This document shows, in pieces, positions 1-64,000 of a stretch of DNA of 64,000 nucleotides. A model generated the notes under the pieces. That model searched no databases and was not told the DNA's origin. It saw nothing but the letters and a program-made list of their open reading frames with translations. The stretch's first letter is position 1. Each line of letters begins with the position of its first letter. The position numbers and the translations under genes are program-made. The DNA comes from Hoeflea phototrophica DFL-43 (lineage in GTDB: Bacteria > Pseudomonadota > Alphaproteobacteria > Rhizobiales > Rhizobiaceae): contig NZ_CM002917.1 in the NCBI RefSeq assembly GCF_000154705.2, positions 2,727,633 through 2,791,632 of the forward strand, written 5' to 3'.

Positions 1-1
1 C

Positions 2-250
2 TATTACGGCTTCATCTATCGCAAGACTGGCCGCATGGACCTCGGAATGCAGTATTACCAGGCCGCTCTGACGGCAGATCCGGACAACCTGCTTGCGCGC
101 TCCTACATGGGACAGGGTCTTGTCGCATCCGGCAAGATTGAAAAAGCCCGCGTTCAACTGGCTGAAATCGAGGCCCGCGGCGGCGCATCCACCTGGCCGG
201 AAACGTCGCTTCGCCGCGCCATCCAGACAGGCGGAACCTACAGCTACTGA
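2..250 (+). CDS. TPR-containing protein, C-terminal fragment
   Basis: The reading frame is open from the first bases of the window to the stop at 248-250, so only the last 82 residues are present. They contain one clear tetratricopeptide-type helical pair (GxxYYQAALTADPDNLLARSYMGQGLVASG), followed by a short tail ending in TGGTYSY. TPR repeats mediate protein-protein contacts; the domain that would show the specific role lies upstream of the window. The gene is followed by a hairpin at 274-311 that separates it from the convergent hydrolase gene. An internal ATG at 35 exists, but the frame continues upstream of it and encodes repeat sequence, so it is not taken as the start. Confidence 0.75.
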   Translation, partial: YYGFIYRKTGRMDLGMQYYQAALTADPDNLLARSYMGQGLVASGKIEKARVQLAEIEARGGASTWPETSLRRAIQTGGTYSY

Positions 251-273
251 GTGACCTCCAGGCACTCGAAGCA

Positions 274-311
274 ACCTGACAGACGGCAGTTTCCCAATGC
301 CTCTGTCAGGT
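274..311. terminator. Bidirectional hairpin between convergent genes
   Basis: ACCTGACAGA at 274-283 is perfectly repeated as TCTGTCAGGT at 302-311 with an 18-nt loop, followed by T-rich sequence (TCATTTCACTTTT). It lies between the stop of the TPR gene and the stop of the minus-strand hydrolase, as expected for a shared terminator. Confidence 0.6.
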
Positions 312-346
312 CATTTCACTTTTGGAGTAGCCCGACCGGGCCAGCC

Positions 347-1834
347 TTATCCCCGGGCGAACAGCGGAAAGCTGACGCCCAGCGACCAGGCCAGGCAAAG
401 CCCCAGGCCAATCCCGGCGGCCAGAGCACCCGACCGGCGCGCGACCCAACGTCCCATCAGCCCGTGCACAACAAAGAACAGCACGAACACAGGCAGCACG
501 ATCACCACGAAGGTCAGTTGCTCCGGGTCAAGCATGGCAGCCGCGATGAGTGAAGCAAACAGGATCAGCCGCGCAAACACACGCCGCCACAATGCCCCAC
601 GTCCGGCACCGGTAACGACACTGTCGCCAAGCATGAACGGAATCGTGCCGAGCGCCAGAATGGCGATAACCGGCAACCGTTCGGCGGTCGGCCAGAAACT
701 CGCCGCGTAGCGGTCAAGCGCCAGGCCGAACACCAGAATTCCCCAAACAGCGAGCGCCCCTGCAGCGACCAGCGGCAGGCCGGTCTTCATCGATCGCCAG
801 TGACCTGAAAGGGCCAGCTGCAGGACGCCAAACACGGCCAGGTGGATCATCAGGTAGTCCGCCACCAGCACAGGCATGAAGTTGGTGTAAAATGGCGTGA
901 TCAGCAAAGGCGCCACCACCGCCGGCGCAATCGTGGCCATCAGAAACCGTTGAACCGGCAAATCGGCCACCGGCGGTGCTTGTGGCAACCGGGCCGCCAG
1001 TGGATAGAAGCCGGCAACAATGCCGCCAAGAAGCGCCAGGATCCAGAGCCCCATGGCGCCGGCACCAGCGCCGCTTTGACGGTCATAGGTCTGATCCAGC
1101 CAGTCTGTTGCGGCATCAATCGCAGTCGGGCTGAACAACACCCCGACATGTTCCACCCGGGGTGCAACCACTGCAAGCCGCGCCACATCGCCCGAGGTCA
1201 CCAGTTGACCCTCACCTGCTTGGGGATCAATCAGATGCACGGCGTCAAGAGCGGCCTGTCTGAGCCGGCTTTCCCATTCCCCTGAAATGGCGAGCAGCCG
1301 CATGGGTTCATTGGCGCTGACGGCTTCGGAGAACATCGAGATCGCCACCACAGCGGCCACGGGGCTGCCCTGCTCCCGTTCGGCAATCGCTGCACGGATG
1401 ATGATGTCGGTGGCCATCGAATGCCCCAAAAGCGACACCGGCCCGGCGCGAGGCAAACCACGCGCCGCGTCGATAACCGCACGGGTTTCCGCAACAAGCA
1501 GCGCCGTGGTGCCATCCACGCTGGTGACGTCGCCCGACATCGGCTTCGGATTGCGGCCATGGCCTTCCAGATCAAATGCCAACACCCGGTAGCCCGACTG
1601 GGCCAGATGCAGCGAATAGGCCTGCATGATCTGCCGCGAGCCTGCAAAACCGTGCGCCACCACGACTACCGGCCCTTCGGAATCGGGCTTCTGATAGAGC
1701 GTGACCGGTGTGGTCCCGACACTGAAATCCGAAATCTCCAACCCGGCCCGGGGCCGTTCCAGCATGACCACCGACAGCAGCACCACCAGAAGTGCTGCCA
1801 GTCCGATGGCTGTGGCTTTGAAAGACTGGGTCAA
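347..1834 (-). CDS. Membrane alpha/beta hydrolase with polytopic C-terminal half
   Basis: The protein has 495 aa. Residues 7-25 form an N-terminal membrane anchor. Residues 50-235 are an alpha/beta hydrolase fold with an oxyanion-type HGFAGSR (61-67), a D-L-E-G-H-G motif near 88-93 and the nucleophile elbow GHSMA (Ser139). From about residue 258 to the end there are repeated hydrophobic segments (roughly six to seven helices) not found in ordinary soluble hydrolases. It is likely a membrane-bound serine hydrolase; the substrate is not evident. The first codon is TTG, chosen because it gives the signal-anchor directly and has CAGGATCAGG upstream; no ATG fits in that frame. The gene upstream in the same orientation is the acylase, 123 bp away. 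Confidence 0.7.
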   Translation of the reverse strand: MTQSFKATAIGLAALLVVLLSVVMLERPRAGLEISDFSVGTTPVTLYQKPDSEGPVVVVAHGFAGSRQIMQAYSLHLAQSGYRVLAFDLEGHGRNPKPMSGDVTSVDGTTALLVAETRAVIDAARGLPRAGPVSLLGHSMATDIIIRAAIAEREQGSPVAAVVAISMFSEAVSANEPMRLLAISGEWESRLRQAALDAVHLIDPQAGEGQLVTSGDVARLAVVAPRVEHVGVLFSPTAIDAATDWLDQTYDRQSGAGAGAMGLWILALLGGIVAGFYPLAARLPQAPPVADLPVQRFLMATIAPAVVAPLLITPFYTNFMPVLVADYLMIHLAVFGVLQLALSGHWRSMKTGLPLVAAGALAVWGILVFGLALDRYAASFWPTAERLPVIAILALGTIPFMLGDSVVTGAGRGALWRRVFARLILFASLIAAAMLDPEQLTFVVIVLPVFVLFFVVHGLMGRWVARRSGALAAGIGLGLCLAWSLGVSFPLFARG

Positions 1835-1957
1835 GCGGCCTGATCCTGATTTGATGAGAATAAATTTGGCAGCGATGCAGGGGTTTCAACAGGCAACAAG
1901 CCGCTCATTCTGCGAACCGGCACCCTGCAAACATCTCTTACCCAACACCCCTTCGGC

Positions 1958-4420
1958 TCATTCCCCCGGACTGAGCGTCCAGAGACCATCCGGCTCCTCG
2001 ACGCCAGTTGAGGGAATTTCGATCGACTGCACATTGGCCCAAAGCCCGGCAAAGTCGCTGTAGTGGCCGGAGAACACATTCCCCGATTGCCCGGTGGTCT
2101 GAATGTAGGTCGAGCGGTCGAGATCACTGAGATCGAAAATCCCGCGGTAGCTCGAGGCATTGGTGTTGGCGTAGGGATCGTCGTCATTGTAAAATTGGGT
2201 ATAGCCGCGGTCGAGCGTGAACGGTCCGCCACTGCTCTCCACTTCGACATTGAAGAACCGCCTGAGCAGGCCCACCTCGCCGAATGGCCGGTGCCCGCCC
2301 TTGGCATAGTGTGCTGTGCCCCAGCGCCATTTGGAGGCATCATCGCCATAGCGCGTTTTCAGATCCGCAATTGCCGAAGAGAAGGACCGGGTGAAGATCT
2401 CGCTGCAGCTTTCTTCATCCGAGGTGTCCGTTACATCGCACCAATTGCGCGCGGTCTGGCCATCGACGAGCCGCTCCATCACCTTGCCGCGCGCCCGCAT
2501 CCAGTTCTTGAAAGTGATCCCGAGATCGTCCTCGAAAGTGGCAATCATCGCCGCGCGCAGCCAGGCCATGAAAATCAACGGCTCGGCCTGCTCGCGCGCC
2601 ATCATGCCGTCCCAGTCTGCAAGCTGGGCGGCGAGGCCCTGCTCCTCAGCGCTCAAGGCCGACTGATCGAGAAGTGCCAGCATGCGCGGATTGAGCCCGG
2701 CAAAGGCGGGCGAATAGATATCAGCCTGCATCCGGTGAGACGCCGCCATGCTGTGGAGTTCGCCAGGCTCCGCCAACAGGCTGTCAATCCGTTGCTGACG
2801 GTAGGCCTCCTCCCAGTCAAAGGTCAGGTGCAACGGATAATCCGGACCGACGATCTTGGTGTTGGCGGTGGCGATCACACCGCTTTCGGGATTGGTCTGG
2901 CGCGGCAATGCGGCATAGGGCGCATATCCACGCCAGTCGTAGATCGCGTTCCAGCCCGGCGCGGGTGCCCTGCCCATAAGCCGGTTGGCCGGATCGCGTT
3001 GCGGGACCCGGCCAGCCGCCACAAACCCGATATTGCCCGAACGGTCCGCCACCACCATGGACTGCATCGGGGTCAGAAAGGCGTCAAAACCGTTCTGGAA
3101 ATCCTCGACCGTCTGCATGGCATAGAGCCTCGGGCCGACAAGTGCCGTCGTGTCATCATTCGCCAGAGCGGTCCATTGCAGTGCTGCAACCGTGTTTTCA
3201 GGCAACAGCTTGTCAAAATGCTTGAACCCGGCCGGCAGCACCGGACCATGGCGGGTCCAGCGCCGCGTAAAGACGCGCGCATCGCCGCCCTTGACCTTGA
3301 TCGTCTCCTCTTTCTGGCCGAACTGAACCCAGCCCGTGGGTGCAAGATACTGATCCGGATTGTCAGGATTGATGCGTTCGACAAACACATCCTGTGCGTC
3401 GGTGGCCGTGTTGGTGAACCCCCAGGCGATGTCATTGCCGCGCCCCAGAAGCACATAGGGCGTGCCCGGAAGCGACACCCCGATCAGCCGGCGCGGCTCG
3501 TCGAACTCTTTGGTCACTTCGAGATGGGCGAGATACCAGATCGAGGGCGCTGACAGCAGAAGATGCGGGTCATTGGCGACAATGGGCTGACCCGAGGCGG
3601 TACGCTCCCCCGAAAGCACCCAGTTGTTGGAGGCTCCGGTGCCAAGCAGTGCTTCGACCTCGCCAAACCGGGACACGGCGGCAGTCGTCACATCTGCACC
3701 GATTTCGCCGCTGTCGAGCCCCAGAAGTATCCGCAGATCGGGCATTGGCGGAGGATTGTCCGCATCAACATAGGGCAAGAGGTCGAGCATCTCCGCTTCA
3801 CTGAATCCCATCCGGTAAAAACCGAGCCGCAATGCTTCCTCATCCAGATTGGCCGCGAGCGAGATCGACATCATCTTGATCGCGGTCAGCGTATGCTCCG
3901 GCGACCAGGGTTCGGGTTCGTAGCCGAGAATCACATATTCGGGCGGGAGCCTCGAGGAAAAGGCCTGCGGGTTGCGCGTCATCCAGGCATTGATGCCGCG
4001 CGCATAGCCCTCAAGCATTGCCATGGTGTCCTCATCCATCACCGCAAGTGACGCAACCGCGGCTTCATGGATGCCCATGGTTCTGAGCCAGATATCGGTG
4101 TCGATGGTGGCCGCACCGAACATCTCCGAAAGCCGCCCCTGCCCGGCCATGCGGCTGACTTCCATCTGCCACAGACGCTCCTGCGCATGCACGAATCCGA
4201 GCCCCGCGGCCACATCGGCCCGCGTCGCAGCCTTGATGTGGGGAACGCCATTGCCGTCGCGTGCAATGCTCACCTCTGCGCTCAGACCGGCAATCTGCAT
4301 CTCGCCATCCACAGGCGCCTGAGAGCGCGACAACCACAGCATTCCACCGCCAATTGCCATCACCAACAAGGGCGTCACGACGAGAATGAGCTTGATAAGG
4401 CCTTTGAGGATGCGCATCAT
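1958..4420 (-). CDS. Penicillin acylase family protein (Ntn hydrolase)
   Basis: The protein has 820 aa, within the usual range for penicillin G acylase/acyl-homoserine-lactone acylase precursors. It has an N-terminal hydrophobic export segment (about 8-30), an alpha-chain region with HAQERLWQME near 78-87, and a spacer ending at the autocleavage site. The mature beta-chain would start at the nucleophile Ser264 in GASNNWVLSG; downstream PHLLLSAPSIWY and WGFTN are typical beta-chain motifs. It would act in the periplasm, hydrolysing an amide bond of an unknown N-acylated compound (beta-lactam, acyl-homoserine lactone or lipoamino acid). A longer frame opens at 4501, but the ATG at 4420 has GGGGAGGG about 9 nt upstream and puts the signal segment at the N-terminus. 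Confidence 0.85.
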   Translation of the reverse strand: MMRILKGLIKLILVVTPLLVMAIGGGMLWLSRSQAPVDGEMQIAGLSAEVSIARDGNGVPHIKAATRADVAAGLGFVHAQERLWQMEVSRMAGQGRLSEMFGAATIDTDIWLRTMGIHEAAVASLAVMDEDTMAMLEGYARGINAWMTRNPQAFSSRLPPEYVILGYEPEPWSPEHTLTAIKMMSISLAANLDEEALRLGFYRMGFSEAEMLDLLPYVDADNPPPMPDLRILLGLDSGEIGADVTTAAVSRFGEVEALLGTGASNNWVLSGERTASGQPIVANDPHLLLSAPSIWYLAHLEVTKEFDEPRRLIGVSLPGTPYVLLGRGNDIAWGFTNTATDAQDVFVERINPDNPDQYLAPTGWVQFGQKEETIKVKGGDARVFTRRWTRHGPVLPAGFKHFDKLLPENTVAALQWTALANDDTTALVGPRLYAMQTVEDFQNGFDAFLTPMQSMVVADRSGNIGFVAAGRVPQRDPANRLMGRAPAPGWNAIYDWRGYAPYAALPRQTNPESGVIATANTKIVGPDYPLHLTFDWEEAYRQQRIDSLLAEPGELHSMAASHRMQADIYSPAFAGLNPRMLALLDQSALSAEEQGLAAQLADWDGMMAREQAEPLIFMAWLRAAMIATFEDDLGITFKNWMRARGKVMERLVDGQTARNWCDVTDTSDEESCSEIFTRSFSSAIADLKTRYGDDASKWRWGTAHYAKGGHRPFGEVGLLRRFFNVEVESSGGPFTLDRGYTQFYNDDDPYANTNASSYRGIFDLSDLDRSTYIQTTGQSGNVFSGHYSDFAGLWANVQSIEIPSTGVEEPDGLWTLSPGE

Positions 4421-4514
4421 TGGTTTATGTCCCTCCCCAGTACACGCGAACTGCCTTACGTAACGTGTCGGCAGGTTAGGCGTAAAGCGCATTTGTGACA
4501 AAAGGATAGGCGAA

Positions 4515-5384
4515 ATGGCGACAGTAGCATTTATCGGTCTGGGTGTAATGGGCTACCCAATGGCAGGCTACCTCAAGACCAAGGGCGGCCATGATGTGCG
4601 CGTCTACAACCGCACCACGGCCAAGGCCGAGAAATGGGCCGCGGAATTTGGCGGCACCGCCTGCGCCCTGCCATCAGAGGCTGCCACAGGCGCAGATTTC
4701 GTCTTCACCTGCGTGGGCAATGATGATGACCTTCGCGCCGTTACGCTCGGCGCCAATGGCGCTCTTGACGGCATGAAAGAGGGTGCGATCCTGATCGACA
4801 ACACCACCGCATCTGCCGAAGTCGCGCGCGAACTGGCCGAAGCCTGCGCAAAAAAGGGCTGCGGCTTTCTCGACGCCCCGGTCTCGGGCGGTCAGGCAGG
4901 CGCGGAAAACGGCGTCCTCACGGTCATGGTCGGCGGCGACGAGGCAACCTTCGCCAAGGCGCAGCCGGTGATCGACGCCTATGCCCGCATGGTTGGCCTG
5001 ATGGGCCCGGTGGGCAGCGGGCAGCTGACCAAGATGATCAACCAGATCTGCATCGCAGGCCTGGTTCAGGGCCTCTCCGAGGGCATTCATTTCGCCAAGA
5101 AGGCCGGTCTCGACATCGAGAAGGTGGTCGAGGTGATCTCCAAGGGAGCCGCCGGTTCCTGGCAGATGGAAAACCGCCACAAGACCATGAATGCCGGCGA
5201 GTACGAACATGGCTTCGCCATCGACTGGATGCGCAAGGATCTCGACATCGTGCTCAATGAAGCCAAGCGCAACGGCGCGACCCTGCCGGTAACAGCACTG
5301 GTCGACCAGTTCTACGCCGATGTGCAGGCCATGGGCGGCAACCGCTGGGACACCTCCGCGTTGCTGGCGCGCCTGGAAAAATAG
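4515..5384 (+). CDS. NAD(P)-dependent beta-hydroxyacid dehydrogenase
   Basis: The protein has 289 aa and the 3-hydroxyisobutyrate dehydrogenase family layout. It has the Rossmann motif GLGVMGYPMA (8-17), the substrate-binding signature DAPVSGGQAGAENG (120-133), and the catalytic lysine in GQLTKMINQ (Lys173), with the all-helical C-terminal domain after it. The reaction would be NAD(P)-dependent oxidation of a beta-hydroxyacid or reduction of the semialdehyde; 3-hydroxyisobutyrate, tartronate semialdehyde and succinic semialdehyde reductases share this fold, and sequence alone does not separate them here. It is followed after one base by the DNA alkylation repair gene, so the two are probably co-transcribed. 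Confidence 0.88.
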   Translation: MATVAFIGLGVMGYPMAGYLKTKGGHDVRVYNRTTAKAEKWAAEFGGTACALPSEAATGADFVFTCVGNDDDLRAVTLGANGALDGMKEGAILIDNTTASAEVARELAEACAKKGCGFLDAPVSGGQAGAENGVLTVMVGGDEATFAKAQPVIDAYARMVGLMGPVGSGQLTKMINQICIAGLVQGLSEGIHFAKKAGLDIEKVVEVISKGAAGSWQMENRHKTMNAGEYEHGFAIDWMRKDLDIVLNEAKRNGATLPVTALVDQFYADVQAMGGNRWDTSALLARLEK

Positions 5385-5385
5385 T

Positions 5386-6150
5386 ATGGCAACACGTCAG
5401 ACGAAGGCTCGCAAGCCCCCCGTAAATGCGGGGTTTGCGGTGACCGACATTCTGACCTGGCTCGAAGAACACGGCTCGGCTGAAAACCGGGCCGGCATGG
5501 CGCGCTTCGCGATCAGTACGCAAAAGGCGTTTGGCGTCGGCAATACCATGTTGAGGCCGTTTGCCCGGACCCTTGGACGCAATCACGTGCGGGCTCAAGA
5601 ACTGTGGCAAACCGGTTGGCGGGAGGCGCGGCTGCTCGCGTTGTTTACAGAAGAGCCCATGCGGGTCAGCCCGTCGCAGGCCTGGCAGATGGCGGAAGAG
5701 TTCAACTCCTGGGAGATCGTTGACCACGCAGCTGACCTGTTTGTCGACGCCGGCCATCTTGAAACACTTGTGCCCGAATTCGCCGCCGATGAACGCGAAT
5801 TTAACCGGCGCACGGCCTTCGCCATGATCGCCTGGGGCGCAGTGCACCTGAAGAAACGCGACGACGCAGATTTCATCGCCCTGCTGCCACTGATCGAAGC
5901 CCACGCCACCGATCCGCGCAATTTCGTCAAAAAGGCCGTCAATTGGGCGCTCAGGCAGATCGGCAAACGCAGCCTGACGTGTCACGGCCCGGCGCTGGCC
6001 CTGGCCGAAAGGCTCGCCACCTCAGACGACAAGACCGCACGCTGGATCGGCAAGAATGCGTTCAAGGAACTGTCCGATCCAAAGCGCATTGCCATGATTG
6101 GCCAGAAGAAGACCGCTGCCAACAGGCAAAGGATACTGGGCGAGAGTTAA
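5386..6150 (+). CDS. DNA alkylation repair (AlkD-like) protein
   Basis: The protein has 254 aa and an all-alpha HEAT-like sequence typical of the DNA alkylation repair enzyme family. Recognisable stretches include LWQTGWREARLLA and MAEEFNSWEIVDHAADLFV, then AVHLKKRDDADFIALLPLIE and NFVKKAVNWALRQIGKR, which match the family's conserved helix pairs. Family members (AlkC/AlkD-like) excise N3- or N7-alkylated purines from DNA. The ATG at 5386 begins one base after the stop of the preceding dehydrogenase gene; an upstream in-frame start at 5320 would lie wholly inside that gene and is rejected. The extreme C-terminus is lysine-rich. Confidence 0.8.
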   Translation: MATRQTKARKPPVNAGFAVTDILTWLEEHGSAENRAGMARFAISTQKAFGVGNTMLRPFARTLGRNHVRAQELWQTGWREARLLALFTEEPMRVSPSQAWQMAEEFNSWEIVDHAADLFVDAGHLETLVPEFAADEREFNRRTAFAMIAWGAVHLKKRDDADFIALLPLIEAHATDPRNFVKKAVNWALRQIGKRSLTCHGPALALAERLATSDDKTARWIGKNAFKELSDPKRIAMIGQKKTAANRQRILGES

Positions 6151-6222
6151 GGCTCTCATGCATGTCGCGCTCCATCGAATGCGCGGCACTTCAGGCTTCA
6201 GGGGCGTAGCATCCGATGTCAG

Positions 6223-6693
6223 TCAGAAGCCTTCGGCTGCAGACGTCACAATCTCGCCAAGCAAGACGTTGACCTGGTCGCGTTCACCTCCTGCCGGCAA
6301 CAATCTATGCCCGACCACGACCGTGCCCGGATTGGCTTCCGCCTCATAGACAAAGACCACATAGGGGCAATAGGCGATATCACCGATGTCGGCCTCCATG
6401 ACCTTGCGAGAGACCACGGCCGAGCAGAAGGTGAAGAATTCCGCATCCTTGTAGAGCGCCTTGCCAGCCTCCACGTCGGAAGCGGTGCGCTTCAGCATGT
6501 CTCCGATAAAACCATGGTAATCAATCGCGTAGCCGCGATTGACGATGGCGTTTTCAACGCCCGTCGCGACATCTGCGAAGGCTGCATCGGTTTCAACCGT
6601 CATCACGTCATCGCCTGCGGCGCGGCCTGGCGTGATGGTGAAAGCCATGCCAAGCATTGCAGTTGCGACAATTGTGGCAAAAAGCGGGTTCAT
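6223..6693 (-). CDS. Exported DUF302 domain protein
   Basis: The protein has 156 aa with a cleavable signal peptide (hydrophobic residues 5-20, likely cleavage after GRAAG/A). The mature part resembles the DUF302 fold: an ADVATGVENAIVNRGYAIDYHG helix-strand start, then KDAEFFTFCSAVVSRK, and a conserved CPYVVFVYEAE strand. DUF302 proteins are small periplasmic or membrane-associated proteins of unknown biochemical function. The ATG at 6693 has GGAGG 9 nt upstream. The gene stands alone, convergent with the alkylation-repair gene. Confidence 0.75.
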   Translation of the reverse strand: MNPLFATIVATAMLGMAFTITPGRAAGDDVMTVETDAAFADVATGVENAIVNRGYAIDYHGFIGDMLKRTASDVEAGKALYKDAEFFTFCSAVVSRKVMEADIGDIAYCPYVVFVYEAEANPGTVVVGHRLLPAGGERDQVNVLLGEIVTSAAEGF

Positions 6694-6771
6694 GTCCGAT
6701 CCTCCAATATAGAATTTTTACTATACATGAAGTCGGACAAGCCCCTAAGCGAATTCCGTCTCAAAACCGGC

Positions 6772-7251
6772 TCAGCCGTTTTCCTTGGCAAGGGAAACAT
6801 AATCCAGCGGCAGCTCGGTGGTGTACTTGATCTGCTCCATGGCGAATGACGAGGAGACGTCCCGGATCTCGATCTTGGCGATCAGCCGCTTGTAGAACGC
6901 GTCATAGGCGGCAATGTCAGGCACCACGACACGCAGCAGGTAATCGATGTCGCCGCTCATCCGGTAGAACTCGACAACCTCCGGGAACTCGCTGATCACC
7001 TCGGAGAAGCGCTTGAGCCATTCATTGGAGTGCGAGTTGGTGCGGATCGAGACAAACACCGTCACCCGGGCATTGACCGCAGCCGGATTGAGCAGCGCAA
7101 CCCGGCGGGTGATCACCCCGTCTTCCTCGAGCTTCTGGATGCGCCGCCAGCACGGCGTTGTCGACAGCCCCACCTTCTTGGCGATTTCAGCCACCGCAAG
7201 CGTGGCATCTTCCTGCAAAAGGCGCAGGATTTTTCGGTCGAGGCGGTCCAT
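6772..7251 (-). CDS. Lrp/AsnC family transcriptional regulator
   Basis: The protein has 159 aa, the normal length for the family. Residues 1-60 form the AsnC-type winged helix (MDRLDRKILRLLQEDA, VAEIAKKVGLSTTPCWRRIQKLEEDGVI). The RAM/Lrp ligand domain follows, with FYRMSGDIDYLLRVVVPD and a C-terminal KYTTELPLDY strand. Such proteins act as octameric regulators that sense amino acids. The start at 7251 is preferred over an in-frame codon at 7302 because GGAGATATCG precedes it and the protein then matches the family N-terminus. Its target is not evident; no amino-acid gene is adjacent. Confidence 0.9.
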   Translation of the reverse strand: MDRLDRKILRLLQEDATLAVAEIAKKVGLSTTPCWRRIQKLEEDGVITRRVALLNPAAVNARVTVFVSIRTNSHSNEWLKRFSEVISEFPEVVEFYRMSGDIDYLLRVVVPDIAAYDAFYKRLIAKIEIRDVSSSFAMEQIKYTTELPLDYVSLAKENG

Positions 7252-7353
7252 CGATATCTCCAATATGTGGAATACATCTCCTGATATCGCGCAATTCGCC
7301 ACATCACAAAGAATTTTTTTCCTCCCAATGGCGTAATTGAAGGATAATTACCC

Positions 7354-8013
7354 TTAAACCTCCGACAGCACTGCCGAGACCCTGCGCTTGAGTTCAGGCA
7401 GCAGCTCGGCCTCGAACCATGGGTTCTTACGGATCCAGCCGCTGTTGCGCCAGGAGGGATGCGGCAAGGGCAGCACCGCACAATCCGACCGGGTTGCATC
7501 CAGTATAACGCGCCAATCTGCGACAGTTTGTGTGAGGCTTTTGCGGCGCATGCCCCCCAGATGCCAGGCCTGCGCATATTGCCCGATCGCCAGAATCAGC
7601 CGGACCTGAGGCATGGACGCCATCAACCGGTCACGCCAGGCGGGCGCACATTCACGTCGCGGCGGCAGATCACCTCCCTTGGCGTCAAGGCCAGGAAAAC
7701 AAAACCCCATGGGCACGATCGCGAAATTTGCCGGGTTGTAGAATTGCGCTTCGTCAACGCCCAGCCACTGCCTCAGCCGGTCGCCTGACGGATCGGTGAA
7801 AGGCCGGCCACTTGCATGGACCCGTGTGCCGGGCGCCTGCCCGGCGATCAGCACCGGCGCCGTAGCTGATGCAACGCATACCGGGCGCGGGTCATGCGGC
7901 AAAGCCTTTGCGGGGCCGCCAAGCGGCGCGTCCCGGCACACAGTGCAAGCCGAAATCTCGGCCACAAGGGCAGAGATGTCTTCGCAGCCAGCCCTGCCCG
8001 TCTCCCCGTTCAT
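7354..8013 (-). CDS. Uracil-DNA glycosylase family protein
   Basis: The protein has 219 aa. It carries the UDG-superfamily motif I in the form GQAPGTRVHASGRPF, followed by DPSGDRLRQWLGV. It also has LILAIGQYAQAWHL, and the C-terminal LPLPHPSWRN, which corresponds to the His-containing motif of UDGs. Two N-terminal cysteines (CTVC) and further cysteines could ligate an iron-sulfur cluster, but the spacing is not that of classical family 4, and the RVHAS stretch differs from the KRRIH loop of UdgX. The start at 8013 overlaps the stop of the GST gene by ATGA, so the two are translationally coupled; an upstream in-frame codon at 8055 lies inside GST. Confidence 0.8.
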   Translation of the reverse strand: MNGETGRAGCEDISALVAEISACTVCRDAPLGGPAKALPHDPRPVCVASATAPVLIAGQAPGTRVHASGRPFTDPSGDRLRQWLGVDEAQFYNPANFAIVPMGFCFPGLDAKGGDLPPRRECAPAWRDRLMASMPQVRLILAIGQYAQAWHLGGMRRKSLTQTVADWRVILDATRSDCAVLPLPHPSWRNSGWIRKNPWFEAELLPELKRRVSAVLSEV

Positions 8014-8624
8014 ACAGCCTGCGCGCTGGGCCGTGACGAGACCGCCTGATACCACCGCATCAGGTTTTCAAGATGCTCGGGCTTGTCGATCCGCGCGGGC
8101 TTCATGAAGTCGACAGCAATCATGGCTGTGATGTCGGCAATGGTGTAGCGATCCCCGGCGATGAATTCTCGCGTTGCAAGCTCCTTGTCCAGCAGCTCCA
8201 GAAAGGCGAGCGCCTTTGGCCGGTTGGCCTCACCCCATTCGGCCACCTGCGGAACTTCCCATTCCTTCATGGCCGGATGCGTGTGGCGGAAGGCTGCCGC
8301 GACCGAAGCCAGGAAATGCAGCTCAACCCGCCGGTTCCACATCTCCACGATGGCGCGGTCGCGCGCATCCACGCCCAACAGTGGCGGTTCGGGATAAAGC
8401 TCTTCGAGATAGCGGCAGATCGCCACCGATTCCGACAGCGCTGTACCGTCATCAAGCACCAGCACCGGCAGACGCTGCAGCGGATTGAGGCCCGTCACTT
8501 CTTCCGATTTGTGTCCCAGATTGCCCATGTCGACGGGAACCCGCTCGATGTCGATGCCTTTTTCGGCCAGAAAAACAGTCACACGCCGCGGATTTGGCGC
8601 CCGCCCCCCATCATAAAGCTTCAT
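8010..8624 (-). CDS. Glutathione S-transferase family protein
   Basis: The protein has 204 aa. It has an N-terminal thioredoxin-like domain (MKLYDGGRAPNPRRVTVFLAEKG) with the cis-proline and substrate-binding stretch LPVLVLDDGTALSESVAICRYLEE, followed by a helical C-terminal domain with YTIADITAMIAVDF. The likely role is glutathione conjugation or reductive detoxification in the cytosol; the specific substrate is unknown. The ATG at 8624 has GGGAGAGAG just upstream and the protein starts at beta-1 of the fold. The frame continues upstream to 8747, but that part shows no GST sequence. It is coupled to the glycosylase gene downstream. Confidence 0.88.
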   Translation of the reverse strand: MKLYDGGRAPNPRRVTVFLAEKGIDIERVPVDMGNLGHKSEEVTGLNPLQRLPVLVLDDGTALSESVAICRYLEELYPEPPLLGVDARDRAIVEMWNRRVELHFLASVAAAFRHTHPAMKEWEVPQVAEWGEANRPKALAFLELLDKELATREFIAGDRYTIADITAMIAVDFMKPARIDKPEHLENLMRWYQAVSSRPSAQAV

Positions 8625-8758
8625 CTCATCTCTCTCCCTCAATTTGCAATTAAGAGCCGCAAACTCACCCGGAATGCCGGACGCGCTCATATTGTGCACA
8701 TACGGCACGGCGTTGCCACGTCCAATTCCAGGCAAGAGCGAGACCACGGTCCGCCGGG

Positions 8759-9355
8759 TTAAACCCCGGTCAAGCGGCGGATCGAAGCGCGCAGGGCCGT
8801 CCAGCCACCATGCAGATTTTCAACCAGGCCGCCGTGGACCGCCCGCCACTGTTGAGGCATGTCAAACTCTCCGGCCCAAAGCCCCACCTGTTCCGAGCGG
8901 GCAGCTGTCTCATCCTGCAGATAGTCGCCATATGCCACCGCATGGCCCGCACGAACCATGGCCTGATTGAGATCCCGGCTGTTGGCGCTGCAACGCACGA
9001 GATCGCGGCCATAGCGGTCTATCCCCTCACCCAGACACGTTACCTGACTGCCGGCGATAAGCCCGCGCAGATGCGACACTGCTTCGAGGCCGCAGGAATA
9101 TGCGAGGCCATCGCGGCGACAGCGCTGTTCGAGCTCCGGCGCGTCGATGCCCTTGAGCCTGAGCCGCCGTTCGCCAATCGCCAGACTGTCCCCGTCCACC
9201 ACCCTCACCTGCCCGGTGATCTCCTCGGCAGAAAATCGCTCAAGCTTAGCGGCGGCGAATGCGACAACAGCGATCAATGCTGTGGCAGCCAAACCATCGA
9301 GAATCCTGCGCCAAAGCGGGCGCCGGCGCATCTTGAACCTGGAACGAGAAATCAT
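8759..9355 (-). CDS. Thermonuclease (SNase-like) family protein
   Basis: The protein has about 198 aa. After an arginine-rich start and one hydrophobic anchor (about residues 20-38) comes a staphylococcal-nuclease-like OB fold. It shows VRVVDGDSLAIGERRLRLKG, IDAPELEQRC, and DRYGRDLVRC, which hold the metal-binding aspartates and catalytic Arg/Glu positions of the family. It is probably an exported or membrane-anchored Ca-dependent nuclease. Two ATGs are possible (9355 and 9331); neither has a strong ribosome site, so the start is uncertain by eight codons. The C-terminal 40 residues are a basic, tryptophan-containing tail without recognisable motif. Confidence 0.8.
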   Translation of the reverse strand: MISRSRFKMRRRPLWRRILDGLAATALIAVVAFAAAKLERFSAEEITGQVRVVDGDSLAIGERRLRLKGIDAPELEQRCRRDGLAYSCGLEAVSHLRGLIAGSQVTCLGEGIDRYGRDLVRCSANSRDLNQAMVRAGHAVAYGDYLQDETAARSEQVGLWAGEFDMPQQWRAVHGGLVENLHGGWTALRASIRRLTGV

Positions 9356-9593
9356 ACCGAAACAATGGCCCGACTCGCCGCACCATAACAAGCCAACACG
9401 GCCAGTATGGGACGGATCTTCCGGCGTCCAATCTGATCTGCCTGAAGCAGTTTAATCTGCTGTCAAAAAGACAACCGCACAGCTGTGGAACCAGGAAAAT
9501 GGAAAATGTTGCAAACAGGTTATTAAACTTTGGCCCCTATTTTCTTGAACTGTCCACAACCATCCGGATTCCCTTGTGCATCAACCGCAGATC

Positions 9594-11108
9594 ATGACTG
9601 ACAAAAACATTGTCGATCGCTCGCGCGCGCACAAGAACGCTGCGCTGGTCAAGACCGTGCGCACAACCCGCGAACGGCTTCAGCATGGCCGGGAAATTCC
9701 GCCGGGTTTTGACCGCGAAATGGTGCTGCTGCATATCAACACTGTTTTGCAGGGCGCGGCAGCCGCACCGGTCCTTGTCATGCTCACCGCAGTCGCCGGC
9801 CTTTGGTTCGATCAGGCCGTGTGGCTGTTGCCATGGGCCCTGTGCATCATGACGGCATACGCCCTTCTGGTGCTTTTTGCGCGGCGCACCTCGCGGGCAC
9901 AAAGTGATGACAACGCCGCCACGCGCTGGCAAGTCCGCTTCCTTCTGATTTACGCCCTGATCGGTCTTTGCTGGGCGGTGTTCTCTTATCAGGACTGCAC
10001 AAGCTGCCAGGGCGACACCTTCACCTTCTACAAAGCTGCAGTCCTGCTGATTGCCTTGGCCGCGACAGCGATGGCGACCTTTGCGCTGCGCTTCGCAATC
10101 TATCTGGTTGTGTGTCCCGTGGTCATTGCACTGGCGCTCAGAACCGGAATCAGCCGCGACTTAAACGATTTTTCAACGCTTGCGATGATTTGCGCCTCTT
10201 CGCTGCTGTTCATTTTCATGTCGCAGCGCCTTCGCAACACAAACCTGAAGATGTTGGGCTTCCAGACCGAGAAGGATGACCTCATCGCCGAACTGGAGGT
10301 GGCGAAATCGGTTTCCGACGAAGCGCGGCGCCGCGCCGAGGAATCCAACCTTGCGAAATCCCGGTTTCTCGCATCCATGAGCCATGAACTCAGGACACCA
10401 CTCAATGCGATTTTGGGGTTCTCTGAGGTGATGAGCGGAGAGGTTCTAGGACCCGTGGGCAATGAGAGCTACAAGGAATATGTTGGCGACATCCACCGTT
10501 CCGGGCAGCATCTGCTCAATCTGATCAACGAGATCCTCGATCTCTCGCGGATTGAGGCCGGGCGCTACGATCTCAACGAGAGTGCATTGGCATTGTCCGA
10601 CATCGCCCAGGATTGCATCGGTCTGATCCAGCTCAAGGCCCGCAGCAAGAGCATCACCATCAATGAAGCCTTCGAAGAAGACCTGCCTATGGTTTGGGCC
10701 GATGAAAAATCGATCCGTCAGGTGGTCCTCAATCTGCTCTCGAATGCGGTCAAGTTCACCCCGTCCGGCGGGGAAATCAGGGTCAAGCTCGGCTGGACCG
10801 CTGGCGGCGGCCAATACATCGCCATCAAGGACAATGGACCCGGCATCGCCGAGGAGGAAATTCCGGTGGTGCTCTCGGCCTTTGGACAGGGTTCGGTCGC
10901 AATCAAGAGTGCAGAACAGGGCACCGGCCTGGGACTTCCCATCGTGCAGGCGATTTTGGCCAAGCATGGTGGCGAATTCGTGCTCAAATCGAAACTGCGC
11001 GAAGGCACGGAAGGCATCGCGATCCTGCCGCGCAAGCGCGTTCTCGAAAGCATGGCCCCGGTCGAAGGCCTGCCCCGCGCCACCCAAAAGAAGCGCGCAT
11101 TCGCCTGA
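9594..11108 (+). CDS. Membrane sensor histidine kinase (PleC/PdhS-like)
   Basis: The protein has 504 aa. Residues about 45-210 contain five to six hydrophobic segments, so sensing is probably within the membrane. A short coiled coil (EKDDLIAELEVAKSVSDEARRR) leads to the HisKA H-box FLASMSHELRTPLNAILGFS with phospho-accepting His264. The ATPase domain follows: N-box VVLNLLSNAVKF, G1 DNGPGIAEEEI, and G2 GTGLGLPIV. The FGQGS and GLPIVQ wording is that of the alphaproteobacterial cell-cycle kinases PleC/DivJ/PdhS. No response regulator is adjacent, so the partner is presumably encoded elsewhere (inference: DivK/CtrA-type). A GTG at 9576 is an alternative start. Confidence 0.85.
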   Translation: MTDKNIVDRSRAHKNAALVKTVRTTRERLQHGREIPPGFDREMVLLHINTVLQGAAAAPVLVMLTAVAGLWFDQAVWLLPWALCIMTAYALLVLFARRTSRAQSDDNAATRWQVRFLLIYALIGLCWAVFSYQDCTSCQGDTFTFYKAAVLLIALAATAMATFALRFAIYLVVCPVVIALALRTGISRDLNDFSTLAMICASSLLFIFMSQRLRNTNLKMLGFQTEKDDLIAELEVAKSVSDEARRRAEESNLAKSRFLASMSHELRTPLNAILGFSEVMSGEVLGPVGNESYKEYVGDIHRSGQHLLNLINEILDLSRIEAGRYDLNESALALSDIAQDCIGLIQLKARSKSITINEAFEEDLPMVWADEKSIRQVVLNLLSNAVKFTPSGGEIRVKLGWTAGGGQYIAIKDNGPGIAEEEIPVVLSAFGQGSVAIKSAEQGTGLGLPIVQAILAKHGGEFVLKSKLREGTEGIAILPRKRVLESMAPVEGLPRATQKKRAFA

Positions 11109-11171
11109 TATCCCCAGACGCTCATCCCGGACATCCATCCAAGACGCTCGCTCGAAAATACGGTTTGGAGC

Positions 11172-12188
11172 TTACGCCTTGTCCGAAACTCCGGCCTGGG
11201 CAAAGGTCGCCATACCCGAATGACAGGCCGCTGCCGACTTGACAATCCCGGCCGCAAGCGCGGCACCGGTGCCCTCGCCCAAACGCATGCCGAGCGCCAA
11301 TAGCGGCGTCTTGCCAAGCTTGCCGATCGCAGCCATGTGACCAGGCTCGGCCGAAACGTGACCAACCAGGCAATGATCGAGCGCCTGAGGATTGGCTTGA
11401 TGGAGCACGGCGGCTGCGGCGGTCGCCACATAGCCATCGATCAGCACTGGAATCCGCTCCATCCGCGCCGCCAGGATCGCCCCCGCCATGGCAGCGATCT
11501 CGCGCCCGCCAAGCCGCCGGAGCAGCTCCAATGGATCATCAAGATGCGGCCTATGCAGCGCCACGGCCTGTTCTACGGCAGCGATTTTGCGCGCAAGAAC
11601 GTCGCCCTCCGAGCCGGTGCCCGGGCCGACCCATTCGGCAGCGGAGCCGCCATATAGGCCATAAAAGATGGCGGCAGCGATAGTGGTGTTTCCGATACCC
11701 ATCTCGCCGATGCACAAAAGATCCGTGCCCCCGGCAATGGCTTCCATCCCGAAGGCCATGGTCGCAGCACAGGTGCGCTCGTCCATCGCAGCCTCTTCAG
11801 AGATATCCGCGGTCGGCACTTCAAGCGCCAGATCGAAGATCTTCAGACCGAGATCATTGGCGACACAGATCTGGTTGATCGCAGCACCACCTGCCGCAAA
11901 GTTTTCCACCATCTGCGCGGTGACAGAGGACGGAAACGGGGTCACGCCCTTTTCGGTCACGCCGTGGTTGCCCGCAAAAATCGCCACCAGAGGTCGGCTC
12001 ACCGCCGGCGCGCGTCCGGACCAAGCGGCCAGCCAGAATGCGACTTCCTCAAGACGGCCAAGCGCGCCGGCAGGCTTGGTCAGCTGTGCATCACGCTCGC
12101 GCGCAGCCGCAAGTGCAGCGGTATCGGGTCCGGGCAGATTGCGCAGGAGCTCACGAAAGTCATCAAAGGGCAATCCGCTGGCACTCAT
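11172..12188 (-). CDS. cobT: Nicotinate-nucleotide:dimethylbenzimidazole phosphoribosyltransferase
   Basis: The protein has 338 aa, the standard length. It transfers the phosphoribosyl group from nicotinate mononucleotide to 5,6-dimethylbenzimidazole, giving alpha-ribazole phosphate for the lower loop of cobalamin. Conserved stretches are GALGRLEEVAFWLAAW, IFAGNHGVTEKGVTPFPSSVT, CIGEMGIGNTTIAAAI (substrate site), and the C-terminal LALGMRLGEGTGAALA, which carries the catalytic glutamate. The ATG at 12188 has AGGAG eight bases upstream. It is divergent from cobS, with a 123-bp shared upstream region. Confidence 0.95.
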   Translation of the reverse strand: MSASGLPFDDFRELLRNLPGPDTAALAAARERDAQLTKPAGALGRLEEVAFWLAAWSGRAPAVSRPLVAIFAGNHGVTEKGVTPFPSSVTAQMVENFAAGGAAINQICVANDLGLKIFDLALEVPTADISEEAAMDERTCAATMAFGMEAIAGGTDLLCIGEMGIGNTTIAAAIFYGLYGGSAAEWVGPGTGSEGDVLARKIAAVEQAVALHRPHLDDPLELLRRLGGREIAAMAGAILAARMERIPVLIDGYVATAAAAVLHQANPQALDHCLVGHVSAEPGHMAAIGKLGKTPLLALGMRLGEGTGAALAAGIVKSAAACHSGMATFAQAGVSDKA

Positions 12189-12311
12189 CAATTTTCTCCT
12201 GATCAACAATGGCCGCATGACGCGCGGCCAGAGCCGGTGTAATTGTCGAATCACTCAAGGACAATGATATTCGCGCCCCATGATGTCGCAGCGAACCAAA
12301 ACGAGGCATGA

Positions 12312-13094
12312 ATGCAGTTTGGAGACTACATTGACGACGTTGCAAGGGCAGCAGGCTTCCTGAGCCGCCTGCCGATGCCCGCGCGCCATTTCACGGACCA
12401 CGACGGCACGCTCTCGCGTGCAGCCGGCATGTTTCCGGTTGCCGGCCTGCTGGTCGCATTGGGCCCCGGATTGTTCGTTTGGGGTCTCATGGCGCTTAAT
12501 GCGAACGCCGCCATAACTGCCCTGCTCACGCTTATGTTGCTGATCGGGCTCACCGGCGCACTACATGAGGATGGCCTGGCCGACTCGGCAGACGCCTTTG
12601 GTGCGCGCGGTGGCCGCGAGCATATGCTCGCCATCATGAAGGACAGCCGTATCGGCGCTTATGGCGTGCTGGCCTTGATGATCTCGTTTGCGCTGCGCGC
12701 GGTGGCGTTGACCATCATCACGGCCGCGGCCGGCGGCCTGAGCGGGCTTTTGTTGCTCCTGGCCATCGCGGCCGTATCGCGCTCTGCGATGGTCTGGCAC
12801 TGGAGCGCGCTTCCGCTGGCCCGCACGGATGGCGTTGCTGCGGCAGTGGGCGCTCCGGACTCCGCAACCTCCAAACGCGCAATTCTGATCGGCGGGGCCT
12901 TGTTCCTGCTGCTCGCAAGCCTCGCGACCGGACCGGTGGTGGCCGCAATCGCCCTTGGCGTTTTGGCTGCAACAGCCTGGCAGTGGACCGGCGCTGTCCG
13001 CGCCCGGCTTGGCGGATATACCGGCGATACCATCGGCGCCACCCAGCAAATCACCGAGACCGCAGGTCTTGCAACCCTTGCCCTTTTGCTCTGA
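12312..13094 (+). CDS. cobS: Adenosylcobinamide-GDP ribazoletransferase
   Basis: The protein has 260 aa, integral to the inner membrane with several hydrophobic segments. CobS joins adenosylcobinamide-GDP to alpha-ribazole (phosphate), the last step of B12 assembly, so it uses the CobT product. Diagnostic motifs are FLSRLPMPARHF at the N-terminus, the acidic GALHEDGLADSADAFG loop, and KDSRIGAYGVLAL. The C-terminal GGYTGDTIGATQQITE is also characteristic. It is divergent from cobT; no cobalamin riboswitch is visible in the short intergenic region. It is followed by the small DUF1289 gene. Confidence 0.95.
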   Translation: MQFGDYIDDVARAAGFLSRLPMPARHFTDHDGTLSRAAGMFPVAGLLVALGPGLFVWGLMALNANAAITALLTLMLLIGLTGALHEDGLADSADAFGARGGREHMLAIMKDSRIGAYGVLALMISFALRAVALTIITAAAGGLSGLLLLLAIAAVSRSAMVWHWSALPLARTDGVAAAVGAPDSATSKRAILIGGALFLLLASLATGPVVAAIALGVLAATAWQWTGAVRARLGGYTGDTIGATQQITETAGLATLALLL

Positions 13095-13143
13095 ACACCC
13101 GATATAAGCGGCACGCAACTTCGAAGTTCCGGCCCGAGAGAAG

Positions 13144-13371
13144 ATGACCATACAGTCGCCCTGCATCCTTGTTTGTTCGATCGACGAGACCACCGGCTAT
13201 TGCTTCGGATGCGGGCGCAGCCGTGATGAAATCGGCAGCTGGATGGTCTTCTCGGATGAGATCCGCAGCCGCGTCATGGCGGAATTGCCAGCACGTCTTG
13301 AGACAATGGAACGCAAACCACGCCGCGAAACCCGGCGTCAGCGCTTGGCGCGCGAACGCCAGGTCGACTGA
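13144..13371 (+). CDS. DUF1289 domain-containing small protein
   Basis: The protein has 75 aa. It begins with the DUF1289 cysteine pattern SPCILVCSIDETTGYCFGCGRS (Cys7, Cys11, Cys20, Cys23), which suggests a metal or iron-sulfur site, then an acidic helix, and ends with a strongly basic tail (RKPRRETRRQRLARER). The function of the family is not established. It lies between cobS and the aspartic protease gene, five bases before the latter, so they probably share a transcript. Confidence 0.85.
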   Translation: MTIQSPCILVCSIDETTGYCFGCGRSRDEIGSWMVFSDEIRSRVMAELPARLETMERKPRRETRRQRLARERQVD

Positions 13372-13376
13372 GCCAG

Positions 13377-14066
13377 ATGGCCTTCGTTCTCACCCTGCTC
13401 GCCGCGGTTCTGGGTCTTCTGATCTTCAACCATGAAACCGGCGTGAGCTTCGGCCTTCCCAATGACGACTTTGCAAGCCTGGTCTATCTCGGGCTGTTTG
13501 GCGCAGTGGTTGGTGCCGGTGTGATCGGCGCACACCGCGACATGGGCGAGATGTTCAAGAATCTCATGATCTGGCTCGTGATCATTCTGGGACTTCTCAC
13601 GGGATGGCTGTATCGCGACCAGGCCGAGCAGATCGCCCTCAACCTGGCAGCCGAACTCGTTCCTGGCAGGCCGATGGTGCTGAACGACAGCCAGGGCCAG
13701 GCGGTTTCGATCCGCAAATCGCTCAACGGACATTTTGATGCAGCAGGCATGGTCAACGGAGCGCAGATCGACTTCCTGATCGACACCGGCGCAACCACGA
13801 TCGCCCTGTCTCACGCCGATGCGCTGCGCGTTGGCTTCAGTGATCGAGATCTCAACTACACACTCATCATCAACACCGCCAACGGCCAGGCCCGCGCCGC
13901 ACCCGTGCGCATTGAAAGCGTCACCATCGGTTCGATCAGCCGGACCGGGCTTCGCGCCATGGTCGCCGAACCCGGCAAACTGGACCAAAGCCTGCTGGGT
14001 ATGAACTTCATCTCAAGCCTGACCGCCTTTGAAATGCGAAAAGGCGAAGTCATCTTGCGGGATTGA
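13377..14066 (+). CDS. TIGR02281-type clan AA aspartic protease
   Basis: The protein has 229 aa. Three N-terminal hydrophobic segments (about 1-20, 32-50 and 58-75) anchor it in the membrane. A single retropepsin-like domain follows with the catalytic motif FLIDTGATTIALS (Asp near residue 136) and the C-terminal LLGMNFISSL flap/beta motif. Such single-lobed enzymes would work as dimers. The substrate is unknown. Immediate linkage to DUF1289 and cobS is frequent in Hyphomicrobiales (family knowledge). Confidence 0.85.
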   Translation: MAFVLTLLAAVLGLLIFNHETGVSFGLPNDDFASLVYLGLFGAVVGAGVIGAHRDMGEMFKNLMIWLVIILGLLTGWLYRDQAEQIALNLAAELVPGRPMVLNDSQGQAVSIRKSLNGHFDAAGMVNGAQIDFLIDTGATTIALSHADALRVGFSDRDLNYTLIINTANGQARAAPVRIESVTIGSISRTGLRAMVAEPGKLDQSLLGMNFISSLTAFEMRKGEVILRD

Positions 14067-14109
14067 CTGAAAACAGATTCAGAAGCCTGTCAGGTGGCAA
14101 GGCCACATC

Positions 14110-14928
14110 TCAGATCAGACTGTAGAAAAACCGAGCCGCAACCAGCAGGATGAAGATACCGAAGCCGACTTCCAGCTGCCGCTTGTCGAGAGAATGGGCA
14201 AGCCTGACACCGAGCGGGGCAATCAGCAGCGTGATCGGAATGATCAGCGCCACCGCGATCCAATTGACATAGCCTGTGGAAAATGGCGGCAGGCCGGACG
14301 CGCCCAAGCCAGCCCAGACATAGCCGAACAGACCCGGTATCGAAATCAGCACGCCGACACCGGCCGAGGTGGCCACCGCCTGGTGCACAGGGCGGCCGAA
14401 CAGCGTCATGAAGGTGTTGTTGAGGACCCCGCCGCCAATTCCCATCAAAGCCGACAAGAGCCCGAGCACCACGCCGACAGCGGCGCGCATCGGGTTTGGC
14501 GGAAGATCCGCACCGAGCCGCCAGCTCTCTCTGTTCAACAACATGCGAATTCCGACGATTACGGAGATAATGGCAAAAATGGCGCGCAGGCCACCGCTTG
14601 ATACCGACGCAGCGATCAGAGACGCCGCAACGACACCCAGCGGCACCGGGACAATCCAACTCTTCAAAAGCTCGAGATCAACGGAGCCGCGCAGCTTGTG
14701 CGACAGGAGTGAACGGATGGAGGTTGGAACGATGATCGCAAGCGACGTTCCGATCGCCAGATGCATCCGCACCGCCTCATCAACACCCAGCAACCCGAAA
14801 ACCTGATAGAACACCGGCACAAGAATCGCACCGCCACCAATGCCGAAAAGGCCGGCAAGAAAGCCGGCCAGGGCCCCGGCAGCGGTCAGTGCGACGGCAA
14901 ACCAGATCAACTCTTCCAAAGGTGGCAT
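14110..14928 (-). CDS. TauE/SafE family sulfite/organoanion exporter
   Basis: The protein has 272 aa with about eight membrane helices. It has the two family repeats: AGFLAGLFGIGGGAILVPVF near residues 15-34 and the matching GLLSALMGIGGGVLNNTFM in the second half. Members of this family carry sulfite, sulfoacetate or related anions across the inner membrane; the cargo here is unknown. The ATG at 14928 puts the first helix at the N-terminus; the frame extends upstream to 15018 but adds only unrelated charged sequence. It stands alone and converges with the aspartic protease gene. Confidence 0.85.
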   Translation of the reverse strand: MPPLEELIWFAVALTAAGALAGFLAGLFGIGGGAILVPVFYQVFGLLGVDEAVRMHLAIGTSLAIIVPTSIRSLLSHKLRGSVDLELLKSWIVPVPLGVVAASLIAASVSSGGLRAIFAIISVIVGIRMLLNRESWRLGADLPPNPMRAAVGVVLGLLSALMGIGGGVLNNTFMTLFGRPVHQAVATSAGVGVLISIPGLFGYVWAGLGASGLPPFSTGYVNWIAVALIIPITLLIAPLGVRLAHSLDKRQLEVGFGIFILLVAARFFYSLI

Positions 14929-15175
14929 TGGGCTTGATTTCCTTCCAGACTGGCGAGCGCCATGCCCGGTCGACCGGCGCGGCGCAATATTCGCGCACAC
15001 GTCATCAAACCGAGACATTTTTCAAGCATTGTTTTGAGAATGCAGCGTCATAACGCTGTGTCGCCCCGGACTGCCGGTTTCCCCCCGCACGACCGGACCG
15101 GAGGCTTCTACCCCCGCTCGGGATCACGCCCCATCAGCCTGAGCGGGACTTGGGTCGGCTTGTCCGGCCATTTTT

Positions 15176-16318
15176 CTACAAATCGCAGTGACGATAACTG
15201 GTCTTGCGGGTCCTGAGATCAAAGTGGAAATGATCCTTGTGGTGTACGTCGCTGCCTGGCCCCAGCACGGTGGTGAAATATTTGCAGCTGTCAGCGCGAA
15301 CCGTGTTGAGCAGGCTCTTTTCACGAAACGAGAAAAGACCCGGCTTGCGCACCTTGATAGCCTTGCCGTTGTTCAGTGTGATCTTGCCGATGTCGATGGC
15401 ATTGCCCGAAGCATGTTCCGACATGGGCGCACCACGCTTGGAGTTCATCGTGCGGCAGGAATAGGCAGACATCTGGTGGATCGAACGCACACCCGAGACA
15501 TATCGCAGCCTTGCAGCGGGTGCGAGTTCCTTCTTTACCCATTGGGCGAAGGCATCCGTGATGGCGCAATTGAGCTTGGCCGCAGGCTTGATCTCGATGC
15601 CGCCCGACAGTTTGGTCAATTCGATCGGGTGGGGAATGGAGCAGCCCGGACCATTGCTGATCGGCGGCAGATCCCGGTAGGTGACACCCAACCGCTTGAG
15701 CCGCTTGCGGCAAGCCTTCTCAGAGGCAGGCATTCCTCCCGCCCATTCGGGCTTGGCCATCGGGTTGGATATGCGGGGCAAAAGACCGGCCAGCTGGCGT
15801 GGCTTCTCTTCGACCACAACAGGTTCACTCTCAACCCGCGCAGGCTCGATCGGTGTGATCTGAACACGATCGGGCGTGCCCGCCGCTTCGAGCTCTTCAA
15901 AGCTCGGAATTGCAACAAGCTGTGGCTGGTCGGTGCCGATACCGGTGACGACAGGCTGGTTCGAATTGCCTTCGGGCAATGCCGCCGTAATACCAGTCAT
16001 GTCCACGCCATCCGATACAGGATAGGCCAGCACATTCTGAGCCGGCATGTCCGGACCCGAGGGCGCTGAGGAAATGAAGGCCGTCTCGTTGGGAGAGGAT
16101 ATCGCAGACGAAGACGACACCGGCGATATCGTCTGAGGAATGAAGGGCGCGGCCGGTTCAACACGCATGACGGGAGCACTCTGCGAGAGCTCAAGCACAT
16201 CGCCGGGAGGCACCAGCCCGCCCTCACCCGAACAGCCAGCACCGACGCCGGCGGCAGCCAACACAATACTCATGGCCACCAGCCGGACGCGGCGCGATCC
16301 GGAAACGCAATACAACAT
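15176..16318 (-). CDS. Extensin-like C-terminal domain lipoprotein
   Basis: The protein has 380 aa. The N-terminus is a lipoprotein signal with lipobox VGAGC near residue 29, then about 160 residues of low-complexity Pro/Ser/Glu-rich linker. The C-terminal 180 residues form the extensin-like domain: ACRKRLKRLGV, CSIPHPIELTKL, RYVSGVRSIHQMSAYSCRT, SEHASGNAIDIGK, VHHKDHFHFDL. The His/Asp pattern resembles LAS-type zinc peptidases (DD-carboxypeptidase fold), so a role in cell-wall peptide cleavage is plausible but inferred. The ATG at 16318 is preferred over 16330 because GGAG lies seven bases upstream. Confidence 0.85.
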   Translation of the reverse strand: MLYCVSGSRRVRLVAMSIVLAAAGVGAGCSGEGGLVPPGDVLELSQSAPVMRVEPAAPFIPQTISPVSSSSAISSPNETAFISSAPSGPDMPAQNVLAYPVSDGVDMTGITAALPEGNSNQPVVTGIGTDQPQLVAIPSFEELEAAGTPDRVQITPIEPARVESEPVVVEEKPRQLAGLLPRISNPMAKPEWAGGMPASEKACRKRLKRLGVTYRDLPPISNGPGCSIPHPIELTKLSGGIEIKPAAKLNCAITDAFAQWVKKELAPAARLRYVSGVRSIHQMSAYSCRTMNSKRGAPMSEHASGNAIDIGKITLNNGKAIKVRKPGLFSFREKSLLNTVRADSCKYFTTVLGPGSDVHHKDHFHFDLRTRKTSYRHCDL

Positions 16319-16548
16319 GGATGGCTCCATTCACCCCAGACAGACCATGACAATCGCATGGAAGGGTAAAGGAAGCCTGACGCTGGCGGTTAACAACTGG
16401 GGCAATTTCAAGGCGGAGCCGCACCCGCTCACAACCGCCGGCCGGCTCTCATCCCCGCCTTCGGGCCATCCCCAGCTTTCGGGCAACAACCGTCTAGGCG
16501 CAGCCGCCCTGCCGCTTTAAACAGGAAGGGCAAGGCAAGGAGACAGAT

Positions 16549-16926
16549 ATGAGCAAACCGACCGGTGAACTGACATTGCGAACCCTGGCAATGCCTGCCG
16601 ACGCCAATGCCGCGGGCGATATTTTCGGCGGCTGGGTGATGGCGCAGATGGACCTTGCCTGCGGCATCCGCGCCGCCGAGCGCGCCCGGGGACGCGTGGT
16701 CACCGCTGCGGTCAACGAGATGTCATTCGCCATGCCGGTCAAGATCGGTGACACGCTGTGCATCTACACCGACATCGTCAAGACCGGCCGGACCTCCATG
16801 ACCTTGCTGGTCGAAGCCTGGGCGCAACGCTACCTCTCGCCAAAGATGGACAAGGTGACCAACGGGCTGTTCGTGATGGTCGCGCTCGATTCGGACGGCA
16901 AACCCACGCCGCTGCCTGCCGAATAG
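16549..16926 (+). CDS. Acyl-CoA thioesterase (hotdog fold)
   Basis: The protein has 125 aa. The sequence follows the YciA/acyl-CoA hydrolase hotdog family: LRTLAMPADANAAGDIFGGW with the catalytic Asp/Asn region, DLACGIRAAERARGRVVTAAVNEMSF, and KIGDTLCIYTDIVKTGRTSM. It would hydrolyse short to medium acyl-CoA esters in the cytosol. The ATG at 16549 follows AAGGAGACAGAT. It stands alone between divergent and convergent neighbours. Confidence 0.9.
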   Translation: MSKPTGELTLRTLAMPADANAAGDIFGGWVMAQMDLACGIRAAERARGRVVTAAVNEMSFAMPVKIGDTLCIYTDIVKTGRTSMTLLVEAWAQRYLSPKMDKVTNGLFVMVALDSDGKPTPLPAE

Positions 16927-17021
16927 GTCCCAGCGTCAGGACGGCAGGGTGAGCGCGCGCAAAGCCTCACAGGAGACACTCAACAGCGAGCAACAAGACG
17001 TCGCGTTGCACGTTTGTCGAA

Positions 17022-17858
17022 TCAGGCCTGGTTCCGCTTTCCCGGCTTCTTTTTGCGCCCGGATTTTGGATCACCCATCTTGTACAAATACAATTTGGTC
17101 TTGCGCCGGTCCGGCAGCTCCCAGACTTCATCCGGTTCAACGCCCGGCACCGGAAAGCTGTTGGACACCAGCAGACTGCCAGGCTTCATCTCGGCCTTGG
17201 CTTTTTCATAGAGTGCCGGCATCGGTTCGGTCGACAGGAAGGCATAGACCAGGTCTTCCTGCGCCAGGCCCGTGGACCAGATGTCCTGCCGCAGGATCCG
17301 GCCGCGGCCGGTCAATCTCGACAGGACCGCAGACAACAGCCAGACCATCGGCGCGGTTTCAACGCCACGCGCAACCCTGCCCTCACCATCAAGCGCGCGC
17401 ACCACGCCACCAAGGCCAGAACCAAGATCGATAAACCGCGTTCCACCACGCTGCCGCATCAACGACAAAAGCGCATCCGCGGTTCTCTTGTTGCTGAGAT
17501 AAAGCGGTACCCGCTCCCGCGCGGTGTTGGAGAAGAAGAGATAAAGCGCAACAAACGCCACCCCAAACGGCAAGGCTGGCAAATCACCTGCATCGAGCGC
17601 GAGGGTGAGAGCGGCGGGAAAGCAAAACCCGATCCAGATCCACCAGACCGGAAGACCGATCAGCCAGGACAACAGGGCAGCAGCGATGCATTGCGCCGCA
17701 AGCCCACCCCAGAACAGGATCTGCACATTGAACGCCGACTCGCCCACCCAACCGGCAAGCACCATGCCACCGGCCAGGACGATCAGGCCGGCCGCGATCT
17801 GCGCAACCAGCGCGCCGAGAATTGGGTAGGCACGAACTGCTTTCGCCACCATTTTCAT
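17022..17858 (-). CDS. Membrane-anchored SAM methyltransferase-like protein
   Basis: The protein has 278 aa. The first 110 residues hold about four hydrophobic helices. The remainder is a class I methyltransferase-like domain with motif I as FIDLGSGLGGVVRALD, an acidic residue after the second strand (RGVETAP), and LVYAFLSTEPMPALYEKAKAEM downstream. The C-terminus is a lysine-rich tail (SGRKKKPGKRN). The methyl acceptor is unknown. It is transcribed in the same direction as dusA, 34 bp downstream of it. Confidence 0.7.
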   Translation of the reverse strand: MKMVAKAVRAYPILGALVAQIAAGLIVLAGGMVLAGWVGESAFNVQILFWGGLAAQCIAAALLSWLIGLPVWWIWIGFCFPAALTLALDAGDLPALPFGVAFVALYLFFSNTARERVPLYLSNKRTADALLSLMRQRGGTRFIDLGSGLGGVVRALDGEGRVARGVETAPMVWLLSAVLSRLTGRGRILRQDIWSTGLAQEDLVYAFLSTEPMPALYEKAKAEMKPGSLLVSNSFPVPGVEPDEVWELPDRRKTKLYLYKMGDPKSGRKKKPGKRNQA

Positions 17859-17892
17859 ACCCTGTCAGGTGATCCTATCATGCGACAAACGA

Positions 17893-18903
17893 TCAGGCTG
17901 CTACGGCCAAGTCGTTGAAATCGATCTCGTCAAAAGCTCTTGCAATGACGTCCGGTCCGGCACCCGGCTTCGTGCTTTCAGTGGACAGGATCTGCCGGAA
18001 CCGCCGCGCGCCACGCACCCCCTGAAACAGTCCGACCATATGCCGTGTGACATGATTGAGCCGTCCGCCGGAAGCGACATGCGCATCCGCATGAGCCATC
18101 ATGGCCTCACACACCGCGCGCCAATCCACAGCTGCAACGTCATCACCATAGATCAGCCGGTCAACCCCCGTAAGCATCTGTGCATTGTGGTAGGCGGCGC
18201 GGCCGATCATGACCCCGTCAACATGATTCAAATGCTCAAGCGCCTGATTCAGATCTTCAACACCACCGTTTAAACCGATGAAGACATTGGGATAATCCTG
18301 CTTGAGCCGATACACCCGATCATAATCCAGCGGCGGAACATCACGGTTCTCCTTGGGCGACAGACCTTCAAGCCAGGCCTTGCGCGCATGCACCCAGATC
18401 GCATCCGCTCCAACCTGAATGACCGCTTCAGTCAGCGCCGAAAGGGCGATTTCGGGATCCTGCTCATCCACACCAATGCGGCATTTGACGGTGACCGGCA
18501 CATCACCGCTGGCGGCTTTCATGGCCGCGATGCAGCGCGCCACAAGATCCGGTTCGCGCATCAGGCAGGCACCAAAAGTGCCCGACTGAACCCGGTCGGA
18601 CGGGCAGCCGACATTGAGATTGATTTCATCATAACCGAACCCGCCAGCGATCCGCACCGCCTCGGCCAGCTTCTGCGGATCGGACCCGCCAAGCTGAAGC
18701 GCCACCGGATGCTCGACCGCGTCAAACCCCAACAGCCGCTCACGATCACCATGGATCGCTGCGTCCGCTACAACCATCTCGGTGTAAAGCAGAGCATGCC
18801 GCGTCAACTGCCGATGGAGAAACCGGCAATGCCGGTCCGTCCAATCCATCATGGGGGCGATTGCGAAGATTTTCTCTTTATTTTTCAATGATTTGTGATA
18901 CAT
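17893..18903 (-). CDS. dusA: tRNA-dihydrouridine(20/20a) synthase, hybrid 5' end
   Basis: The protein has 336 aa. It is an FMN- and NADPH-dependent enzyme that reduces uridine 20/20a in the tRNA D-loop. Motifs include IAPMMDWTDRHCRFL, LLYTEMVVADAA, ALQLGGSDP, NLNVGCPSDRVQ with catalytic Cys100, and FIGLNGGVEDL. The first 13 or so codons (MYHKSLKNKEKIF) differ from those of the displaced original start near 51580. They appear to be supplied, together with the promoter, by the integrated element. There is no good ribosome site before the ATG at 18903. The conserved IAPMMDWT codons form the attachment core at 18836-18863. Confidence 0.93.
   Translation of the reverse strand: MYHKSLKNKEKIFAIAPMMDWTDRHCRFLHRQLTRHALLYTEMVVADAAIHGDRERLLGFDAVEHPVALQLGGSDPQKLAEAVRIAGGFGYDEINLNVGCPSDRVQSGTFGACLMREPDLVARCIAAMKAASGDVPVTVKCRIGVDEQDPEIALSALTEAVIQVGADAIWVHARKAWLEGLSPKENRDVPPLDYDRVYRLKQDYPNVFIGLNGGVEDLNQALEHLNHVDGVMIGRAAYHNAQMLTGVDRLIYGDDVAAVDWRAVCEAMMAHADAHVASGGRLNHVTRHMVGLFQGVRGARRFRQILSTESTKPGAGPDVIARAFDEIDFNDLAVAA
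18836..18863. repeat. Left attachment site core (inside dusA)
   Basis: TCCGTCCAATCCATCATGGG starts the 28-bp core, which recurs at 51513-51540 with three mismatches (positions 9, 20 and 27). On the minus strand it encodes IAPMMDWT of DusA. The identical runs of 8 and 11 bp flank the likely crossover. Confidence 0.85.
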
Positions 18904-18920
18904 TGCAAGGAGATCATTTC

Positions 18921-18974
18921 ATGAACGGCGTGCACTCAAATGGACGAATTTGCACGCTTTTGTACCCGTTTTGA
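18921..18974 (+). CDS. Possible 17-codon leader peptide before the integrase
   Basis: ATG at 18921 is preceded by AAGGAG with 8-nt spacing, a better ribosome site than that of many genes here. The frame reads MNGVHSNGRICTLLYPF then stops at 18974, 45 bp before the integrase start. It overlaps the TGCACG repeat region. It may be a translated leader or simply chance; no homology can be claimed. Confidence 0.3.
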   Translation: MNGVHSNGRICTLLYPF

Positions 18975-18982
18975 TCGCTATG

Positions 18983-19001
18983 TGCACGTTTTTTGCACGC
19001 T
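18983..19001. repeat. Left 19-bp arm repeat (TGCACG pair)
   Basis: TGCACGTTTTTTGCACGCT occurs here and identically at 51462-51480, just inside the two island ends. Further TGCACG/GTGCAC units lie at about 18931, 18951 and 19012. Clustered short repeats near an attachment core are typical of integrase arm-type binding sites; that role is inferred. Confidence 0.65.
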
Positions 19002-19019
19002 CACAAGGGAGTGCACGAC

Positions 19020-20114
19020 ATGGCCACAATCTTCAAGACTCGGCAGGGACATTGGCGAGCTCAAGTCAGACGGAAGGGAAAATATGTATCCAATACGTTT
19101 CGTCTCAAGACACAAGCCCATGAATGGGTTCGCGATATAGAGCACCTGATTGACATCGGCGGCGAACCAAAAAGGCAATCGGGACGCAGGGCGCAGACGG
19201 TCGGAGCTTTGGTAGACCTCCACCTTGAAGACCTTAAGGAGGTCGGTCGTGCAATTCGCCGCTCCAAGATGGCCGTTATGGAAGCACTCAAGCGGGACCT
19301 GGGCACTGTTCGGATTGATCGACTGGACCGTGCCCGGCTTATCCAATACGGCAAGCAGCGCGCCGCAGAAGGCGCCGGCCCGGTAACGTTGGCGGTAGAT
19401 CTTTCCTATCTCCGCACGGTTCTGACCCATGCCGCTGCGGTCCATGGCGTCCATGTGGACACAGAGAGCATTCGCCTGGCGCGTACCGCCCTAGCCCGCC
19501 TTGGCCTCGTGGGCAGGTCACACGAACGCGACAGACGCCCGACCGAAGACGAAATCGATGCCCTGCTCGGCTACTTCGACAACAAGACCAACATGATCAT
19601 CCCCATGGGCCGGATCGTCCGTTTCGCAATCGCCACCGCCATGCGGCAGGAGGAGGTCTGCAAGATCGAATGGTCTGATGTCGATCTGTCCAAACGTGTG
19701 GTGACGATCAGGAACAGGAAGGACCCGCGCAACAAGGAAGGCAACCACCAAAAGGTTCCTTTGCTGAACTTGACCGGGATTGATGCTTGGCAGTTGCTTC
19801 TGGAGCAGAAAGTACTGACCGGCGGAATCGGCCGATGTTTTCCGTATCACTCCAAATCCGTGGGAACAGCTTTCAGGCGCGCGCGAAAGCACCTGGGAAT
19901 CGAGGACCTCAGATTCCACGACCTTCGCCACGAAGCTACGAGCAGGCTGTTCGAGGCTGGCCTTTCAATCGAACGCGTCGCCCTGGTGACTGGCCACAAA
20001 GATTGGAAGATGCTGCGTCGGTACACTCATCTCAAGCCAGAAGACCTGCACAAGGAGCAGACCAAACCGCAACCATCGGAAACTGAGTTTCTGGCTGAAC
20101 TCGCGTCCCGATAA
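19020..20114 (+). CDS. Tyrosine recombinase / site-specific integrase (dusA-type)
   Basis: The protein has 364 aa. It has an N-terminal arm-binding stretch (IFKTRQGHWRAQVRRKGKYVSNTF) and a SAM-like core-binding domain at about 60-160. The catalytic domain carries Arg209 (TAMRQEE), Lys in RKDPRNKEG, His300 and Arg303 in RFHDLRHEATSRLF, His326 in VTGHKDW, and nucleophile Tyr335 in RRYTHL. It would excise and integrate the island at dusA. The ATG at 19020 is preferred over 18993 because GGGAG lies nine bases upstream. It is transcribed away from dusA. Its 3' end is strongly similar to the remnant at 31375-31492. Confidence 0.93.
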   Translation: MATIFKTRQGHWRAQVRRKGKYVSNTFRLKTQAHEWVRDIEHLIDIGGEPKRQSGRRAQTVGALVDLHLEDLKEVGRAIRRSKMAVMEALKRDLGTVRIDRLDRARLIQYGKQRAAEGAGPVTLAVDLSYLRTVLTHAAAVHGVHVDTESIRLARTALARLGLVGRSHERDRRPTEDEIDALLGYFDNKTNMIIPMGRIVRFAIATAMRQEEVCKIEWSDVDLSKRVVTIRNRKDPRNKEGNHQKVPLLNLTGIDAWQLLLEQKVLTGGIGRCFPYHSKSVGTAFRRARKHLGIEDLRFHDLRHEATSRLFEAGLSIERVALVTGHKDWKMLRRYTHLKPEDLHKEQTKPQPSETEFLAELASR

Positions 20115-20419
20115 CTGTTTCTCGCCAAACCGGCTTCTCGTCAGCAAAAGCCCGACTGTGTTTCGGCGTGCAGAATATGTTCATTTAATCAAAAACTAAG
20201 GTATCTTCGTTGTATAAAGGTAACATCACCCGCTCCAAACATCTTCCATAGCACCCAGAACCAAAATGGGCGGCTCGGTTTTCTGGGCGCAGCCTGCAAT
20301 TGTCTGCCGATAACCCTGCGGGGCATTTCCATAGTGTCGGCGCATGGCCGCAGGTGGAAGCTGGGCCGACCACCACCTTGAACTGATGCACTTGCGCTCT
20401 ATCCGGGATAAACCCTGCG
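20115..20419. other. Intergenic, convergent integrase/PPTase ends
   Basis: This is 305 bp between the stop of the integrase and the stop of the minus-strand phosphopantetheinyl transferase gene. It contains an AT-rich patch around 20176-20220. No convincing ORF, hairpin with a T-run, or RNA gene was seen. Confidence 0.5.
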
Positions 20420-21253
20420 TCATGTCGCAACGAACTCCCCTAGCCATGGCAGTCTGGCGGCGCCCGCGTCTACGGTAACCGGCTCGGCCCCCTCCAATGC
20501 GATAGCGCCGACATGGCCCGGCGACACAGAAAACCTCTGAAAGAAATAAGGCGTGGGAATAGTCTGACCAGAAGGCTGCCGTTGCAGGCATGCTGGGGTC
20601 AGCGCCACTGCGAAACTGACGGGATCCAATGAAAAGCCTTGCCCGGTCGCTTTCATGTATGCTTCCTTCATTGTCCAGAAATCATAGAACCGCATCGAAC
20701 GCAGCGACGGCGGCGCTGCGATGACATCGGCACGCTCGGACGGCGCAAAGAAGCGTTCCATGACCTCGAAGGGGGCGGCGCGCGCGATCCATTCGATATC
20801 AACGCCGACCTCCCGATCCAGCGTCATCGCAACGGCCGCCAGATCGTGAGTGTGGCTCAGGTTGATGCAGACACGTGCAATGCCCGGCGGGCAAACCGGC
20901 TCAGGTTTGCCGTTCGGTCCATGGGTGAACTGCAATTCTCTTGGATCCCGACCGGTCACATGCGCCAGCATCCCTCGGAGAAGGGCATGGGCAGCCACAT
21001 ATGTTCGTCTGTGGGACGCGTCATGAAACCGGGCCGCTTTGGCTTGTTCCGTTTCAGACAGAAGCCCGGCCAATTGCGTCTGCTGCATATCATCAAGCCC
21101 GCCGATCGCCAACCAACGCAAAACCACATGGTTTGTCTTCAATTCAAAGTCGGCGCGCCCTTTTGGGAAGCCAACGCAGGACATTGGGCGCTCTAGCACT
21201 GTTGCGTTGTGCGCGAGCCCGTCGCCTTTCCCCTGTATCCGCGACGTTTCCAT
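20420..21253 (-). CDS. Sfp-type 4'-phosphopantetheinyl transferase
   Basis: The protein has 277 aa. It attaches the phosphopantetheine arm of CoA to the serine of a carrier domain. The second half has the canonical motifs: INLSHTHDLAAVA, GVDIEW (Asp152, Glu154 bind Mg), and FYDFWTMKEAYMKATGQG (Lys196, Glu197). The size and motif spacing are those of secondary-metabolism PPTases, not AcpS. The ATG at 21253 has GGAG 11 nt upstream and comes 26 nt after the JmjC gene stop. It is the last gene of the four-gene operon; its obvious substrate is Ser598 of the Pls-like synthetase. Confidence 0.92.
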   Translation of the reverse strand: METSRIQGKGDGLAHNATVLERPMSCVGFPKGRADFELKTNHVVLRWLAIGGLDDMQQTQLAGLLSETEQAKAARFHDASHRRTYVAAHALLRGMLAHVTGRDPRELQFTHGPNGKPEPVCPPGIARVCINLSHTHDLAAVAMTLDREVGVDIEWIARAAPFEVMERFFAPSERADVIAAPPSLRSMRFYDFWTMKEAYMKATGQGFSLDPVSFAVALTPACLQRQPSGQTIPTPYFFQRFSVSPGHVGAIALEGAEPVTVDAGAARLPWLGEFVAT

Positions 21254-21279
21254 GATCAAACCGTCTCCGGCCTCGGGGT

Positions 21280-22191
21280 TCAGGTTGTCGCGAAATGAAG
21301 CTTGGCAATTTCGGACGCGGAAAGGGCTGGATTGCCGGTGGCGCGATGGAAATACTGCAGGATCTCGAATTCGGAGTCGCTTTCCCATGCACCGTTCAGA
21401 TATTCTTGGAACTTTGCCGACCCGCGCTGATGCACGAAATTCCAGGTGATCGAGACCGAGTCCTCGATGGCCAGAACGTCGTGCAGCCACCCGTTCGGGA
21501 TGTAGATCATCTCACCGGGCTCGACGATGCCATGAAAATCGGGTTCAACCGAAAGCGCATCGATCTGGTCCTCGCGGACGTCGATGAAGCCGCCGAAGGA
21601 AGAGCCATCCTTTGCCTTGCTCAATTCCGCCGCCCGCTCTGGCCGATAGAGCGCGGCCTCCTTGGTGCCGTAGAACTGGCAGACCACAGCATCACTGCAG
21701 AAGGGATCGCGGTGCATGCGTGTGCGCGCCCCGCGCGCTGCCACCAGAAGGCCCCTGTACGGGAAGGCGTCCAAAACAGGATCGGTCCCTGCCCCGGCGC
21801 CACTCACAGGCACGACCAATTCGTTTCCGGGCAGACATTGGGGTCTTCGCCAAGCAGAGGCAACGCGGGCAAATGCCTCGTCGCCCCAGGCAAATTCGAC
21901 ATCGCGCAACTTATTGTACCAGCGGATATAAGGCGTGTCGTCTTCCATATCGCCATCAAGACCAAACCAGGTGTCGACGTAATCCTCCAGCGTCTGAACA
22001 TCATCGAGTTCGAAAAGCGAGCCGTACACCAGTGCGGTCAGATCGCCAATCCGCCGGGTCAACGCGTCGGGCTTCCATTCGTCTGCATCGAAATCCAATC
22101 CAGTTACAACCACGGGCTGGTTTCCGCGAATGTACGTTTCAACGAATTTCTCCACCGAGGGCATTGAGACTTTCTCGATCGGCTGTGTCAT
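21280..22191 (-). CDS. JmjC/cupin-8 family Fe(II)/2-oxoglutarate oxygenase-like protein
   Basis: The protein has 303 aa. The cupin-like core shows the iron triad His160-X-Asp162 in RTRMHRDPFCSD and His237 in IPNGWLHDVLAIEDSVSITWN. PYRGLLVAARGARTRMH and VEPGEMIYIPNGWLHDV match the cupin-8/JmjC family wording. Members hydroxylate protein side chains or carrier-bound amino acids using 2-oxoglutarate and oxygen. The ATG at 22191 overlaps the synthetase stop by ATGA, so the two are coupled. This suggests it modifies the synthetase's substrate or polymer (inference). A frame extending upstream to 22434 lies inside the synthetase gene and is rejected. Confidence 0.85.
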   Translation of the reverse strand: MTQPIEKVSMPSVEKFVETYIRGNQPVVVTGLDFDADEWKPDALTRRIGDLTALVYGSLFELDDVQTLEDYVDTWFGLDGDMEDDTPYIRWYNKLRDVEFAWGDEAFARVASAWRRPQCLPGNELVVPVSGAGAGTDPVLDAFPYRGLLVAARGARTRMHRDPFCSDAVVCQFYGTKEAALYRPERAAELSKAKDGSSFGGFIDVREDQIDALSVEPDFHGIVEPGEMIYIPNGWLHDVLAIEDSVSITWNFVHQRGSAKFQEYLNGAWESDSEFEILQYFHRATGNPALSASEIAKLHFATT

Positions 22192-25100
22192 TGCAGCGCT
22201 CCTTTCTTCATGCTTACTGCGATATCTTTTCCGGTTACGTCCCGGGCCGGGTTGCCAATCCACCGTGTTCCCTCTTCGACCAACGTACCTTTCATCAAGA
22301 AGGCGTCGGCATCGAGTGATCCACCCTGCTGCATTTCGGCCCCGTAGTGGACAAAGCCCCCAACACCGACGGTGCAGCGCCGGCCAAGCCGGATGCGATC
22401 GGACTTGAACGTGCCATCCTCCAGCGAGTGGCATTGCAGGACAGACCGGTAGTTCAGGGTCGTGCCATCGCCGATTTCGGTCAGGCTGGGCTCGGTCATG
22501 CCAGCGCCATCGTCAAAGACCCCACGGCCAACCAACATACCCTGCAACCTGAGGAAGAAGGGTTTCATTGGGGTGCCGTTGAAGACCACGAGGAAGGCAT
22601 TGTAGTTCAGCTTCCAGAACCGTTCATGCGCCCAGAATTTCGGATCATATAGCGAGCAATATTGCGGCTCTAAGCGTTTGAACCTGCTGACAATCCGTTC
22701 GCACAAGATCGAAAACACGGCCCCGACGAAAACGAACGCGACACCCGCGGCGGTCAACGCAAGAGATGTGAAGACCGCTGTGGCCGACCCGAAGACCGCG
22801 AACCCCAAAAGGACAAGACCAAGGCCAATGGCCGTCAACAACCACGAGCGCAACAGGTAAAGGCCCAAGGTCACCAGGTTCGAGCGCAACTTCATGCGCA
22901 GACGCGCTTCAAAAATGCCTGGCATCTTGAAATGGTCGAACCTGCGATCGCGTACGACGGAACGCGGGATCTCGAAAGCGGGCGAACCGAGCAGGCCCAC
23001 TTCACGCCGCTCCGGCCCGTCGATCGGGATCGCGGCCTTGGTCGCAATCAGGCAATTCGGCCCAAGTTTCGAATCCGCCGGATAATGCACGACATTCCCC
23101 ACATACGTGTCAGGGGGCATGGAGACCTGTCGCAGGCGAAACGCCGTGGCCGAGGTTTCCATGTTCATCATCAGCAGACCGTCCGAAACCAAGGTGTTGC
23201 GGCCAAAGGAGCACAAAAACGGTGAATGGTGCCGCTGATCCACCCCGAAATTGGATCCGTTCTGAGTGGATTTCGACAGATCATAGCCCACAAGGGACAG
23301 CCAATGAACAATCATGGAGCTGTCACCGAAGAGTGTATTGAGCAGGCGGTTGTTGCTGAGCCGCGCAATGGTTCGGGACAGCTCATATTGCAGACCATAA
23401 AGCGGGTGCGACACTTCGGGCGCGACGAACAGGTTCAAGAGCCGCGGGACGCTGAGGATCACCGCAATAGCGGCCAACAGTCCCCCGAAATAGATCTGCG
23501 CTGCCGCCAAGCCCAAGCTAGCCAAGGCGCCCATCACGCCCGCACCGAACGATGTGCTTGTCATCCCCAGACCTAAGTTGGCCACAAGCATGGCCAAGAT
23601 GGTCGTCGACGGCAAGCTTACAAGGAACAGGACCAACAGGCTCGTTGAAGTGAAGCTCAGTATACGAAGCCTCGAAACCGACCGTGGTATGACACGGTTA
23701 AAATTTGAAGAGCTAGGCTCCGCCGGAGAGCCTTGCCAGACCTCACCTGACGGGATCATTTGCCCCTGAAGCAGAGCCGAGGTCGTGCCAAGTTGGCTGC
23801 CATCGCCGATCTCGGTGTTGATATCAAGAACAGTCGCTTCACACAAAAGAACGCCCGAGCCGATGCTGACCCGACCCGGATAGATATAGCCGTTGTCGGA
23901 TGTGTACCCCTGGAAAACGGCATCTTGCCGTATGACGGTGTTCGAGCCGACCGAAATCAGGTCCGTACAGACCGGGGGCAGCGACATGATCACCGTATCG
24001 CGACCAACCTGCATGCCAAGCAGACGCAGAAACACTGAGTAAACTGGCGTTCCAATAAACAGGACAAGTGGGTTCGAGCGGATTGCGCGTTGTGCTGTCC
24101 AAAACCTCAGGTAGCCAAGGCTGTAAACACGGATGGGCTCTGTCGTAAACCGCCCGACAGCGATCCATTTGACCGCGATCAGGCCGAGGGAAGTACCAAT
24201 GAAAAGCCCTGCCGCGGCGATCACCGTGCGAATGTAAAGATCGAGCATGCCGGTCGCGACGACAGCCCACTCGTACCCCAGGACCGCACCGTATGTGACC
24301 GCAAAGATCGAAGCCGCGTAAATGACAGATTGCGCGAAACCTGTAGCTATGCGGGCTGCAAGAGACGGGATATGCCGCTCAGCCGCATGCGCGTCGCTGG
24401 TCCGTTTTGTCGGTTGGGACACCACCTTCATCTGCGCCCCATATGGCGACACTTTCTCAGACCTGGTCTTTTTAGGCCGGGCATCATCACTCAGCCTGTC
24501 CAGCTCGATCGCCAAATCAGCTATGGTCGTATGCTCATAAAGCTTGCGCATGGTGATGCGGCGAATGCCAAGCTGTTTGCGAATGGTGGTCACGTAACTG
24601 GCAAGTTTCAAAGAGTCCGCACCAAGCTCATCAAAGAAATCCGCCTCGACCGAGACACTTTCCAAATCCAGAGTATTGGCCAAAAGATGCGCCAGCTCGG
24701 CTTCCATCTCCGTACGCGGTTCAACCACCTCAACTGCATTGGCAACGAAGCGAGTCATCGACGGTTTGGGCAGGGCTCTGCGATCGACCTTGTCGCTTGC
24801 AAGCATGGGAATGCTTTCCAAACGCTCGTAGAAGACGGGCACCATATAATCTGGCAGCGCGGCTCGCAGCACCGCGTCCACGGCATCCACGTCGACTGTC
24901 CCACCCGGTTGATCGGACGTAAGGTACGCGACAAGAGCCTTATCCTGTCCCTCTGGCGTTTGCGGCTCGACAACAGCCTGACCGACGCCGGGAACCCCAC
25001 GGGCCAGGGCCTCGATCTCGCCAAGCTCAATGCGATAGCCGCGGATCTTGACCTGTGTGTCGATGCGCCCCAGATACTTTATCTCGCCCGCCTCTGTGAA

Positions 25101-26405
25101 ACGGCCAAGATCGCCTGTGTGATAGATGCAGCCGCCTGGATTGTCGGCAAGTCCGTAGGTATCTGGGCTAAGCGCCTTCGCTGTTTGATCGGGACGGTTT
25201 ACATACCCATCGAAAACGGCGGGGCCGGCGATGCAGACCTCGCCGGGAATTCCCTCTCCCAGGGCTTCGCCTGTATCGGGATCAATCACCAGAACGGAAT
25301 ATGTCGGCAAAGGTCCGCCAATTGTTATTGGTTTGCCAGGCTTAAGAACTGACCAGGTCGCGGTCACAGTCGTCTCGGTCGGACCATAGACATTCAGAAT
25401 GCGCCGCCCGTCTGCGAACCACGGCTGGATCAGGTCCTGCGGGCAGGCCTCCCCAGAGACAATCAACAAGCGCAAAAGCGGCAGCTCAGACTTGATTGTG
25501 CCTAGAAGCGTTGGCACAGCGCACATCGCCGTAACGCGGTACTCAACAAGAAAGCTATGCAGATCATCGCCAACCAACTTGCCCTCGGGCGGCGCGGGAA
25601 CAAGCGTGGCTCTGCTCAAAAGCGGCACCCAGATTTCCTCGAACGAATAGTCGAACGCAACGGTAAGGCTCTGATAAACCCGGTCAGTGGGTCGGTAGCC
25701 ATAGTGGGTCGCCGCGACATCCAGGAAAGTGCTGATCTGAGACTGTCGGATTGGAACGCCTTTAGGCTTCCCGGTTGTCCCCGAGGTGTAGATCACATAG
25801 GCAAGGGGGTCGCCCTGCCCCGACGCGGGTGCAAATGACCGCGCCGAGCACTTTGAAATCTCGGGAAAATGCGAATCCAAAGCCAGAACGAGCATCTTTT
25901 CCGATGAAACCAGCGCTTCGTATTGGCTAAGCGTCACCACGGCATCGACCGCGCTATCCTCAAGAATGAATGCGATCCGATCCATCGGAAACGCAGCGTC
26001 GAGCGGGACAAAGGCCGCTTCGAGTTTGGACAGCGCAAGAACCGTGGCGTAAAGATCAATCGACCGCTCCAATAGCAAAGCCACGATACTGCCGCGACCG
26101 ACCCCCCGGGATTGCAGGAACCTCGCCATGCGATTGGCCCGGGACTGGAGATCTGAATAGCTGTACGACGCTTCGCCATAGTCGACAGCGACCTGCCGCC
26201 CGGCGTCTCGGCCCATGCTTTTGCAGACCCTGTCAAAGGCAAGGTGCAGACGTGCCGGCGCCGTTGTCAGGTCATATCCATCCCCATCACTGACCAGGAC
26301 ATAACCTTTGCCAGAAGGGCCCTGATCAAGTCGCCATGAGGGTTGAAAATCCTCGACATGTGCCGGCACCCGCGCCTTGCGGGACCTAAGAAGCGTTCCG
26401 ATCAT
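22188..26405 (-). CDS. Pls-like poly(amino acid) synthetase (A-T-membrane NRPS)
   Basis: The protein has 1405 aa. Residues about 50-545 are an adenylation domain: YTSGTTGKPKG at 206-216, FDYSFEE with Asp252 positioned to bind the alpha-amino group, NVYGPTETTVTATW, YHTGDLGR, KIRGYRIELGEIE, and the A10 lysine in SDKVDRRALPK. A carrier domain follows with Ser598 in LGADSL. The rest alternates three pairs of membrane helices (about 686-750, 918-998, 1180-1235) with three left-handed beta-helix/acyltransferase-like domains (about 790-895, 1050-1150, 1270-1390). There is no condensation or thioesterase domain. This A-T-six-helix-three-tandem-domain order is that of epsilon-poly-L-lysine synthetase and relatives, which join one amino acid iteratively at the inner membrane. 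Its neighbour makes diaminobutyrate, the likely monomer. It overlaps both neighbours by ATGA. Confidence 0.88.
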   Translation of the reverse strand: MIGTLLRSRKARVPAHVEDFQPSWRLDQGPSGKGYVLVSDGDGYDLTTAPARLHLAFDRVCKSMGRDAGRQVAVDYGEASYSYSDLQSRANRMARFLQSRGVGRGSIVALLLERSIDLYATVLALSKLEAAFVPLDAAFPMDRIAFILEDSAVDAVVTLSQYEALVSSEKMLVLALDSHFPEISKCSARSFAPASGQGDPLAYVIYTSGTTGKPKGVPIRQSQISTFLDVAATHYGYRPTDRVYQSLTVAFDYSFEEIWVPLLSRATLVPAPPEGKLVGDDLHSFLVEYRVTAMCAVPTLLGTIKSELPLLRLLIVSGEACPQDLIQPWFADGRRILNVYGPTETTVTATWSVLKPGKPITIGGPLPTYSVLVIDPDTGEALGEGIPGEVCIAGPAVFDGYVNRPDQTAKALSPDTYGLADNPGGCIYHTGDLGRFTEAGEIKYLGRIDTQVKIRGYRIELGEIEALARGVPGVGQAVVEPQTPEGQDKALVAYLTSDQPGGTVDVDAVDAVLRAALPDYMVPVFYERLESIPMLASDKVDRRALPKPSMTRFVANAVEVVEPRTEMEAELAHLLANTLDLESVSVEADFFDELGADSLKLASYVTTIRKQLGIRRITMRKLYEHTTIADLAIELDRLSDDARPKKTRSEKVSPYGAQMKVVSQPTKRTSDAHAAERHIPSLAARIATGFAQSVIYAASIFAVTYGAVLGYEWAVVATGMLDLYIRTVIAAAGLFIGTSLGLIAVKWIAVGRFTTEPIRVYSLGYLRFWTAQRAIRSNPLVLFIGTPVYSVFLRLLGMQVGRDTVIMSLPPVCTDLISVGSNTVIRQDAVFQGYTSDNGYIYPGRVSIGSGVLLCEATVLDINTEIGDGSQLGTTSALLQGQMIPSGEVWQGSPAEPSSSNFNRVIPRSVSRLRILSFTSTSLLVLFLVSLPSTTILAMLVANLGLGMTSTSFGAGVMGALASLGLAAAQIYFGGLLAAIAVILSVPRLLNLFVAPEVSHPLYGLQYELSRTIARLSNNRLLNTLFGDSSMIVHWLSLVGYDLSKSTQNGSNFGVDQRHHSPFLCSFGRNTLVSDGLLMMNMETSATAFRLRQVSMPPDTYVGNVVHYPADSKLGPNCLIATKAAIPIDGPERREVGLLGSPAFEIPRSVVRDRRFDHFKMPGIFEARLRMKLRSNLVTLGLYLLRSWLLTAIGLGLVLLGFAVFGSATAVFTSLALTAAGVAFVFVGAVFSILCERIVSRFKRLEPQYCSLYDPKFWAHERFWKLNYNAFLVVFNGTPMKPFFLRLQGMLVGRGVFDDGAGMTEPSLTEIGDGTTLNYRSVLQCHSLEDGTFKSDRIRLGRRCTVGVGGFVHYGAEMQQGGSLDADAFLMKGTLVEEGTRWIGNPARDVTGKDIAVSMKKGALQ

Positions 26406-27691
26406 GACAGTCTCCGGGTCTCGGCCTCAACGGCGTCTGACAGGATCGCAAGACCTTGGCTGAGAACTTCGTCCGGGGTGGTCAACGGGGCCAAAACCTT
26501 GACCACTTCACCATAAGAGCCTGACGTTTCGATGATCAGGCCGTTTTCAAAACAACGCTTGGAGATCGCCGAGGCGCGCTCGCCCGTACCTACGTCCAGC
26601 CCCAAGAACATGCCCCGTCCCTTGACCCGGTACTCGGGCGTAAGCCTCGCCAGGCTCCAGAGAGTTTGATAGACTAACTGCCCACGACGCTTGACGTCTG
26701 CCGTCAGGTTGCCGTTTGACCAGAATTTCCGGATCGTCTCGGCAGCCGTCACAAAGGCCATGCAATTGCCGCGGAACGTCCCGTTGTGTTCGCCCGGCAG
26801 CCATTGATCATATTCCGGTTTCATCAAAACCAGAGACATTGGAAGACCAATGCCCGACAATGACTTGGACAATGTGATAATGTCCGGCTCGATCCCGAAC
26901 TCTTCGAAGCTGAAGAAGCTGCCGGTGCGACCGCAGCCCGCCTGAATGTCGTCAACGATCAGGAGCGCACCATGCTTGCGCGCAACCTCTGCAATACTGC
27001 GCACCCAGTCCTTTGACGCGGCGTTTAAGCCGCCCTCGCCCTGAACCGTTTCCAAAAGGAACGCAGCAGGCTTGTCGAAACCGCTTGAGGGATCGCTAAG
27101 CGATCTGTCGAGCAGATCAGCCGTATCGATGTGCACGCCGAAGAAGCCATCGAAATGCGCGCGCATGACATTCGTCAATGGCACATGGGCTCCCGCACGG
27201 TGATGCGAATTTCCTGTTGCTGCCAAAGAGCCAAGCGAAACCCCGTGAAACCCGCCGGTGAATGCAACAATCTGCGAGCGGCCAGTGACTTTGCGCACCA
27301 GCTTCATTGCGGCCTCTACGGCATTGGTCCCAGTCGGCCCTGCAAATTGTAACCGATAAGAAAGGGAACGCGGGCGAAGTATCTTGTGCGCGAAGGTTTC
27401 GATAAAACCTTCCTTGGCCTGCGTATGAAGATCAAGGCCAAGCGTCACGCCGTTAAAGCCGATATACTCCTTCAGGCAGTCAACCAGGTCGGGGTCGTTG
27501 TGACCATAGTTCAAAGCCGAGCAGCCAGCCAGAAAGTCGATGTATTTCCGACCGTTCGACGCAACCATATGGCTGCCCAAAGCGCTGACGAATGTTGTTG
27601 TGAAGTTCCTGCAATAGCTGCGGACTTCCGACTCGATTTTTGTGGGGTTTGGCATTTTCGGCGGCTGGGTCGAAACAAGTTGAACGTTCAT
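26402..27691 (-). CDS. EctB-like diaminobutyrate--2-oxoglutarate aminotransferase
   Basis: The protein has 429 aa, class III PLP aminotransferase. It follows EctB closely: FLAGCSALNYGHNDP, QFAGPTGTNAVEAAMKLVRK, FTGGFHGVSLGSLAATGN, LETVQGEGG, LIVDDIQAGCGRTGSFFSFEE (PLP Asp), ITLSKSLSGIGLPMSLV with Schiff-base Lys276, and GEHNGTFRGN. It would convert L-aspartate-4-semialdehyde and glutamate to L-2,4-diaminobutyrate. No EctA or EctC is nearby, so the product is not going to ectoine here. The ATG at 27691 has AGGAG; an upstream start at 27799 lacks support. It is the first gene of the operon and overlaps the synthetase by ATGA. Confidence 0.9.
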   Translation of the reverse strand: MNVQLVSTQPPKMPNPTKIESEVRSYCRNFTTTFVSALGSHMVASNGRKYIDFLAGCSALNYGHNDPDLVDCLKEYIGFNGVTLGLDLHTQAKEGFIETFAHKILRPRSLSYRLQFAGPTGTNAVEAAMKLVRKVTGRSQIVAFTGGFHGVSLGSLAATGNSHHRAGAHVPLTNVMRAHFDGFFGVHIDTADLLDRSLSDPSSGFDKPAAFLLETVQGEGGLNAASKDWVRSIAEVARKHGALLIVDDIQAGCGRTGSFFSFEEFGIEPDIITLSKSLSGIGLPMSLVLMKPEYDQWLPGEHNGTFRGNCMAFVTAAETIRKFWSNGNLTADVKRRGQLVYQTLWSLARLTPEYRVKGRGMFLGLDVGTGERASAISKRCFENGLIIETSGSYGEVVKVLAPLTTPDEVLSQGLAILSDAVEAETRRLS

Positions 27692-27828
27692 GACTTTCTC
27701 CTGGACACGTGCGCGTTGGCTGCGACGTAACCATTTGACAGTCGATGGGGCGGCCTGCGTATCGGCGACAGTCCGGTCTTTTTTCGGACCATTCGCCACC
27801 GAAGGTCTGACGATATGCCGGAGAGTTA

Positions 27829-27854
27829 GGACCTTAGTCCCAAGTAGAAACTTG
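27829..27854. promoter_or_regulatory. Candidate regulator site upstream of the synthetase operon
   Basis: Two adjacent inverted repeats, GGAC-CTTA-GTCC (27829-27840) and CAAGT-AGAA-ACTTG (27841-27854), lie about 140-165 bp upstream of the aminotransferase start, in the gap after the response regulator gene. They could bind the adjacent NarL-type regulator; this is only positional inference. Confidence 0.35.
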
Positions 27855-27872
27855 CCACAAGCAAAATAGCAT

Positions 27873-27918
27873 GAGCCGCCCAGTGGGCAGGCTCGGAAAC
27901 CGGCCTGCCCGACGGCTC
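27873..27918 (-). terminator. Hairpin at the end of the response regulator gene
   Basis: GAGCCG (27873) pairs with CGGCTC (27913) and GGGCAGGC (27885) with GCCTGCCC (27903). This gives a long stem that overlaps the regulator's stop codon, with a short T-rich stretch downstream on the minus strand. It should separate the two-component operon from the synthetase operon. Confidence 0.55.
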
Positions 27919-28570
27919 AGACCGAATCAGAAAGACCTCGGTCGCGCGCAAGCAGCGCAGCTTCCACACGGTTGCGAACATGCAGCTTTTGCAGAATGTT
28001 CGTCATGTAGTGCTTGATGGTTTTTTCCTGCAAATCAAGTGCCGCGCCCACTTCCTTGTTGCTTAGCCCGTTCGCCACCAATTGAAGGATCTGCTCTTCC
28101 CTACGGGTCAGATTATCGATAGGGTGTTCTGGCTTTTTGGTCGTGTTGTTTGTGGCCACGGTCAAAAGGCGCACGGCGAGATCGGGTGAGATATAAGATT
28201 GGCCAGACGCAACACTGGACAAGGCCTCGACCAGCTGTGCGGCACCAATCCCCTTGAGGATGTAACCCGAGGCCCCCGCCTCCAAGGCATCACTCACGTT
28301 CTCATCTGCCTCCGAAACGGTCAGCATCACGATCTTGACAGTCGGGAAGGTTGCGTTGATTCGCCGCGCCGCGTTTATGCCGCCCCCTGGCATAGAGATA
28401 TCAAGGCAAACAATGTCGGGCAGATGCGTTTCGACAAGGTCAAAGGCATCCTCCGCGCACCCACACTCACCCACGACTTCAAAGAAATCCGCCTCGTTCA
28501 GGCTTCTTGCCACGCCTTCCCGGAACAGCGGATGGTCATCAACCACGACAATTGTATAAACATTACTCAT
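27917..28570 (-). CDS. NarL/FixJ-type response regulator
   Basis: The protein has 217 aa. The receiver domain has the acidic pair in VVVDDHP, phospho-accepting Asp57 in IVCLDISMPG, Thr in MLTVSEAD, and Lys in YILKG. The C-terminal LuxR-type helix-turn-helix is LTRREEQILQLVANGLSNKEVGAALDLQEKTIKHYMTNILQKL. It overlaps the kinase gene by 8 bp, so the pair is translated together. It sits directly upstream of the synthetase operon on the same strand and is the obvious candidate for controlling it, though direct evidence is lacking. Confidence 0.93.
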   Translation of the reverse strand: MSNVYTIVVVDDHPLFREGVARSLNEADFFEVVGECGCAEDAFDLVETHLPDIVCLDISMPGGGINAARRINATFPTVKIVMLTVSEADENVSDALEAGASGYILKGIGAAQLVEALSSVASGQSYISPDLAVRLLTVATNNTTKKPEHPIDNLTRREEQILQLVANGLSNKEVGAALDLQEKTIKHYMTNILQKLHVRNRVEAALLARDRGLSDSV

Positions 28571-29984
28571 CGCTGTTCTTTTCGGTTTCGGCCAACGTCA
28601 TGACAAGCCGAGTCCCTCTACCAGGGGCCGTATCAATCGTGAACGTTCCGCCTTGGCTTTCGACACGCTCACGCAAACCACGCAAGCCCAGTCCAACATT
28701 CTTTCGTTTTTCAAGCGGATCAAACCCCGGCCCCTGATCTACGACCGCGACCGTTAGGCGACCAGATTCAAAGCGGCTTTGGACCCTCTGTCCAACCCCG
28801 TCCGCATGGCGAAAGGCGTTGTTCAGTGCCTCCTGCACGAACCGAAAGATACAGATGCGGGCCGCGTTATCAAATCCCCTGCCCGGCTGGCCTTCAAACA
28901 ACAGCTCCACGGTGGTCTGTGTCCTCTTTTCATGGGCCTGAGCGGCCATGCTAATCACCTCGTAGACGTCTTTCTGATCGATTTCCGGCAAACTCAACCC
29001 GCGACACACATTCCGTATTTCCGACAAGGCATCGGACAAGGCCGTTTTAATCCGCGAGGCCTCAACCTCTTGCGACGCGTCGGTCTGGAGCCCGTCCAAA
29101 CGCAAAGATGCAAAGGCGACGGACTGCGCCGCGCCATCGTGGAGTTCTGCGCTGATCCGTTTCAGATACTGTTCATTCAGTTCACTGACACCCGATGACG
29201 CAGCTTGCATGCGGCGATGCAAGGCATCGTTCTGGGCCGAAAACCGGGACAGTTGTTCATACCGCATGTGCAAGGCCTTCTTCTGTCGCTCGATCACATG
29301 GCTGCCTTTGCGGACAATTCCAAAAAGCAGTGCGAACATGGAAATACTCACGCCAGCAACCAGCAGCCATGCCTCCAGCCGAGCGCGCAGAAGATCCCGT
29401 TCAAGTTCGGTTGCAATTTGATAGAACTCGGCCACGGCGATAATCTCGCCCGTATAGATCGAATGGATCGGATTATAAACTTCAAGCAGTGGCAAATCCA
29501 GCGAACGCTCCGCTGCATCCTCATGGTCGTTGAGATCATCGAATGCCGCGCTCAACTCGCCTTGCCAAGCCGCTGCCAAAGGCGGACTAGGCTCAAACCG
29601 TTGCCCGACTATTCCGGGGTCAGTGGCAAAAGAGACCAGGCCTCCATCGCGCCAAATCTTTACCGACAGAATGCGTTCCGAAAGGGGCGGCTTTTCGAAA
29701 ATCTCCCGGAGGGTGTCTTCGGTATCCTGCGACAGGGCCGCATTGCTGCCAAGTTGCTGCGAGAGTGGCGCAACAAAGCTTTCCATGAACAAAGCCGTCG
29801 ATATCGCCGAATTCCGCACGACGGATTCCTCGATCTCTCGACTTGTCCACCACCCAAGGATCACCATACCGATCAACATGACAATACTGCCCGCCGCAGC
29901 AAAGCGCGAATGCAAAGAAAGGTCACCACCAAAAGCGATAGTGCCAGGGGGTCTTTCCAATTGTTCGATCGCTGGTCCGTACAC
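28563..29984 (-). CDS. NarX/DegS-type sensor histidine kinase
   Basis: The protein has 473 aa. Two membrane helices (about 28-45 and 204-224) flank a periplasmic domain of some 155 residues with Cache-like spacing. A coiled coil leads to the HisKA_3 box KRISAELHDGAAQSVAF (His282), then the ATPase domain with RFVQEALNNAFRHADG, VVDQGPGFDP, and GLGLRGLRERVESQGG. The start is GTG at 29984, preceded by GGGAGG. The periplasmic ligand is unknown. It is co-transcribed with the NarL-type regulator. Confidence 0.9.
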   Translation of the reverse strand: MYGPAIEQLERPPGTIAFGGDLSLHSRFAAAGSIVMLIGMVILGWWTSREIEESVVRNSAISTALFMESFVAPLSQQLGSNAALSQDTEDTLREIFEKPPLSERILSVKIWRDGGLVSFATDPGIVGQRFEPSPPLAAAWQGELSAAFDDLNDHEDAAERSLDLPLLEVYNPIHSIYTGEIIAVAEFYQIATELERDLLRARLEAWLLVAGVSISMFALLFGIVRKGSHVIERQKKALHMRYEQLSRFSAQNDALHRRMQAASSGVSELNEQYLKRISAELHDGAAQSVAFASLRLDGLQTDASQEVEASRIKTALSDALSEIRNVCRGLSLPEIDQKDVYEVISMAAQAHEKRTQTTVELLFEGQPGRGFDNAARICIFRFVQEALNNAFRHADGVGQRVQSRFESGRLTVAVVDQGPGFDPLEKRKNVGLGLRGLRERVESQGGTFTIDTAPGRGTRLVMTLAETEKNSDE

Positions 29985-30180
29985 CGAAGTATATCCTCCC
30001 CCGACTTTTCATCACGTTTTACACTTGCGATCATCGGACTTAAGTCCAGACATAAAAAGAATTTTTGCGCTAAAGTTTGCCTCGCAGCATCTTGCCGCCG
30101 GTTCTCACACTCCAACTGAGGCCAAGCTAGCGAAGCCAATTCTTTCTGGCGTGCCCCCATCGGGTGGTCCGGTTTGATTG

Positions 30181-30996
30181 TTAGTGCATCGTTGGCCTCT
30201 GGTCCAACGGAACGATGCTTTCCGGCGCGGGTGGGCGGTAGCCCAGAGCGCTGTGCGGCCTGATCGTGTTGTAGTGGTTGCGCCATTTTTCGATCAGGAT
30301 TTGTGCCTCTCTTAGGCTGTAGAAGATTTCACCGTTGAGCAGCTCGTCCCGGAACCTGGCGTTGAAGCTTTCGCAGTATCCGTTCGCCCATGGCGATCCG
30401 GGCTTAATGTAGGCTGTCTTAGCGCCGACCGCTCCAATCCAATCCCGCACCTTCTGAGCAATGAACTCGGGGCCATTGTCGGATCTTATATATTCCGGTG
30501 GCCCGCGCAGGATGAACAGGTCCGTCAGCGCGTCCAGCACGTCGGTTGAGTTAAGTTTGCGATCGACGCGGATCATAAGCGCCTCCCTGGTGTATTCATC
30601 GATGATGTTCAGTGTCCGATAGACGCGACCATCGGCGGTGCGATCCTGCACGAAGTCATAGGACCAGACATGGTTGGGCCGCTCAGGCCGCAGACGCACG
30701 CAGGAGCCATCGTTCAGCCAGAGCCGTCCTTTCTTCTTCTGCTTTTGCGGGACCTTCAGCCCTTCACGTCGCCAGATGCGCTCGACCCGCTTGTGGTTCA
30801 CCTGCCAGCCTGCATTGTTCAGCATGCCGGTGACCATGCGGTAGCCATAGCGCCCATATTGATCGGCCAGTTCGATGATGTCATCGGTCAGCCGCTCTTC
30901 ATCGGCCCGGCCCTGGGGCACCTTGCGTTGCGTGGACCGGTGCTGCCCGAGCGTGCGGCAGGCGCGGCGTTCCGATACGCCAAGCTCCTGCCGCAC
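30181..30996 (-). CDS. IS3-family transposase OrfB (integrase core)
   Basis: The ORF is 271 codons from the first in-frame start, but the frame is open upstream through the end of orfA (SPSRRRKCIDHV precedes it). The functional product is therefore probably an OrfAB fusion made by a -1 frameshift. It has the HTH-like ERRACRTLGQHRSTQR and the rve DDE triad in HVWSYDFVQD, YIRSDNGPEF, and NGYCESFNARFRDELL. This wording is that of the IS407 group. The reading frame appears intact. Confidence 0.92.
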   Translation of the reverse strand: MRQELGVSERRACRTLGQHRSTQRKVPQGRADEERLTDDIIELADQYGRYGYRMVTGMLNNAGWQVNHKRVERIWRREGLKVPQKQKKKGRLWLNDGSCVRLRPERPNHVWSYDFVQDRTADGRVYRTLNIIDEYTREALMIRVDRKLNSTDVLDALTDLFILRGPPEYIRSDNGPEFIAQKVRDWIGAVGAKTAYIKPGSPWANGYCESFNARFRDELLNGEIFYSLREAQILIEKWRNHYNTIRPHSALGYRPPAPESIVPLDQRPTMH

Positions 30997-31028
30997 ATGG
31001 TCGATGCACTTGCGGCGACGTGAAGGGC

Positions 31029-31307
31029 TCAGAAGTTTCCCCGTGCCGCCTCGGTCAGAATGAGCTTATCCAGCGTCAGGTCAGACACGGCCCGCCGCAG
31101 CCGCTGGTTCTCTTTCTCCAGTTCCTTCAGTCGCGCAAGCTGAGACCTGCCCATCCCGCCATAGAGCTTCCGCAACCTGTAGAACGTCTGCTGCGTGACG
31201 CCGATCTGGCGCACGGCTTCCGCAACCGTCATTCCTTGTCCTTGCAGCACTTCTACCTGCCGAAGCTTCGATACGATCTCTTCGGGCTTCTCTCGTTTCC
31301 CAGCCAT
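31029..31307 (-). CDS. IS3-family transposase OrfA
   Basis: The protein has 92 aa. It has the transposase_8 helix-turn-helix (EEIVSKLRQVEVLQGQGMTVAEAVRQIGVTQQTFYRLRKLYGG) followed by a leucine-rich coiled coil (LARLKELEKENQRLRRAVSDL). It supplies DNA binding for the IS and precedes orfB with overlapping frames. Intact. Confidence 0.9.
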   Translation of the reverse strand: MAGKREKPEEIVSKLRQVEVLQGQGMTVAEAVRQIGVTQQTFYRLRKLYGGMGRSQLARLKELEKENQRLRRAVSDLTLDKLILTEAARGNF

Positions 31308-31374
31308 CGCTGATCCTCCAATTACGGGACAAACCTATCCCAGTTGGTGGACCACTTTCAGGGGGCTACTCCAG

Positions 31375-31492
31375 TAGGACTGGAACACCATCGATACCTT
31401 ACACGCATCTGAAACCGGAAGACCTGCACAAGGCGCAGACCAAATCCCAGCTCTCTGAAACAGACTTCCTGGCTGAGCTTACTTTGAGGTGA
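31375..31492 (+). pseudogene. 3' remnant of a second dusA-type integrase
   Basis: Translation from about 31402 gives YTHLKPEDLHKAQTKSQL then SETDFLAELTLR and a stop at 31490-31492. This closely parallels the C-terminus of the complete integrase (YTHLKPEDLHKEQTKPQPSETEFLAELASR split over the same positions). Upstream, GACTGGAAC matches its DWK codons but with a one-base shift. Homology stops at the IS right end, so the rest of the gene was lost at that border. It has the same orientation as the complete integrase. Confidence 0.85.
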
Positions 31493-32108
31493 TTTCAGCG
31501 CCTTACTCACCCAAGGCTTCGCCCAAAGCCGCGCAGTCAAGGCCGCGCCAGCTTCAACCGGCGCGCCGCGAAGCGGGCAACGCGCCTTGACGGAAGGCTT
31601 GGCGATGCAAACTCGCAGAAGGGGCTGCAATCCAAAGTCAGAAAGCAGGCACCAAATTTAGCCAGAATTTTCAAACGCCTAAATCGCCTGAAACACCAAC
31701 GAAAAATGAATGGGATCAAAAAGCCTTTTGAAAACAATGCACTGACCCGACCTTGGTGCCAAACCTTTATCTTGCCCTCCTAATCGGGCCTCTAACCCGC
31801 TGACCAATCACAACAAATCCACATCCATCCATCATTTCGGATACTTTCGAAACAGACCTAGGATTCTTCGCGTTCACCCGATCAAACGCATTGAGCACTG
31901 ATCAGGAGACAACCCCAACGGCCAGTCCCGCTTGCTTTCATTTTCAGATGTGACACCTTAAACCATGAAACAGTCGGGGATAGCTGCCGATTGATTTGCA
32001 TCGCCGAAATGCATATCGAATTAGGCCTTCGGTTCGAGCTCTTTGGATCCGTACCGTTCATGGTTCGCCATATCGAGCAATCTCAAAACCAGCATCCAGG
32101 GAACTCAA
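31493..32108. other. Non-coding interval after the integrase remnant
   Basis: This is about 616 bp with no ORF showing plausible coding character on either strand, and no RNA gene or clear repeat. It is AT-richer than the surrounding genes in its middle part. It may be decayed element sequence. Confidence 0.4.
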
Positions 32109-32444
32109 ATGATCACTCGCTACGCGTTGTTTAAGGGTCACGTTGCACCCAGCCAATTCGATCAATTCAAGCAGGTAGTGATGGAAGATCTGCTGCCGAC
32201 CTGGCTGGTCTATCCCGGGGTTAGTGAAGTGCGCGTCAGCTTCGGATACGGCAAGGACGATGCAGCACCTGAATGTCCATTGATCCTTGCCATGGATTTT
32301 CCCGATCAACACGCGCTTGACAAAGCACTTGAAAGTCAAGAACGGTTGGCGAGCCGTGCTGAAACCCAACGCGTGCTGCCGGGCCTGTTCGATGGGCAGA
32401 TTTTTCATTATCTGACTGAAACCGAGACCAGGCGCGGAAACTGA
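32109..32444 (+). CDS. Small dimeric alpha/beta-barrel-like protein, unknown function
   Basis: The protein has 111 aa. The pattern (strand MITRYALFKGHV, helix FDQFKQVVMEDLLPTW, strand GVSEVRVSFGYG, acidic LILAMDFPDQHALDKALESQER, then FHYLTETE) resembles ferredoxin-like EthD/Dabb/antibiotic-monooxygenase proteins. I do not recognise the family firmly. The ATG at 32109 has AGGGA upstream. It lies just before the operator region of the catabolic operon and could belong to that module, but no operator is visible upstream of it. Confidence 0.6.
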   Translation: MITRYALFKGHVAPSQFDQFKQVVMEDLLPTWLVYPGVSEVRVSFGYGKDDAAPECPLILAMDFPDQHALDKALESQERLASRAETQRVLPGLFDGQIFHYLTETETRRGN

Positions 32445-32585
32445 ACTGCCCGCGCTGATGTTCATCCGAATCCTATTTTCCGGCCAATTGCTTCAAGCGC
32501 CCCAATAACATCAGGCAAACCCAAGAAACGCTTCCTCAGCAAATCCTCTGCAAGCTTCAGTCGCAAAGATTCCATTTGACAGAAT

Positions 32586-32597
32586 TGGAACGTTCCA
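32586..32597. promoter_or_regulatory. LacI-type operator O1 (TGGAACGTTCCA)
   Basis: Perfect 12-bp palindrome, five bases after a TTGACA (32576-32581) that could be a -35 box, so a bound repressor would cover the promoter. The same sequence occurs at 32618 and 51237. It lies about 200 bp before the CoA-transferase gene. Confidence 0.7.
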
Positions 32598-32617
32598 TTA
32601 GCAGTGGGAAAAGAATT

Positions 32618-32629
32618 TGGAACGTTCCA
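32618..32629. promoter_or_regulatory. LacI-type operator O2 (TGGAACGTTCCA)
   Basis: Second identical palindrome, 32 bp centre to centre from O1 (about three helical turns), i.e. on the same face of the DNA. Both are extended by A/T on each side. The likely ligand is the LacI-family regulator encoded at 45817-46845. Confidence 0.7.
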
Positions 32630-32797
32630 TTTGATGGCATCCTGGGAGGAAGTTTTGGATCGTACGATTGGAATTGGCATCGGCTTGGCCAGGAGCTGCG
32701 CACCTGCATTTCAGCGTTGTGAACACACCGGCACGCTCCTGCTCAACCTTCTTCCCCATACACCTGCTCTCGCCCCCCACAAACAGGACGATCTCGT

Positions 32798-34369
32798 ATG
32801 AGCAAGCTGACAAGTGCCGCCGAAGCAGTTGCCCGCATTCCTGACGGAGCTGTTGTCACGGTCTCTTCTTCATCTGCTTTGGGCTGCCCCGACCTTGTCC
32901 TGAAGGCCATTGGTGAACGCTTCGATGCCGAAGGACACCCCAGCAACCTCACCACAATCCACCCGATTGCCGCTGGCGACATGTATGGCGTCAAAGGTGT
33001 GGATCACATTGCCAAGGACGGGCTGCTGGCGCGTATTCTCGGCGGCTCCTATCCCTCAGGTCCCTCCAGCAAGCCGATGCCGGAAATCTGGAAGATGGTC
33101 ATCGAGAACCGCGTTGCTGCCTACAACGTTCCCTCAGGCATCTTGTTTGATATGAACCGCGAAACCGCAGCAAACCGTCCCGGCGTGCTAACCAAGGTCG
33201 GTCTGGAGACTTTTGTCGACCCGATCCGCGAAGGCTGCGCCATGAACGCGCTTGCTACCACCGCTCCCATCGTCAGCCGGGTGGAATTTGCCGGTGACAC
33301 CTGGCTGCACTTCCCCAACATCATCCCGAATGTCGCCCTCCTGCGCGCCACCACGGCCGATGAGCACGGCAACCTCACCTATGAACACGAGGGCGCTTAT
33401 CTTGGCGGACTGGAGCAAGCGATTTGTGTACGCAATCATGGCGGCCTGGTGATCGCACAAGTCAGCCGTATGACCAAGCGCGGCTCCCTGCGACCGCATG
33501 ATGTGCGGGTGCCTGGGCATCTGGTTGATCTGGTAGTGATCGACCACGATCAGAAACAAACTTGCGAAACACCCTATGATCCGGCGATCTCCGGCCAAAT
33601 CATGCGGCCATGGGACAGCTTCACGCTGGCTGAGCATGGCGTCGAGAAAATCATTGCTCGGCGCGCGGCGATGGAGCTTCGGCCCGGCATGACCGCCAAT
33701 CTGGGCTTCGGCATCTCGGCGATGGTGCCGCGTATCCTGCTCGAAGAAGGCCATCCCGAAGCCGTGACCTGGGTCATTGAACAGGGCGCTGTAGGCGGCA
33801 TGCCGTTGACCGGTTTTGCCTTCGGCTGCGCCTCCAATGCCGATGCCTTCGTGCCCTCGCCGCAGCAGTTCATCTATTTCCAGGGCGGCGGTTTTGATGT
33901 CTCCTTCCTGTCCTTCCTGGAGGTCGACGCCGAAGGCAATGTCAATGTCTCCAAACTGGGCAAGAAACCCTATCTGACGGCTGGATGCGGTGGCTTTGTC
34001 GACATCACGTCGGGTGCCAGGAAAGTCGTGTTCTCGGGCTGGTTCGAGGCCGGAGCTGAGATCGAACTGACCTCGGAGGGCATCAAGGTTGTCGCTCCCG
34101 GCAAGTTCACCAAGATGGTCGAAGCCGTTGAACATGTGACCTTCTCGGGCAAGCGGGCGGGGCAACTGGGCCAGGACGTGCTCTATGTAACCGAACGCTG
34201 CGTGATCCGGCTCAGCGAAACCGGACTGGTCGCCACTGAGATTATGCCCGGGATAGATCCGGCGCGCGATATCGTTGCGGCTTCTGGCGGGCGTGTGCAG
34301 CTTGCGCCGGATGCCATCACCTTGCCGCTATGGCTTCTGGCCGACGCACCCATGGGGTGGGGCAAATGA
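32798..34369 (+). CDS. Acyl-CoA:carboxylate CoA-transferase (family I)
   Basis: The protein has 523 aa, a fused alpha-beta CoA-transferase like propionate CoA-transferase/acetate CoA-transferase YdiF. It has two Rossmann-like halves, the GG-rich NIIPNVALLRATTADEHGNLTYEHEG loop, and catalytic glutamate in VIEQGAVGGMP. QFIYFQGGGFDVSFL and the C-terminal ERCVIRLSETGLVATEIMPGID also match the family. It would activate a carboxylic acid by CoA exchange. It is the first gene of a long plus-strand operon controlled by the two upstream palindromes, and overlaps the enoyl-CoA hydratase gene by ATGA. Confidence 0.9.
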   Translation: MSKLTSAAEAVARIPDGAVVTVSSSSALGCPDLVLKAIGERFDAEGHPSNLTTIHPIAAGDMYGVKGVDHIAKDGLLARILGGSYPSGPSSKPMPEIWKMVIENRVAAYNVPSGILFDMNRETAANRPGVLTKVGLETFVDPIREGCAMNALATTAPIVSRVEFAGDTWLHFPNIIPNVALLRATTADEHGNLTYEHEGAYLGGLEQAICVRNHGGLVIAQVSRMTKRGSLRPHDVRVPGHLVDLVVIDHDQKQTCETPYDPAISGQIMRPWDSFTLAEHGVEKIIARRAAMELRPGMTANLGFGISAMVPRILLEEGHPEAVTWVIEQGAVGGMPLTGFAFGCASNADAFVPSPQQFIYFQGGGFDVSFLSFLEVDAEGNVNVSKLGKKPYLTAGCGGFVDITSGARKVVFSGWFEAGAEIELTSEGIKVVAPGKFTKMVEAVEHVTFSGKRAGQLGQDVLYVTERCVIRLSETGLVATEIMPGIDPARDIVAASGGRVQLAPDAITLPLWLLADAPMGWGK

Positions 34370-35133
34370 GCGCCGTCCATCTGACCCGCAACGGCAAGGT
34401 GGCCGAACTCTGCCTGGACAATCCGGCCAAGATGAACGCCTTCACGGTAGAGATGCTGGGACAGCTTGCCGCCCATCTCGATTTGATTGACCACGACACC
34501 ACCATTGCGGCCGTGATGCTGACGGCTACGGGCGACCGCGCCTTCTGCACCGGCGCCGATATCAACGGCTGGGGCGATCTGAGCCCGGCCAAATTTGCCC
34601 GCCATTGGGTGCGCGACGGCCACCGGATATTTGATCGGCTGGCGCGTCTTGGCAAACCGACGATTGCGGTTCTGAGCGGACACGCCTTTGGCGGCGGCCT
34701 GGAACTTGCCGCTGCCTGCGACCTGCGGGTGATGGCAACCGGCGCCAGCCTCGCCCTCCCAGAGGCTGGCGTCGGCATAGTTCCAGGATGGTCTGGCACG
34801 CAACGTCTGATGCGCCTGCTGCCGGAACCGATGGTCAAGGAAATGGCGTTGTTCGGCATGCGCATCAAGGCTGACCGGGCGCTTGCCTGCGGCTTTGTGG
34901 CGGCCGTTGGCGATGATCCACGTGCCCTTGCCGAAACGCTGCTGGACCGCACCATCGCCCTTTCGCCGCGCGCGGTTGAAATCACCAAGTCCATGATCCA
35001 CGCCGCACAGGGCGAGGATCGCGGCGCGATGGTCGAGGCGCTGGGCAGCGCCGCCATCGCCGCCTCCGCCGACCGGGACGAAGGCGTCGCCTCGTTCCGC
35101 GAAAAGCGCAAACCAGATTTTTCGGGTCAGTAA
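34366..35133 (+). CDS. Enoyl-CoA hydratase/isomerase family protein
   Basis: The protein has 255 aa, crotonase fold. The oxyanion-hole stretches are RAFCTGADINGW and GHAFGGGLELAAACDLRV; LPEAGVGIVPGWSGTQRL carries the second acidic position. It hydrates or isomerises an enoyl-CoA. The start at 34366 (ATGA overlap) is chosen over 34330, which lies in the CoA-transferase gene. Together with the flanking CoA-transferase and aldehyde dehydrogenase it suggests a CoA-linked side pathway for a carboxylic acid. Confidence 0.9.
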   Translation: MSAVHLTRNGKVAELCLDNPAKMNAFTVEMLGQLAAHLDLIDHDTTIAAVMLTATGDRAFCTGADINGWGDLSPAKFARHWVRDGHRIFDRLARLGKPTIAVLSGHAFGGGLELAAACDLRVMATGASLALPEAGVGIVPGWSGTQRLMRLLPEPMVKEMALFGMRIKADRALACGFVAAVGDDPRALAETLLDRTIALSPRAVEITKSMIHAAQGEDRGAMVEALGSAAIAASADRDEGVASFREKRKPDFSGQ

Positions 35134-35136
35134 GTC

Positions 35137-36663
35137 ATGAATCAAATGAACATCATCTCCGACCAGACGGTTGCCTTGCCGAACAAAGCCTACCAGGCCC
35201 GCCACTTCATCAATGGCGTTTCCCAGGACAGTTTTGACGGCCAGAAATCGAACCGCATTTCGCCCTCGCACGGCGTGGTCGTCAGCCAAGCCGCCCTCGG
35301 GACTGCAGTCGAGGCTGAGGTCGCGATCGCGGCTGCCCGCACCGCTTTCGACGATGGCCGCTGGAGCCGCATGTCCGGCAAGGAGCGCGCCACCATCCTG
35401 AACAAGGTCGCTGACCTGATCGAAGCAAACGTTGAACAGATGGCGCTGATCGAGACGCTGGAAAGCGGCAAGCCGATCGCTCAGGCACGCGGCGAATGCG
35501 GCGGCGCGGCGGACTTGTGGCGCTATGCCGCTTCGCTGGCCAGAACCAGCCATGGCGACAGCCACAACACGCTTGGCGCCGACATTCTGGCGGTGATCCT
35601 GAAAGAGCCGATTGGCGTGGTCTCTATCATCACCCCGTGGAATTTTCCGTTCTGGATTCTCAGCCAGAAGCTGCCTTTCGCGCTGGCAGCAGGCTGCACC
35701 TGCGTGGTGAAGCCATCCGAGATGACCCCTTCAACCACCGCGATGCTGGCCGGCTTCCTGGTCGAGGCCGGCCTGCCGGCCGGGGTGTGCAACATCGTCC
35801 TCGGGTTCGGCGACCCGGTTGGCAGCCTGATGACCACTCACGCGGACGTGGACATGGTGACCTTCACCGGTTCGACTGCCGTGGGCAAGATGATCACCAA
35901 GAGCGCCGGCGACACCCTGAAGAAGGTGGCGCTGGAACTTGGGGGCAAAAACCCCCAGGTAATCTTCCCCAATTGCGATCTTGAAGGCGCAGCAGACGCC
36001 GTTACCTTCGGCATCTATTTCAACGTGGGCCAGTGCTGCAATTCGTCCAGCCGCATCATTGTGCATGAAGACATCGCCGATGCCTTTGTTGCGCGGGTGG
36101 TGGAGCTCTCACGCCAGGTCGCCTTTGGCAATCCGCTGAACCCGGAAACGCAGGTCGGGGCCATCGTGACCCCGGAGCATGCGGAAAAGATCAATACTTA
36201 CGTGCAGGCGGCGGCCGAAGCCGGTGCCGAGATTTGCCTGGGCGGCGCCAGCCTGATGGTTCCGGGCCTAGGCGACCAGTTCTACCAGCCAACCGTCATG
36301 CGTGACGTGACACCCGATATGGCGATTGCCCGCGAGGAAGTCTTCGGCCCCGTTCTGGCAGTTCTGACATTCCGGACACTGGATGAAGCCATCGCGTTGA
36401 CCAATGATGCCACCTACGGCCTTTCAGCCGGGATCTGGTGCGATGATGTCCATACATGCCTCGACTTCAGCCGCCGCGTTCAGGCCGGCACGGTCTGGAC
36501 CAATACCTGGATGGACGGCTTTCCCGAAGTCGCCTTTGGCGGCGTCAAGCAATCCGGCCAAGGCCGGGAGATCGGAAGTTACGGCTTTGATGAATTCCTG
36601 GAGGTGAAATCACTTGTGATGCGGGTTGGCCGCACGCGCGCACCTTGGGTGAAAACGGCCTGA
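35137..36663 (+). CDS. NAD(P)-dependent aldehyde dehydrogenase
   Basis: The protein has 508 aa, the typical length of the superfamily. Motifs are [31 protein letters not shown] (NAD site), ELGGKNPQV (general-base Glu), GQCCNSSSR (nucleophile Cys), and EVFGPVLAV. It oxidises an aldehyde to an acid in the cytosol; it resembles betaine/aromatic aldehyde dehydrogenases but the substrate is not evident. It begins three bases after the hydratase stop. Confidence 0.92.
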
Positions 36664-36713
36664 AACCCTGCGGGGAGATGGCAAGACCGACGCAACAACG
36701 GGAGGAGACCTCA

Positions 36714-37970
36714 ATGCGTGGATACTTTGGAAAGAAATCAGCGATTATCGTCGCAACTCTGCTGGCCACAACCAGCCTGGCATCGGCAGAAGATGTGGAA
36801 GTTCTGCACTGGTGGACCTCGGGCGGCGAAGCCGCTGCGCTGAACGTCCTTAAGGAGGATCTGTCAGGCAAATCCATCGGTTGGGTTGATATGCCCGTCG
36901 CAGGTGGCGGCGGCGAAGCTGCCATGACTACCCTGCGCGCCCGCGTCACTGCAGGAGATGCACCGACCGCTGTTCAGATGCTCGGTTTCGACATTTTGGA
37001 CTGGGCTGCCGAGAAAAAGCTTGCCAACCTGAACGCCGTGGCCGCCGAGGAAGGTTGGGATGCAGTGGTTCCTGCTGCTCTTCAGGCTTTTGCGAAGGTT
37101 GATGGCAATTGGGTTTCAGCCCCTGTGAACGTGCACTCGACCAACTGGGTCTGGGCCAACAAGTCCGTGCTGGATGGCCTTGGCATTGCCCAGCCGACCA
37201 CTTGGGAAGAGTTCGTGGCTGCGATGCAGGCGGTCAAGGACAGCGGCAAGGTTGCGCTCGCCCATGGCGGCCAGGCCTGGCAGGAAGCCACCATGTTTGA
37301 CGGCATCGTACTGTCGGTCGGTGGTGTCGATTTCTACAAGAAAGCCTTCATCGACCTCGACCCGGCAGCGCTGGGTTCCGAACAGATGGTCGAGGTCTTC
37401 AACCGCATGGCCACGCTGCGCAGCTTCGTGGACGACAACTTCTCGGGGCGCGACTGGAACCTGGCTTCGGCAATGGTCATCAACGACGAAGCTGCTTTCC
37501 AGATCATGGGCGACTGGGCCAAGGGCGAATTCCTGAAAGCTGACAAGGTACCGGGCACCGACTTCCTGTGCTTCCGCGTTCCGGGCAGCCAGGGCATGGT
37601 TGCCTTCAACTCTGACCAGTTCGCGATGTTCGCTCAAACAGAGGCAGGCGCTCAAACCGCCCAGGGCGAAATGGCTCGCTCGATTATGGCTCCCAGCTTC
37701 CAATCGGCGTTCAACGTCGTCAAGGGTTCGGTTCCGGCTCGCACCGACGTTCCGAATGACGCGTTTGATGCCTGCGGCAAGCAGGGCATGGCCGAACTGG
37801 CCGAAGCCTCGTCCAATGGTACGCTGGTGGGGTCCATCGCTCACGGCCACGCCAACAAGGCTGCCGTCAAGAATGCGATCTATGACGTCGTGACCGCGCA
37901 TTTCAACGGTGAATACGACGCCGTGGCCGCTGCAGCTAACCTGGTCAACGCTGTCGAAGCCGCGCAGTAG
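36714..37970 (+). CDS. CUT1-type sugar ABC transporter binding protein (copy 1)
   Basis: The protein has 418 aa with a signal peptide (residues 1-23, cleavage after SLASA). The mature part is a family 1 extracellular binding protein of the glucose/mannose type: [64 protein letters not shown], and [15 protein letters not shown] at 36714 has GGAGGAG. It is followed by a strong hairpin, then the permeases. A paralogue is encoded at 39971-41215. Confidence 0.92.
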
Positions 37971-37979
37971 ACATTGCTT

Positions 37980-38005
37980 CGGAGAGGGGGGATGCCCCCT
38001 CTCCG
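37980..38005 (+). terminator. Intra-operon hairpin after binding protein 1
   Basis: CGGAGAGGGGG / CCCCCTCTCCG, 11-bp perfect stem with a GATG loop, 9 bases after the stop codon. There is no T-run. It probably stabilises the binding-protein mRNA or attenuates read-through into the permeases. Confidence 0.6.
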
Positions 38006-38096
38006 ACTTCCGCACGTCGGCCAGCATTGATCCTGCACGCCGTTCCAGAAAGCCAATACATGCCGGCCGCAGGCAATTCGCGGTGGAGGAGGAGTC

Positions 38097-38993
38097 ATGG
38101 CAAATCATGCGCCTGGTGTGGATTTCCGAACACGCCTGCAAGAGTGGATACCAAAACTGGTTCTCTCGCCATCGTTGGCTGCCATGCTTGTGTTCGTCTA
38201 TGGCTTCATTGCCTTCACGTTTTACCTCAGCTTCACCAATTCAAAAATGCTGCCCAGCTATGACTGGCTCGGATTCGAGAATTACGCCAAGCTGTGGAAC
38301 CTGTCGGCTTGGTGGGTGGCGGTCACGAACCTGGCCATCTTCGCCACGCTCTATATCACCATCTGTACAGCAATCGGCCTCACGCTGGCGATCCTTCTGG
38401 ACCAGAAAATCCGTGGCGAGGGCGTGCTGCGCCCGATCTACCTGTACCCGATGGCGTTGTCGTTCATCGTGACAGGTACGGCCTGGAAATGGATCATGGA
38501 CCCCGGCATAGGCATCGAGAACTCGATGCACCTCTGGGGTTGGACAAGCTTTCAGTTCAATTGGATCAAGGACCGCGACATGGCGATCTATACCGTGGTG
38601 ATTGCGGCTGTCTGGCAAACGTCCGGCTTTGTGATGGCAATGTTTCTCGCAGGCCTGCGGAGCATCGATAACGAAATCCTAAAGGCCGCGCAGATCGACG
38701 GCGCGTCAAACTTCAGCCTCTACCGCCGCATCGTCATTCCGCTGCTTCGGCCCGCGTTCCTGTCTGCCTTCGTCATCTTGGCGCACCTTGCGGTCAAGTC
38801 CTACGACCTGATCATAGCGCTCACCGGGGGCGGACCAGGGCGCGCCACCGAGCTCCCCGCGACCTTCATGTATTCCTACACCTTCACCCGCAACTCGATG
38901 GGCATCGGGGCCGCCAGCGCGGTTATAATGTTGATGACCATCGCCGCGATCATGACGCCCTACCTTTATGCCGAACTGAAGGAGAAGTCGTGA
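38097..38993 (+). CDS. Sugar ABC transporter permease 1 (MalF-like)
   Basis: The protein has 298 aa with six membrane helices. It has the EAA-loop motif ILKAAQIDGASNFSLYRRIVIPLLRPAF that contacts the ATPase. The wording is that of CUT1 permeases of the MalF/UgpA group. ATG at 38097 has GGAGGAGG. It overlaps the second permease gene. Confidence 0.92.
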   Translation: MANHAPGVDFRTRLQEWIPKLVLSPSLAAMLVFVYGFIAFTFYLSFTNSKMLPSYDWLGFENYAKLWNLSAWWVAVTNLAIFATLYITICTAIGLTLAILLDQKIRGEGVLRPIYLYPMALSFIVTGTAWKWIMDPGIGIENSMHLWGWTSFQFNWIKDRDMAIYTVVIAAVWQTSGFVMAMFLAGLRSIDNEILKAAQIDGASNFSLYRRIVIPLLRPAFLSAFVILAHLAVKSYDLIIALTGGGPGRATELPATFMYSYTFTRNSMGIGAASAVIMLMTIAAIMTPYLYAELKEKS

Positions 38994-39871
38994 TGGCCGC
39001 CGTTGAACAAGATGCTGCCGTCCGCACCGGGGCCCTGACCCGCATCTTCATTTACTCCATCCTGCTGATCTTCATGGCCGTCTACCTGATGCCGCTCTTT
39101 GTGATGATCGCGAACTCGCTGAAGCCCCTGCCCGAGATCACGGGCGGCAACATGATGGCGCTTCCCCGTGAATGGACGCTTGAGCCCTGGCGGCAAGCCT
39201 GGTCCGCCGCCCAGATCGGGGTTGAGCCGACGGGGCTGAAGCCATATTTCATGAATTCGATTCTGATGGTGGTGCCTGCGGTCGTGATCTCGACCATCCT
39301 TGGTGCGCTGAACGGCTACGTGCTCACAAAATGGAGCTTTCGGGGCGACAAAATCATCTTCGGCCTCCTGCTCTTCTCCTGCTTCATCCCCTTCCAGATC
39401 GTTCTGATTCCTATGGCGACGGTGCTGGGCAAACTGGGCATGGCAGGGTCAATTCCCGGTCTCGTGCTTGTGCATGTTGTCTATGGCATAGGGTTCTCGA
39501 CCCTTTATTTCCGCAACTATTACGCCTCCTTCCCAACCGAACTGGTACGCGCAGCCATGATCGATGGTGCGGGGTTCTTTCGGATTTTCTGGCGGATCAT
39601 GCTGCCTGTATCGGGACCGATCATCGTGGTGACTGTGATCTGGCAGTTCACCAATATCTGGAATGACTTTCTTTTTGGCGCATCCTTTGGCGGGCAAAGC
39701 CAGCCGATGACGGTTGCCTTGAACAACCTTGTTCAGTCCTCGACCGGCGTCAAGGAATACAACGTTCACTTTGCCGGCGCGATCCTGGCCGCGCTGCCAA
39801 CCCTGATCGTCTACATCGTTGCTGGCCGCTTTTTCGTGCGCGGCCTGATGGCGGGATCGGTGAAAGGATAG
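38993..39871 (+). CDS. Sugar ABC transporter permease 2 (MalG-like)
   Basis: The protein has 292 aa with six membrane helices and the EAA loop ELVRAAMIDGAGFFRIFWRIMLPVSGP. A GTG three bases upstream (38990) is an alternative start; the ATG overlaps the permease 1 stop. A third stretch, IWNDFLFGASFGG, is typical of MalG/UgpE permeases. It is followed by a 12-bp hairpin. Confidence 0.92.
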   Translation: MAAVEQDAAVRTGALTRIFIYSILLIFMAVYLMPLFVMIANSLKPLPEITGGNMMALPREWTLEPWRQAWSAAQIGVEPTGLKPYFMNSILMVVPAVVISTILGALNGYVLTKWSFRGDKIIFGLLLFSCFIPFQIVLIPMATVLGKLGMAGSIPGLVLVHVVYGIGFSTLYFRNYYASFPTELVRAAMIDGAGFFRIFWRIMLPVSGPIIVVTVIWQFTNIWNDFLFGASFGGQSQPMTVALNNLVQSSTGVKEYNVHFAGAILAALPTLIVYIVAGRFFVRGLMAGSVKG

Positions 39872-39879
39872 GTCAGGAA

Positions 39880-39909
39880 GCCGCCGGGTGGCTGCAACCA
39901 CCCGGCGGC
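39880..39909 (+). terminator. Intra-operon hairpin after permease 2
   Basis: GCCGCCGGGTGG / CCACCCGGCGGC, 12-bp perfect stem with a CTGCAA loop, starting 8 bases after the permease stop. There is no T-run; a processing or attenuation element is likely. Confidence 0.6.
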
Positions 39910-39970
39910 CATGTTCAACCCAAGCCCCAATTGCAAAGAACGTGGGCGAACGACCGGAAGGAATACCAGA

Positions 39971-41215
39971 ATGAAGATTTTGTCCATAACCGCCTTGCTC
40001 CTTGTCAGCGCAAGCTCCGCCCTTGCGGACCAATCCGTCGAAGTCATGCACTTCTGGACATCCGGCGGCGAGGCGGCGGCCTTGAGCGCCGTGCGCGACA
40101 AGGTTGTGGCAGAAGGTGTTACCTGGGCTGATGCCCCGGTCGCGGGCGGTGGCGGTGATGCCGCCAAAACCGCGTTGCAAGCGCGAATCGCGGGTGGCAA
40201 CCCGCCTGCTGCCATGCTGATGCTGGGGCAGAACATTATCGACTGGGCCAATGAAGGCCTGCTAGGCAACGTCGATGCTCTGGCCGCCGCACAGGGTTGG
40301 GATGCCGCCCTGCCGCAGGCCGTGCAAGACTTTACAAAGATAGATGGCCACTATGTCTCTGTGCCAACCAACGTGCACCGCACCGACATGATCTGGGCCA
40401 GCAAGGCCGCCTTCGACAAGATCGACGCGCGGTATCCCACGACCTGGGAAGAGCTGAATGCCCTTGCGCCGAAATTTATCGAGGCCGGGATCATCCCGCT
40501 CGCCCATGGCGGTCAAGCCTGGCAAGAGGCCTATATGTTTGAGGCTGTTGCCGCAGGCGTGGGTGGGGCTGAGTTTTATCGCAAGGCACTCATTGATCTG
40601 GACGATGCTACCCTGCGTGGTCCCGAAATGGTGGCGGTATTTGATCAGATGGCCGCCCTGCGCGGCATGGTTGACCCCAACTTCCCCGGCCGTGACTGGA
40701 ATCTTGCCAGCGCTATGGTCATCAATGGCGAGGCCGCCATGCAGATCATGGGTGATTGGGCCAAGGGCGAATTCACAAATGCCGGCAAACTGCCCGGCAC
40801 GGATTATGCCTGCATCCCCGTGCCCAAGGCCAAGGGCGATGGCTTTGTCTATCTGGTAAACTCGCTGTCCCTGTTCACTCAGGCCGACCCCGACAGGATC
40901 AAGGCGCAAGAGGTGCTTGCATCCGCCATAATGGACCCCGCGGTGCAAATTGCGTTCAATCAGGCAAAGGGGGCAATCCCCGCACGCACTGACATTGATC
41001 TGACGACGATGGACACCTGCGCACAAGGCACTTCGGCAGCACTTGCGACCAATGATGCGGGCGGCGCGGCAGTTCCCACCTTCGCAGGCACCCATGCCGC
41101 AAATGCCGCTGTGGTGGGCGCTGCAACCGATGCTATCACCGATTTCTTCAATTCGGAGATGTCTGCAGCAGAAGGCGCCGTTGCCTTGGCAGACGCAATC
41201 GCCGCAGCAAAGTGA
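39971..41215 (+). CDS. CUT1-type sugar ABC transporter binding protein (copy 2)
   Basis: The protein has 414 aa with a signal peptide (1-19, cleavage after SALA). It is paralogous to the product of 36714-37970 over the whole length: [68 protein letters not shown], and [12 protein letters not shown]. The two differ in many pocket-adjacent positions, so they may bind different sugars and share one permease pair (inference). A frame opening at 39911 lacks a ribosome site. Confidence 0.9.
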   Translation: MKILSITALLLVSASSALADQSVEVMHFWTSGGEAAALSAVRDKVVAEGVTWADAPVAGGGGDAAKTALQARIAGGNPPAAMLMLGQNIIDWANEGLLGNVDALAAAQGWDAALPQAVQDFTKIDGHYVSVPTNVHRTDMIWASKAAFDKIDARYPTTWEELNALAPKFIEAGIIPLAHGGQAWQEAYMFEAVAAGVGGAEFYRKALIDLDDATLRGPEMVAVFDQMAALRGMVDPNFPGRDWNLASAMVINGEAAMQIMGDWAKGEFTNAGKLPGTDYACIPVPKAKGDGFVYLVNSLSLFTQADPDRIKAQEVLASAIMDPAVQIAFNQAKGAIPARTDIDLTTMDTCAQGTSAALATNDAGGAAVPTFAGTHAANAAVVGAATDAITDFFNSEMSAAEGAVALADAIAAAK

Positions 41216-41220
41216 TGACC

Positions 41221-41248
41221 AGGCCGCGCGCCGCATCGCGCGCGGCCT
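41221..41248 (+). terminator. Intra-operon hairpin after binding protein 2
   Basis: AGGCCGCGCG / CGCGCGGCCT, 10-bp perfect stem with an 8-nt loop, 5 bases after the stop. It is the third such structure in this operon. Confidence 0.55.
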
Positions 41249-41280
41249 GACCAATTTCTACCTACAACCGGAGCACGACC

Positions 41281-42393
41281 ATGGGCTTTTTAGATATCCG
41301 CAATGTCACAAAATCCTATGGATTTGTTCAGGTTCTGCACGAGGTGAATATCGAAGTGCAGGAGGGTGAATTTCTGGTTCTCGTCGGCCCTTCGGGTTGC
41401 GGCAAGTCCACCCTCCTGAATATGATCGCGGGACTGGAAGGGATCACGTCAGGAGATATCTCAATCAAGGGACGTGTGGTGAACGGGGTGCACCCATCCA
41501 AGCGAAACATCGCAATGGTGTTCCAGAGCTATGCCCTTTACCCCAACATGACTGTCGGCCAAAACATGACCTTTGGCCTCGAAATGCATGGCGTCCCCAA
41601 GCCCGAGCGCGAAAAGGCGCTGCGGGATGTGGCCAAGCTTTTGCAGATCGAAAACCTCTTGGATCGCAAACCGGGCCAACTGTCCGGCGGCCAGCGTCAA
41701 CGCGTTGCCATGGGCCGCGCACTTGTGCGTAATCCGGATGTGTTTCTTTTCGACGAACCTCTTTCCAACCTTGACGCCAAACTGCGCGTCGACATGAGGA
41801 CCGAGATCAAGAAGCTGCATGAAAAGCTGAAGACGACCATCGTCTATGTGACCCACGACCAGATCGAAGCCATGACCCTTTCGACCCGCATTGCGGTGAT
41901 GTTCAAGGGATATGTCCAGCAGCTCGGAACGCCGAAGGAAATCTACGACACGCCGGCAAATGTCTATGTGGCGACCTTCATGGGCAGCCCGGCGATGAAT
42001 GTCATGCCGGCCAGGGTGGTGGTGAAGGACGGCATTCCCCACGCGGAGATCAAGGATGCTAAGGGCGCTGTTCAGAACCTCAGATTCAGCCAACCCAACC
42101 TGGCCGATTGGAGCGGAAAGGACATCCTGCTGGGCATCAGGCCCGAGTCCATCACCGATCCCGATGGCGCTGACCGCAATTCGAAGAACATCGTGTCGTT
42201 GCGGAACCTCGTCGGCGTTACCGAACCGGCCGGCGCCGATACCTTTGTCGCAATGGAACTGGGCGGCAAGGACATCATCGCCCGCATGCGCGCCGACGCC
42301 AATGTGCGTTCGGGCCAGGAGTTCGATTTCGCGATCAACATGGAAAAGGCCGTGGCCTTCGACCCGAATACTGAAGAGCGCATCAAGACATGA
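41281..42393 (+). CDS. Sugar ABC transporter ATPase (MsmX/UgpC-like)
   Basis: The protein has 370 aa. Walker A is GPSGCGKST, the Q-loop VFQSYALYPNMT, the signature LSGGQRQRVAMGRA, and Walker B VFLFDEPLSNLDAKLR. The C-terminal regulatory OB (TOBE) domain follows from about residue 235, with GIRPESI. It powers the permease pair encoded upstream. It overlaps the GMC oxidoreductase gene by ATGA. Confidence 0.93.
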   Translation: MGFLDIRNVTKSYGFVQVLHEVNIEVQEGEFLVLVGPSGCGKSTLLNMIAGLEGITSGDISIKGRVVNGVHPSKRNIAMVFQSYALYPNMTVGQNMTFGLEMHGVPKPEREKALRDVAKLLQIENLLDRKPGQLSGGQRQRVAMGRALVRNPDVFLFDEPLSNLDAKLRVDMRTEIKKLHEKLKTTIVYVTHDQIEAMTLSTRIAVMFKGYVQQLGTPKEIYDTPANVYVATFMGSPAMNVMPARVVVKDGIPHAEIKDAKGAVQNLRFSQPNLADWSGKDILLGIRPESITDPDGADRNSKNIVSLRNLVGVTEPAGADTFVAMELGGKDIIARMRADANVRSGQEFDFAINMEKAVAFDPNTEERIKT

Positions 42394-43877
42394 CTACACC
42401 GGACGTCATCATCATCGGGTCAGGCATCGGCGGTTCAACCATGGCGGCTGCCCTTGCCCGCACGGGCAAGCAGATCCTGATCCTCGAGCGTGGCGAGCAT
42501 CTGGCTCCGTCAGCCAATGACCGCAACGACAAGGCGATCTTCGCCGACGGATGTTTCAGGCCGGAAGAAGAATGGTTGGATGGTGAAGGCAAGCCCTTCA
42601 ACCCTGGCAACTACTATTATGTGGGTGGAAATTCGAAGTTCTACGGCGCGGTGCTTGTCCGCTATCGCCGTGAAGACTTCTCCCCGCTGACCCACATGGG
42701 CGGAGTGACGCCAGGTTGGCCAATTTCCTACGATGATCTGGAGCCGTTCTACGGGCAGGCCGAAACCCTTTACTCGGTGCGCGGCCAGATCGGCGAGGAT
42801 CCGACCGAGCCTGTGCATTCCACACTCTACCCTCACCCCCCCGTTGCCCACGAGGCGCCTATTGCGGCGCTTCGCGGCCGCCTCGCCAAGACCGGTCTTC
42901 ACCCTTCCTCGCTTCCGCTCGGAGTCGATATCGACCGCTGGCTGGCAAGGGCGAAAACACCCTGGGATGCCTTTCCCGATACCACGGGCGGCAAGATGGA
43001 TGCCGAGACCGCAGCCCTGAAGTCCGCCTTGCAGCATAGCAATGTGCAGCTTCGTACCAGGGCCATGGTCAAGCGGCTGGTGACCGGGGAGAACGGCCTT
43101 ATTACCGGCGTCGAACTTGCGTCCGGTGAGGTCCTGGCGGCGCCTGTCGTGGTTCTGGCGGCTGGCGCGATCCAGAGCGCGGCACTGCTGCTTGCCTCGG
43201 CCAATGACGCCCATCCGAACGGCATTGCCAACAGTTCCGACCAGGTGGGACGCAATTTCATGAACCACAATTGCTCGGCGGTGCTGGCCTTGCATCCGTT
43301 TTGGCGAAATGACTCGATCTACCAAAAGACGCTGATGGTGAATGACTTTTATCTCACAGGTGGCCCCAAGGGAGAGCCGCTGGGCAATATTCAGCTGCTC
43401 GGCAAGATTTCGGGAACAATTCTCAGCGCGTCAACCGCAATGCCAAAATTCCTGGCCAATTGGATCGCAAGGCATTCGGTCGATCTCTATGCCATGTCGG
43501 AAGACCTTCCGAACCCCGAAAGCCGTGTCACCCTGAAGGACGGCCAGATCGTGCTGGACTGGAAGCGTTCAAACTGGGAAGCCCATTTGGCGCTGGTCCA
43601 AAAGTTGAAGGCAAAGCTGCGCGAAGCTGGCTATCCGGTCGTGCTGGCGCGCCCGTTTGACCGGCGCACACCATCTCATCAATGCGGCACTGCGCGGATG
43701 GGCAGCGATCCGAAAACCAGTGTCGTCGACACCTTCTGCCGCAGCCATGACCATTCAAACCTGTTCATCACCGATGCCACGGTCCTACCCACCTCTGCGG
43801 CGGTCAACCCGGCATTGACGGTGGCGGCCCTTGCGATACGGACAGCTCATCACATTGCACAAACCAGGTTTGGCTGA
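42390..43877 (+). CDS. GMC-type FAD oxidoreductase 1
   Basis: The protein has 495 aa. It has the N-terminal FAD motif DVIIIGSGIGGSTMAAALARTG, substrate-side YYYVGGNSKFYGAVLVRYR, FAD site VVLAAGAIQSAALLLAS, and the C-terminal catalytic region PSHQCGTARMGSDP with ITDATVLPTSAAVNPALTVAALA. The pattern is closest to sugar-oxidising GMC enzymes (glucoside 3-dehydrogenase, fructose or gluconate dehydrogenase large subunits). It has no signal peptide, so it would act in the cytosol. Its overlap with the transporter ATPase links it to the imported sugar. Confidence 0.85.
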   Translation: MTTPDVIIIGSGIGGSTMAAALARTGKQILILERGEHLAPSANDRNDKAIFADGCFRPEEEWLDGEGKPFNPGNYYYVGGNSKFYGAVLVRYRREDFSPLTHMGGVTPGWPISYDDLEPFYGQAETLYSVRGQIGEDPTEPVHSTLYPHPPVAHEAPIAALRGRLAKTGLHPSSLPLGVDIDRWLARAKTPWDAFPDTTGGKMDAETAALKSALQHSNVQLRTRAMVKRLVTGENGLITGVELASGEVLAAPVVVLAAGAIQSAALLLASANDAHPNGIANSSDQVGRNFMNHNCSAVLALHPFWRNDSIYQKTLMVNDFYLTGGPKGEPLGNIQLLGKISGTILSASTAMPKFLANWIARHSVDLYAMSEDLPNPESRVTLKDGQIVLDWKRSNWEAHLALVQKLKAKLREAGYPVVLARPFDRRTPSHQCGTARMGSDPKTSVVDTFCRSHDHSNLFITDATVLPTSAAVNPALTVAALAIRTAHHIAQTRFG

Positions 43878-43895
43878 CGCAGGCAGGAGGGCCAC

Positions 43896-45491
43896 ATGGC
43901 CAAAGGATACGATTTCATCATCATCGGCGGCGGCTCGGCGGGTTCGGTCCTGGCGGGGCGACTGTCGGAAGACCCATCGGCACAGGTGCTGCTCCTCGAA
44001 GCAGGCGGCAGCGACCGTCACCCGTTCTACCACCTGCCGGCCGGCTTCGCCAAAATGACCAAGGGCATCGGCAGTTGGGGCTGGGATACCGTTCCGCAGC
44101 GCCACATGCAAAACAAGATATTCCGCTACACGCAGGCCAAGGTGATCGGCGGCGGCTCTGCCATCAACGCACAGATCTACACCCGCGGAAATTCGCAGGA
44201 TTATGACGACTGGCGTCAGATGGGGTGCGAGGGATGGAGCTATGACGATGTGCTGCCCTATTTCCGCAAGGCAGAAGACAACGAAACCCATGACAACAAA
44301 TACCATGGGAAAGGCGGCCCATTGGGCGTCTCCGAACCCCGCGCGCCCTTGCGGATCTGCGAGGCCTATTTTGAGGCGGCGGCAGAGCTGGGCATTCCGC
44401 GCAATCTGGACGTAAACGGCGAGAAGCAGGACGGGGTCTGCTACTATCAACTGACCCAACGCAATGTGCGACGCTCCTCGGCTGCGATGGCCTATGTCGC
44501 ACCGAATCGTCACCGCAAGAACCTGACCGTGCGTTTGGGCGCACAGGTACGGAGGCTGATCGTGGAAGGCGGACGGGCCACCGGAGTTGAAATGATCGAC
44601 GGCTCGCGCCTGATCGCCAACAACGAGGTCATTCTTGCCTCGGGCGCCATCGGTTCCCCTCGCCTCTTGCAGCTTTCGGGGATTGGCCCGGCCGATCATC
44701 TCGCGTCGCTCGGCATCAAGGTTGTCCAAGACCAGCCGCAGATAGGAGCTAACCTGCAGGACCATCTGGACCTGTATTGCATCGCCGAGCTATCCGGACC
44801 CTACAGCTATGACCGCTACGCCAAGCCCCATTGGGCGGCGATCGCCGCCTTGCAGTATATCTTTGGCCGCAAGGGACCTGTAGCCTCGTCGCTGTTTGAA
44901 ACCGGCGGCTTTTGGTATGCCGACAAGGCCGCGCGTTCTCCCGACCTCCAGTTCCACCTTGGCCTTGGAACAGGGATCGAACACGGCGTCGTGTCGATGC
45001 CGCAAGGCGGCATCACCCTAAACTCGTGCCATTTGCGCCCTCGATCACGCGGATCGGTCCGGCTGCAAAGCGCTGATCCTGCCAAAGCACCGCTCATCGA
45101 TCCCAACTATCTGCAGGATCCCTTCGACCGTGAAATGACGATCCGGGGTCTGAAGCTGACGCAGGAGATCCTGGCCCAGGCTCCGCTGAAGAAATACATC
45201 TTGGCAGAGCGGCTGCCCGGTTCCGATGTGCGCACGGATGAAGACTACTTCAACTTCATATGCCAGCACTCGAAGACCTCGCACCATTGCGCCGGAACCT
45301 GCCGCATGGGCGCCGATGACGAGGCGGTGGTCGACATCCGTCTGCGCTTCAAAGGGATTGAAGGTTTGCGCATTGTCGACAATTCCATAATGCCGACACT
45401 GATTTCTTCCAACACCAACGCCGCAGCGATCATGATCGGTGAAAAGGCCGCCGACATGATCAAGGCAGACAACAGGATGACCATACAATGA
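43896..45491 (+). CDS. GMC-type FAD oxidoreductase 2 (choline-dehydrogenase-like)
   Basis: The protein has 531 aa. It has FAD motif DFIIIGGGSAGSVLAGRLSE, VIGGGSAINAQIYTRGNSQDYDDW, ILASGAIGSPRLLQLSGIGP, LQDHLDLYC, and the active-site SHHCAGTCRMGADDEAVVD with IVDNSIMPTLISSNTNAAAIMIGEKAADMI. It belongs to the BetA/alcohol dehydrogenase branch, a different GMC branch from its neighbour. The substrate is unknown. The ATG follows GGAGGGCC. It overlaps the small Dabb gene by ATGA. Confidence 0.88.
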   Translation: MAKGYDFIIIGGGSAGSVLAGRLSEDPSAQVLLLEAGGSDRHPFYHLPAGFAKMTKGIGSWGWDTVPQRHMQNKIFRYTQAKVIGGGSAINAQIYTRGNSQDYDDWRQMGCEGWSYDDVLPYFRKAEDNETHDNKYHGKGGPLGVSEPRAPLRICEAYFEAAAELGIPRNLDVNGEKQDGVCYYQLTQRNVRRSSAAMAYVAPNRHRKNLTVRLGAQVRRLIVEGGRATGVEMIDGSRLIANNEVILASGAIGSPRLLQLSGIGPADHLASLGIKVVQDQPQIGANLQDHLDLYCIAELSGPYSYDRYAKPHWAAIAALQYIFGRKGPVASSLFETGGFWYADKAARSPDLQFHLGLGTGIEHGVVSMPQGGITLNSCHLRPRSRGSVRLQSADPAKAPLIDPNYLQDPFDREMTIRGLKLTQEILAQAPLKKYILAERLPGSDVRTDEDYFNFICQHSKTSHHCAGTCRMGADDEAVVDIRLRFKGIEGLRIVDNSIMPTLISSNTNAAAIMIGEKAADMIKADNRMTIQ

Positions 45492-45811
45492 TCCGCCATG
45501 TCGTACTCATTCGCTTCCGCAGTGATATGTCAGAAGCACAGATTAGTGCCATATTCAACGAGCTTCACGAGTTGGAGGGCCGCTTGCCGGGGTTGCGCGC
45601 CATCACCTCCGGGCGCAGTAAAAGCCCCGAGAAGATGGAACGCGGTTACATGCACGGCTTTGTGGCCGACTTCGATGACTGGGATGCGCTGCAAGCCTAT
45701 CAGGATGACCTGCAACATCAGAATGTCGGAGCGAAACTGGTGGCAAGCGCTGAATCTGGTAAGGAGGGCATTCTGTGCTTTGACATTGAGGTTATTGACA
45801 GGGCAGATTGA
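45488..45811 (+). CDS. Dabb (stress-responsive A/B barrel) domain protein
   Basis: The protein has 107 aa. It matches the Dabb fold: IRHVVLIRFRSDMSEAQISAIFNELHEL at the N-terminus, then GLRAITSGRSKSPE, YMHGFVADFDDWDALQAYQDD, and HQNVGAKL. Dabb proteins are dimeric ferredoxin-like barrels, some with hydrolase or cyclase activity; the role here is unknown. Overlap with the GMC gene implies a linked metabolic function. Confidence 0.82.
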   Translation: MIRHVVLIRFRSDMSEAQISAIFNELHELEGRLPGLRAITSGRSKSPEKMERGYMHGFVADFDDWDALQAYQDDLQHQNVGAKLVASAESGKEGILCFDIEVIDRAD

Positions 45812-45816
45812 ATGCG

Positions 45817-46845
45817 ATGACCCTGCAACGCCGCCCCACAATAATCGATGTCGCTCGCCAGGCTGGAGTTTCCAAATCCACCGTCAGCCTGGTGCTGCAG
45901 AACAGCTCCTCCGTCAAAGAAGAAACACGCAAAGCGGTCCGCGAGGCCATGGCGGAAATCGGGTATGTCTACAATCGCGCGGCAGCAAACATGCGGATGT
46001 CAAATGCCGGTCTGATCGGGCTTGTCATCAATGATCTGCGCAATCCGTTCTTCACCGAATTCGCGACATCACTGCAAATGGCTCTTGCCGGACACGGTTA
46101 TTCAACTGTCGTCGCAAATACGGATGAAAGCCCGGAGTTGCAGGATCAGGTCGTGGGCTCAATGATTGAACACGGTGTCTCCGCGTTCATCATTTGCCCC
46201 GCGTATGGCGAGGATTCCAGCACGTTTGACATGATCGCAAAGGCAGGAATCCCAGCCATGCAAATGCTTCGGCGCGTTGATGACCGGTTGAAACTCTTTC
46301 CTTTCACCGCGCCCGACTACCGGGCCGGTAGCGAAGTTGCAACGCGACACCTGATCAGCGCCGGTGCAAAGAGGATTGCTTTCATTGGTGGGTTGGAAGG
46401 CCGTAGGGTAACAGAGGAACGCAAAGCCGGGTATCTCGATGTGCTGCATGAGATTGACATGGACCCTGTTATTCTCACCGGCAAAGCAAGTCGAAAGTTT
46501 GGCAAGGAATCTGCTGGCCGGCTCATGAGCGAACATCCAGATGTCAACGCCGTGATTTGCTTCAATGATCTTGTTGCCCTTGGTATGCTTTCTGGATGTC
46601 ACGAACTTGGCGTGAGCGTTGGTACGGACCTCTTGATCGTCGGTTTCGACGATATTGAGGAGATTGCACACGCTTACCCGTCCCTGTCATCGGTACACTG
46701 CGATATTGCGGGAATAGGTTCCCAGGCAGCCGCAAACGTTGTTGGATGGCTGGAAAAAGGGCAAGTCCCTGCCCCGGAAACAAGAACCCCGATCAGTTTG
46801 TGTATTCGTCAATCCACTGGCGGGACAAGAAAGGCCGGTTCATAA
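45817..46845 (+). CDS. LacI-family transcriptional regulator
   Basis: The protein has 342 aa. The DNA-binding domain is TIIDVARQAGVSKSTVSLVLQNSSSVKEETRKAVREAMAEIGY with the hinge helix NRAAANMRM. A periplasmic-binding-protein-like ligand domain follows (GLIGLVINDLRNPFFTEFA, ICFNDLVALGML, VGFDDIEEIAHAYPSLSSV). ATG at 45817 is chosen; TTG at 45808 is an alternative. It is the last gene of the plus-strand operon and most probably binds the TGGAACGTTCCA palindromes at 32586, 32618 and 51237. It overlaps the convergent kinase gene by 6 bp at the 3' ends. Confidence 0.92.
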   Translation: MTLQRRPTIIDVARQAGVSKSTVSLVLQNSSSVKEETRKAVREAMAEIGYVYNRAAANMRMSNAGLIGLVINDLRNPFFTEFATSLQMALAGHGYSTVVANTDESPELQDQVVGSMIEHGVSAFIICPAYGEDSSTFDMIAKAGIPAMQMLRRVDDRLKLFPFTAPDYRAGSEVATRHLISAGAKRIAFIGGLEGRRVTEERKAGYLDVLHEIDMDPVILTGKASRKFGKESAGRLMSEHPDVNAVICFNDLVALGMLSGCHELGVSVGTDLLIVGFDDIEEIAHAYPSLSSVHCDIAGIGSQAAANVVGWLEKGQVPAPETRTPISLCIRQSTGGTRKAGS

Positions 46846-47763
46846 GCGTGGCACGTTTTGTTTTGCAACGCGCGCGCCGTAGTTTCTGAGGACTTCCGCC
46901 GCCATGGCCTGACCGCGGCCGATGGCACTCGCCACATTGTGCCCGATCAGACGCGCCGCAAGATATCCTGCGTTGAAGGCGTCCCCTGCCCCGGTCGTAT
47001 CCTTGATTCCAGTCACTTTTGGTGTCGTAACCTCGCCGGCGCCGTCTTCGCATCGAAACACGACTGAATGCTCGCCATTCTTCACGATGATCTCGCGCAC
47101 TCCTGCATTTGAGAACCGTTCGATCGTTGCCTGCGGTGAAGCATCGCTCCAGTAAGTCATTTCATCATCAAAACTTGGCAGGGCGATATCTGCACAAGAC
47201 ATTGCCATCGAAATGGTCTCACGCATCTCGTCGTCCGTTTCCCATAGTTTGATACGAATATTGGGATCAAAGGAAACCAATGCGCCACGTTTGCGCGCAT
47301 GACGGAGCGCGGCAAACAGATTCCCGCGTCCCTTCGCCGAAAGAATGGCAAGTGTGATGCCCGACAAATGAATAAGGTCGGCTTGTTCAAATGCTGCATT
47401 CAGCCAGTCCACATCATCGGCAAGAAGGCGGGCAGCCGAAGACGAACGCCAGTATTGGAAGCTGCGTTCCACACCATCGAGTTCAATCACATAGAGGCCC
47501 ATCCCTCTTTGCGGATCAGGGGTAATACCAACTGTCTCCAGGCCGTCATCAGCCAATAGACGGACAAAATCGTTCGAGGTTTTGTCAGAACCAATACGGG
47601 TTAAATAACCGATCGTTACTTGATCGCCGAGCGCCTGCGCCATATGCCAAACCGTATTGAAAGTATCGCCGGCAAAGTCACGCCTGTACAAGCGTTCTCC
47701 AATTAGCGCCATTTCAATCATGGCCTCTCCGACCCCGATAGCGAGCTTGCGTGGGTGTTTCAT
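46840..47763 (-). CDS. PfkB-family sugar kinase (KDG-kinase-like)
   Basis: The protein has 307 aa. It has the ribokinase fold with GEAMIEMALIGERLYRRDFAGDTFNTVWHMAQALG, YLTRIGSDKTSNDFV, SFDPNIRIKLW, and the catalytic C-terminal DTTGAGDAFNAGYLAARL (Asp base). The GDTFNTV wording fits 2-keto-3-deoxygluconate kinases. No KDPG aldolase is encoded in the island, so the product would have to enter the chromosomal Entner-Doudoroff route. It is the last gene of the minus-strand operon, 8 bp after the flavoprotein gene. Confidence 0.87.
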   Translation of the reverse strand: MKHPRKLAIGVGEAMIEMALIGERLYRRDFAGDTFNTVWHMAQALGDQVTIGYLTRIGSDKTSNDFVRLLADDGLETVGITPDPQRGMGLYVIELDGVERSFQYWRSSSAARLLADDVDWLNAAFEQADLIHLSGITLAILSAKGRGNLFAALRHARKRGALVSFDPNIRIKLWETDDEMRETISMAMSCADIALPSFDDEMTYWSDASPQATIERFSNAGVREIIVKNGEHSVVFRCEDGAGEVTTPKVTGIKDTTGAGDAFNAGYLAARLIGHNVASAIGRGQAMAAEVLRNYGARVAKQNVPRL

Positions 47764-47771
47764 GTCTGAAA

Positions 47772-49856
47772 TCAGTTTGTCATTTGCAGGTCGTAGATCG
47801 AACCGGTCAACCAGGCCGGCCAGTCACGTTCAAAAAAGGCTTTTTCATCCTCATCCAAATGCCGGTTCTCGCGCGTCGAAATCACAAACGTGACACCAGT
47901 ATATTTGACCACGATCTGTTGATGTTTGTCGCTTTCCTTCTCCAGCCTGAATCGGAAATTGGAGAGCGGTCCCGTTCTGGCCATTGGCAAGGCCTCCCCG
48001 TCTGGATCGCATATGGCCCGGGCTCCCCTGCTCCCGCCCCCGTTCTCAACATAGTGATCGAGAGCGGTTAGCACCGCTTCGGAAACAAGCGCCATGTGGT
48101 GCCATTGCAGCGCACGCCCTGCTTCGCCGTCACGGCCAAAACCAATACCGCTTTCCCCGATCCTGTCATTGAGTGAACGCGCGCCCTCAAGCGCATTGGC
48201 GATCTCTTCCTGAGTGCACAATATGCCCGCTTTCTCGCTCATCCGTGCCTGCACCTCCAAACGGACAGCATCCATGCGCACCGGGCTATCCGGTTTCAAA
48301 ATTGAAACGACATGCTCGATAGCCGAGGCCGCGAGAGCGTCAACATCGCCCGCAGCTGGAGACGCCGCGCGACCACTTGCGCCAATATGCTCGGCAACCC
48401 GTGTCCCGAAAACCTGCCCCGCATTGAGAGCAGCGCCACCGGGCCTTGTGACACCGTGCGTTCCGGCCGCTTCACCAACTGAATAAATCCCCTCCAGATT
48501 GGTGCGACCCCAAATGTCCACCGCAATGCCGCCATTCATGTGCTGGTTGTTGACCGCAAACTCCAACGGCTCCTTGGCGATGTCGATCTTGTAGCGACGA
48601 TAGAGCTCGATCGCGAGCGGGTTCATGTGACGCAAGCGATCGATTGGCAATTCCTGCCCCGCACCCGCATTGCCAAGATAGGTGCTCACATCGACATCGA
48701 GACGCTTGAGTGAGAATGGCTGGTCGCCAGAGACGGGAAGAGGGTTTCTGTTGAAGTCCATGAAGACACGCCGTCCAAGTTCGCCTTCATGATGGATCGC
48801 CAGATCAACGAGACTTGAACCGAAGTCGAGCATGCGCGTGGAATGGAAAGGCCACTGATATCCCTTACGGAAAATGTTGGAGGCCAGTTCCTGTGTTGTG
48901 CGGTAGTAGTCGGCAAGAAAATGGTGTTCCCTCCCATCACGATCCACCGAGTAAATGTGCGGCATGGCCTGCACATAGGTTCCGGACAGGTTCCATGGGA
49001 AACCCTCTCGCCGGGTTCCTATTCCAAACTGGCTCTCGGTCAGGTTGACAAGTTCGATGCCAGCTTCCAGCGCAAGACCCAAAGAACCAAAACATCCGTT
49101 CGGGAATACGCTGTCACGATACAATTCCCCGGGCCCGCCTGCCGCAAGTACAAGTGCCTCGCACCGGTAAATGACCAAGCCCAAAGGGTTCTCGTCCGTC
49201 CGCGATTTCGGTCTGACTGCCAAAACTCCGGCAACCCTTCGATCCGGGTTCCCGTCAGTTGCAAGGATCCGGACTGCTGTTGTGTGATTGAAAAACGGGA
49301 CGCCAAGCCGAATGGCTTCCTGGGCAAGGACTTTTACCATGAGACGGGATGTTCTGGGCCCACAACTCGTCGCTCGACCGGTCTCATCGTGGTCTGTCTT
49401 GTACCGCAAGGTGCCACCAAGTGTATCCTGAGGCAAAGGAAGGCCCAAATATTGAAGCGAGGCCATGGCGCGGGCCGAGCCGACGGCTTCAATGTAGGCG
49501 GTATCTTCGTCCATTGATCCGCCTGAGCGGATTGCGCGTGCCATTTTTCTGAAGTTGTCGCCCTGATCAGCAGAGTTGGCAGTGTGCAAGGTTTGCTTGT
49601 CCGAGCCCGAGCAGGCGGAAGTCCCTCCCCATGCACTCTGGCTGACTACTGTTACCGCGCCGCAACGTCGTTTCAGTTCGACCGCGGCACGCAAACCCGC
49701 AGCGCCACTGCCGACGACAACGCATCCGGTGCGATAGACAGGAACAACAAACCCGCCGGCCTCGATTTGCTCATCAAAGGACGGTGCCGAAACGAGCCGT
49801 GGCATCTCGACGTCGGTCAGAGCATCCAGAATCTCTTGAGGGACCAAACTCTCCAT
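47772..49856 (-). CDS. FAD-dependent oxidoreductase (fumarate reductase/SdhA-like)
   Basis: The protein has 694 aa. It has the dinucleotide motif CVVVGSGAAGLRAAVELKRR near residue 45, SQSAWGGTSACSGSDKQTL, ALVLAAGGPGELYRDSVFPNG, NGGIAVDIWGRTNLEGIYSVGEAAGTHGVTRPGGAALNAGQVFGTRVAEHIG, and an SdhA-like helical C-terminal region. It is longer than SdhA and has an N-terminal extension. The substrate is unknown; FAD enzymes of this type dehydrogenate or reduce C=C or C-N bonds. The ATG at 49856 is preceded by an in-frame TTG. It lies between the Gfo/Idh and kinase genes in one operon. Confidence 0.8.
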   Translation of the reverse strand: MESLVPQEILDALTDVEMPRLVSAPSFDEQIEAGGFVVPVYRTGCVVVGSGAAGLRAAVELKRRCGAVTVVSQSAWGGTSACSGSDKQTLHTANSADQGDNFRKMARAIRSGGSMDEDTAYIEAVGSARAMASLQYLGLPLPQDTLGGTLRYKTDHDETGRATSCGPRTSRLMVKVLAQEAIRLGVPFFNHTTAVRILATDGNPDRRVAGVLAVRPKSRTDENPLGLVIYRCEALVLAAGGPGELYRDSVFPNGCFGSLGLALEAGIELVNLTESQFGIGTRREGFPWNLSGTYVQAMPHIYSVDRDGREHHFLADYYRTTQELASNIFRKGYQWPFHSTRMLDFGSSLVDLAIHHEGELGRRVFMDFNRNPLPVSGDQPFSLKRLDVDVSTYLGNAGAGQELPIDRLRHMNPLAIELYRRYKIDIAKEPLEFAVNNQHMNGGIAVDIWGRTNLEGIYSVGEAAGTHGVTRPGGAALNAGQVFGTRVAEHIGASGRAASPAAGDVDALAASAIEHVVSILKPDSPVRMDAVRLEVQARMSEKAGILCTQEEIANALEGARSLNDRIGESGIGFGRDGEAGRALQWHHMALVSEAVLTALDHYVENGGGSRGARAICDPDGEALPMARTGPLSNFRFRLEKESDKHQQIVVKYTGVTFVISTRENRHLDEDEKAFFERDWPAWLTGSIYDLQMTN

Positions 49857-49934
49857 CAAATTTCTTTCTCGCTATAGTGGTATCACTTTGGGGAAACGCT
49901 CTGCGCAATTGATGGGCTGCAGCCCTGCAACCGA

Positions 49935-51104
49935 TCAGTTTGCAGGTATGTCGACCCAATTCCGCGTCGTTGAGGATTCCATGCAGGCATCAATGATCTG
50001 GCAGATGTGGTGACCGGAATCAAAAGTCGGCCACATGGGCGTTTTTGATGCAATCGAGCGGATGACCTCTGCCGCCTCGATGATCTTGCTTTCGTTGTAT
50101 CCCAGGCCAAAATTCGGCAAAGGCAGGAATGCCCGATAGGTCGCGTTTTCCGGACCGACGTCGATTTCCCTGAAGCCACGACGGCCCAGGCCATCGTTGT
50201 TCGTGTAGAAACGCAGACGGTTCACTTCGTCGTAGTTGTAGACCAGGCTTCCCTTGGTGCCGTAGATTTCATAGGTCTGCATGAATTTCCTGCCAGTCGC
50301 CACACGACTGAAATCAACAAGACCCCGGGCGCCATTTTCAAATCGGCAAATGATATTCGATCCGTCGGGATTGGTGATCTCGGCCCATTCTTCATTGCCG
50401 TTCAATTCAGCTTTCTCACCGAGGCCGACATCGTTCACGACAGGCCTGCGCGGCGTAACGACGAAATTGTCGGCAATCAGTGAGGTTACGCGACCAACCA
50501 GAAAATCCATGAAACTGAAGACGTGTGAGCCGGTATCACCGACAATCCCGGTTGGCGCCAGCTTGCCATCTGCCCGCCACATGAAAGGTGTCATCGGATC
50601 GCCATAGATGTCGATGTGCTGGCATCCCTTGAACAAGGTGATCTGACCGATTTCGCCCGAATCGATGATATCTTTTGCAAGGTCATGCACCGGATTGCGG
50701 GGAAACGCATGGCCAACACGGGTGATCAACCCTTTCTCCCGGGCAATATCGGCCAGTTCTCGCGCTTGTTCAGCAGTGTCTGCGAGTGGTTTCTCGCAAT
50801 AGACATGCTTCCCTGCCAAAAGCGCCGCCTTGGCAACGTGGTAGTGCATGTTGTCGGGAAGGCAGATATCAACGAGATCCACGTCAGGATCACGGATAGC
50901 CTCCTTCCAATCGCTCAAAATCCGCGCGCCCGGTGCGCTGAGTTCAAGTCCGGTTGCGGCCTTTGGATTCGCTTCGACAAGCGAAACGATGCACGCCGTG
51001 CCCTGGTCCCTTCCCAGAAAGTGCGGGAAGGTCTGATATGCCATGGTGTGCACTTTTCCCATCCAGCCCGATGCACCAAGCACAGCAACCCTGACCTCAT
51101 TCAT
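49935..51104 (-). CDS. Gfo/Idh/MocA family dehydrogenase
   Basis: The protein has 389 aa. Its Rossmann motif is VAVLGASGWMGKVHTMAY, followed by DVDLVDICLPDNMHYHVAKAALLAGKHVYCEKPLADT with the catalytic lysine of the EKP motif. The C-terminal beta-sheet domain includes GDTGSHVFSFMDFLVG. It oxidises or reduces a sugar or inositol hydroxyl with NAD(P). The ATG at 51104 has GAGGGG upstream; the frame continues to 51188 without support. It is the first gene of the minus-strand operon, downstream of the third palindrome. Confidence 0.9.
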   Translation of the reverse strand: MNEVRVAVLGASGWMGKVHTMAYQTFPHFLGRDQGTACIVSLVEANPKAATGLELSAPGARILSDWKEAIRDPDVDLVDICLPDNMHYHVAKAALLAGKHVYCEKPLADTAEQARELADIAREKGLITRVGHAFPRNPVHDLAKDIIDSGEIGQITLFKGCQHIDIYGDPMTPFMWRADGKLAPTGIVGDTGSHVFSFMDFLVGRVTSLIADNFVVTPRRPVVNDVGLGEKAELNGNEEWAEITNPDGSNIICRFENGARGLVDFSRVATGRKFMQTYEIYGTKGSLVYNYDEVNRLRFYTNNDGLGRRGFREIDVGPENATYRAFLPLPNFGLGYNESKIIEAAEVIRSIASKTPMWPTFDSGHHICQIIDACMESSTTRNWVDIPAN

Positions 51105-51236
51105 CGTCACTTTCCCCTCTGACCCCAAAAAACCCACACTGCAGCGCCGACTGGACTCTTCCTTCACGAACATCCGAAAACCAGACACATCTTGGCGCCA
51201 CGAAACTCTCGAATGCTTGGCTAACCAAACATTATT

Positions 51237-51248
51237 TGGAACGTTCCA
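51237..51248. promoter_or_regulatory. LacI-type operator O3 (TGGAACGTTCCA)
   Basis: Third perfect copy of the palindrome, 133 bp before the Gfo/Idh start on the minus strand and flanked by A/T. It places the minus-strand three-gene operon under the same regulator as the plus-strand operon. Confidence 0.7.
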
Positions 51249-51461
51249 ATTTTGCTATTTCATATAGAGCGTGGAGTCAATGGTCATGCGACGAAGCAAC
51301 GGGAAAAATACCAAGACGCCAAGCTGTAGAGTTGTCCGCAGTATTTTGATCCGAGCGTGCGCCCGATCTCAATCAACGTCGAATTGACCTATTGCCATCT
51401 CAGCCATCTTGCCGTGTCAAAAATGCGAAAAGCCAACTTCTCCGAGAAATGACAAACTCAC

Positions 51462-51480
51462 TGCACGTTTTTTGCACGCT
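51462..51480. repeat. Right 19-bp arm repeat
   Basis: TGCACGTTTTTTGCACGCT, identical to 18983-19001. It lies 32 bp inside the right attachment core, in a position expected for an integrase arm site. Confidence 0.65.
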
Positions 51481-51512
51481 TGTCCTTGCAATCCACTGAA
51501 AAGAAACAGCTT

Positions 51513-51540
51513 TCCGTCCAGTCCATCATGGGTGCGATGG
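51513..51540. repeat. Right attachment site core
   Basis: TCCGTCCAGTCCATCATGGG starts the 28-bp core, which differs from the left core at three positions. It marks the right end of the island; sequence beyond it is the original upstream region of dusA. Confidence 0.85.
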
Positions 51541-51580
51541 AAATACGCCCTGGTACGATATTTTGCGAATTGCTTTCCAT

Positions 51581-51869
51581 CGCCGACATTTACCGCAAGG
51601 CGGGCAATCCCGCCAGAGCATCAATTTGGTTCAGTTCCCGGTCCTCAAGAAGACGCTTTCGAACAGGATCCAAAGTGTTGCGACTTGATCGCAGGGTTGC
51701 AGCTCGGCATCGGCATGAGGCTTTGCGACACGCTCTTGCTCCACCTTTCTGGCCGCCGCGTGTTCCCAATGGATACCCGCGGTCACGGTCTGAAGAAGGG
51801 ATATCCTGAAAACCCATCGGCTTCCCCACACCGCGGGCACCCGGACCGGGACCGCAGAAACGCCGGCGC
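51581..51869. other. Original dusA upstream region
   Basis: This is 289 bp between the displaced dusA start and the iron alcohol dehydrogenase gene, both minus strand. It should hold the former dusA promoter. No ORF or clear hairpin is supported. Confidence 0.45.
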
Positions 51870-53027
51870 TTATAAAGCAGCCCGGTAAATTGCGAGGGCA
51901 TCAGCTTCGCTCACCGGGCGTGGATTGTTGACCAGCAGCCGCGTCTGGTTCATCGCATCGCTGGCAAGCCTGGGCAGCCAATCCTCGGTGATCTTCATAT
52001 CGCGCAGGGTCTGCGGCAGACCGCAAGCGGAGGAAAGATCCGCGAGCCTGTCGCAAAAGGCGGCCACCCGTTCCTGACCCTCAACCGCCCCCAGATCCGG
52101 AAACAGATGCGGCGCCAGATCGACATAGGCCTGGTGGGCCGTGACCGCATTGAACCTCAGCACATGCGGCAGCACCAGCGCGTTGGAGAGCCCATGCGGA
52201 ATGTGGAAATGCCCGCCCAGGGGATAGGCCAGCGCATGCACGGCCGCTACCGGTGAATTTGCAAAGGCCTGCCCTGCCAGCATGGAACCGAGCAGCATGT
52301 CCGCTCGCGCTTCCGCGTCGGTTCCATTGCGTACCGCCTTGAGCAGCGATGGCCCCATCAGCGCCAGTGCCTGCGTGGCGAGCGTTCGCGACAGCGGATT
52401 GTTGTTGGCGCTGGCCGATGCATAGGCTTCGATTGCATGCACCATCGCATCAATGCCGGTCGCTGCGGTCACATGCGCAGGCAGGCCATAGGTCAGCTCC
52501 GGGTCAAGCAGCGCTATGTCGGGCAACAGGACCGGCGAGACCACGCCCATTTTCTCCGAGGTGCCAGTCGTCACGATCGAAATCGGCGTTACTTCGGAGC
52601 CGGTTCCCGACGTCGTCGGCACCAGGATGAGCGGAAGCCGCGGCCCCCTTGCGTTGCCCACACCGTAGACCGCTTTCAGCTCTTCCTTGCCCACAGCCAG
52701 CAGCGCCACCAGCTTCGCGACATCGAGTGATGATCCGCCGCCAAGGCCAATCACCCCGTCGGCGCCGGCAGAGCGGGCTGTGTCCGCCGCAGCCAGGATC
52801 ACGGCTTCCGGCGGGTCGGCCTGAACGTCTGAAAACAGCGTCACCTCCACGCCTGCTGCCCGGAGGTGGCCCATTGCCTGATCGACGATGCCTGTCGCCA
52901 TCATGCCTGCATCGGTGACGAGGAACACGCGTGCTCCCATGCTGGCTTGCGCCAGCTGACCAATCCGGGCCAATGCCCCGGCTGCGAACTGGATGCTCTT
53001 GGTGGTGTTGAAGACAAATGGTGACAT
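51870..53027 (-). CDS. Iron-containing alcohol dehydrogenase
   Basis: The protein has 385 aa, a group III (Fe-dependent) NAD(P) alcohol dehydrogenase. The nucleotide motif is GLGGGSSLDVAK, then PTTSGTGSEVTPISIV. The metal ligands lie in TGIDAMVHAIEAYAS (Asp, His) and HALAYPLGGHFHIPHGLSNAL (two His). The substrate is unknown; 1,3-propanediol, lactaldehyde, methanol and hydroxybutyrate enzymes share this fold. ATG at 53027 has GGAGG; the frame extends to 53087 without support. It is probably the gene that preceded dusA before the island inserted. Confidence 0.92.
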   Translation of the reverse strand: MSPFVFNTTKSIQFAAGALARIGQLAQASMGARVFLVTDAGMMATGIVDQAMGHLRAAGVEVTLFSDVQADPPEAVILAAADTARSAGADGVIGLGGGSSLDVAKLVALLAVGKEELKAVYGVGNARGPRLPLILVPTTSGTGSEVTPISIVTTGTSEKMGVVSPVLLPDIALLDPELTYGLPAHVTAATGIDAMVHAIEAYASASANNNPLSRTLATQALALMGPSLLKAVRNGTDAEARADMLLGSMLAGQAFANSPVAAVHALAYPLGGHFHIPHGLSNALVLPHVLRFNAVTAHQAYVDLAPHLFPDLGAVEGQERVAAFCDRLADLSSACGLPQTLRDMKITEDWLPRLASDAMNQTRLLVNNPRPVSEADALAIYRAAL

Positions 53028-53211
53028 CGACAGATTTCCTCCGGCAAACAAGGCGACTGAAGAGTGGGTACGCGAGGAAGGGGACAATTGTCCACCGCCC
53101 CACCCCTGGCAGTCTGTATCGGACGCTTAGCGGCCACGGGTGATATGCGAAATCGTCACCGCGAGGGCCACCCCCCGCCCTCGCCTCAGCCACAAGACCA
53201 AGGCCAGGCGG

Positions 53212-53600
53212 CTATGCTTTCACCGGAACCGGTTTCTGGCTCAGCGCCACCGACAGCACCAACAAAACGGCGCCAAAGGCGCTGACGGCATATTCCAGCG
53301 TGTGTCCGCCCAGCTCCGCCAATGGCATGATCACCAGCGGCCCCACCACGGCCCAGACACCCCGCTGGAAAGGGTTCAGACGGCGCAAGGCCTACCTTAT
53401 CAGTGAACTGGCAAATACGTAGCCGATGTGCAACCAGGAACCGACAGGCAAAAGTCCCGGTTTGTAGATGAACAGGAACGGCAGGAAACAGGCGATCCGG
53501 CCAAACCGGAAGGCCTCAAGCTCGGTTGCGCTTTTGGAGGCCCCGGAAAGGCTTGCCGCAGCAAAGCTTGCAAGCGCGATCGGTGGCGCGATCAAGGAAG
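53212..53600 (-). pseudogene. Decayed C-terminus of a TRAP transporter large permease
   Basis: Minus-strand translation from about 53595 gives IAPPIALASFAAASLSGA, EAFRFGRIACFLPFLFIYKP, and GLLPVGSW, typical of the last helices of DctM-type (TAXI-associated fused) permeases. The frame stops, and coding resumes in another frame as LRRLNPFQRGVWAVVGPL then VIMPLAELGG and ends KPVPVKA at 53212. The N-terminal majority is missing. It is a truncated, frameshifted relic with no adjacent TRAP binding protein. Confidence 0.75.
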
Positions 53601-53687
53601 TGCGGGAAGCATCAGATGCTTGGTAAGGCTCGCCCACCGGAACCCTGCAAGACAATACAACATCCCCATCGAGGCCCTGTCTCACGC

Positions 53688-54629
53688 TCAGTTTTGCATG
53701 ACGGCAGAAAGGATCTGGTCATGAACAATCTGCGCAGAGGGCGTCAACTCCTGCCCGCGTCGCGTCAGCAGCGACCAGGTTTCCACCGCCATCTTGTCTT
53801 CGGTCTCGAGGATGGCGAGGGCGTTTGCGCCATCATCCCCCGTGGCAAAGCTGCGCGCCACTGCAGAGGCGATCGGCGCAATCGCATTGGTTTGGCGAAT
53901 CGCGGCCAAGGTAAACAGGAAAGATGTGGTCGTCTGGATCTGGCGCGGCATCACGACGCCCCGCGCGGCAAACTCGCGCTCTATGGTGCTGCGCAGGATT
54001 GCGCCCGATGGCGGCAGGATCCAGTCGAACGCCGCCATGACATCAAGGGCGACGGGCGCCTCGGCCCGGGCCAGCGGGTGACCGGTTCGCACCACAAAGC
54101 TCAGCGGCTCATCCCCCAGTGGGATGGCCTCCACCATCGCATTGGCAGTTCCGCCGGTTGTTCGGCACATGGCGAAGTCGAGCCCGCCATCAAGAAGCTG
54201 GGGCAACAGAACGTCACTGGCGGCAACCACGATCTCGATGGAAATGGCGGGATAGGACAAACGCAACTGGCGCATTGCCGGAACCACGAAGTCGATCGAT
54301 GGTCCGGTTACCGATCCGAGTCGCACATAACCCACCGTTCCCTCTCGGGATTCCTGGATTTCCCGCCCCGCATCTGCGATCTCGTTGAGAATGCGGGCGG
54401 CCCGCCGGGCAAGAAGGTGCCCGGTTTGGGTCAGGCCGATCCCGCGGCCTGTGCGCTCGTGTATCGGCGTCCCGGCAATCCTCTCGATCTCGGCGGCAAG
54501 GCGGGAGGCCGCTGGCTGACTCACACCGAGATGGTCAGCCGCTGCGGAGACGGACCCAAGCTGCTCCAAGGTGGAAATCAGCCTCAAGTGACTGATTTTC
54601 AGCCCTTTTCGAAGAAGATCAATCGACAC
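53688..54629 (-). CDS. gbpR: LysR-family regulator (GbpR-like)
   Basis: The protein has 313 aa. The N-terminal LysR helix-turn-helix is LRLISTLEQLGSVSAAADHLGVSQPAASRLAAEIE. The ligand domain follows from about residue 95 (GYVRLGSVTGPSIDFVVPAMRQLR). The start is GTG at 54629, preceded by AAGGGGTGAGG. It is divergent from chvE with 155 bp between, the arrangement of GbpR, which controls the galactose/arabinose binding protein in Agrobacterium; the symbol rests on that context. Confidence 0.85.
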   Translation of the reverse strand: MSIDLLRKGLKISHLRLISTLEQLGSVSAAADHLGVSQPAASRLAAEIERIAGTPIHERTGRGIGLTQTGHLLARRAARILNEIADAGREIQESREGTVGYVRLGSVTGPSIDFVVPAMRQLRLSYPAISIEIVVAASDVLLPQLLDGGLDFAMCRTTGGTANAMVEAIPLGDEPLSFVVRTGHPLARAEAPVALDVMAAFDWILPPSGAILRSTIEREFAARGVVMPRQIQTTTSFLFTLAAIRQTNAIAPIASAVARSFATGDDGANALAILETEDKMAVETWSLLTRRGQELTPSAQIVHDQILSAVMQN

Positions 54630-54784
54630 GCCTCACCCCTTTGATATACCCATTATGATATGAATTAATCCGTTTAAATAATTTGACGGACATGTCAAAC
54701 CGCTTCAGGTTTGGGGTCCCTGCGATCGGCCCAGCCGCGCGGGGTCAATTGTATCGGGCCGCAGCTGCGGTCAGGGGAGGAAAA
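54630..54784. promoter_or_regulatory. Divergent gbpR-chvE promoter region
   Basis: This 155-bp interval has an AT-rich core around 54640-54690 (TTTGATATACCCATTATGAT and TTAATCCGTTTAAATAATTTG), suited to overlapping LysR-type control. No single T-N11-A operator is asserted. Confidence 0.5.
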
Positions 54785-55864
54785 ATGAATATTTTTACAA
54801 AAAGCCTGGCGGCTTTGGCTGCCTTTGCGACTCTGTCGTCGGGAGCGATGACCGCCACCACCGTCCATGCAGCCGACAAAGGCTCCATCGGCATTGCAAT
54901 GCCCACCAAATCTTCAGCACGCTGGATTTCTGACGGCAACTCGATGGTCGAACAATTCACTGCAGCCGGTTACGAAGCCGATCTTCAGTACGCTGAAGAC
55001 GATATCCCGAACCAGCTCGCCCAGATCGAAAACATGATCACCAAGGGCGTGGATGTGCTTGTCATTGCCGCCATTGATGGCACGACACTGTCCAACGCAC
55101 TGGAAAACGCAGCAGCCTCGGGCATCAAGGTCATCGCCTATGACCGGCTGATCCGCGACAGCGGCAATGTCGACTACTATGCGACCTTCGACAACTTCAA
55201 GGTTGGCGTCCAGCAGGCTTCCTCGCTGGTCGATGGGCTCAAGGCGCGCTTCGGCGACGGCCCCTACAATGTTGAACTCTTCGGCGGTTCGCCCGACGAC
55301 AACAACGCCTACTTTTTCTACAACGGCGCAATGAGCGTGCTTCAGCCGCTGATCGACGCGGGCACCGTCAACATCGTTTCCGGCCAGATGGGCATGGACA
55401 CGGTCGGTACGCTGCGCTGGGACGGAGCTGTCGCCCAGGCCCGCATGGACAACCTGTTGTCCGCTCATTACACCGACAAGCAGATCCACGGCGTTCTGTC
55501 GCCCTATGACGGCCTGTCAATCGGCATCCTTTCCTCGCTCAAGGGTGTCGGCTACGGCTCTGGCGATCAGGAAATGCCGATCGTTTCCGGCCAGGATGCA
55601 GAAGTCCCGTCGGTCAAGTCGATCCTTGCAGGTGAACAGTATTCGACGGTGTTCAAGGACACCCGCGAACTCGCCCGTGTCACTGTTGGCATGGTCGATG
55701 CGCTTCTCGGCGGCAGCGAGCCGGAAATCAACGACACCACCACCTACGACAACGGTGTGAAGGTCATTCCTTCCTACCTGCTCGAGCCGGTTTCGGTTGA
55801 CGCATCCAATTGGGAAGAAATCCTGATCGGATCCGGTTACTACACCATGGACCAGATCAAGTAA
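54785..55864 (+). CDS. chvE: Multiple sugar-binding periplasmic protein
   Basis: The protein has 359 aa with a signal peptide ending at VHAAD (about residue 31). It belongs to periplasmic binding protein family 4: [75 protein letters not shown], and [24 protein letters not shown]. ChvE binds galactose, arabinose, xylose and related sugars, and in plant-associated relatives also signals to VirA. ATG at 54785 has GGGGAGG. A strong hairpin after the gene separates it from gguA, which fits higher expression of the binding protein. Confidence 0.92.
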
Positions 55865-55880
55865 GGCCTCCCGGCTGAAA

Positions 55881-55916
55881 ACCCCGTCCCGCCGCATCAA
55901 TTGCACGGGACGGGGT
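55881..55916 (+). terminator. Hairpin between chvE and gguA
   Basis: ACCCCGTCCCG / CGGGACGGGGT, perfect 11-bp stem with a 14-nt loop, followed by CTTTT. It could act as a partial terminator that keeps transporter levels below binding-protein levels. Confidence 0.75.
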
Positions 55917-55969
55917 CTTTTCCGGTACGCCTGCCGCACTCCATTGCATGACCGTCTGCCGGCTGAACC

Positions 55970-57487
55970 ATGACCCATCTTCTTCAAATGCGCGACATCA
56001 CCAAGACCTTTCCGGGCGTCAAGGCGCTCGATTGCGTCAATCTGGATGTCAAGGACGGTGAAATTCACGCCGTCGTTGGCGAAAATGGCGCCGGCAAATC
56101 AACGCTCATGAAGGTCCTTTCCGGCGTCTACCCGGCAGGATCCTATGACGGGGAAATCCTGTTCGAGGGCAAGACGGTCCGGTTCAGGGACATTCGCGAT
56201 TCCGAAGATCGCGGCATCATCATCATTCACCAGGAACTCGCGCTGATCCCGCAGCTGTCGATCGCCGAGAACATCTTCCTGGGCAACGAACGCGCCAGGC
56301 GTGGTGTCATCGACTGGCACGAGACCAACCGGCGCACGGAAGAGTTGCTGGCCAAGGTCGGCCTCAACGAACCGCCGACAACCAAGGTCGATTCCATCGG
56401 TGTCGGCAAACAGCAGCTGGTCGAGATCGCCAAGGCGCTGTCCAAGGACGTGAAACTGCTGATTCTCGACGAACCCACCGCCGCGCTGCAGGAGAATGAC
56501 AGCCGCAAGCTCCTGGACCTGATGCTGGAACTCAAGGCGCAAGGCGTCGCCTGCATCATCATTTCTCACAAGCTCAATGAGGTGCGCTACGTCGCCGACA
56601 CCGTCACCGTCATCCGCGACGGCATGACTGTCTCCACGCTCGATGCGAAAGCCGGATTGAGCGAGGACGAAATTGTCCGGGACATGGTCGGCCGTGACAT
56701 GACCCACCGCTTTCCTGCACACAGTCGCACACCCGCAGATATGCTGCTGGAAGTGGAAAACTGGAACGTTTGGCACCCCGAACACACAGATAGGCAAGTC
56801 ATTCACGACGCCTCCTTCCATGTCCGCGCCGGTGAAGTCATCGGTATCGCCGGGCTTATGGGGTCCGGGCGCACAGAGCTTGCCATGTCCATTTTCGGGC
56901 ATTCCTACGGGCGCAGGATAACCGGTTCCATCAATCTCAGGGGCAAGCCAATTGATGTGAGCACCGTGGACCGGGCGATTGCCAGCGGCGTCTCCTATGT
57001 CACCGAGGACCGCAAATCGCTGGGCCTGGTTCTGGATGAAACGATCCGCTTCAACACCACGCTTGCAAATCTGGATGGCGTGTCGTCGGGCGGTATCCTG
57101 TCGCGCAATGAAGAAACCACCATCGCGGAAAAATACCGCGAGGCGCTCGCGATCCGCACCCCTTCCGTTTTCCAAAAAACGGTCAATCTGTCGGGCGGAA
57201 ACCAGCAGAAAGTGGTGCTGGCAAAATGGCTGTTCACCGCGCCTGAGGTGCTGATCCTGGATGAGCCCACACGCGGCATTGATGTGGGCGCGAAATACGA
57301 GATCTACACCATCATCAATGACCTCGCGGCAGATGGCAAAGGCGTCATCATGATTTCCTCGGAAATGCCGGAGTTGCTGGGCATGTGTGATCGGATTTAC
57401 GTCATGAATGAAGGCGTGCTTGTCGGGGAACTGACAGCCGCCGAAGCGAACCAGGAGCGCATCATGTCGCTCATCGTCAACAAGTAG
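55970..57487 (+). CDS. gguA: Sugar ABC transporter ATPase (two cassettes)
   Basis: The protein has 505 aa with tandem ABC domains of the CUT2 type. The first cassette has [26 protein letters not shown] and [16 protein letters not shown]. The second has the degenerate Walker [17 protein letters not shown] and the strong signature [36 protein letters not shown]. It energises import of the sugar bound by ChvE. It is 10 bp upstream of gguB. Confidence 0.94.
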
Positions 57488-57497
57488 GAATACGACC

Positions 57498-58742
57498 ATG
57501 GATCAGGCCAAAGGCGAGAGCGAAATCGCATCCGGCGCAAAGCCAAGAGGCATTGGCGAGTATCTTGTCAGCCATCTGCGGCAATACGGGCTGCTCTTCG
57601 CCCTGATTGCGGTGATGGCATTCTTCCAGATCGTAACCGATGGCACCTTGTTGCGCGCCGTTAATGTCACGAACCTGCTGTTGCAGAACTCCTACATCAT
57701 CATCATGGCGCTCGGCATGCTGATTGTCATCGTCGCCGGCCATATCGACCTGTCTGTCGGCTCGGTGATGGGCTTTGTCGGCGCGCTGGCAGCGGTGATG
57801 ATGGTCAATCACGACCAGTCCATGCTGGTCACGGTCATCGTCTGCCTCACGGCAGGTGCAGCCATCGGTGCTGCTCAGGGCTATTGGGTCGCCTACTGGA
57901 AAATCCCCTCCTTCATTGTCACCCTTGCCGGCATGCTGGTGTTTCGCGGGCTGTCGCTGTGGCTGCTCGAAGGCCAGTCGGTGGGGCCCTTCCCAAAGGA
58001 ATTCCAGGTCATCGCGACCGGTTTCGTTCCCGACATTTTTCCAGCCGGAATTGGTGAGAGCCTGGCGACAATGCTGGGCGAACGGCAGGTCAATATCCTG
58101 GCGCTCCTCACCGGTGTTGTTGCGGCCTTCTTCGTTGTCTGGATGGGCATCAACCAGCGCATGCGCAACAAGGCCTATGGCATTGAAGACGAACCGCGAA
58201 GCTTCTTCATTGCCCGCAATGTGATCGTCGCCGCAGCGCTGATTTTTGTGACCTACAAATTATCGCTGTTCCGCGGCCTGCCCAACGTGCTTATCACCAT
58301 GGGCGTTCTGACCATCATCTATGCCTTCATCACCGAAAAAACCACGATTGGCCGGCGCGTCTACGCGCTTGGCGGAAACCAGAAAGCGGCCAAGCTCTCA
58401 GGCATCAAGACTGAACGGCTGACCTTCCTTGCCTTCACCAATATGGGCCTTCTGGCCGCCGCAGCGGGTCTGGTCTTCGCCGCACGGCTGAACACCGCAA
58501 CGCCGAAAGCGGGCTTCGCGCTGGAACTTGACGTGATCGCCGCTGTCTTCATCGGCGGCGCATCGATGGCCGGTGGCGTGGGCACGATCATTGGCGCGGT
58601 GGTCGGCGCGTTCCTGATGGGCGTTCTCAACAACGGTATGTCGATCATGGGCATCGGCATTGATTACCAGCAGATGATCAAGGGGCTGGTGCTGCTCGCT
58701 GCCGTCATCTTCGATGTCTACAACAAGAACAAGCAGGGCTGA
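57498..58742 (+). CDS. gguB: Sugar ABC transporter permease (CUT2)
   Basis: The protein has 414 aa with about ten membrane segments. Typical CUT2 stretches are GMLIVIVAGHIDLSVGSVMGFVGA, IPSFIVTLAGMLVFRGLSLWLLEG, YALGGNQKAAKLSGIKTERL, and FIGGASMAGGVGTIIGAVVGA. The extra hydrophilic stretch around 195-235 is a feature of the XylH/GguB subgroup. It is co-transcribed with gguA and gguC. Confidence 0.93.
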   Translation: MDQAKGESEIASGAKPRGIGEYLVSHLRQYGLLFALIAVMAFFQIVTDGTLLRAVNVTNLLLQNSYIIIMALGMLIVIVAGHIDLSVGSVMGFVGALAAVMMVNHDQSMLVTVIVCLTAGAAIGAAQGYWVAYWKIPSFIVTLAGMLVFRGLSLWLLEGQSVGPFPKEFQVIATGFVPDIFPAGIGESLATMLGERQVNILALLTGVVAAFFVVWMGINQRMRNKAYGIEDEPRSFFIARNVIVAAALIFVTYKLSLFRGLPNVLITMGVLTIIYAFITEKTTIGRRVYALGGNQKAAKLSGIKTERLTFLAFTNMGLLAAAAGLVFAARLNTATPKAGFALELDVIAAVFIGGASMAGGVGTIIGAVVGAFLMGVLNNGMSIMGIGIDYQQMIKGLVLLAAVIFDVYNKNKQG

Positions 58743-58745
58743 GCG

Positions 58746-59741
58746 ATGCTGATTTCCCAATTCAGGAACGATACCGGCGGCATCAGCGTCGCCGTTCGCA
58801 GCGGAACCGAAGCTATGGTTGTCAATGGTGTGTCGAGCACGCTTGAGCTCGCCAGCCGCGCCATCAAGGACGGGAACAGCATCGCTGAGTGCCTGCGCGC
58901 CCACTCGCTCGGACCAGCCATCGATATCGAAGCGCTGGCAACGGAGAACCGTCTGCTGTTGCCGATCTCCCATCCCGATCCGGCTCACATGCACTTAACC
59001 GGCACCGGTTTGACACATCTTGGCTCGGCATCGACCCGGGACGCCATGCATGCAGCCAACAAGGCTGACCCTTCGACGCTGACGGATTCCATGAAGATCT
59101 TCAACATGGGACTTGAGAACGGCAAACCCGAACCGGGCAAGCCGGGTGTCCAGCCGGAATGGTTCTACAAGGGCAACGGCACCTGCGCGGTTGCGCCGGG
59201 AGCACCACTGGTCTCTCCGGCCTTTGCCGATGATGGCGGCGAGGAGCCGGAGATCGCGGGGATCTATCTGATCGGCAATGACGGCGCGCCGTTCCGTATC
59301 GGCTTTGCCCTGTCCAACGAGTTTTCAGACCATGTGATGGAACGGGTGAACTATCTCTATCTCGCGCACTCGAAACTCCGTCCCGCATCCTTCGGGCCGG
59401 AAATCCTCGTTGCGCCCCTGCCCGATGACATCCGTGGCACCAGCGCCATTCGCCGCGATGGCGAGATCATCTGGGAAAAGCCGTTCCTTTCGGGTGAAAC
59501 CAACATGTCCCATACGATTGCGAACCTGGAACACCACCACTTCAAATATGATGTGTTCCGGCAACCGGGCGACATACACATTCACATGTTCGGCACAGCC
59601 ACGTTGTCCTTTGCCGATCAGATCCGCGTGCAGCACGGCGACGTGTTCGAGATTTCCGCGCCGCAGTTCGGCGCGCCCCTGCGCAATCCCCTGTCCGTCA
59701 CGCCACCAGCGTCGGATCTGTCAGCTGTAAAGGTGCTCTGA
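58746..59741 (+). CDS. gguC: GguC / AraD1-type 2-keto-3-deoxy-sugar-acid dehydratase
   Basis: The protein has 331 aa. It belongs to the FAH-like GguC (AraD1) family: LLPISHPDPAHMHLTGTGLTHLGSAS, NGKPEPGKPGVQPEWFYKGNG, IAGIYLIGNDGAPFRIGFALSNEFSDHVMER, and GEIIWEKPFLSGETNMSHTIANLEHHHFKYD. Family members act on L-2-keto-3-deoxyarabinonate, giving 2-oxoglutarate semialdehyde. Position between the transporter and the sugar-acid dehydratase fits that step. Gene spacing is 3 bp on one side and 1 bp on the other. Confidence 0.9.
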   Translation: MLISQFRNDTGGISVAVRSGTEAMVVNGVSSTLELASRAIKDGNSIAECLRAHSLGPAIDIEALATENRLLLPISHPDPAHMHLTGTGLTHLGSASTRDAMHAANKADPSTLTDSMKIFNMGLENGKPEPGKPGVQPEWFYKGNGTCAVAPGAPLVSPAFADDGGEEPEIAGIYLIGNDGAPFRIGFALSNEFSDHVMERVNYLYLAHSKLRPASFGPEILVAPLPDDIRGTSAIRRDGEIIWEKPFLSGETNMSHTIANLEHHHFKYDVFRQPGDIHIHMFGTATLSFADQIRVQHGDVFEISAPQFGAPLRNPLSVTPPASDLSAVKVL

Positions 59742-59742
59742 G

Positions 59743-61485
59743 ATGGCCTTTACTCCAGCAAAATGGCCGCGGAAACTGCGCTCGCAGGAATGGTATGGCG
59801 GCAACTCGCGCGACACGATCTACCATCGCGGATGGCTGAAGAACCAGGGCTACCCGAACGATCTTTTTGACGGCCGTCCGGTCATCGGGATCATGAACAC
59901 CTGGTCCGAACTGACACCTTGCAACGGCCACCTCAACGAACTGGCCCAGAAGGTGAAGGCCGGCATTTGGGAAGCTGGCGGCTTTCCCGTCGAGGTGCCG
60001 GTGTTCTCGGCATCCGAAAACACCTTCCGTCCAACCGCCATGATGTACCGCAATCTCGCGGCCATGGCCGTCGAGGAAGCCATGCGCGGCCAGCCGATCG
60101 ATGGTGCGGTGTTGATGGTCGGATGCGACAAGACCACGCCATCGCTGCTGATGGCCGCTGCATCAACCAACCTGCCCTCCATCGTCGTCACCGGCGGGCC
60201 GATGCTCAATGGCTGGTTTCGCAACGAGCGCGTGGGTTCGGGCACCCATCTGTGGAAGTTCTCCGAAGCCGTGAAGGCCGGTGAAATGACCCAGGATGAG
60301 TTCCTCGAGGCCGAACAGGCGATGTCGCGCTCGACGGGAACCTGCAACACCATGGGCACGGCTTCGACCATGGCGTCGATGGCCGAAGCCCTCGGCATGG
60401 CGTTGTCGGGCAATGCGGCCATTCCGGCTGTGGATTCCCGACGTCGTGTGATGGCGCAGCTGACCGGCCGCCGCATTGTGCAGATGGTCAAGGACGACCT
60501 CAAACCGTCCGACATCATGACCAAACAGGCTTTCGAGAATGCGATCCGGACCAATGGCGCAATCGGCGGCTCCACCAATGCAGTCATTCACATGCTGGCC
60601 ATGGCGGGCCGCGTCGGCATTGATCTCACACTTGATGACTGGGACCGTTGCGGCCGGGATGTCGCCACCATCGTCAACCTGATGCCGTCCGGGAAATACC
60701 TCATGGAAGAGTTCTTCTATGCAGGTGGCCTGCCGGTGGTGCTCAAGCACCTGGGCGAAGCGGGCAAATTGCACAAGGATGCGCTGACGGTCTCCGGCAC
60801 GACTGTCTGGGACGAGGTCAAGGATGCCAAAAACTGGAACGAGGATGTCATCTTGCCGCTCGAAAAGGCGCTGACACAGCAGGGCGGAATTGCGGTGCTG
60901 CGCGGCAATCTGGCGCCGAACGGTGCGGTTCTCAAACCCTCCGCCGCTTCTCCAGCCCTTATGAAACACCGGGGTCGTGCAGTGGTGTTCGAGGACATTG
61001 ACGACTACAAGGCCAGGATCAACGATGATGCGCTCGACATCGACGAGACCTGCGTCATGGTCTTGAAGAATTGCGGACCCAAGGGTTACCCGGGCATGGC
61101 CGAAGTGGGGAACATGGGCTTGCCGCCAAAGGTGCTGAAGAAGGGGATCACCGACATGATCCGCATTTCCGATGCCCGCATGTCCGGCACGGCCTATGGC
61201 ACCGTGATCCTGCACACCTCTCCGGAAGCTGCCGCGGGCGGTCCATTGGCTGTGGTCAAGAACGGCGACATCATCGAGGTGGACGTCGAAGCGCGCAGAC
61301 TTCATCTCGAAATCAGCGAGGCGGAACTGAACGACCGCCTCTCGGCCTGGAAGCCATTGCATGAGCGGCCCCAAAGCGGTTACGCCAAGCTTTTTCAGGA
61401 TTCGGTCGAAGGTGCGGACACCGGCGCTGACTTTGACTTCCTGAAAGGCTGTCGCGGCGCTCCGGTGGGTAGGGATTCTCATTGA
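59743..61485 (+). CDS. Sugar-acid dehydratase of the IlvD/Edd family (L-arabinonate dehydratase type)
   Basis: The protein has 580 aa. It has three cysteines that ligate the iron-sulfur cluster: WSELTPCNGHLNELA, VGCDKTTPSLLMAA, and STGTCNTMGTASTM. GGSTNAVIHMLAMA and the C-terminal ARMSGTAYGTVILHTSPEAA are also diagnostic. The length and the N-terminus (KLRSQEWYGGNSRDTIYHRGW) fit the arabinonate/xylonate/galactonate dehydratase branch rather than IlvD. It would convert L-arabinonate to 2-keto-3-deoxyarabinonate, the substrate of GguC. It overlaps the next gene by ATGA. Confidence 0.9.
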   Translation: MAFTPAKWPRKLRSQEWYGGNSRDTIYHRGWLKNQGYPNDLFDGRPVIGIMNTWSELTPCNGHLNELAQKVKAGIWEAGGFPVEVPVFSASENTFRPTAMMYRNLAAMAVEEAMRGQPIDGAVLMVGCDKTTPSLLMAAASTNLPSIVVTGGPMLNGWFRNERVGSGTHLWKFSEAVKAGEMTQDEFLEAEQAMSRSTGTCNTMGTASTMASMAEALGMALSGNAAIPAVDSRRRVMAQLTGRRIVQMVKDDLKPSDIMTKQAFENAIRTNGAIGGSTNAVIHMLAMAGRVGIDLTLDDWDRCGRDVATIVNLMPSGKYLMEEFFYAGGLPVVLKHLGEAGKLHKDALTVSGTTVWDEVKDAKNWNEDVILPLEKALTQQGGIAVLRGNLAPNGAVLKPSAASPALMKHRGRAVVFEDIDDYKARINDDALDIDETCVMVLKNCGPKGYPGMAEVGNMGLPPKVLKKGITDMIRISDARMSGTAYGTVILHTSPEAAAGGPLAVVKNGDIIEVDVEARRLHLEISEAELNDRLSAWKPLHERPQSGYAKLFQDSVEGADTGADFDFLKGCRGAPVGRDSH

Positions 61486-62408
61486 TGGTTGAAAAACTCG
61501 CATTGGTCGGCATTGGCAAGATCGCCCGCGACCAGCACCTTCCGGCGATTGCCGCAAACCCCGATTGGGAACTCGCCGCGACGGTGAGCCGCAACGCCAG
61601 TGTCGAGGGCATCGAGAACTTCACAACCATCGAAGCGATGCTCGCCGCGCGCCCAGACATTTCCACGGTGTCTCTTGCCATTCCACCACAGCCGCGTTTT
61701 GCCTATGCCCAGGCGGCGCTCGCCGCCGGCAAGAATGTCATGCTGGAAAAACCACCCGGTCAGAGCCTCGCCGAAGTGCATGCGCTTGAAGAACTCGCCC
61801 GCGAGAAAGGCGTGTCGATTTACGCCACATGGCATTCCCGCGAAGCCGACTGCGTGCCCGATTCCAAGGCATGGCTGGCAGACAAGACCATCAAGCGCCT
61901 GGCGATCACCTGGAAGGAAGATGTCCGCCGCTGGCATCCGGGACAGGACTGGGTGTTCGAACCTGGCGGTCTTGGGGTCTTTGATCCCGGCATCAACGCA
62001 TTGTCGATCATGACCGAGATCCTGCCCTGGCCGGTCCATGTGGCAAGTGCTGTTCTTGAGTTCCCGGAGAACCGCGACACCCCGATTGCTGCGGACATCG
62101 TCTTCACAAATCCCGATGGCGCAGAGATGACCGCCACGTTCGACTGGCGCCAGGAAGGTCCCCAAACCTGGGACATCGACATCGAAACCGACGGCGGCCG
62201 TCTCAAACTGTCATCGGGCGGCGCTACACTTGAAATCGACGGCCAGACGGTCAAAAAAGGCAGCGATCATGAATACGCCAATCTCTACAAACGCATGGCG
62301 TCGCTGATCCAGTCCGGTAAAAGTGATGTGGATCTTTCACCAATGGTCCATGTCAGCGACGCCTTCACCCTTGGCAAACGGAAAACGGTCGACGCTTTCC
62401 ATTTCTAG
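61482..62408 (+). CDS. D-galactose/L-arabinose 1-dehydrogenase (Gfo/Idh family)
   Basis: The protein has 308 aa. It has N-terminal Rossmann LALVGIGKIARDQHLPAI, the VSLAIPPQPRFAYAQAALAAGKNVMLEKPPGQSLAE region with the EKP lysine, and RRWHPGQDWVFEPGGLGVFDPGINALSI, the wording of bacterial galactose 1-dehydrogenases. It oxidises the sugar at C1 to the lactone, the first step of the oxidative route. No lactonase gene is seen in the window; hydrolysis may be spontaneous or encoded elsewhere. Confidence 0.87.
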   Translation: MMVEKLALVGIGKIARDQHLPAIAANPDWELAATVSRNASVEGIENFTTIEAMLAARPDISTVSLAIPPQPRFAYAQAALAAGKNVMLEKPPGQSLAEVHALEELAREKGVSIYATWHSREADCVPDSKAWLADKTIKRLAITWKEDVRRWHPGQDWVFEPGGLGVFDPGINALSIMTEILPWPVHVASAVLEFPENRDTPIAADIVFTNPDGAEMTATFDWRQEGPQTWDIDIETDGGRLKLSSGGATLEIDGQTVKKGSDHEYANLYKRMASLIQSGKSDVDLSPMVHVSDAFTLGKRKTVDAFHF

Positions 62409-62442
62409 ACGACATGCCCCGAACGATAAGCAAGGAACTGAC

Positions 62443-63957
62443 ATGAACTTCAAACCACACGGCAAGCATCTGATCGCCGGCGAATGGATTGCCGGCGCAG
62501 CGACTTTCCGCTCCGAGCCCGCCAATGGCGACGCCCATGAGTTCGCCGTCGGCACGCCGGAACTTGTCGATGCAGCCTGCAAGGCGGCAGAAGCAGCGTT
62601 CGAAACCTATGGCTGGGCCAGCCGCGAAGACCGCGCGAAATTCCTGCACACGATTGCTGATGAGATTGAAGCGCGCGGCGACCAGATCACCGAGATCGGC
62701 ACATCGGAAACCGGCCTGCCAGCCGCCCGGCTTCAGGGCGAGCGCGGCCGCACCACCGGCCAGCTACGCCTGTTTGCCGAACATATCCTCAAGGGCGATT
62801 ATCTCGACCGCCGCCATGACGAGGCGCTGCCTGATCGTCAGCCGCTGCCGCGCCCGGAACTGTTCATGATGCAGCGTCCCTTCGGCCCGGTGGCCGTTTT
62901 TGGTGCGTCCAATTTCCCGCTCGCCTTTTCGACAGCCGGTGGCGACACCGCAGCAGCGCTTGCTGCCGGTTGCCCGGTCGTCGTCAAGGGCCATTCGGCT
63001 CATCCTGGCACCGGTGAAATCGTCGCTGAAGCCATTCATGCGGCCATCAAGAGTTGCAACATCCACCCTGGCGTCTTCTCGCTGATCCAGGGCGGCAACC
63101 GTGCCGTCGGCCAGGCACTGGTCCAGCACGAGAACATTACCGCCGTGGGCTTCACCGGTTCGCTGGCAGGCGGTCGCGCCCTGTTTGACCTTTGCGCCGC
63201 ACGCCCGACGCCGATTCCGTTCTATGGCGAACTGGGCTCCGTCAACCCGATGTTCCTGCTGCCAAAAGCCGTTGCCGCGCGGGGTTCGGACATCGCCAAG
63301 GGCTGGGCCGGCTCGCTCACCATGGGTGCAGGCCAGTTCTGCACAAATCCGGGAATTGCTGTCGTCATCGCCGGATCCGAAGCCGATGCCTTCGCATCGG
63401 CGGCCAAGGAAGCGCTCGCAACCGTCGACAAGCAGACCATGCTCACCGACGGTATCGCCGAGGCCTACCGCAAGGGTGTAAAACGCGTTGCCGCCTCAAC
63501 CGGCGTCGCCGAGTTGATCGGCACATCCTGCGAAACACGCCATGCCGCACCCTATCTGTTTGAGACAACGGGTGAAGCCTGGCTGGCCAATGAGGAACTG
63601 GCTGAAGAAGTCTTCGGACCGCTCGGCATCATCGTGCGCGTCAAGGGTGAGGCGCAGATGCGCGACATCGCACGGGCTTTGCAGGGCCAGTTGACCTGCA
63701 CGCTGCATCTGGACGATGGCGACGCAGATGTTGCCAGAGGCCTGCTTCCAATCCTCGAGCGCAAGGCCGGACGGCTTCTGGCCAATGGCTTTCCGACCGG
63801 CGTCGAGGTCTCAGACACAATGGTGCATGGCGGGCCCTACCCGGCCTCGACCAATTTCGGCGCAACCTCGGTCGGCACGCTCGCCATCCGCCGTTTCCTT
63901 CGCCCGGTCTGCTACCAGAACATCCCGCACAACGTGCTGCCGGAAGATCTGCGCTAG
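62443..63957 (+). CDS. 2-oxoglutarate-semialdehyde dehydrogenase (NADP-type)
   Basis: The protein has 504 aa. It has an aldehyde dehydrogenase fold with FGASNFPLAFSTAGGDTAAALAAGCPVVVKGHSAHPGT, FTGSLAGGRALFDL, GELGSVNPMFLLP (Glu), and GAGQFCTNPG (nucleophile Cys). The FPLAFSTAGGDT wording is that of ketoglutarate-semialdehyde dehydrogenases from arabinose and hydroxyproline pathways. It finishes the route to 2-oxoglutarate. ATG at 62443; a frame opening at 62323 overlaps the previous gene and is rejected. The gene ends 43 bp before the end of the window. Confidence 0.9.
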   Translation: MNFKPHGKHLIAGEWIAGAATFRSEPANGDAHEFAVGTPELVDAACKAAEAAFETYGWASREDRAKFLHTIADEIEARGDQITEIGTSETGLPAARLQGERGRTTGQLRLFAEHILKGDYLDRRHDEALPDRQPLPRPELFMMQRPFGPVAVFGASNFPLAFSTAGGDTAAALAAGCPVVVKGHSAHPGTGEIVAEAIHAAIKSCNIHPGVFSLIQGGNRAVGQALVQHENITAVGFTGSLAGGRALFDLCAARPTPIPFYGELGSVNPMFLLPKAVAARGSDIAKGWAGSLTMGAGQFCTNPGIAVVIAGSEADAFASAAKEALATVDKQTMLTDGIAEAYRKGVKRVAASTGVAELIGTSCETRHAAPYLFETTGEAWLANEELAEEVFGPLGIIVRVKGEAQMRDIARALQGQLTCTLHLDDGDADVARGLLPILERKAGRLLANGFPTGVEVSDTMVHGGPYPASTNFGATSVGTLAIRRFLRPVCYQNIPHNVLPEDLR

Positions 63958-64000
63958 ATCCCTTCTGGCGCAACCAAGCTCGTGACAGCAGGAAGGCGGC

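Follow-up and report, generated by a model that had tools for sequence, protein, structure and literature searches.

Gene content of the locus

We analysed a stretch of 64,000 nt from Hoeflea phototrophica DFL-43 (GCF_000154705.2, NZ_CM002917.1, positions 2,727,633-2,791,632, forward strand), hereafter called the window. A check of the open reading frames returned an operon on the minus strand at 20420-27691 with four open genes: dat, pls, jmjC and a gene for a phosphopantetheinyl transferase (PPTase) (Table 1). All four reading frames lie where the original prediction had placed them and, as it had described, the first three genes overlap by ATGA (dat with pls, and pls with jmjC); the PPTase gene starts 27 nt past the jmjC stop, without such an overlap. 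We refined the start of jmjC, as the program-made reading frame of 384 aa begins too far upstream. The Sfp-type assignment of the PPTase also held, with 60 bits for the ACPS family PF01648 against a cut-off of 25 bits and 46 bits, again above the cut-off, for TIGR00556; the score against the HetI equivalog, 118 bits, lies below the cut-off of that model. PPTase-like matches were observed near the synthetase in several other Pls loci (e.g. L085, L089 and L091).

The LuxR-type response regulator encoded upstream of the operon on the same strand is possibly the regulator of the operon, and the sensor histidine kinase is probably its partner. In a scan of positions 17000-34000 against Rfam no match reached the gathering score. 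Promoter-like sites numbered 3, compared to 4.2 in shuffles, and terminator-like sites 15, compared to 11.6 (sd 3.6) in shuffles, neither count being informative.

Table 1. Genes and sequence features of the operon and of the element at dusA (positions in the window)
Feature	Positions	Strand	Remarks
dat, EctB-like L-2,4-diaminobutyrate:2-oxoglutarate aminotransferase	26402..27691	-	ATG 27691, 429 aa; TIGR02407
pls, Pls/PosA-family synthetase	22188..26405	-	ATG 26405, 1405 aa; TIGR02353
jmjC, JmjC/Cupin_8 Fe(II)/2-oxoglutarate oxygenase	21280..22191	-	ATG 22191, 303 aa; Cupin_8, JmjC_2
Sfp-type 4'-phosphopantetheinyl transferase	20420..21253	-	ATG 21253, 277 aa; PF01648, TIGR00556
LuxR-type response regulator	27917..28570	-	PF00072, PF00196
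Sensor histidine kinase	28563..29984	-	PF07730, PF02518
dusA, insertion target	17893..18903	-	NF008774, 503 bits, above cut-off
Tyrosine integrase, adjoining the dusA start	18993..20114	+	PF00589
att-like core, 5' end of dusA (codons for APMMDWT)	18836..18861	.	24/26 repeat of 51513-51538
att-like core, other end	51513..51538	.	24/26 repeat; in frame with second dusA N-terminus (VPGRISIAPMMDWT)
Left end repeat	18983..19001	.	19/19 identity with 51462-51480
Right end repeat	51462..51480	.	19/19 identity with 18983-19001

The element at dusA

Judged from its ends, the operon is carried on an element of ~32.7 kb that is integrated at dusA. The integrase at the 5' end of dusA and the att-like repeats that flank the insert bear out what had been proposed for this region, and the element looks mobile by its sequence. 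A dusA-like N-terminus is in frame with each copy of the att-like core, and the first ~15 codons of the dusA gene are unlike those at the other att copy. The 19-base end repeat, of which the window holds no further copy at up to 4 mismatches, is possibly an arm site of the integrase. A regular-expression search recovered the dusA N-terminus from 5 of 10 relatives; these N-termini are of two types, one like that now present in the window (L044 and L046) and one loosely like that at 51513 (L051-L053), and other elements at dusA could be behind them. In five genomes of the same genus no relative of the window integrase was found upstream of dusA, and the stretch upstream of dusA in these genomes shows no synteny with the right flank of the element (51539-64000), so that neighbouring insertions or a rearrangement are possible. 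Searches of 17 further genomes of this genus at E 1e-20 gave no Pls match. The GC content is 0.557-0.585 in 1-kb bins over 20001-28000, close to the window mean of 0.589, and composition alone therefore gives no foreign mark.

An IS3-family transposase gene (30181-30996) lies between the regulator pair and the remaining element. This remainder (32798-51188) resembles a set for the oxidation of sugars or sugar acids, with genes for a CoA-transferase, an aldehyde dehydrogenase, ABC transporter parts, two GMC oxidoreductases, a LacI regulator, a PfkB kinase and a MocA-type oxidoreductase.

The aminotransferase and the synthetase

The dat product scored 572 bits against TIGR02407, the EctB equivalog (cut-off 552.2 bits), and its nearest PDB relatives are diaminobutyrate-2-oxoglutarate transaminases (462, 460 and 445 bits), the next class following at 179 bits. 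An EctB-like, diaminobutyrate-forming enzyme was indeed what had been predicted, and with these nearest relatives it is not placed outside the diaminobutyrate-forming group. It is the only TIGR02407 copy above the cut-off in the genome; for ectoine synthase (PF06339) the genome gave no match, and the control genomes were likewise silent.

The synthetase begins with an adenylation (A) domain (PF00501), followed by a carrier (T) domain (PF00550) with the carrier Ser598 in GADSL. Its C-terminal half carries the expected Pls similarity, the domain scoring 540.8 bits against TIGR02353 (cut-off 423.1 bits). In a structure model of the C-terminal 765 residues (pLDDT 73.9, pTM 0.81, the third beta part being of low confidence) we observed three pairs of long helices (42-109, 272-351 and 524-602), each pair with strands after it, in agreement with the three helix-pair/beta units that were predicted to follow A-T. 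Foldseek searches with this model gave nothing below E 0.001 (best E 0.09), and the weak matches include hexapeptide acyltransferases.

The substrate pocket reads DYECISVVTK (D252, Y253, E256, C295, I315, S317, V339, V347, T348 and K539). These code positions were assigned by GrsA numbering and are consistent with the PosA residues of PMC10522769. Asp at code position 1 together with Glu at position 3 indicates that the substrate is basic, and a bulky residue at position 2 that it is short (PMC10522769, in excerpt); the pocket thus does not clearly match a non-basic amino acid. At position 2 poly-2,3-diaminopropionate (poly-DAP) and poly-2,4-diaminobutyrate (poly-DAB) enzymes have Phe (same excerpts); the window has Tyr, not Phe, and relatives linked to a diaminobutyrate aminotransferase (DAT) have either Phe or Tyr. 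The prediction of poly-DAB or a hydroxylated variant is supported, DAB being favoured by the gene context, and a pathway of the poly-DAB type is likely.

Pocket codes and aminotransferase linkage in related loci

The original prediction considered a synthetase of this kind to be remarkable outside actinomycetes, which was an overstatement: 35 of 397 genomes in the window's order, that of the window among them, have a match to the Pls C-terminal domain at E 1e-30, and 21 plasmid records (including Shinella, Phyllobacterium and Rhizobium) have one as well. Pls proteins are common in this order and a dat gene beside a poly-DAB synthetase is known already; both are ordinary.

For a comparison of pocket codes with gene neighbourhoods we assembled 43 Pls loci, composed of the flanks of 33 of the 36 other places in the order, eight further loci, G037 and the window; two Pls fragments in G214 were left out of the set. 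Four loci without a readable code (L027, L032, L077 and L078) were dropped, none of which showed a DAT, L027 beginning close to the synthetase, and 39 loci were kept. Of the 22 loci with Phe or Tyr at position 2 and Ser at position 6, 21 have a DAT no more than 5 kb from the C-terminal match. The sole exception is L042, the locus of G037, which has pls-jmjC and the same code type and no DAT above the cut-off (genome 98% complete, 8% contaminated). None of the 10 loci with Phe at position 2 and Gly at position 6 has a DAT within this distance, nor do any of the 7 loci with other codes. Fisher's test of the Ser-6 against the Gly-6 group gives p 1.7e-7, and since the tree holds one independent Ser/Gly contrast only, this is a strong linkage and not a proven rule. 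Ser versus Gly at code position 6 is nevertheless a candidate rule for separating the DAT-linked from the other synthetases with Phe at position 2.

Ten loci (L075, L076, L079-L084, L087 and L090) form a compact Pls clade of this order with the code DFEALG(T/S)VT and no DAT; in L079 the synthetase gene is followed at ~2.8 kb by a gene resembling lysine-2,3-aminomutase, with a PPTase and a transposase gene in between. Other domain arrangements were seen as well. Two Pls/PosA proteins from the subclade of the window synthetase, P0016 and P0018 (1625 and 1664 aa), have an additional TraX domain (PF05857), and in P0088, P0263, P0271 and P0274 a PPTase domain (PF01648) is part of the Pls/PosA chain. 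Pls-like proteins with carrier and membrane part and no A domain listed are found among the rows of 800-970 aa, P0113 and P0114 being examples; several of them are named Streptomyces.

The JmjC oxygenase and its two genomic settings

The JmjC gene and its conserved linkage to Pls are the new part of this work, which the original prediction had left undeveloped. The protein scored 53 bits against Cupin_8 (cut-off 27) and 26 against JmjC_2 (cut-off 22); with 22 bits it stays below the cut-off of PF02373 (JmjC), which is 24. Its HxD...H triad (H160, D162 and H237) and the 2-oxoglutarate-binding K177 are intact. The fold is like that of JMJD5 and JMJD6, JMJD5 being nearest by VIA-align and JMJD6, which the PDB names a lysyl hydroxylase, the top match in Foldseek. 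JMJD5 is an arginyl C3-hydroxylase (PMC10246557, in excerpt), and JMJD7 hydroxylates C3 of lysyl residues (excerpts of PMC9001643 and PMC11400632).

Genes of a discrete JmjC family are neighbours of this Pls clade in actinobacteria as well as in alpha- and gammaproteobacteria. The search for the operon block in other genomes that had been suggested at the outset found dat-pls-jmjC in the same order in Crenothrix (L026) and in an uncultured actinobacterium (L033), and pls-jmjC in G037. Two members of the JmjC-linked clade, L028 and L031, have dat and pls with no JmjC gene in the ~10 kb downstream. In L031 a multicopper oxidase gene (8870-10495) overlaps the end of pls, at the place where relatives have jmjC. 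Among the matches listed, 31 of the 59 closest Pls rows pair with a JmjC row, compared to none of the next 59, rows being paired by contigs of exactly equal size. In a JmjC tree of 122 rows the basal split is weakly supported (74); all paired rows but P0239, 30 of 31, group together on one side of it. An unpaired branch of 33 rows, again among the matches listed, includes G1446 as well as Pseudoalteromonas, Teredinibacter and Lysobacter. When an 85% majority is required on each side of the tree, a single alignment column distinguishes the two sides, and the chemistry is therefore probably shared by both. At E 1e-20 the JmjC protein matched 1 of 385 genomes in a sample of its class and 1 of 398 in a sample of its phylum, in both cases only its own, and plasmids gave no match. 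With P0202 as query at the same threshold we found 0 of 78 genomes in the class of G1000 and 1 of 369 (G1446) in the class of G1050, and with P0209, 2 of 109 in the order of G1446.

The genomic context of the branch outside the Pls loci was taken from two members, G1446 and G1467. In G1446, jmjC overlaps the end of a gene for a bimodular non-ribosomal peptide synthetase (NRPS) as well as the beginning of one for an ABC transporter; the only DAT of this genome above the cut-off lies ahead of the first NRPS gene, and downstream of jmjC there is a PPTase gene. G1467, of the same genus, has the order NRPS-jmjC-ABC on a contig of 9.8 kb that ends before any DAT position. The whole G1446 cluster (L063/L064, G1446:C2 about 822400-842100) encodes a DAT, NRPSs of 2140 and 2461 aa, the JmjC protein, an ABC transporter, a MaoC-like protein, a PPTase and a Rieske oxygenase. 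Its NRPS codes are DIWEMTADDK, DIWELTADVK, DLTKFGHIGK and DIESVGTIIK, for which no match was found in the published literature searched.

Hydroxylated DAB is found in known peptides: the alterins of Pseudoalteromonas contain three hydroxy-DAB residues (PMC7764243) and odilorhabdins contain Dab(betaOH) (PMC8749412), and a term search of both papers met no named oxygenase. The link between Pseudoalteromonas and alterins is drawn by genus and not via the cluster of a producer. Our search for hydroxylated DAB in literature outside subscription journals gave alterins only. As both JmjC settings have a DAT, DAB is their shared denominator, and from this we take DAB hydroxylation as the most likely function of the oxygenase and poly(gamma-(3-hydroxy-)DAB) as the most likely window product.

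Proposed pathway and its alternatives

Taken together, we assign a probability of roughly 0.6 to the operon being a complete pathway of its own, with a cationic homopolymer of (3-hydroxy-)L-2,4-diaminobutyrate, joined by isopeptide bonds, as product. The EctB-like enzyme would aminate aspartate semialdehyde to L-DAB, as its family suggests. The A domain would then adenylate DAB and load it onto the carrier, which the PPTase of the operon would prime, and the membrane-bound C-terminal half, by its likeness to Pls and PosA, would link the DAB units via the side-chain amine. The DAB unit would be hydroxylated by the JmjC oxygenase, probably at C3 and once it has been activated. Judged from gene linkage, the balance tips slightly towards hydroxylation of the DAB unit; C3 is our best guess for the carbon by analogy to the JMJD enzymes, an assignment kept tentative since Foldseek puts JMJD6 first and VIA-align JMJD5. 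By comparison with known polymers the product is likely to be an antimicrobial or surface-active polycation.

Might the product instead be unmodified gamma-poly-L-DAB, as it is in Streptomyces celluloflavus, and might the JmjC enzyme modify a host protein, perhaps in self-protection or in regulation? We consider this unlikely and still worth weighing. JmjC relatives with solved structure and known function mostly act on proteins (TYW5 acts on tRNA), and dat-pls loci without JmjC exist, with the code DFECLSAVTK common to JmjC-free loci (L028, L031 and L091) and the JmjC-linked L026. However, jmjC overlaps pls by ATGA, and the same JmjC family stands directly behind a modular NRPS near a DAT, for which self-protection from a polycation is a poorer common cause. 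The shared code bears equally on the timing of the oxygenase step. Free-standing amino acid hydroxylases are common, and the JmjC enzyme might hydroxylate free DAB so that the synthetase polymerises 3-hydroxy-DAB, a variant of the proposed pathway that is compatible with it. That loci with and without jmjC have the same code argues that unmodified DAB is activated and hydroxylation follows later, which makes this variant rather unlikely.

We give little credence to a polymer built from a different small basic amino acid (2,3-diaminopropionate or ornithine, for instance), with the aminotransferase serving something else. It draws on the finding that poly-DAP enzymes are difficult to distinguish from poly-DAB enzymes on sequence grounds (PMC10522769, in excerpt) and that the A domain of a poly-DAP synthetase activates DAB too, more weakly (PMC4668381, in excerpt), so that the two pockets overlap; G037, without a DAT, also fits it. 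Against this, dat and pls overlap by ATGA, a DAT is near 21 of 22 Ser-6 loci compared to 0 of 10 Gly-6 loci, and enzymes of the ornithine type have Met at code position 2 (excerpts of PMC10522769).

Returning to the hydroxylated poly-DAB, it is about an even bet that the JmjC family hydroxylates DAB at C3 for two kinds of assembly line unrelated to each other, modular NRPSs and Pls synthetases, that the window product is poly(gamma-3-hydroxy-L-DAB) and that a dat-pls-jmjC cassette, here on a dusA element, has spread between phyla. We found no description of a hydroxylated polymer of the poly-DAB type in the literature searched and, outside subscription journals, no paper that joins a Pls synthetase with an oxygenase, a term search of PMC10522769 included. 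The natural cationic homopolymers listed in excerpts of PMC9606270 and PMC10522769 are built of diamino acids without a hydroxyl. If the proposed reading is true, the linked oxygenase would add a tailored polymer to these, in which the hydroxyl may alter charge spacing, metal binding or stability, and the JmjC family would be a candidate for the beta-hydroxy-DAB step in peptides such as alterins.

Comparison with known systems

The closest likeness is to the gamma-poly-L-DAB synthetase PldA, whose cluster combines a Pls-type synthetase with a DAB transaminase gene, dat, and also has ask (PMC8117764, in excerpt). The window operon differs in its JmjC and PPTase genes, its location on a dusA element and its alphaproteobacterial order, and no aspartate kinase was found among the window genes scanned with Pfam. 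The delta-poly-L-ornithine synthetase PosA, characterised from a gammaproteobacterium, Acinetobacter baumannii, has the same terminal domain and equally spaced Asp and Glu in the pocket, but has Met at code position 2 and forms a single-gene operon without co-transcribed neighbours (excerpts of PMC10522769).

The epsilon-poly-L-lysine synthetase Pls of Streptomyces shows the same domain order, with a related A domain (PDB 7wew, 236 bits). In contrast to the monomer proposed here, lysine to our knowledge needs no dedicated aminotransferase. At code position 2 the Streptomyces enzyme, unlike that of the window, has Ala (PMC10522769, in excerpt). The window JmjC protein resembles JMJD5, JMJD6 and JMJD7 in fold, in the HxD...H triad and in their basic substrates; these enzymes are eukaryotic, act on proteins and share ~16-20% identity with it. 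Alterins/ogipeptins and odilorhabdins contain the same predicted monomer, beta-hydroxy-DAB, in mixed peptides and not in homopolymers, and the unpaired sister branch of the JmjC family is present in Pseudoalteromonas rhizosphaerae, a member of the genus that makes alterins.
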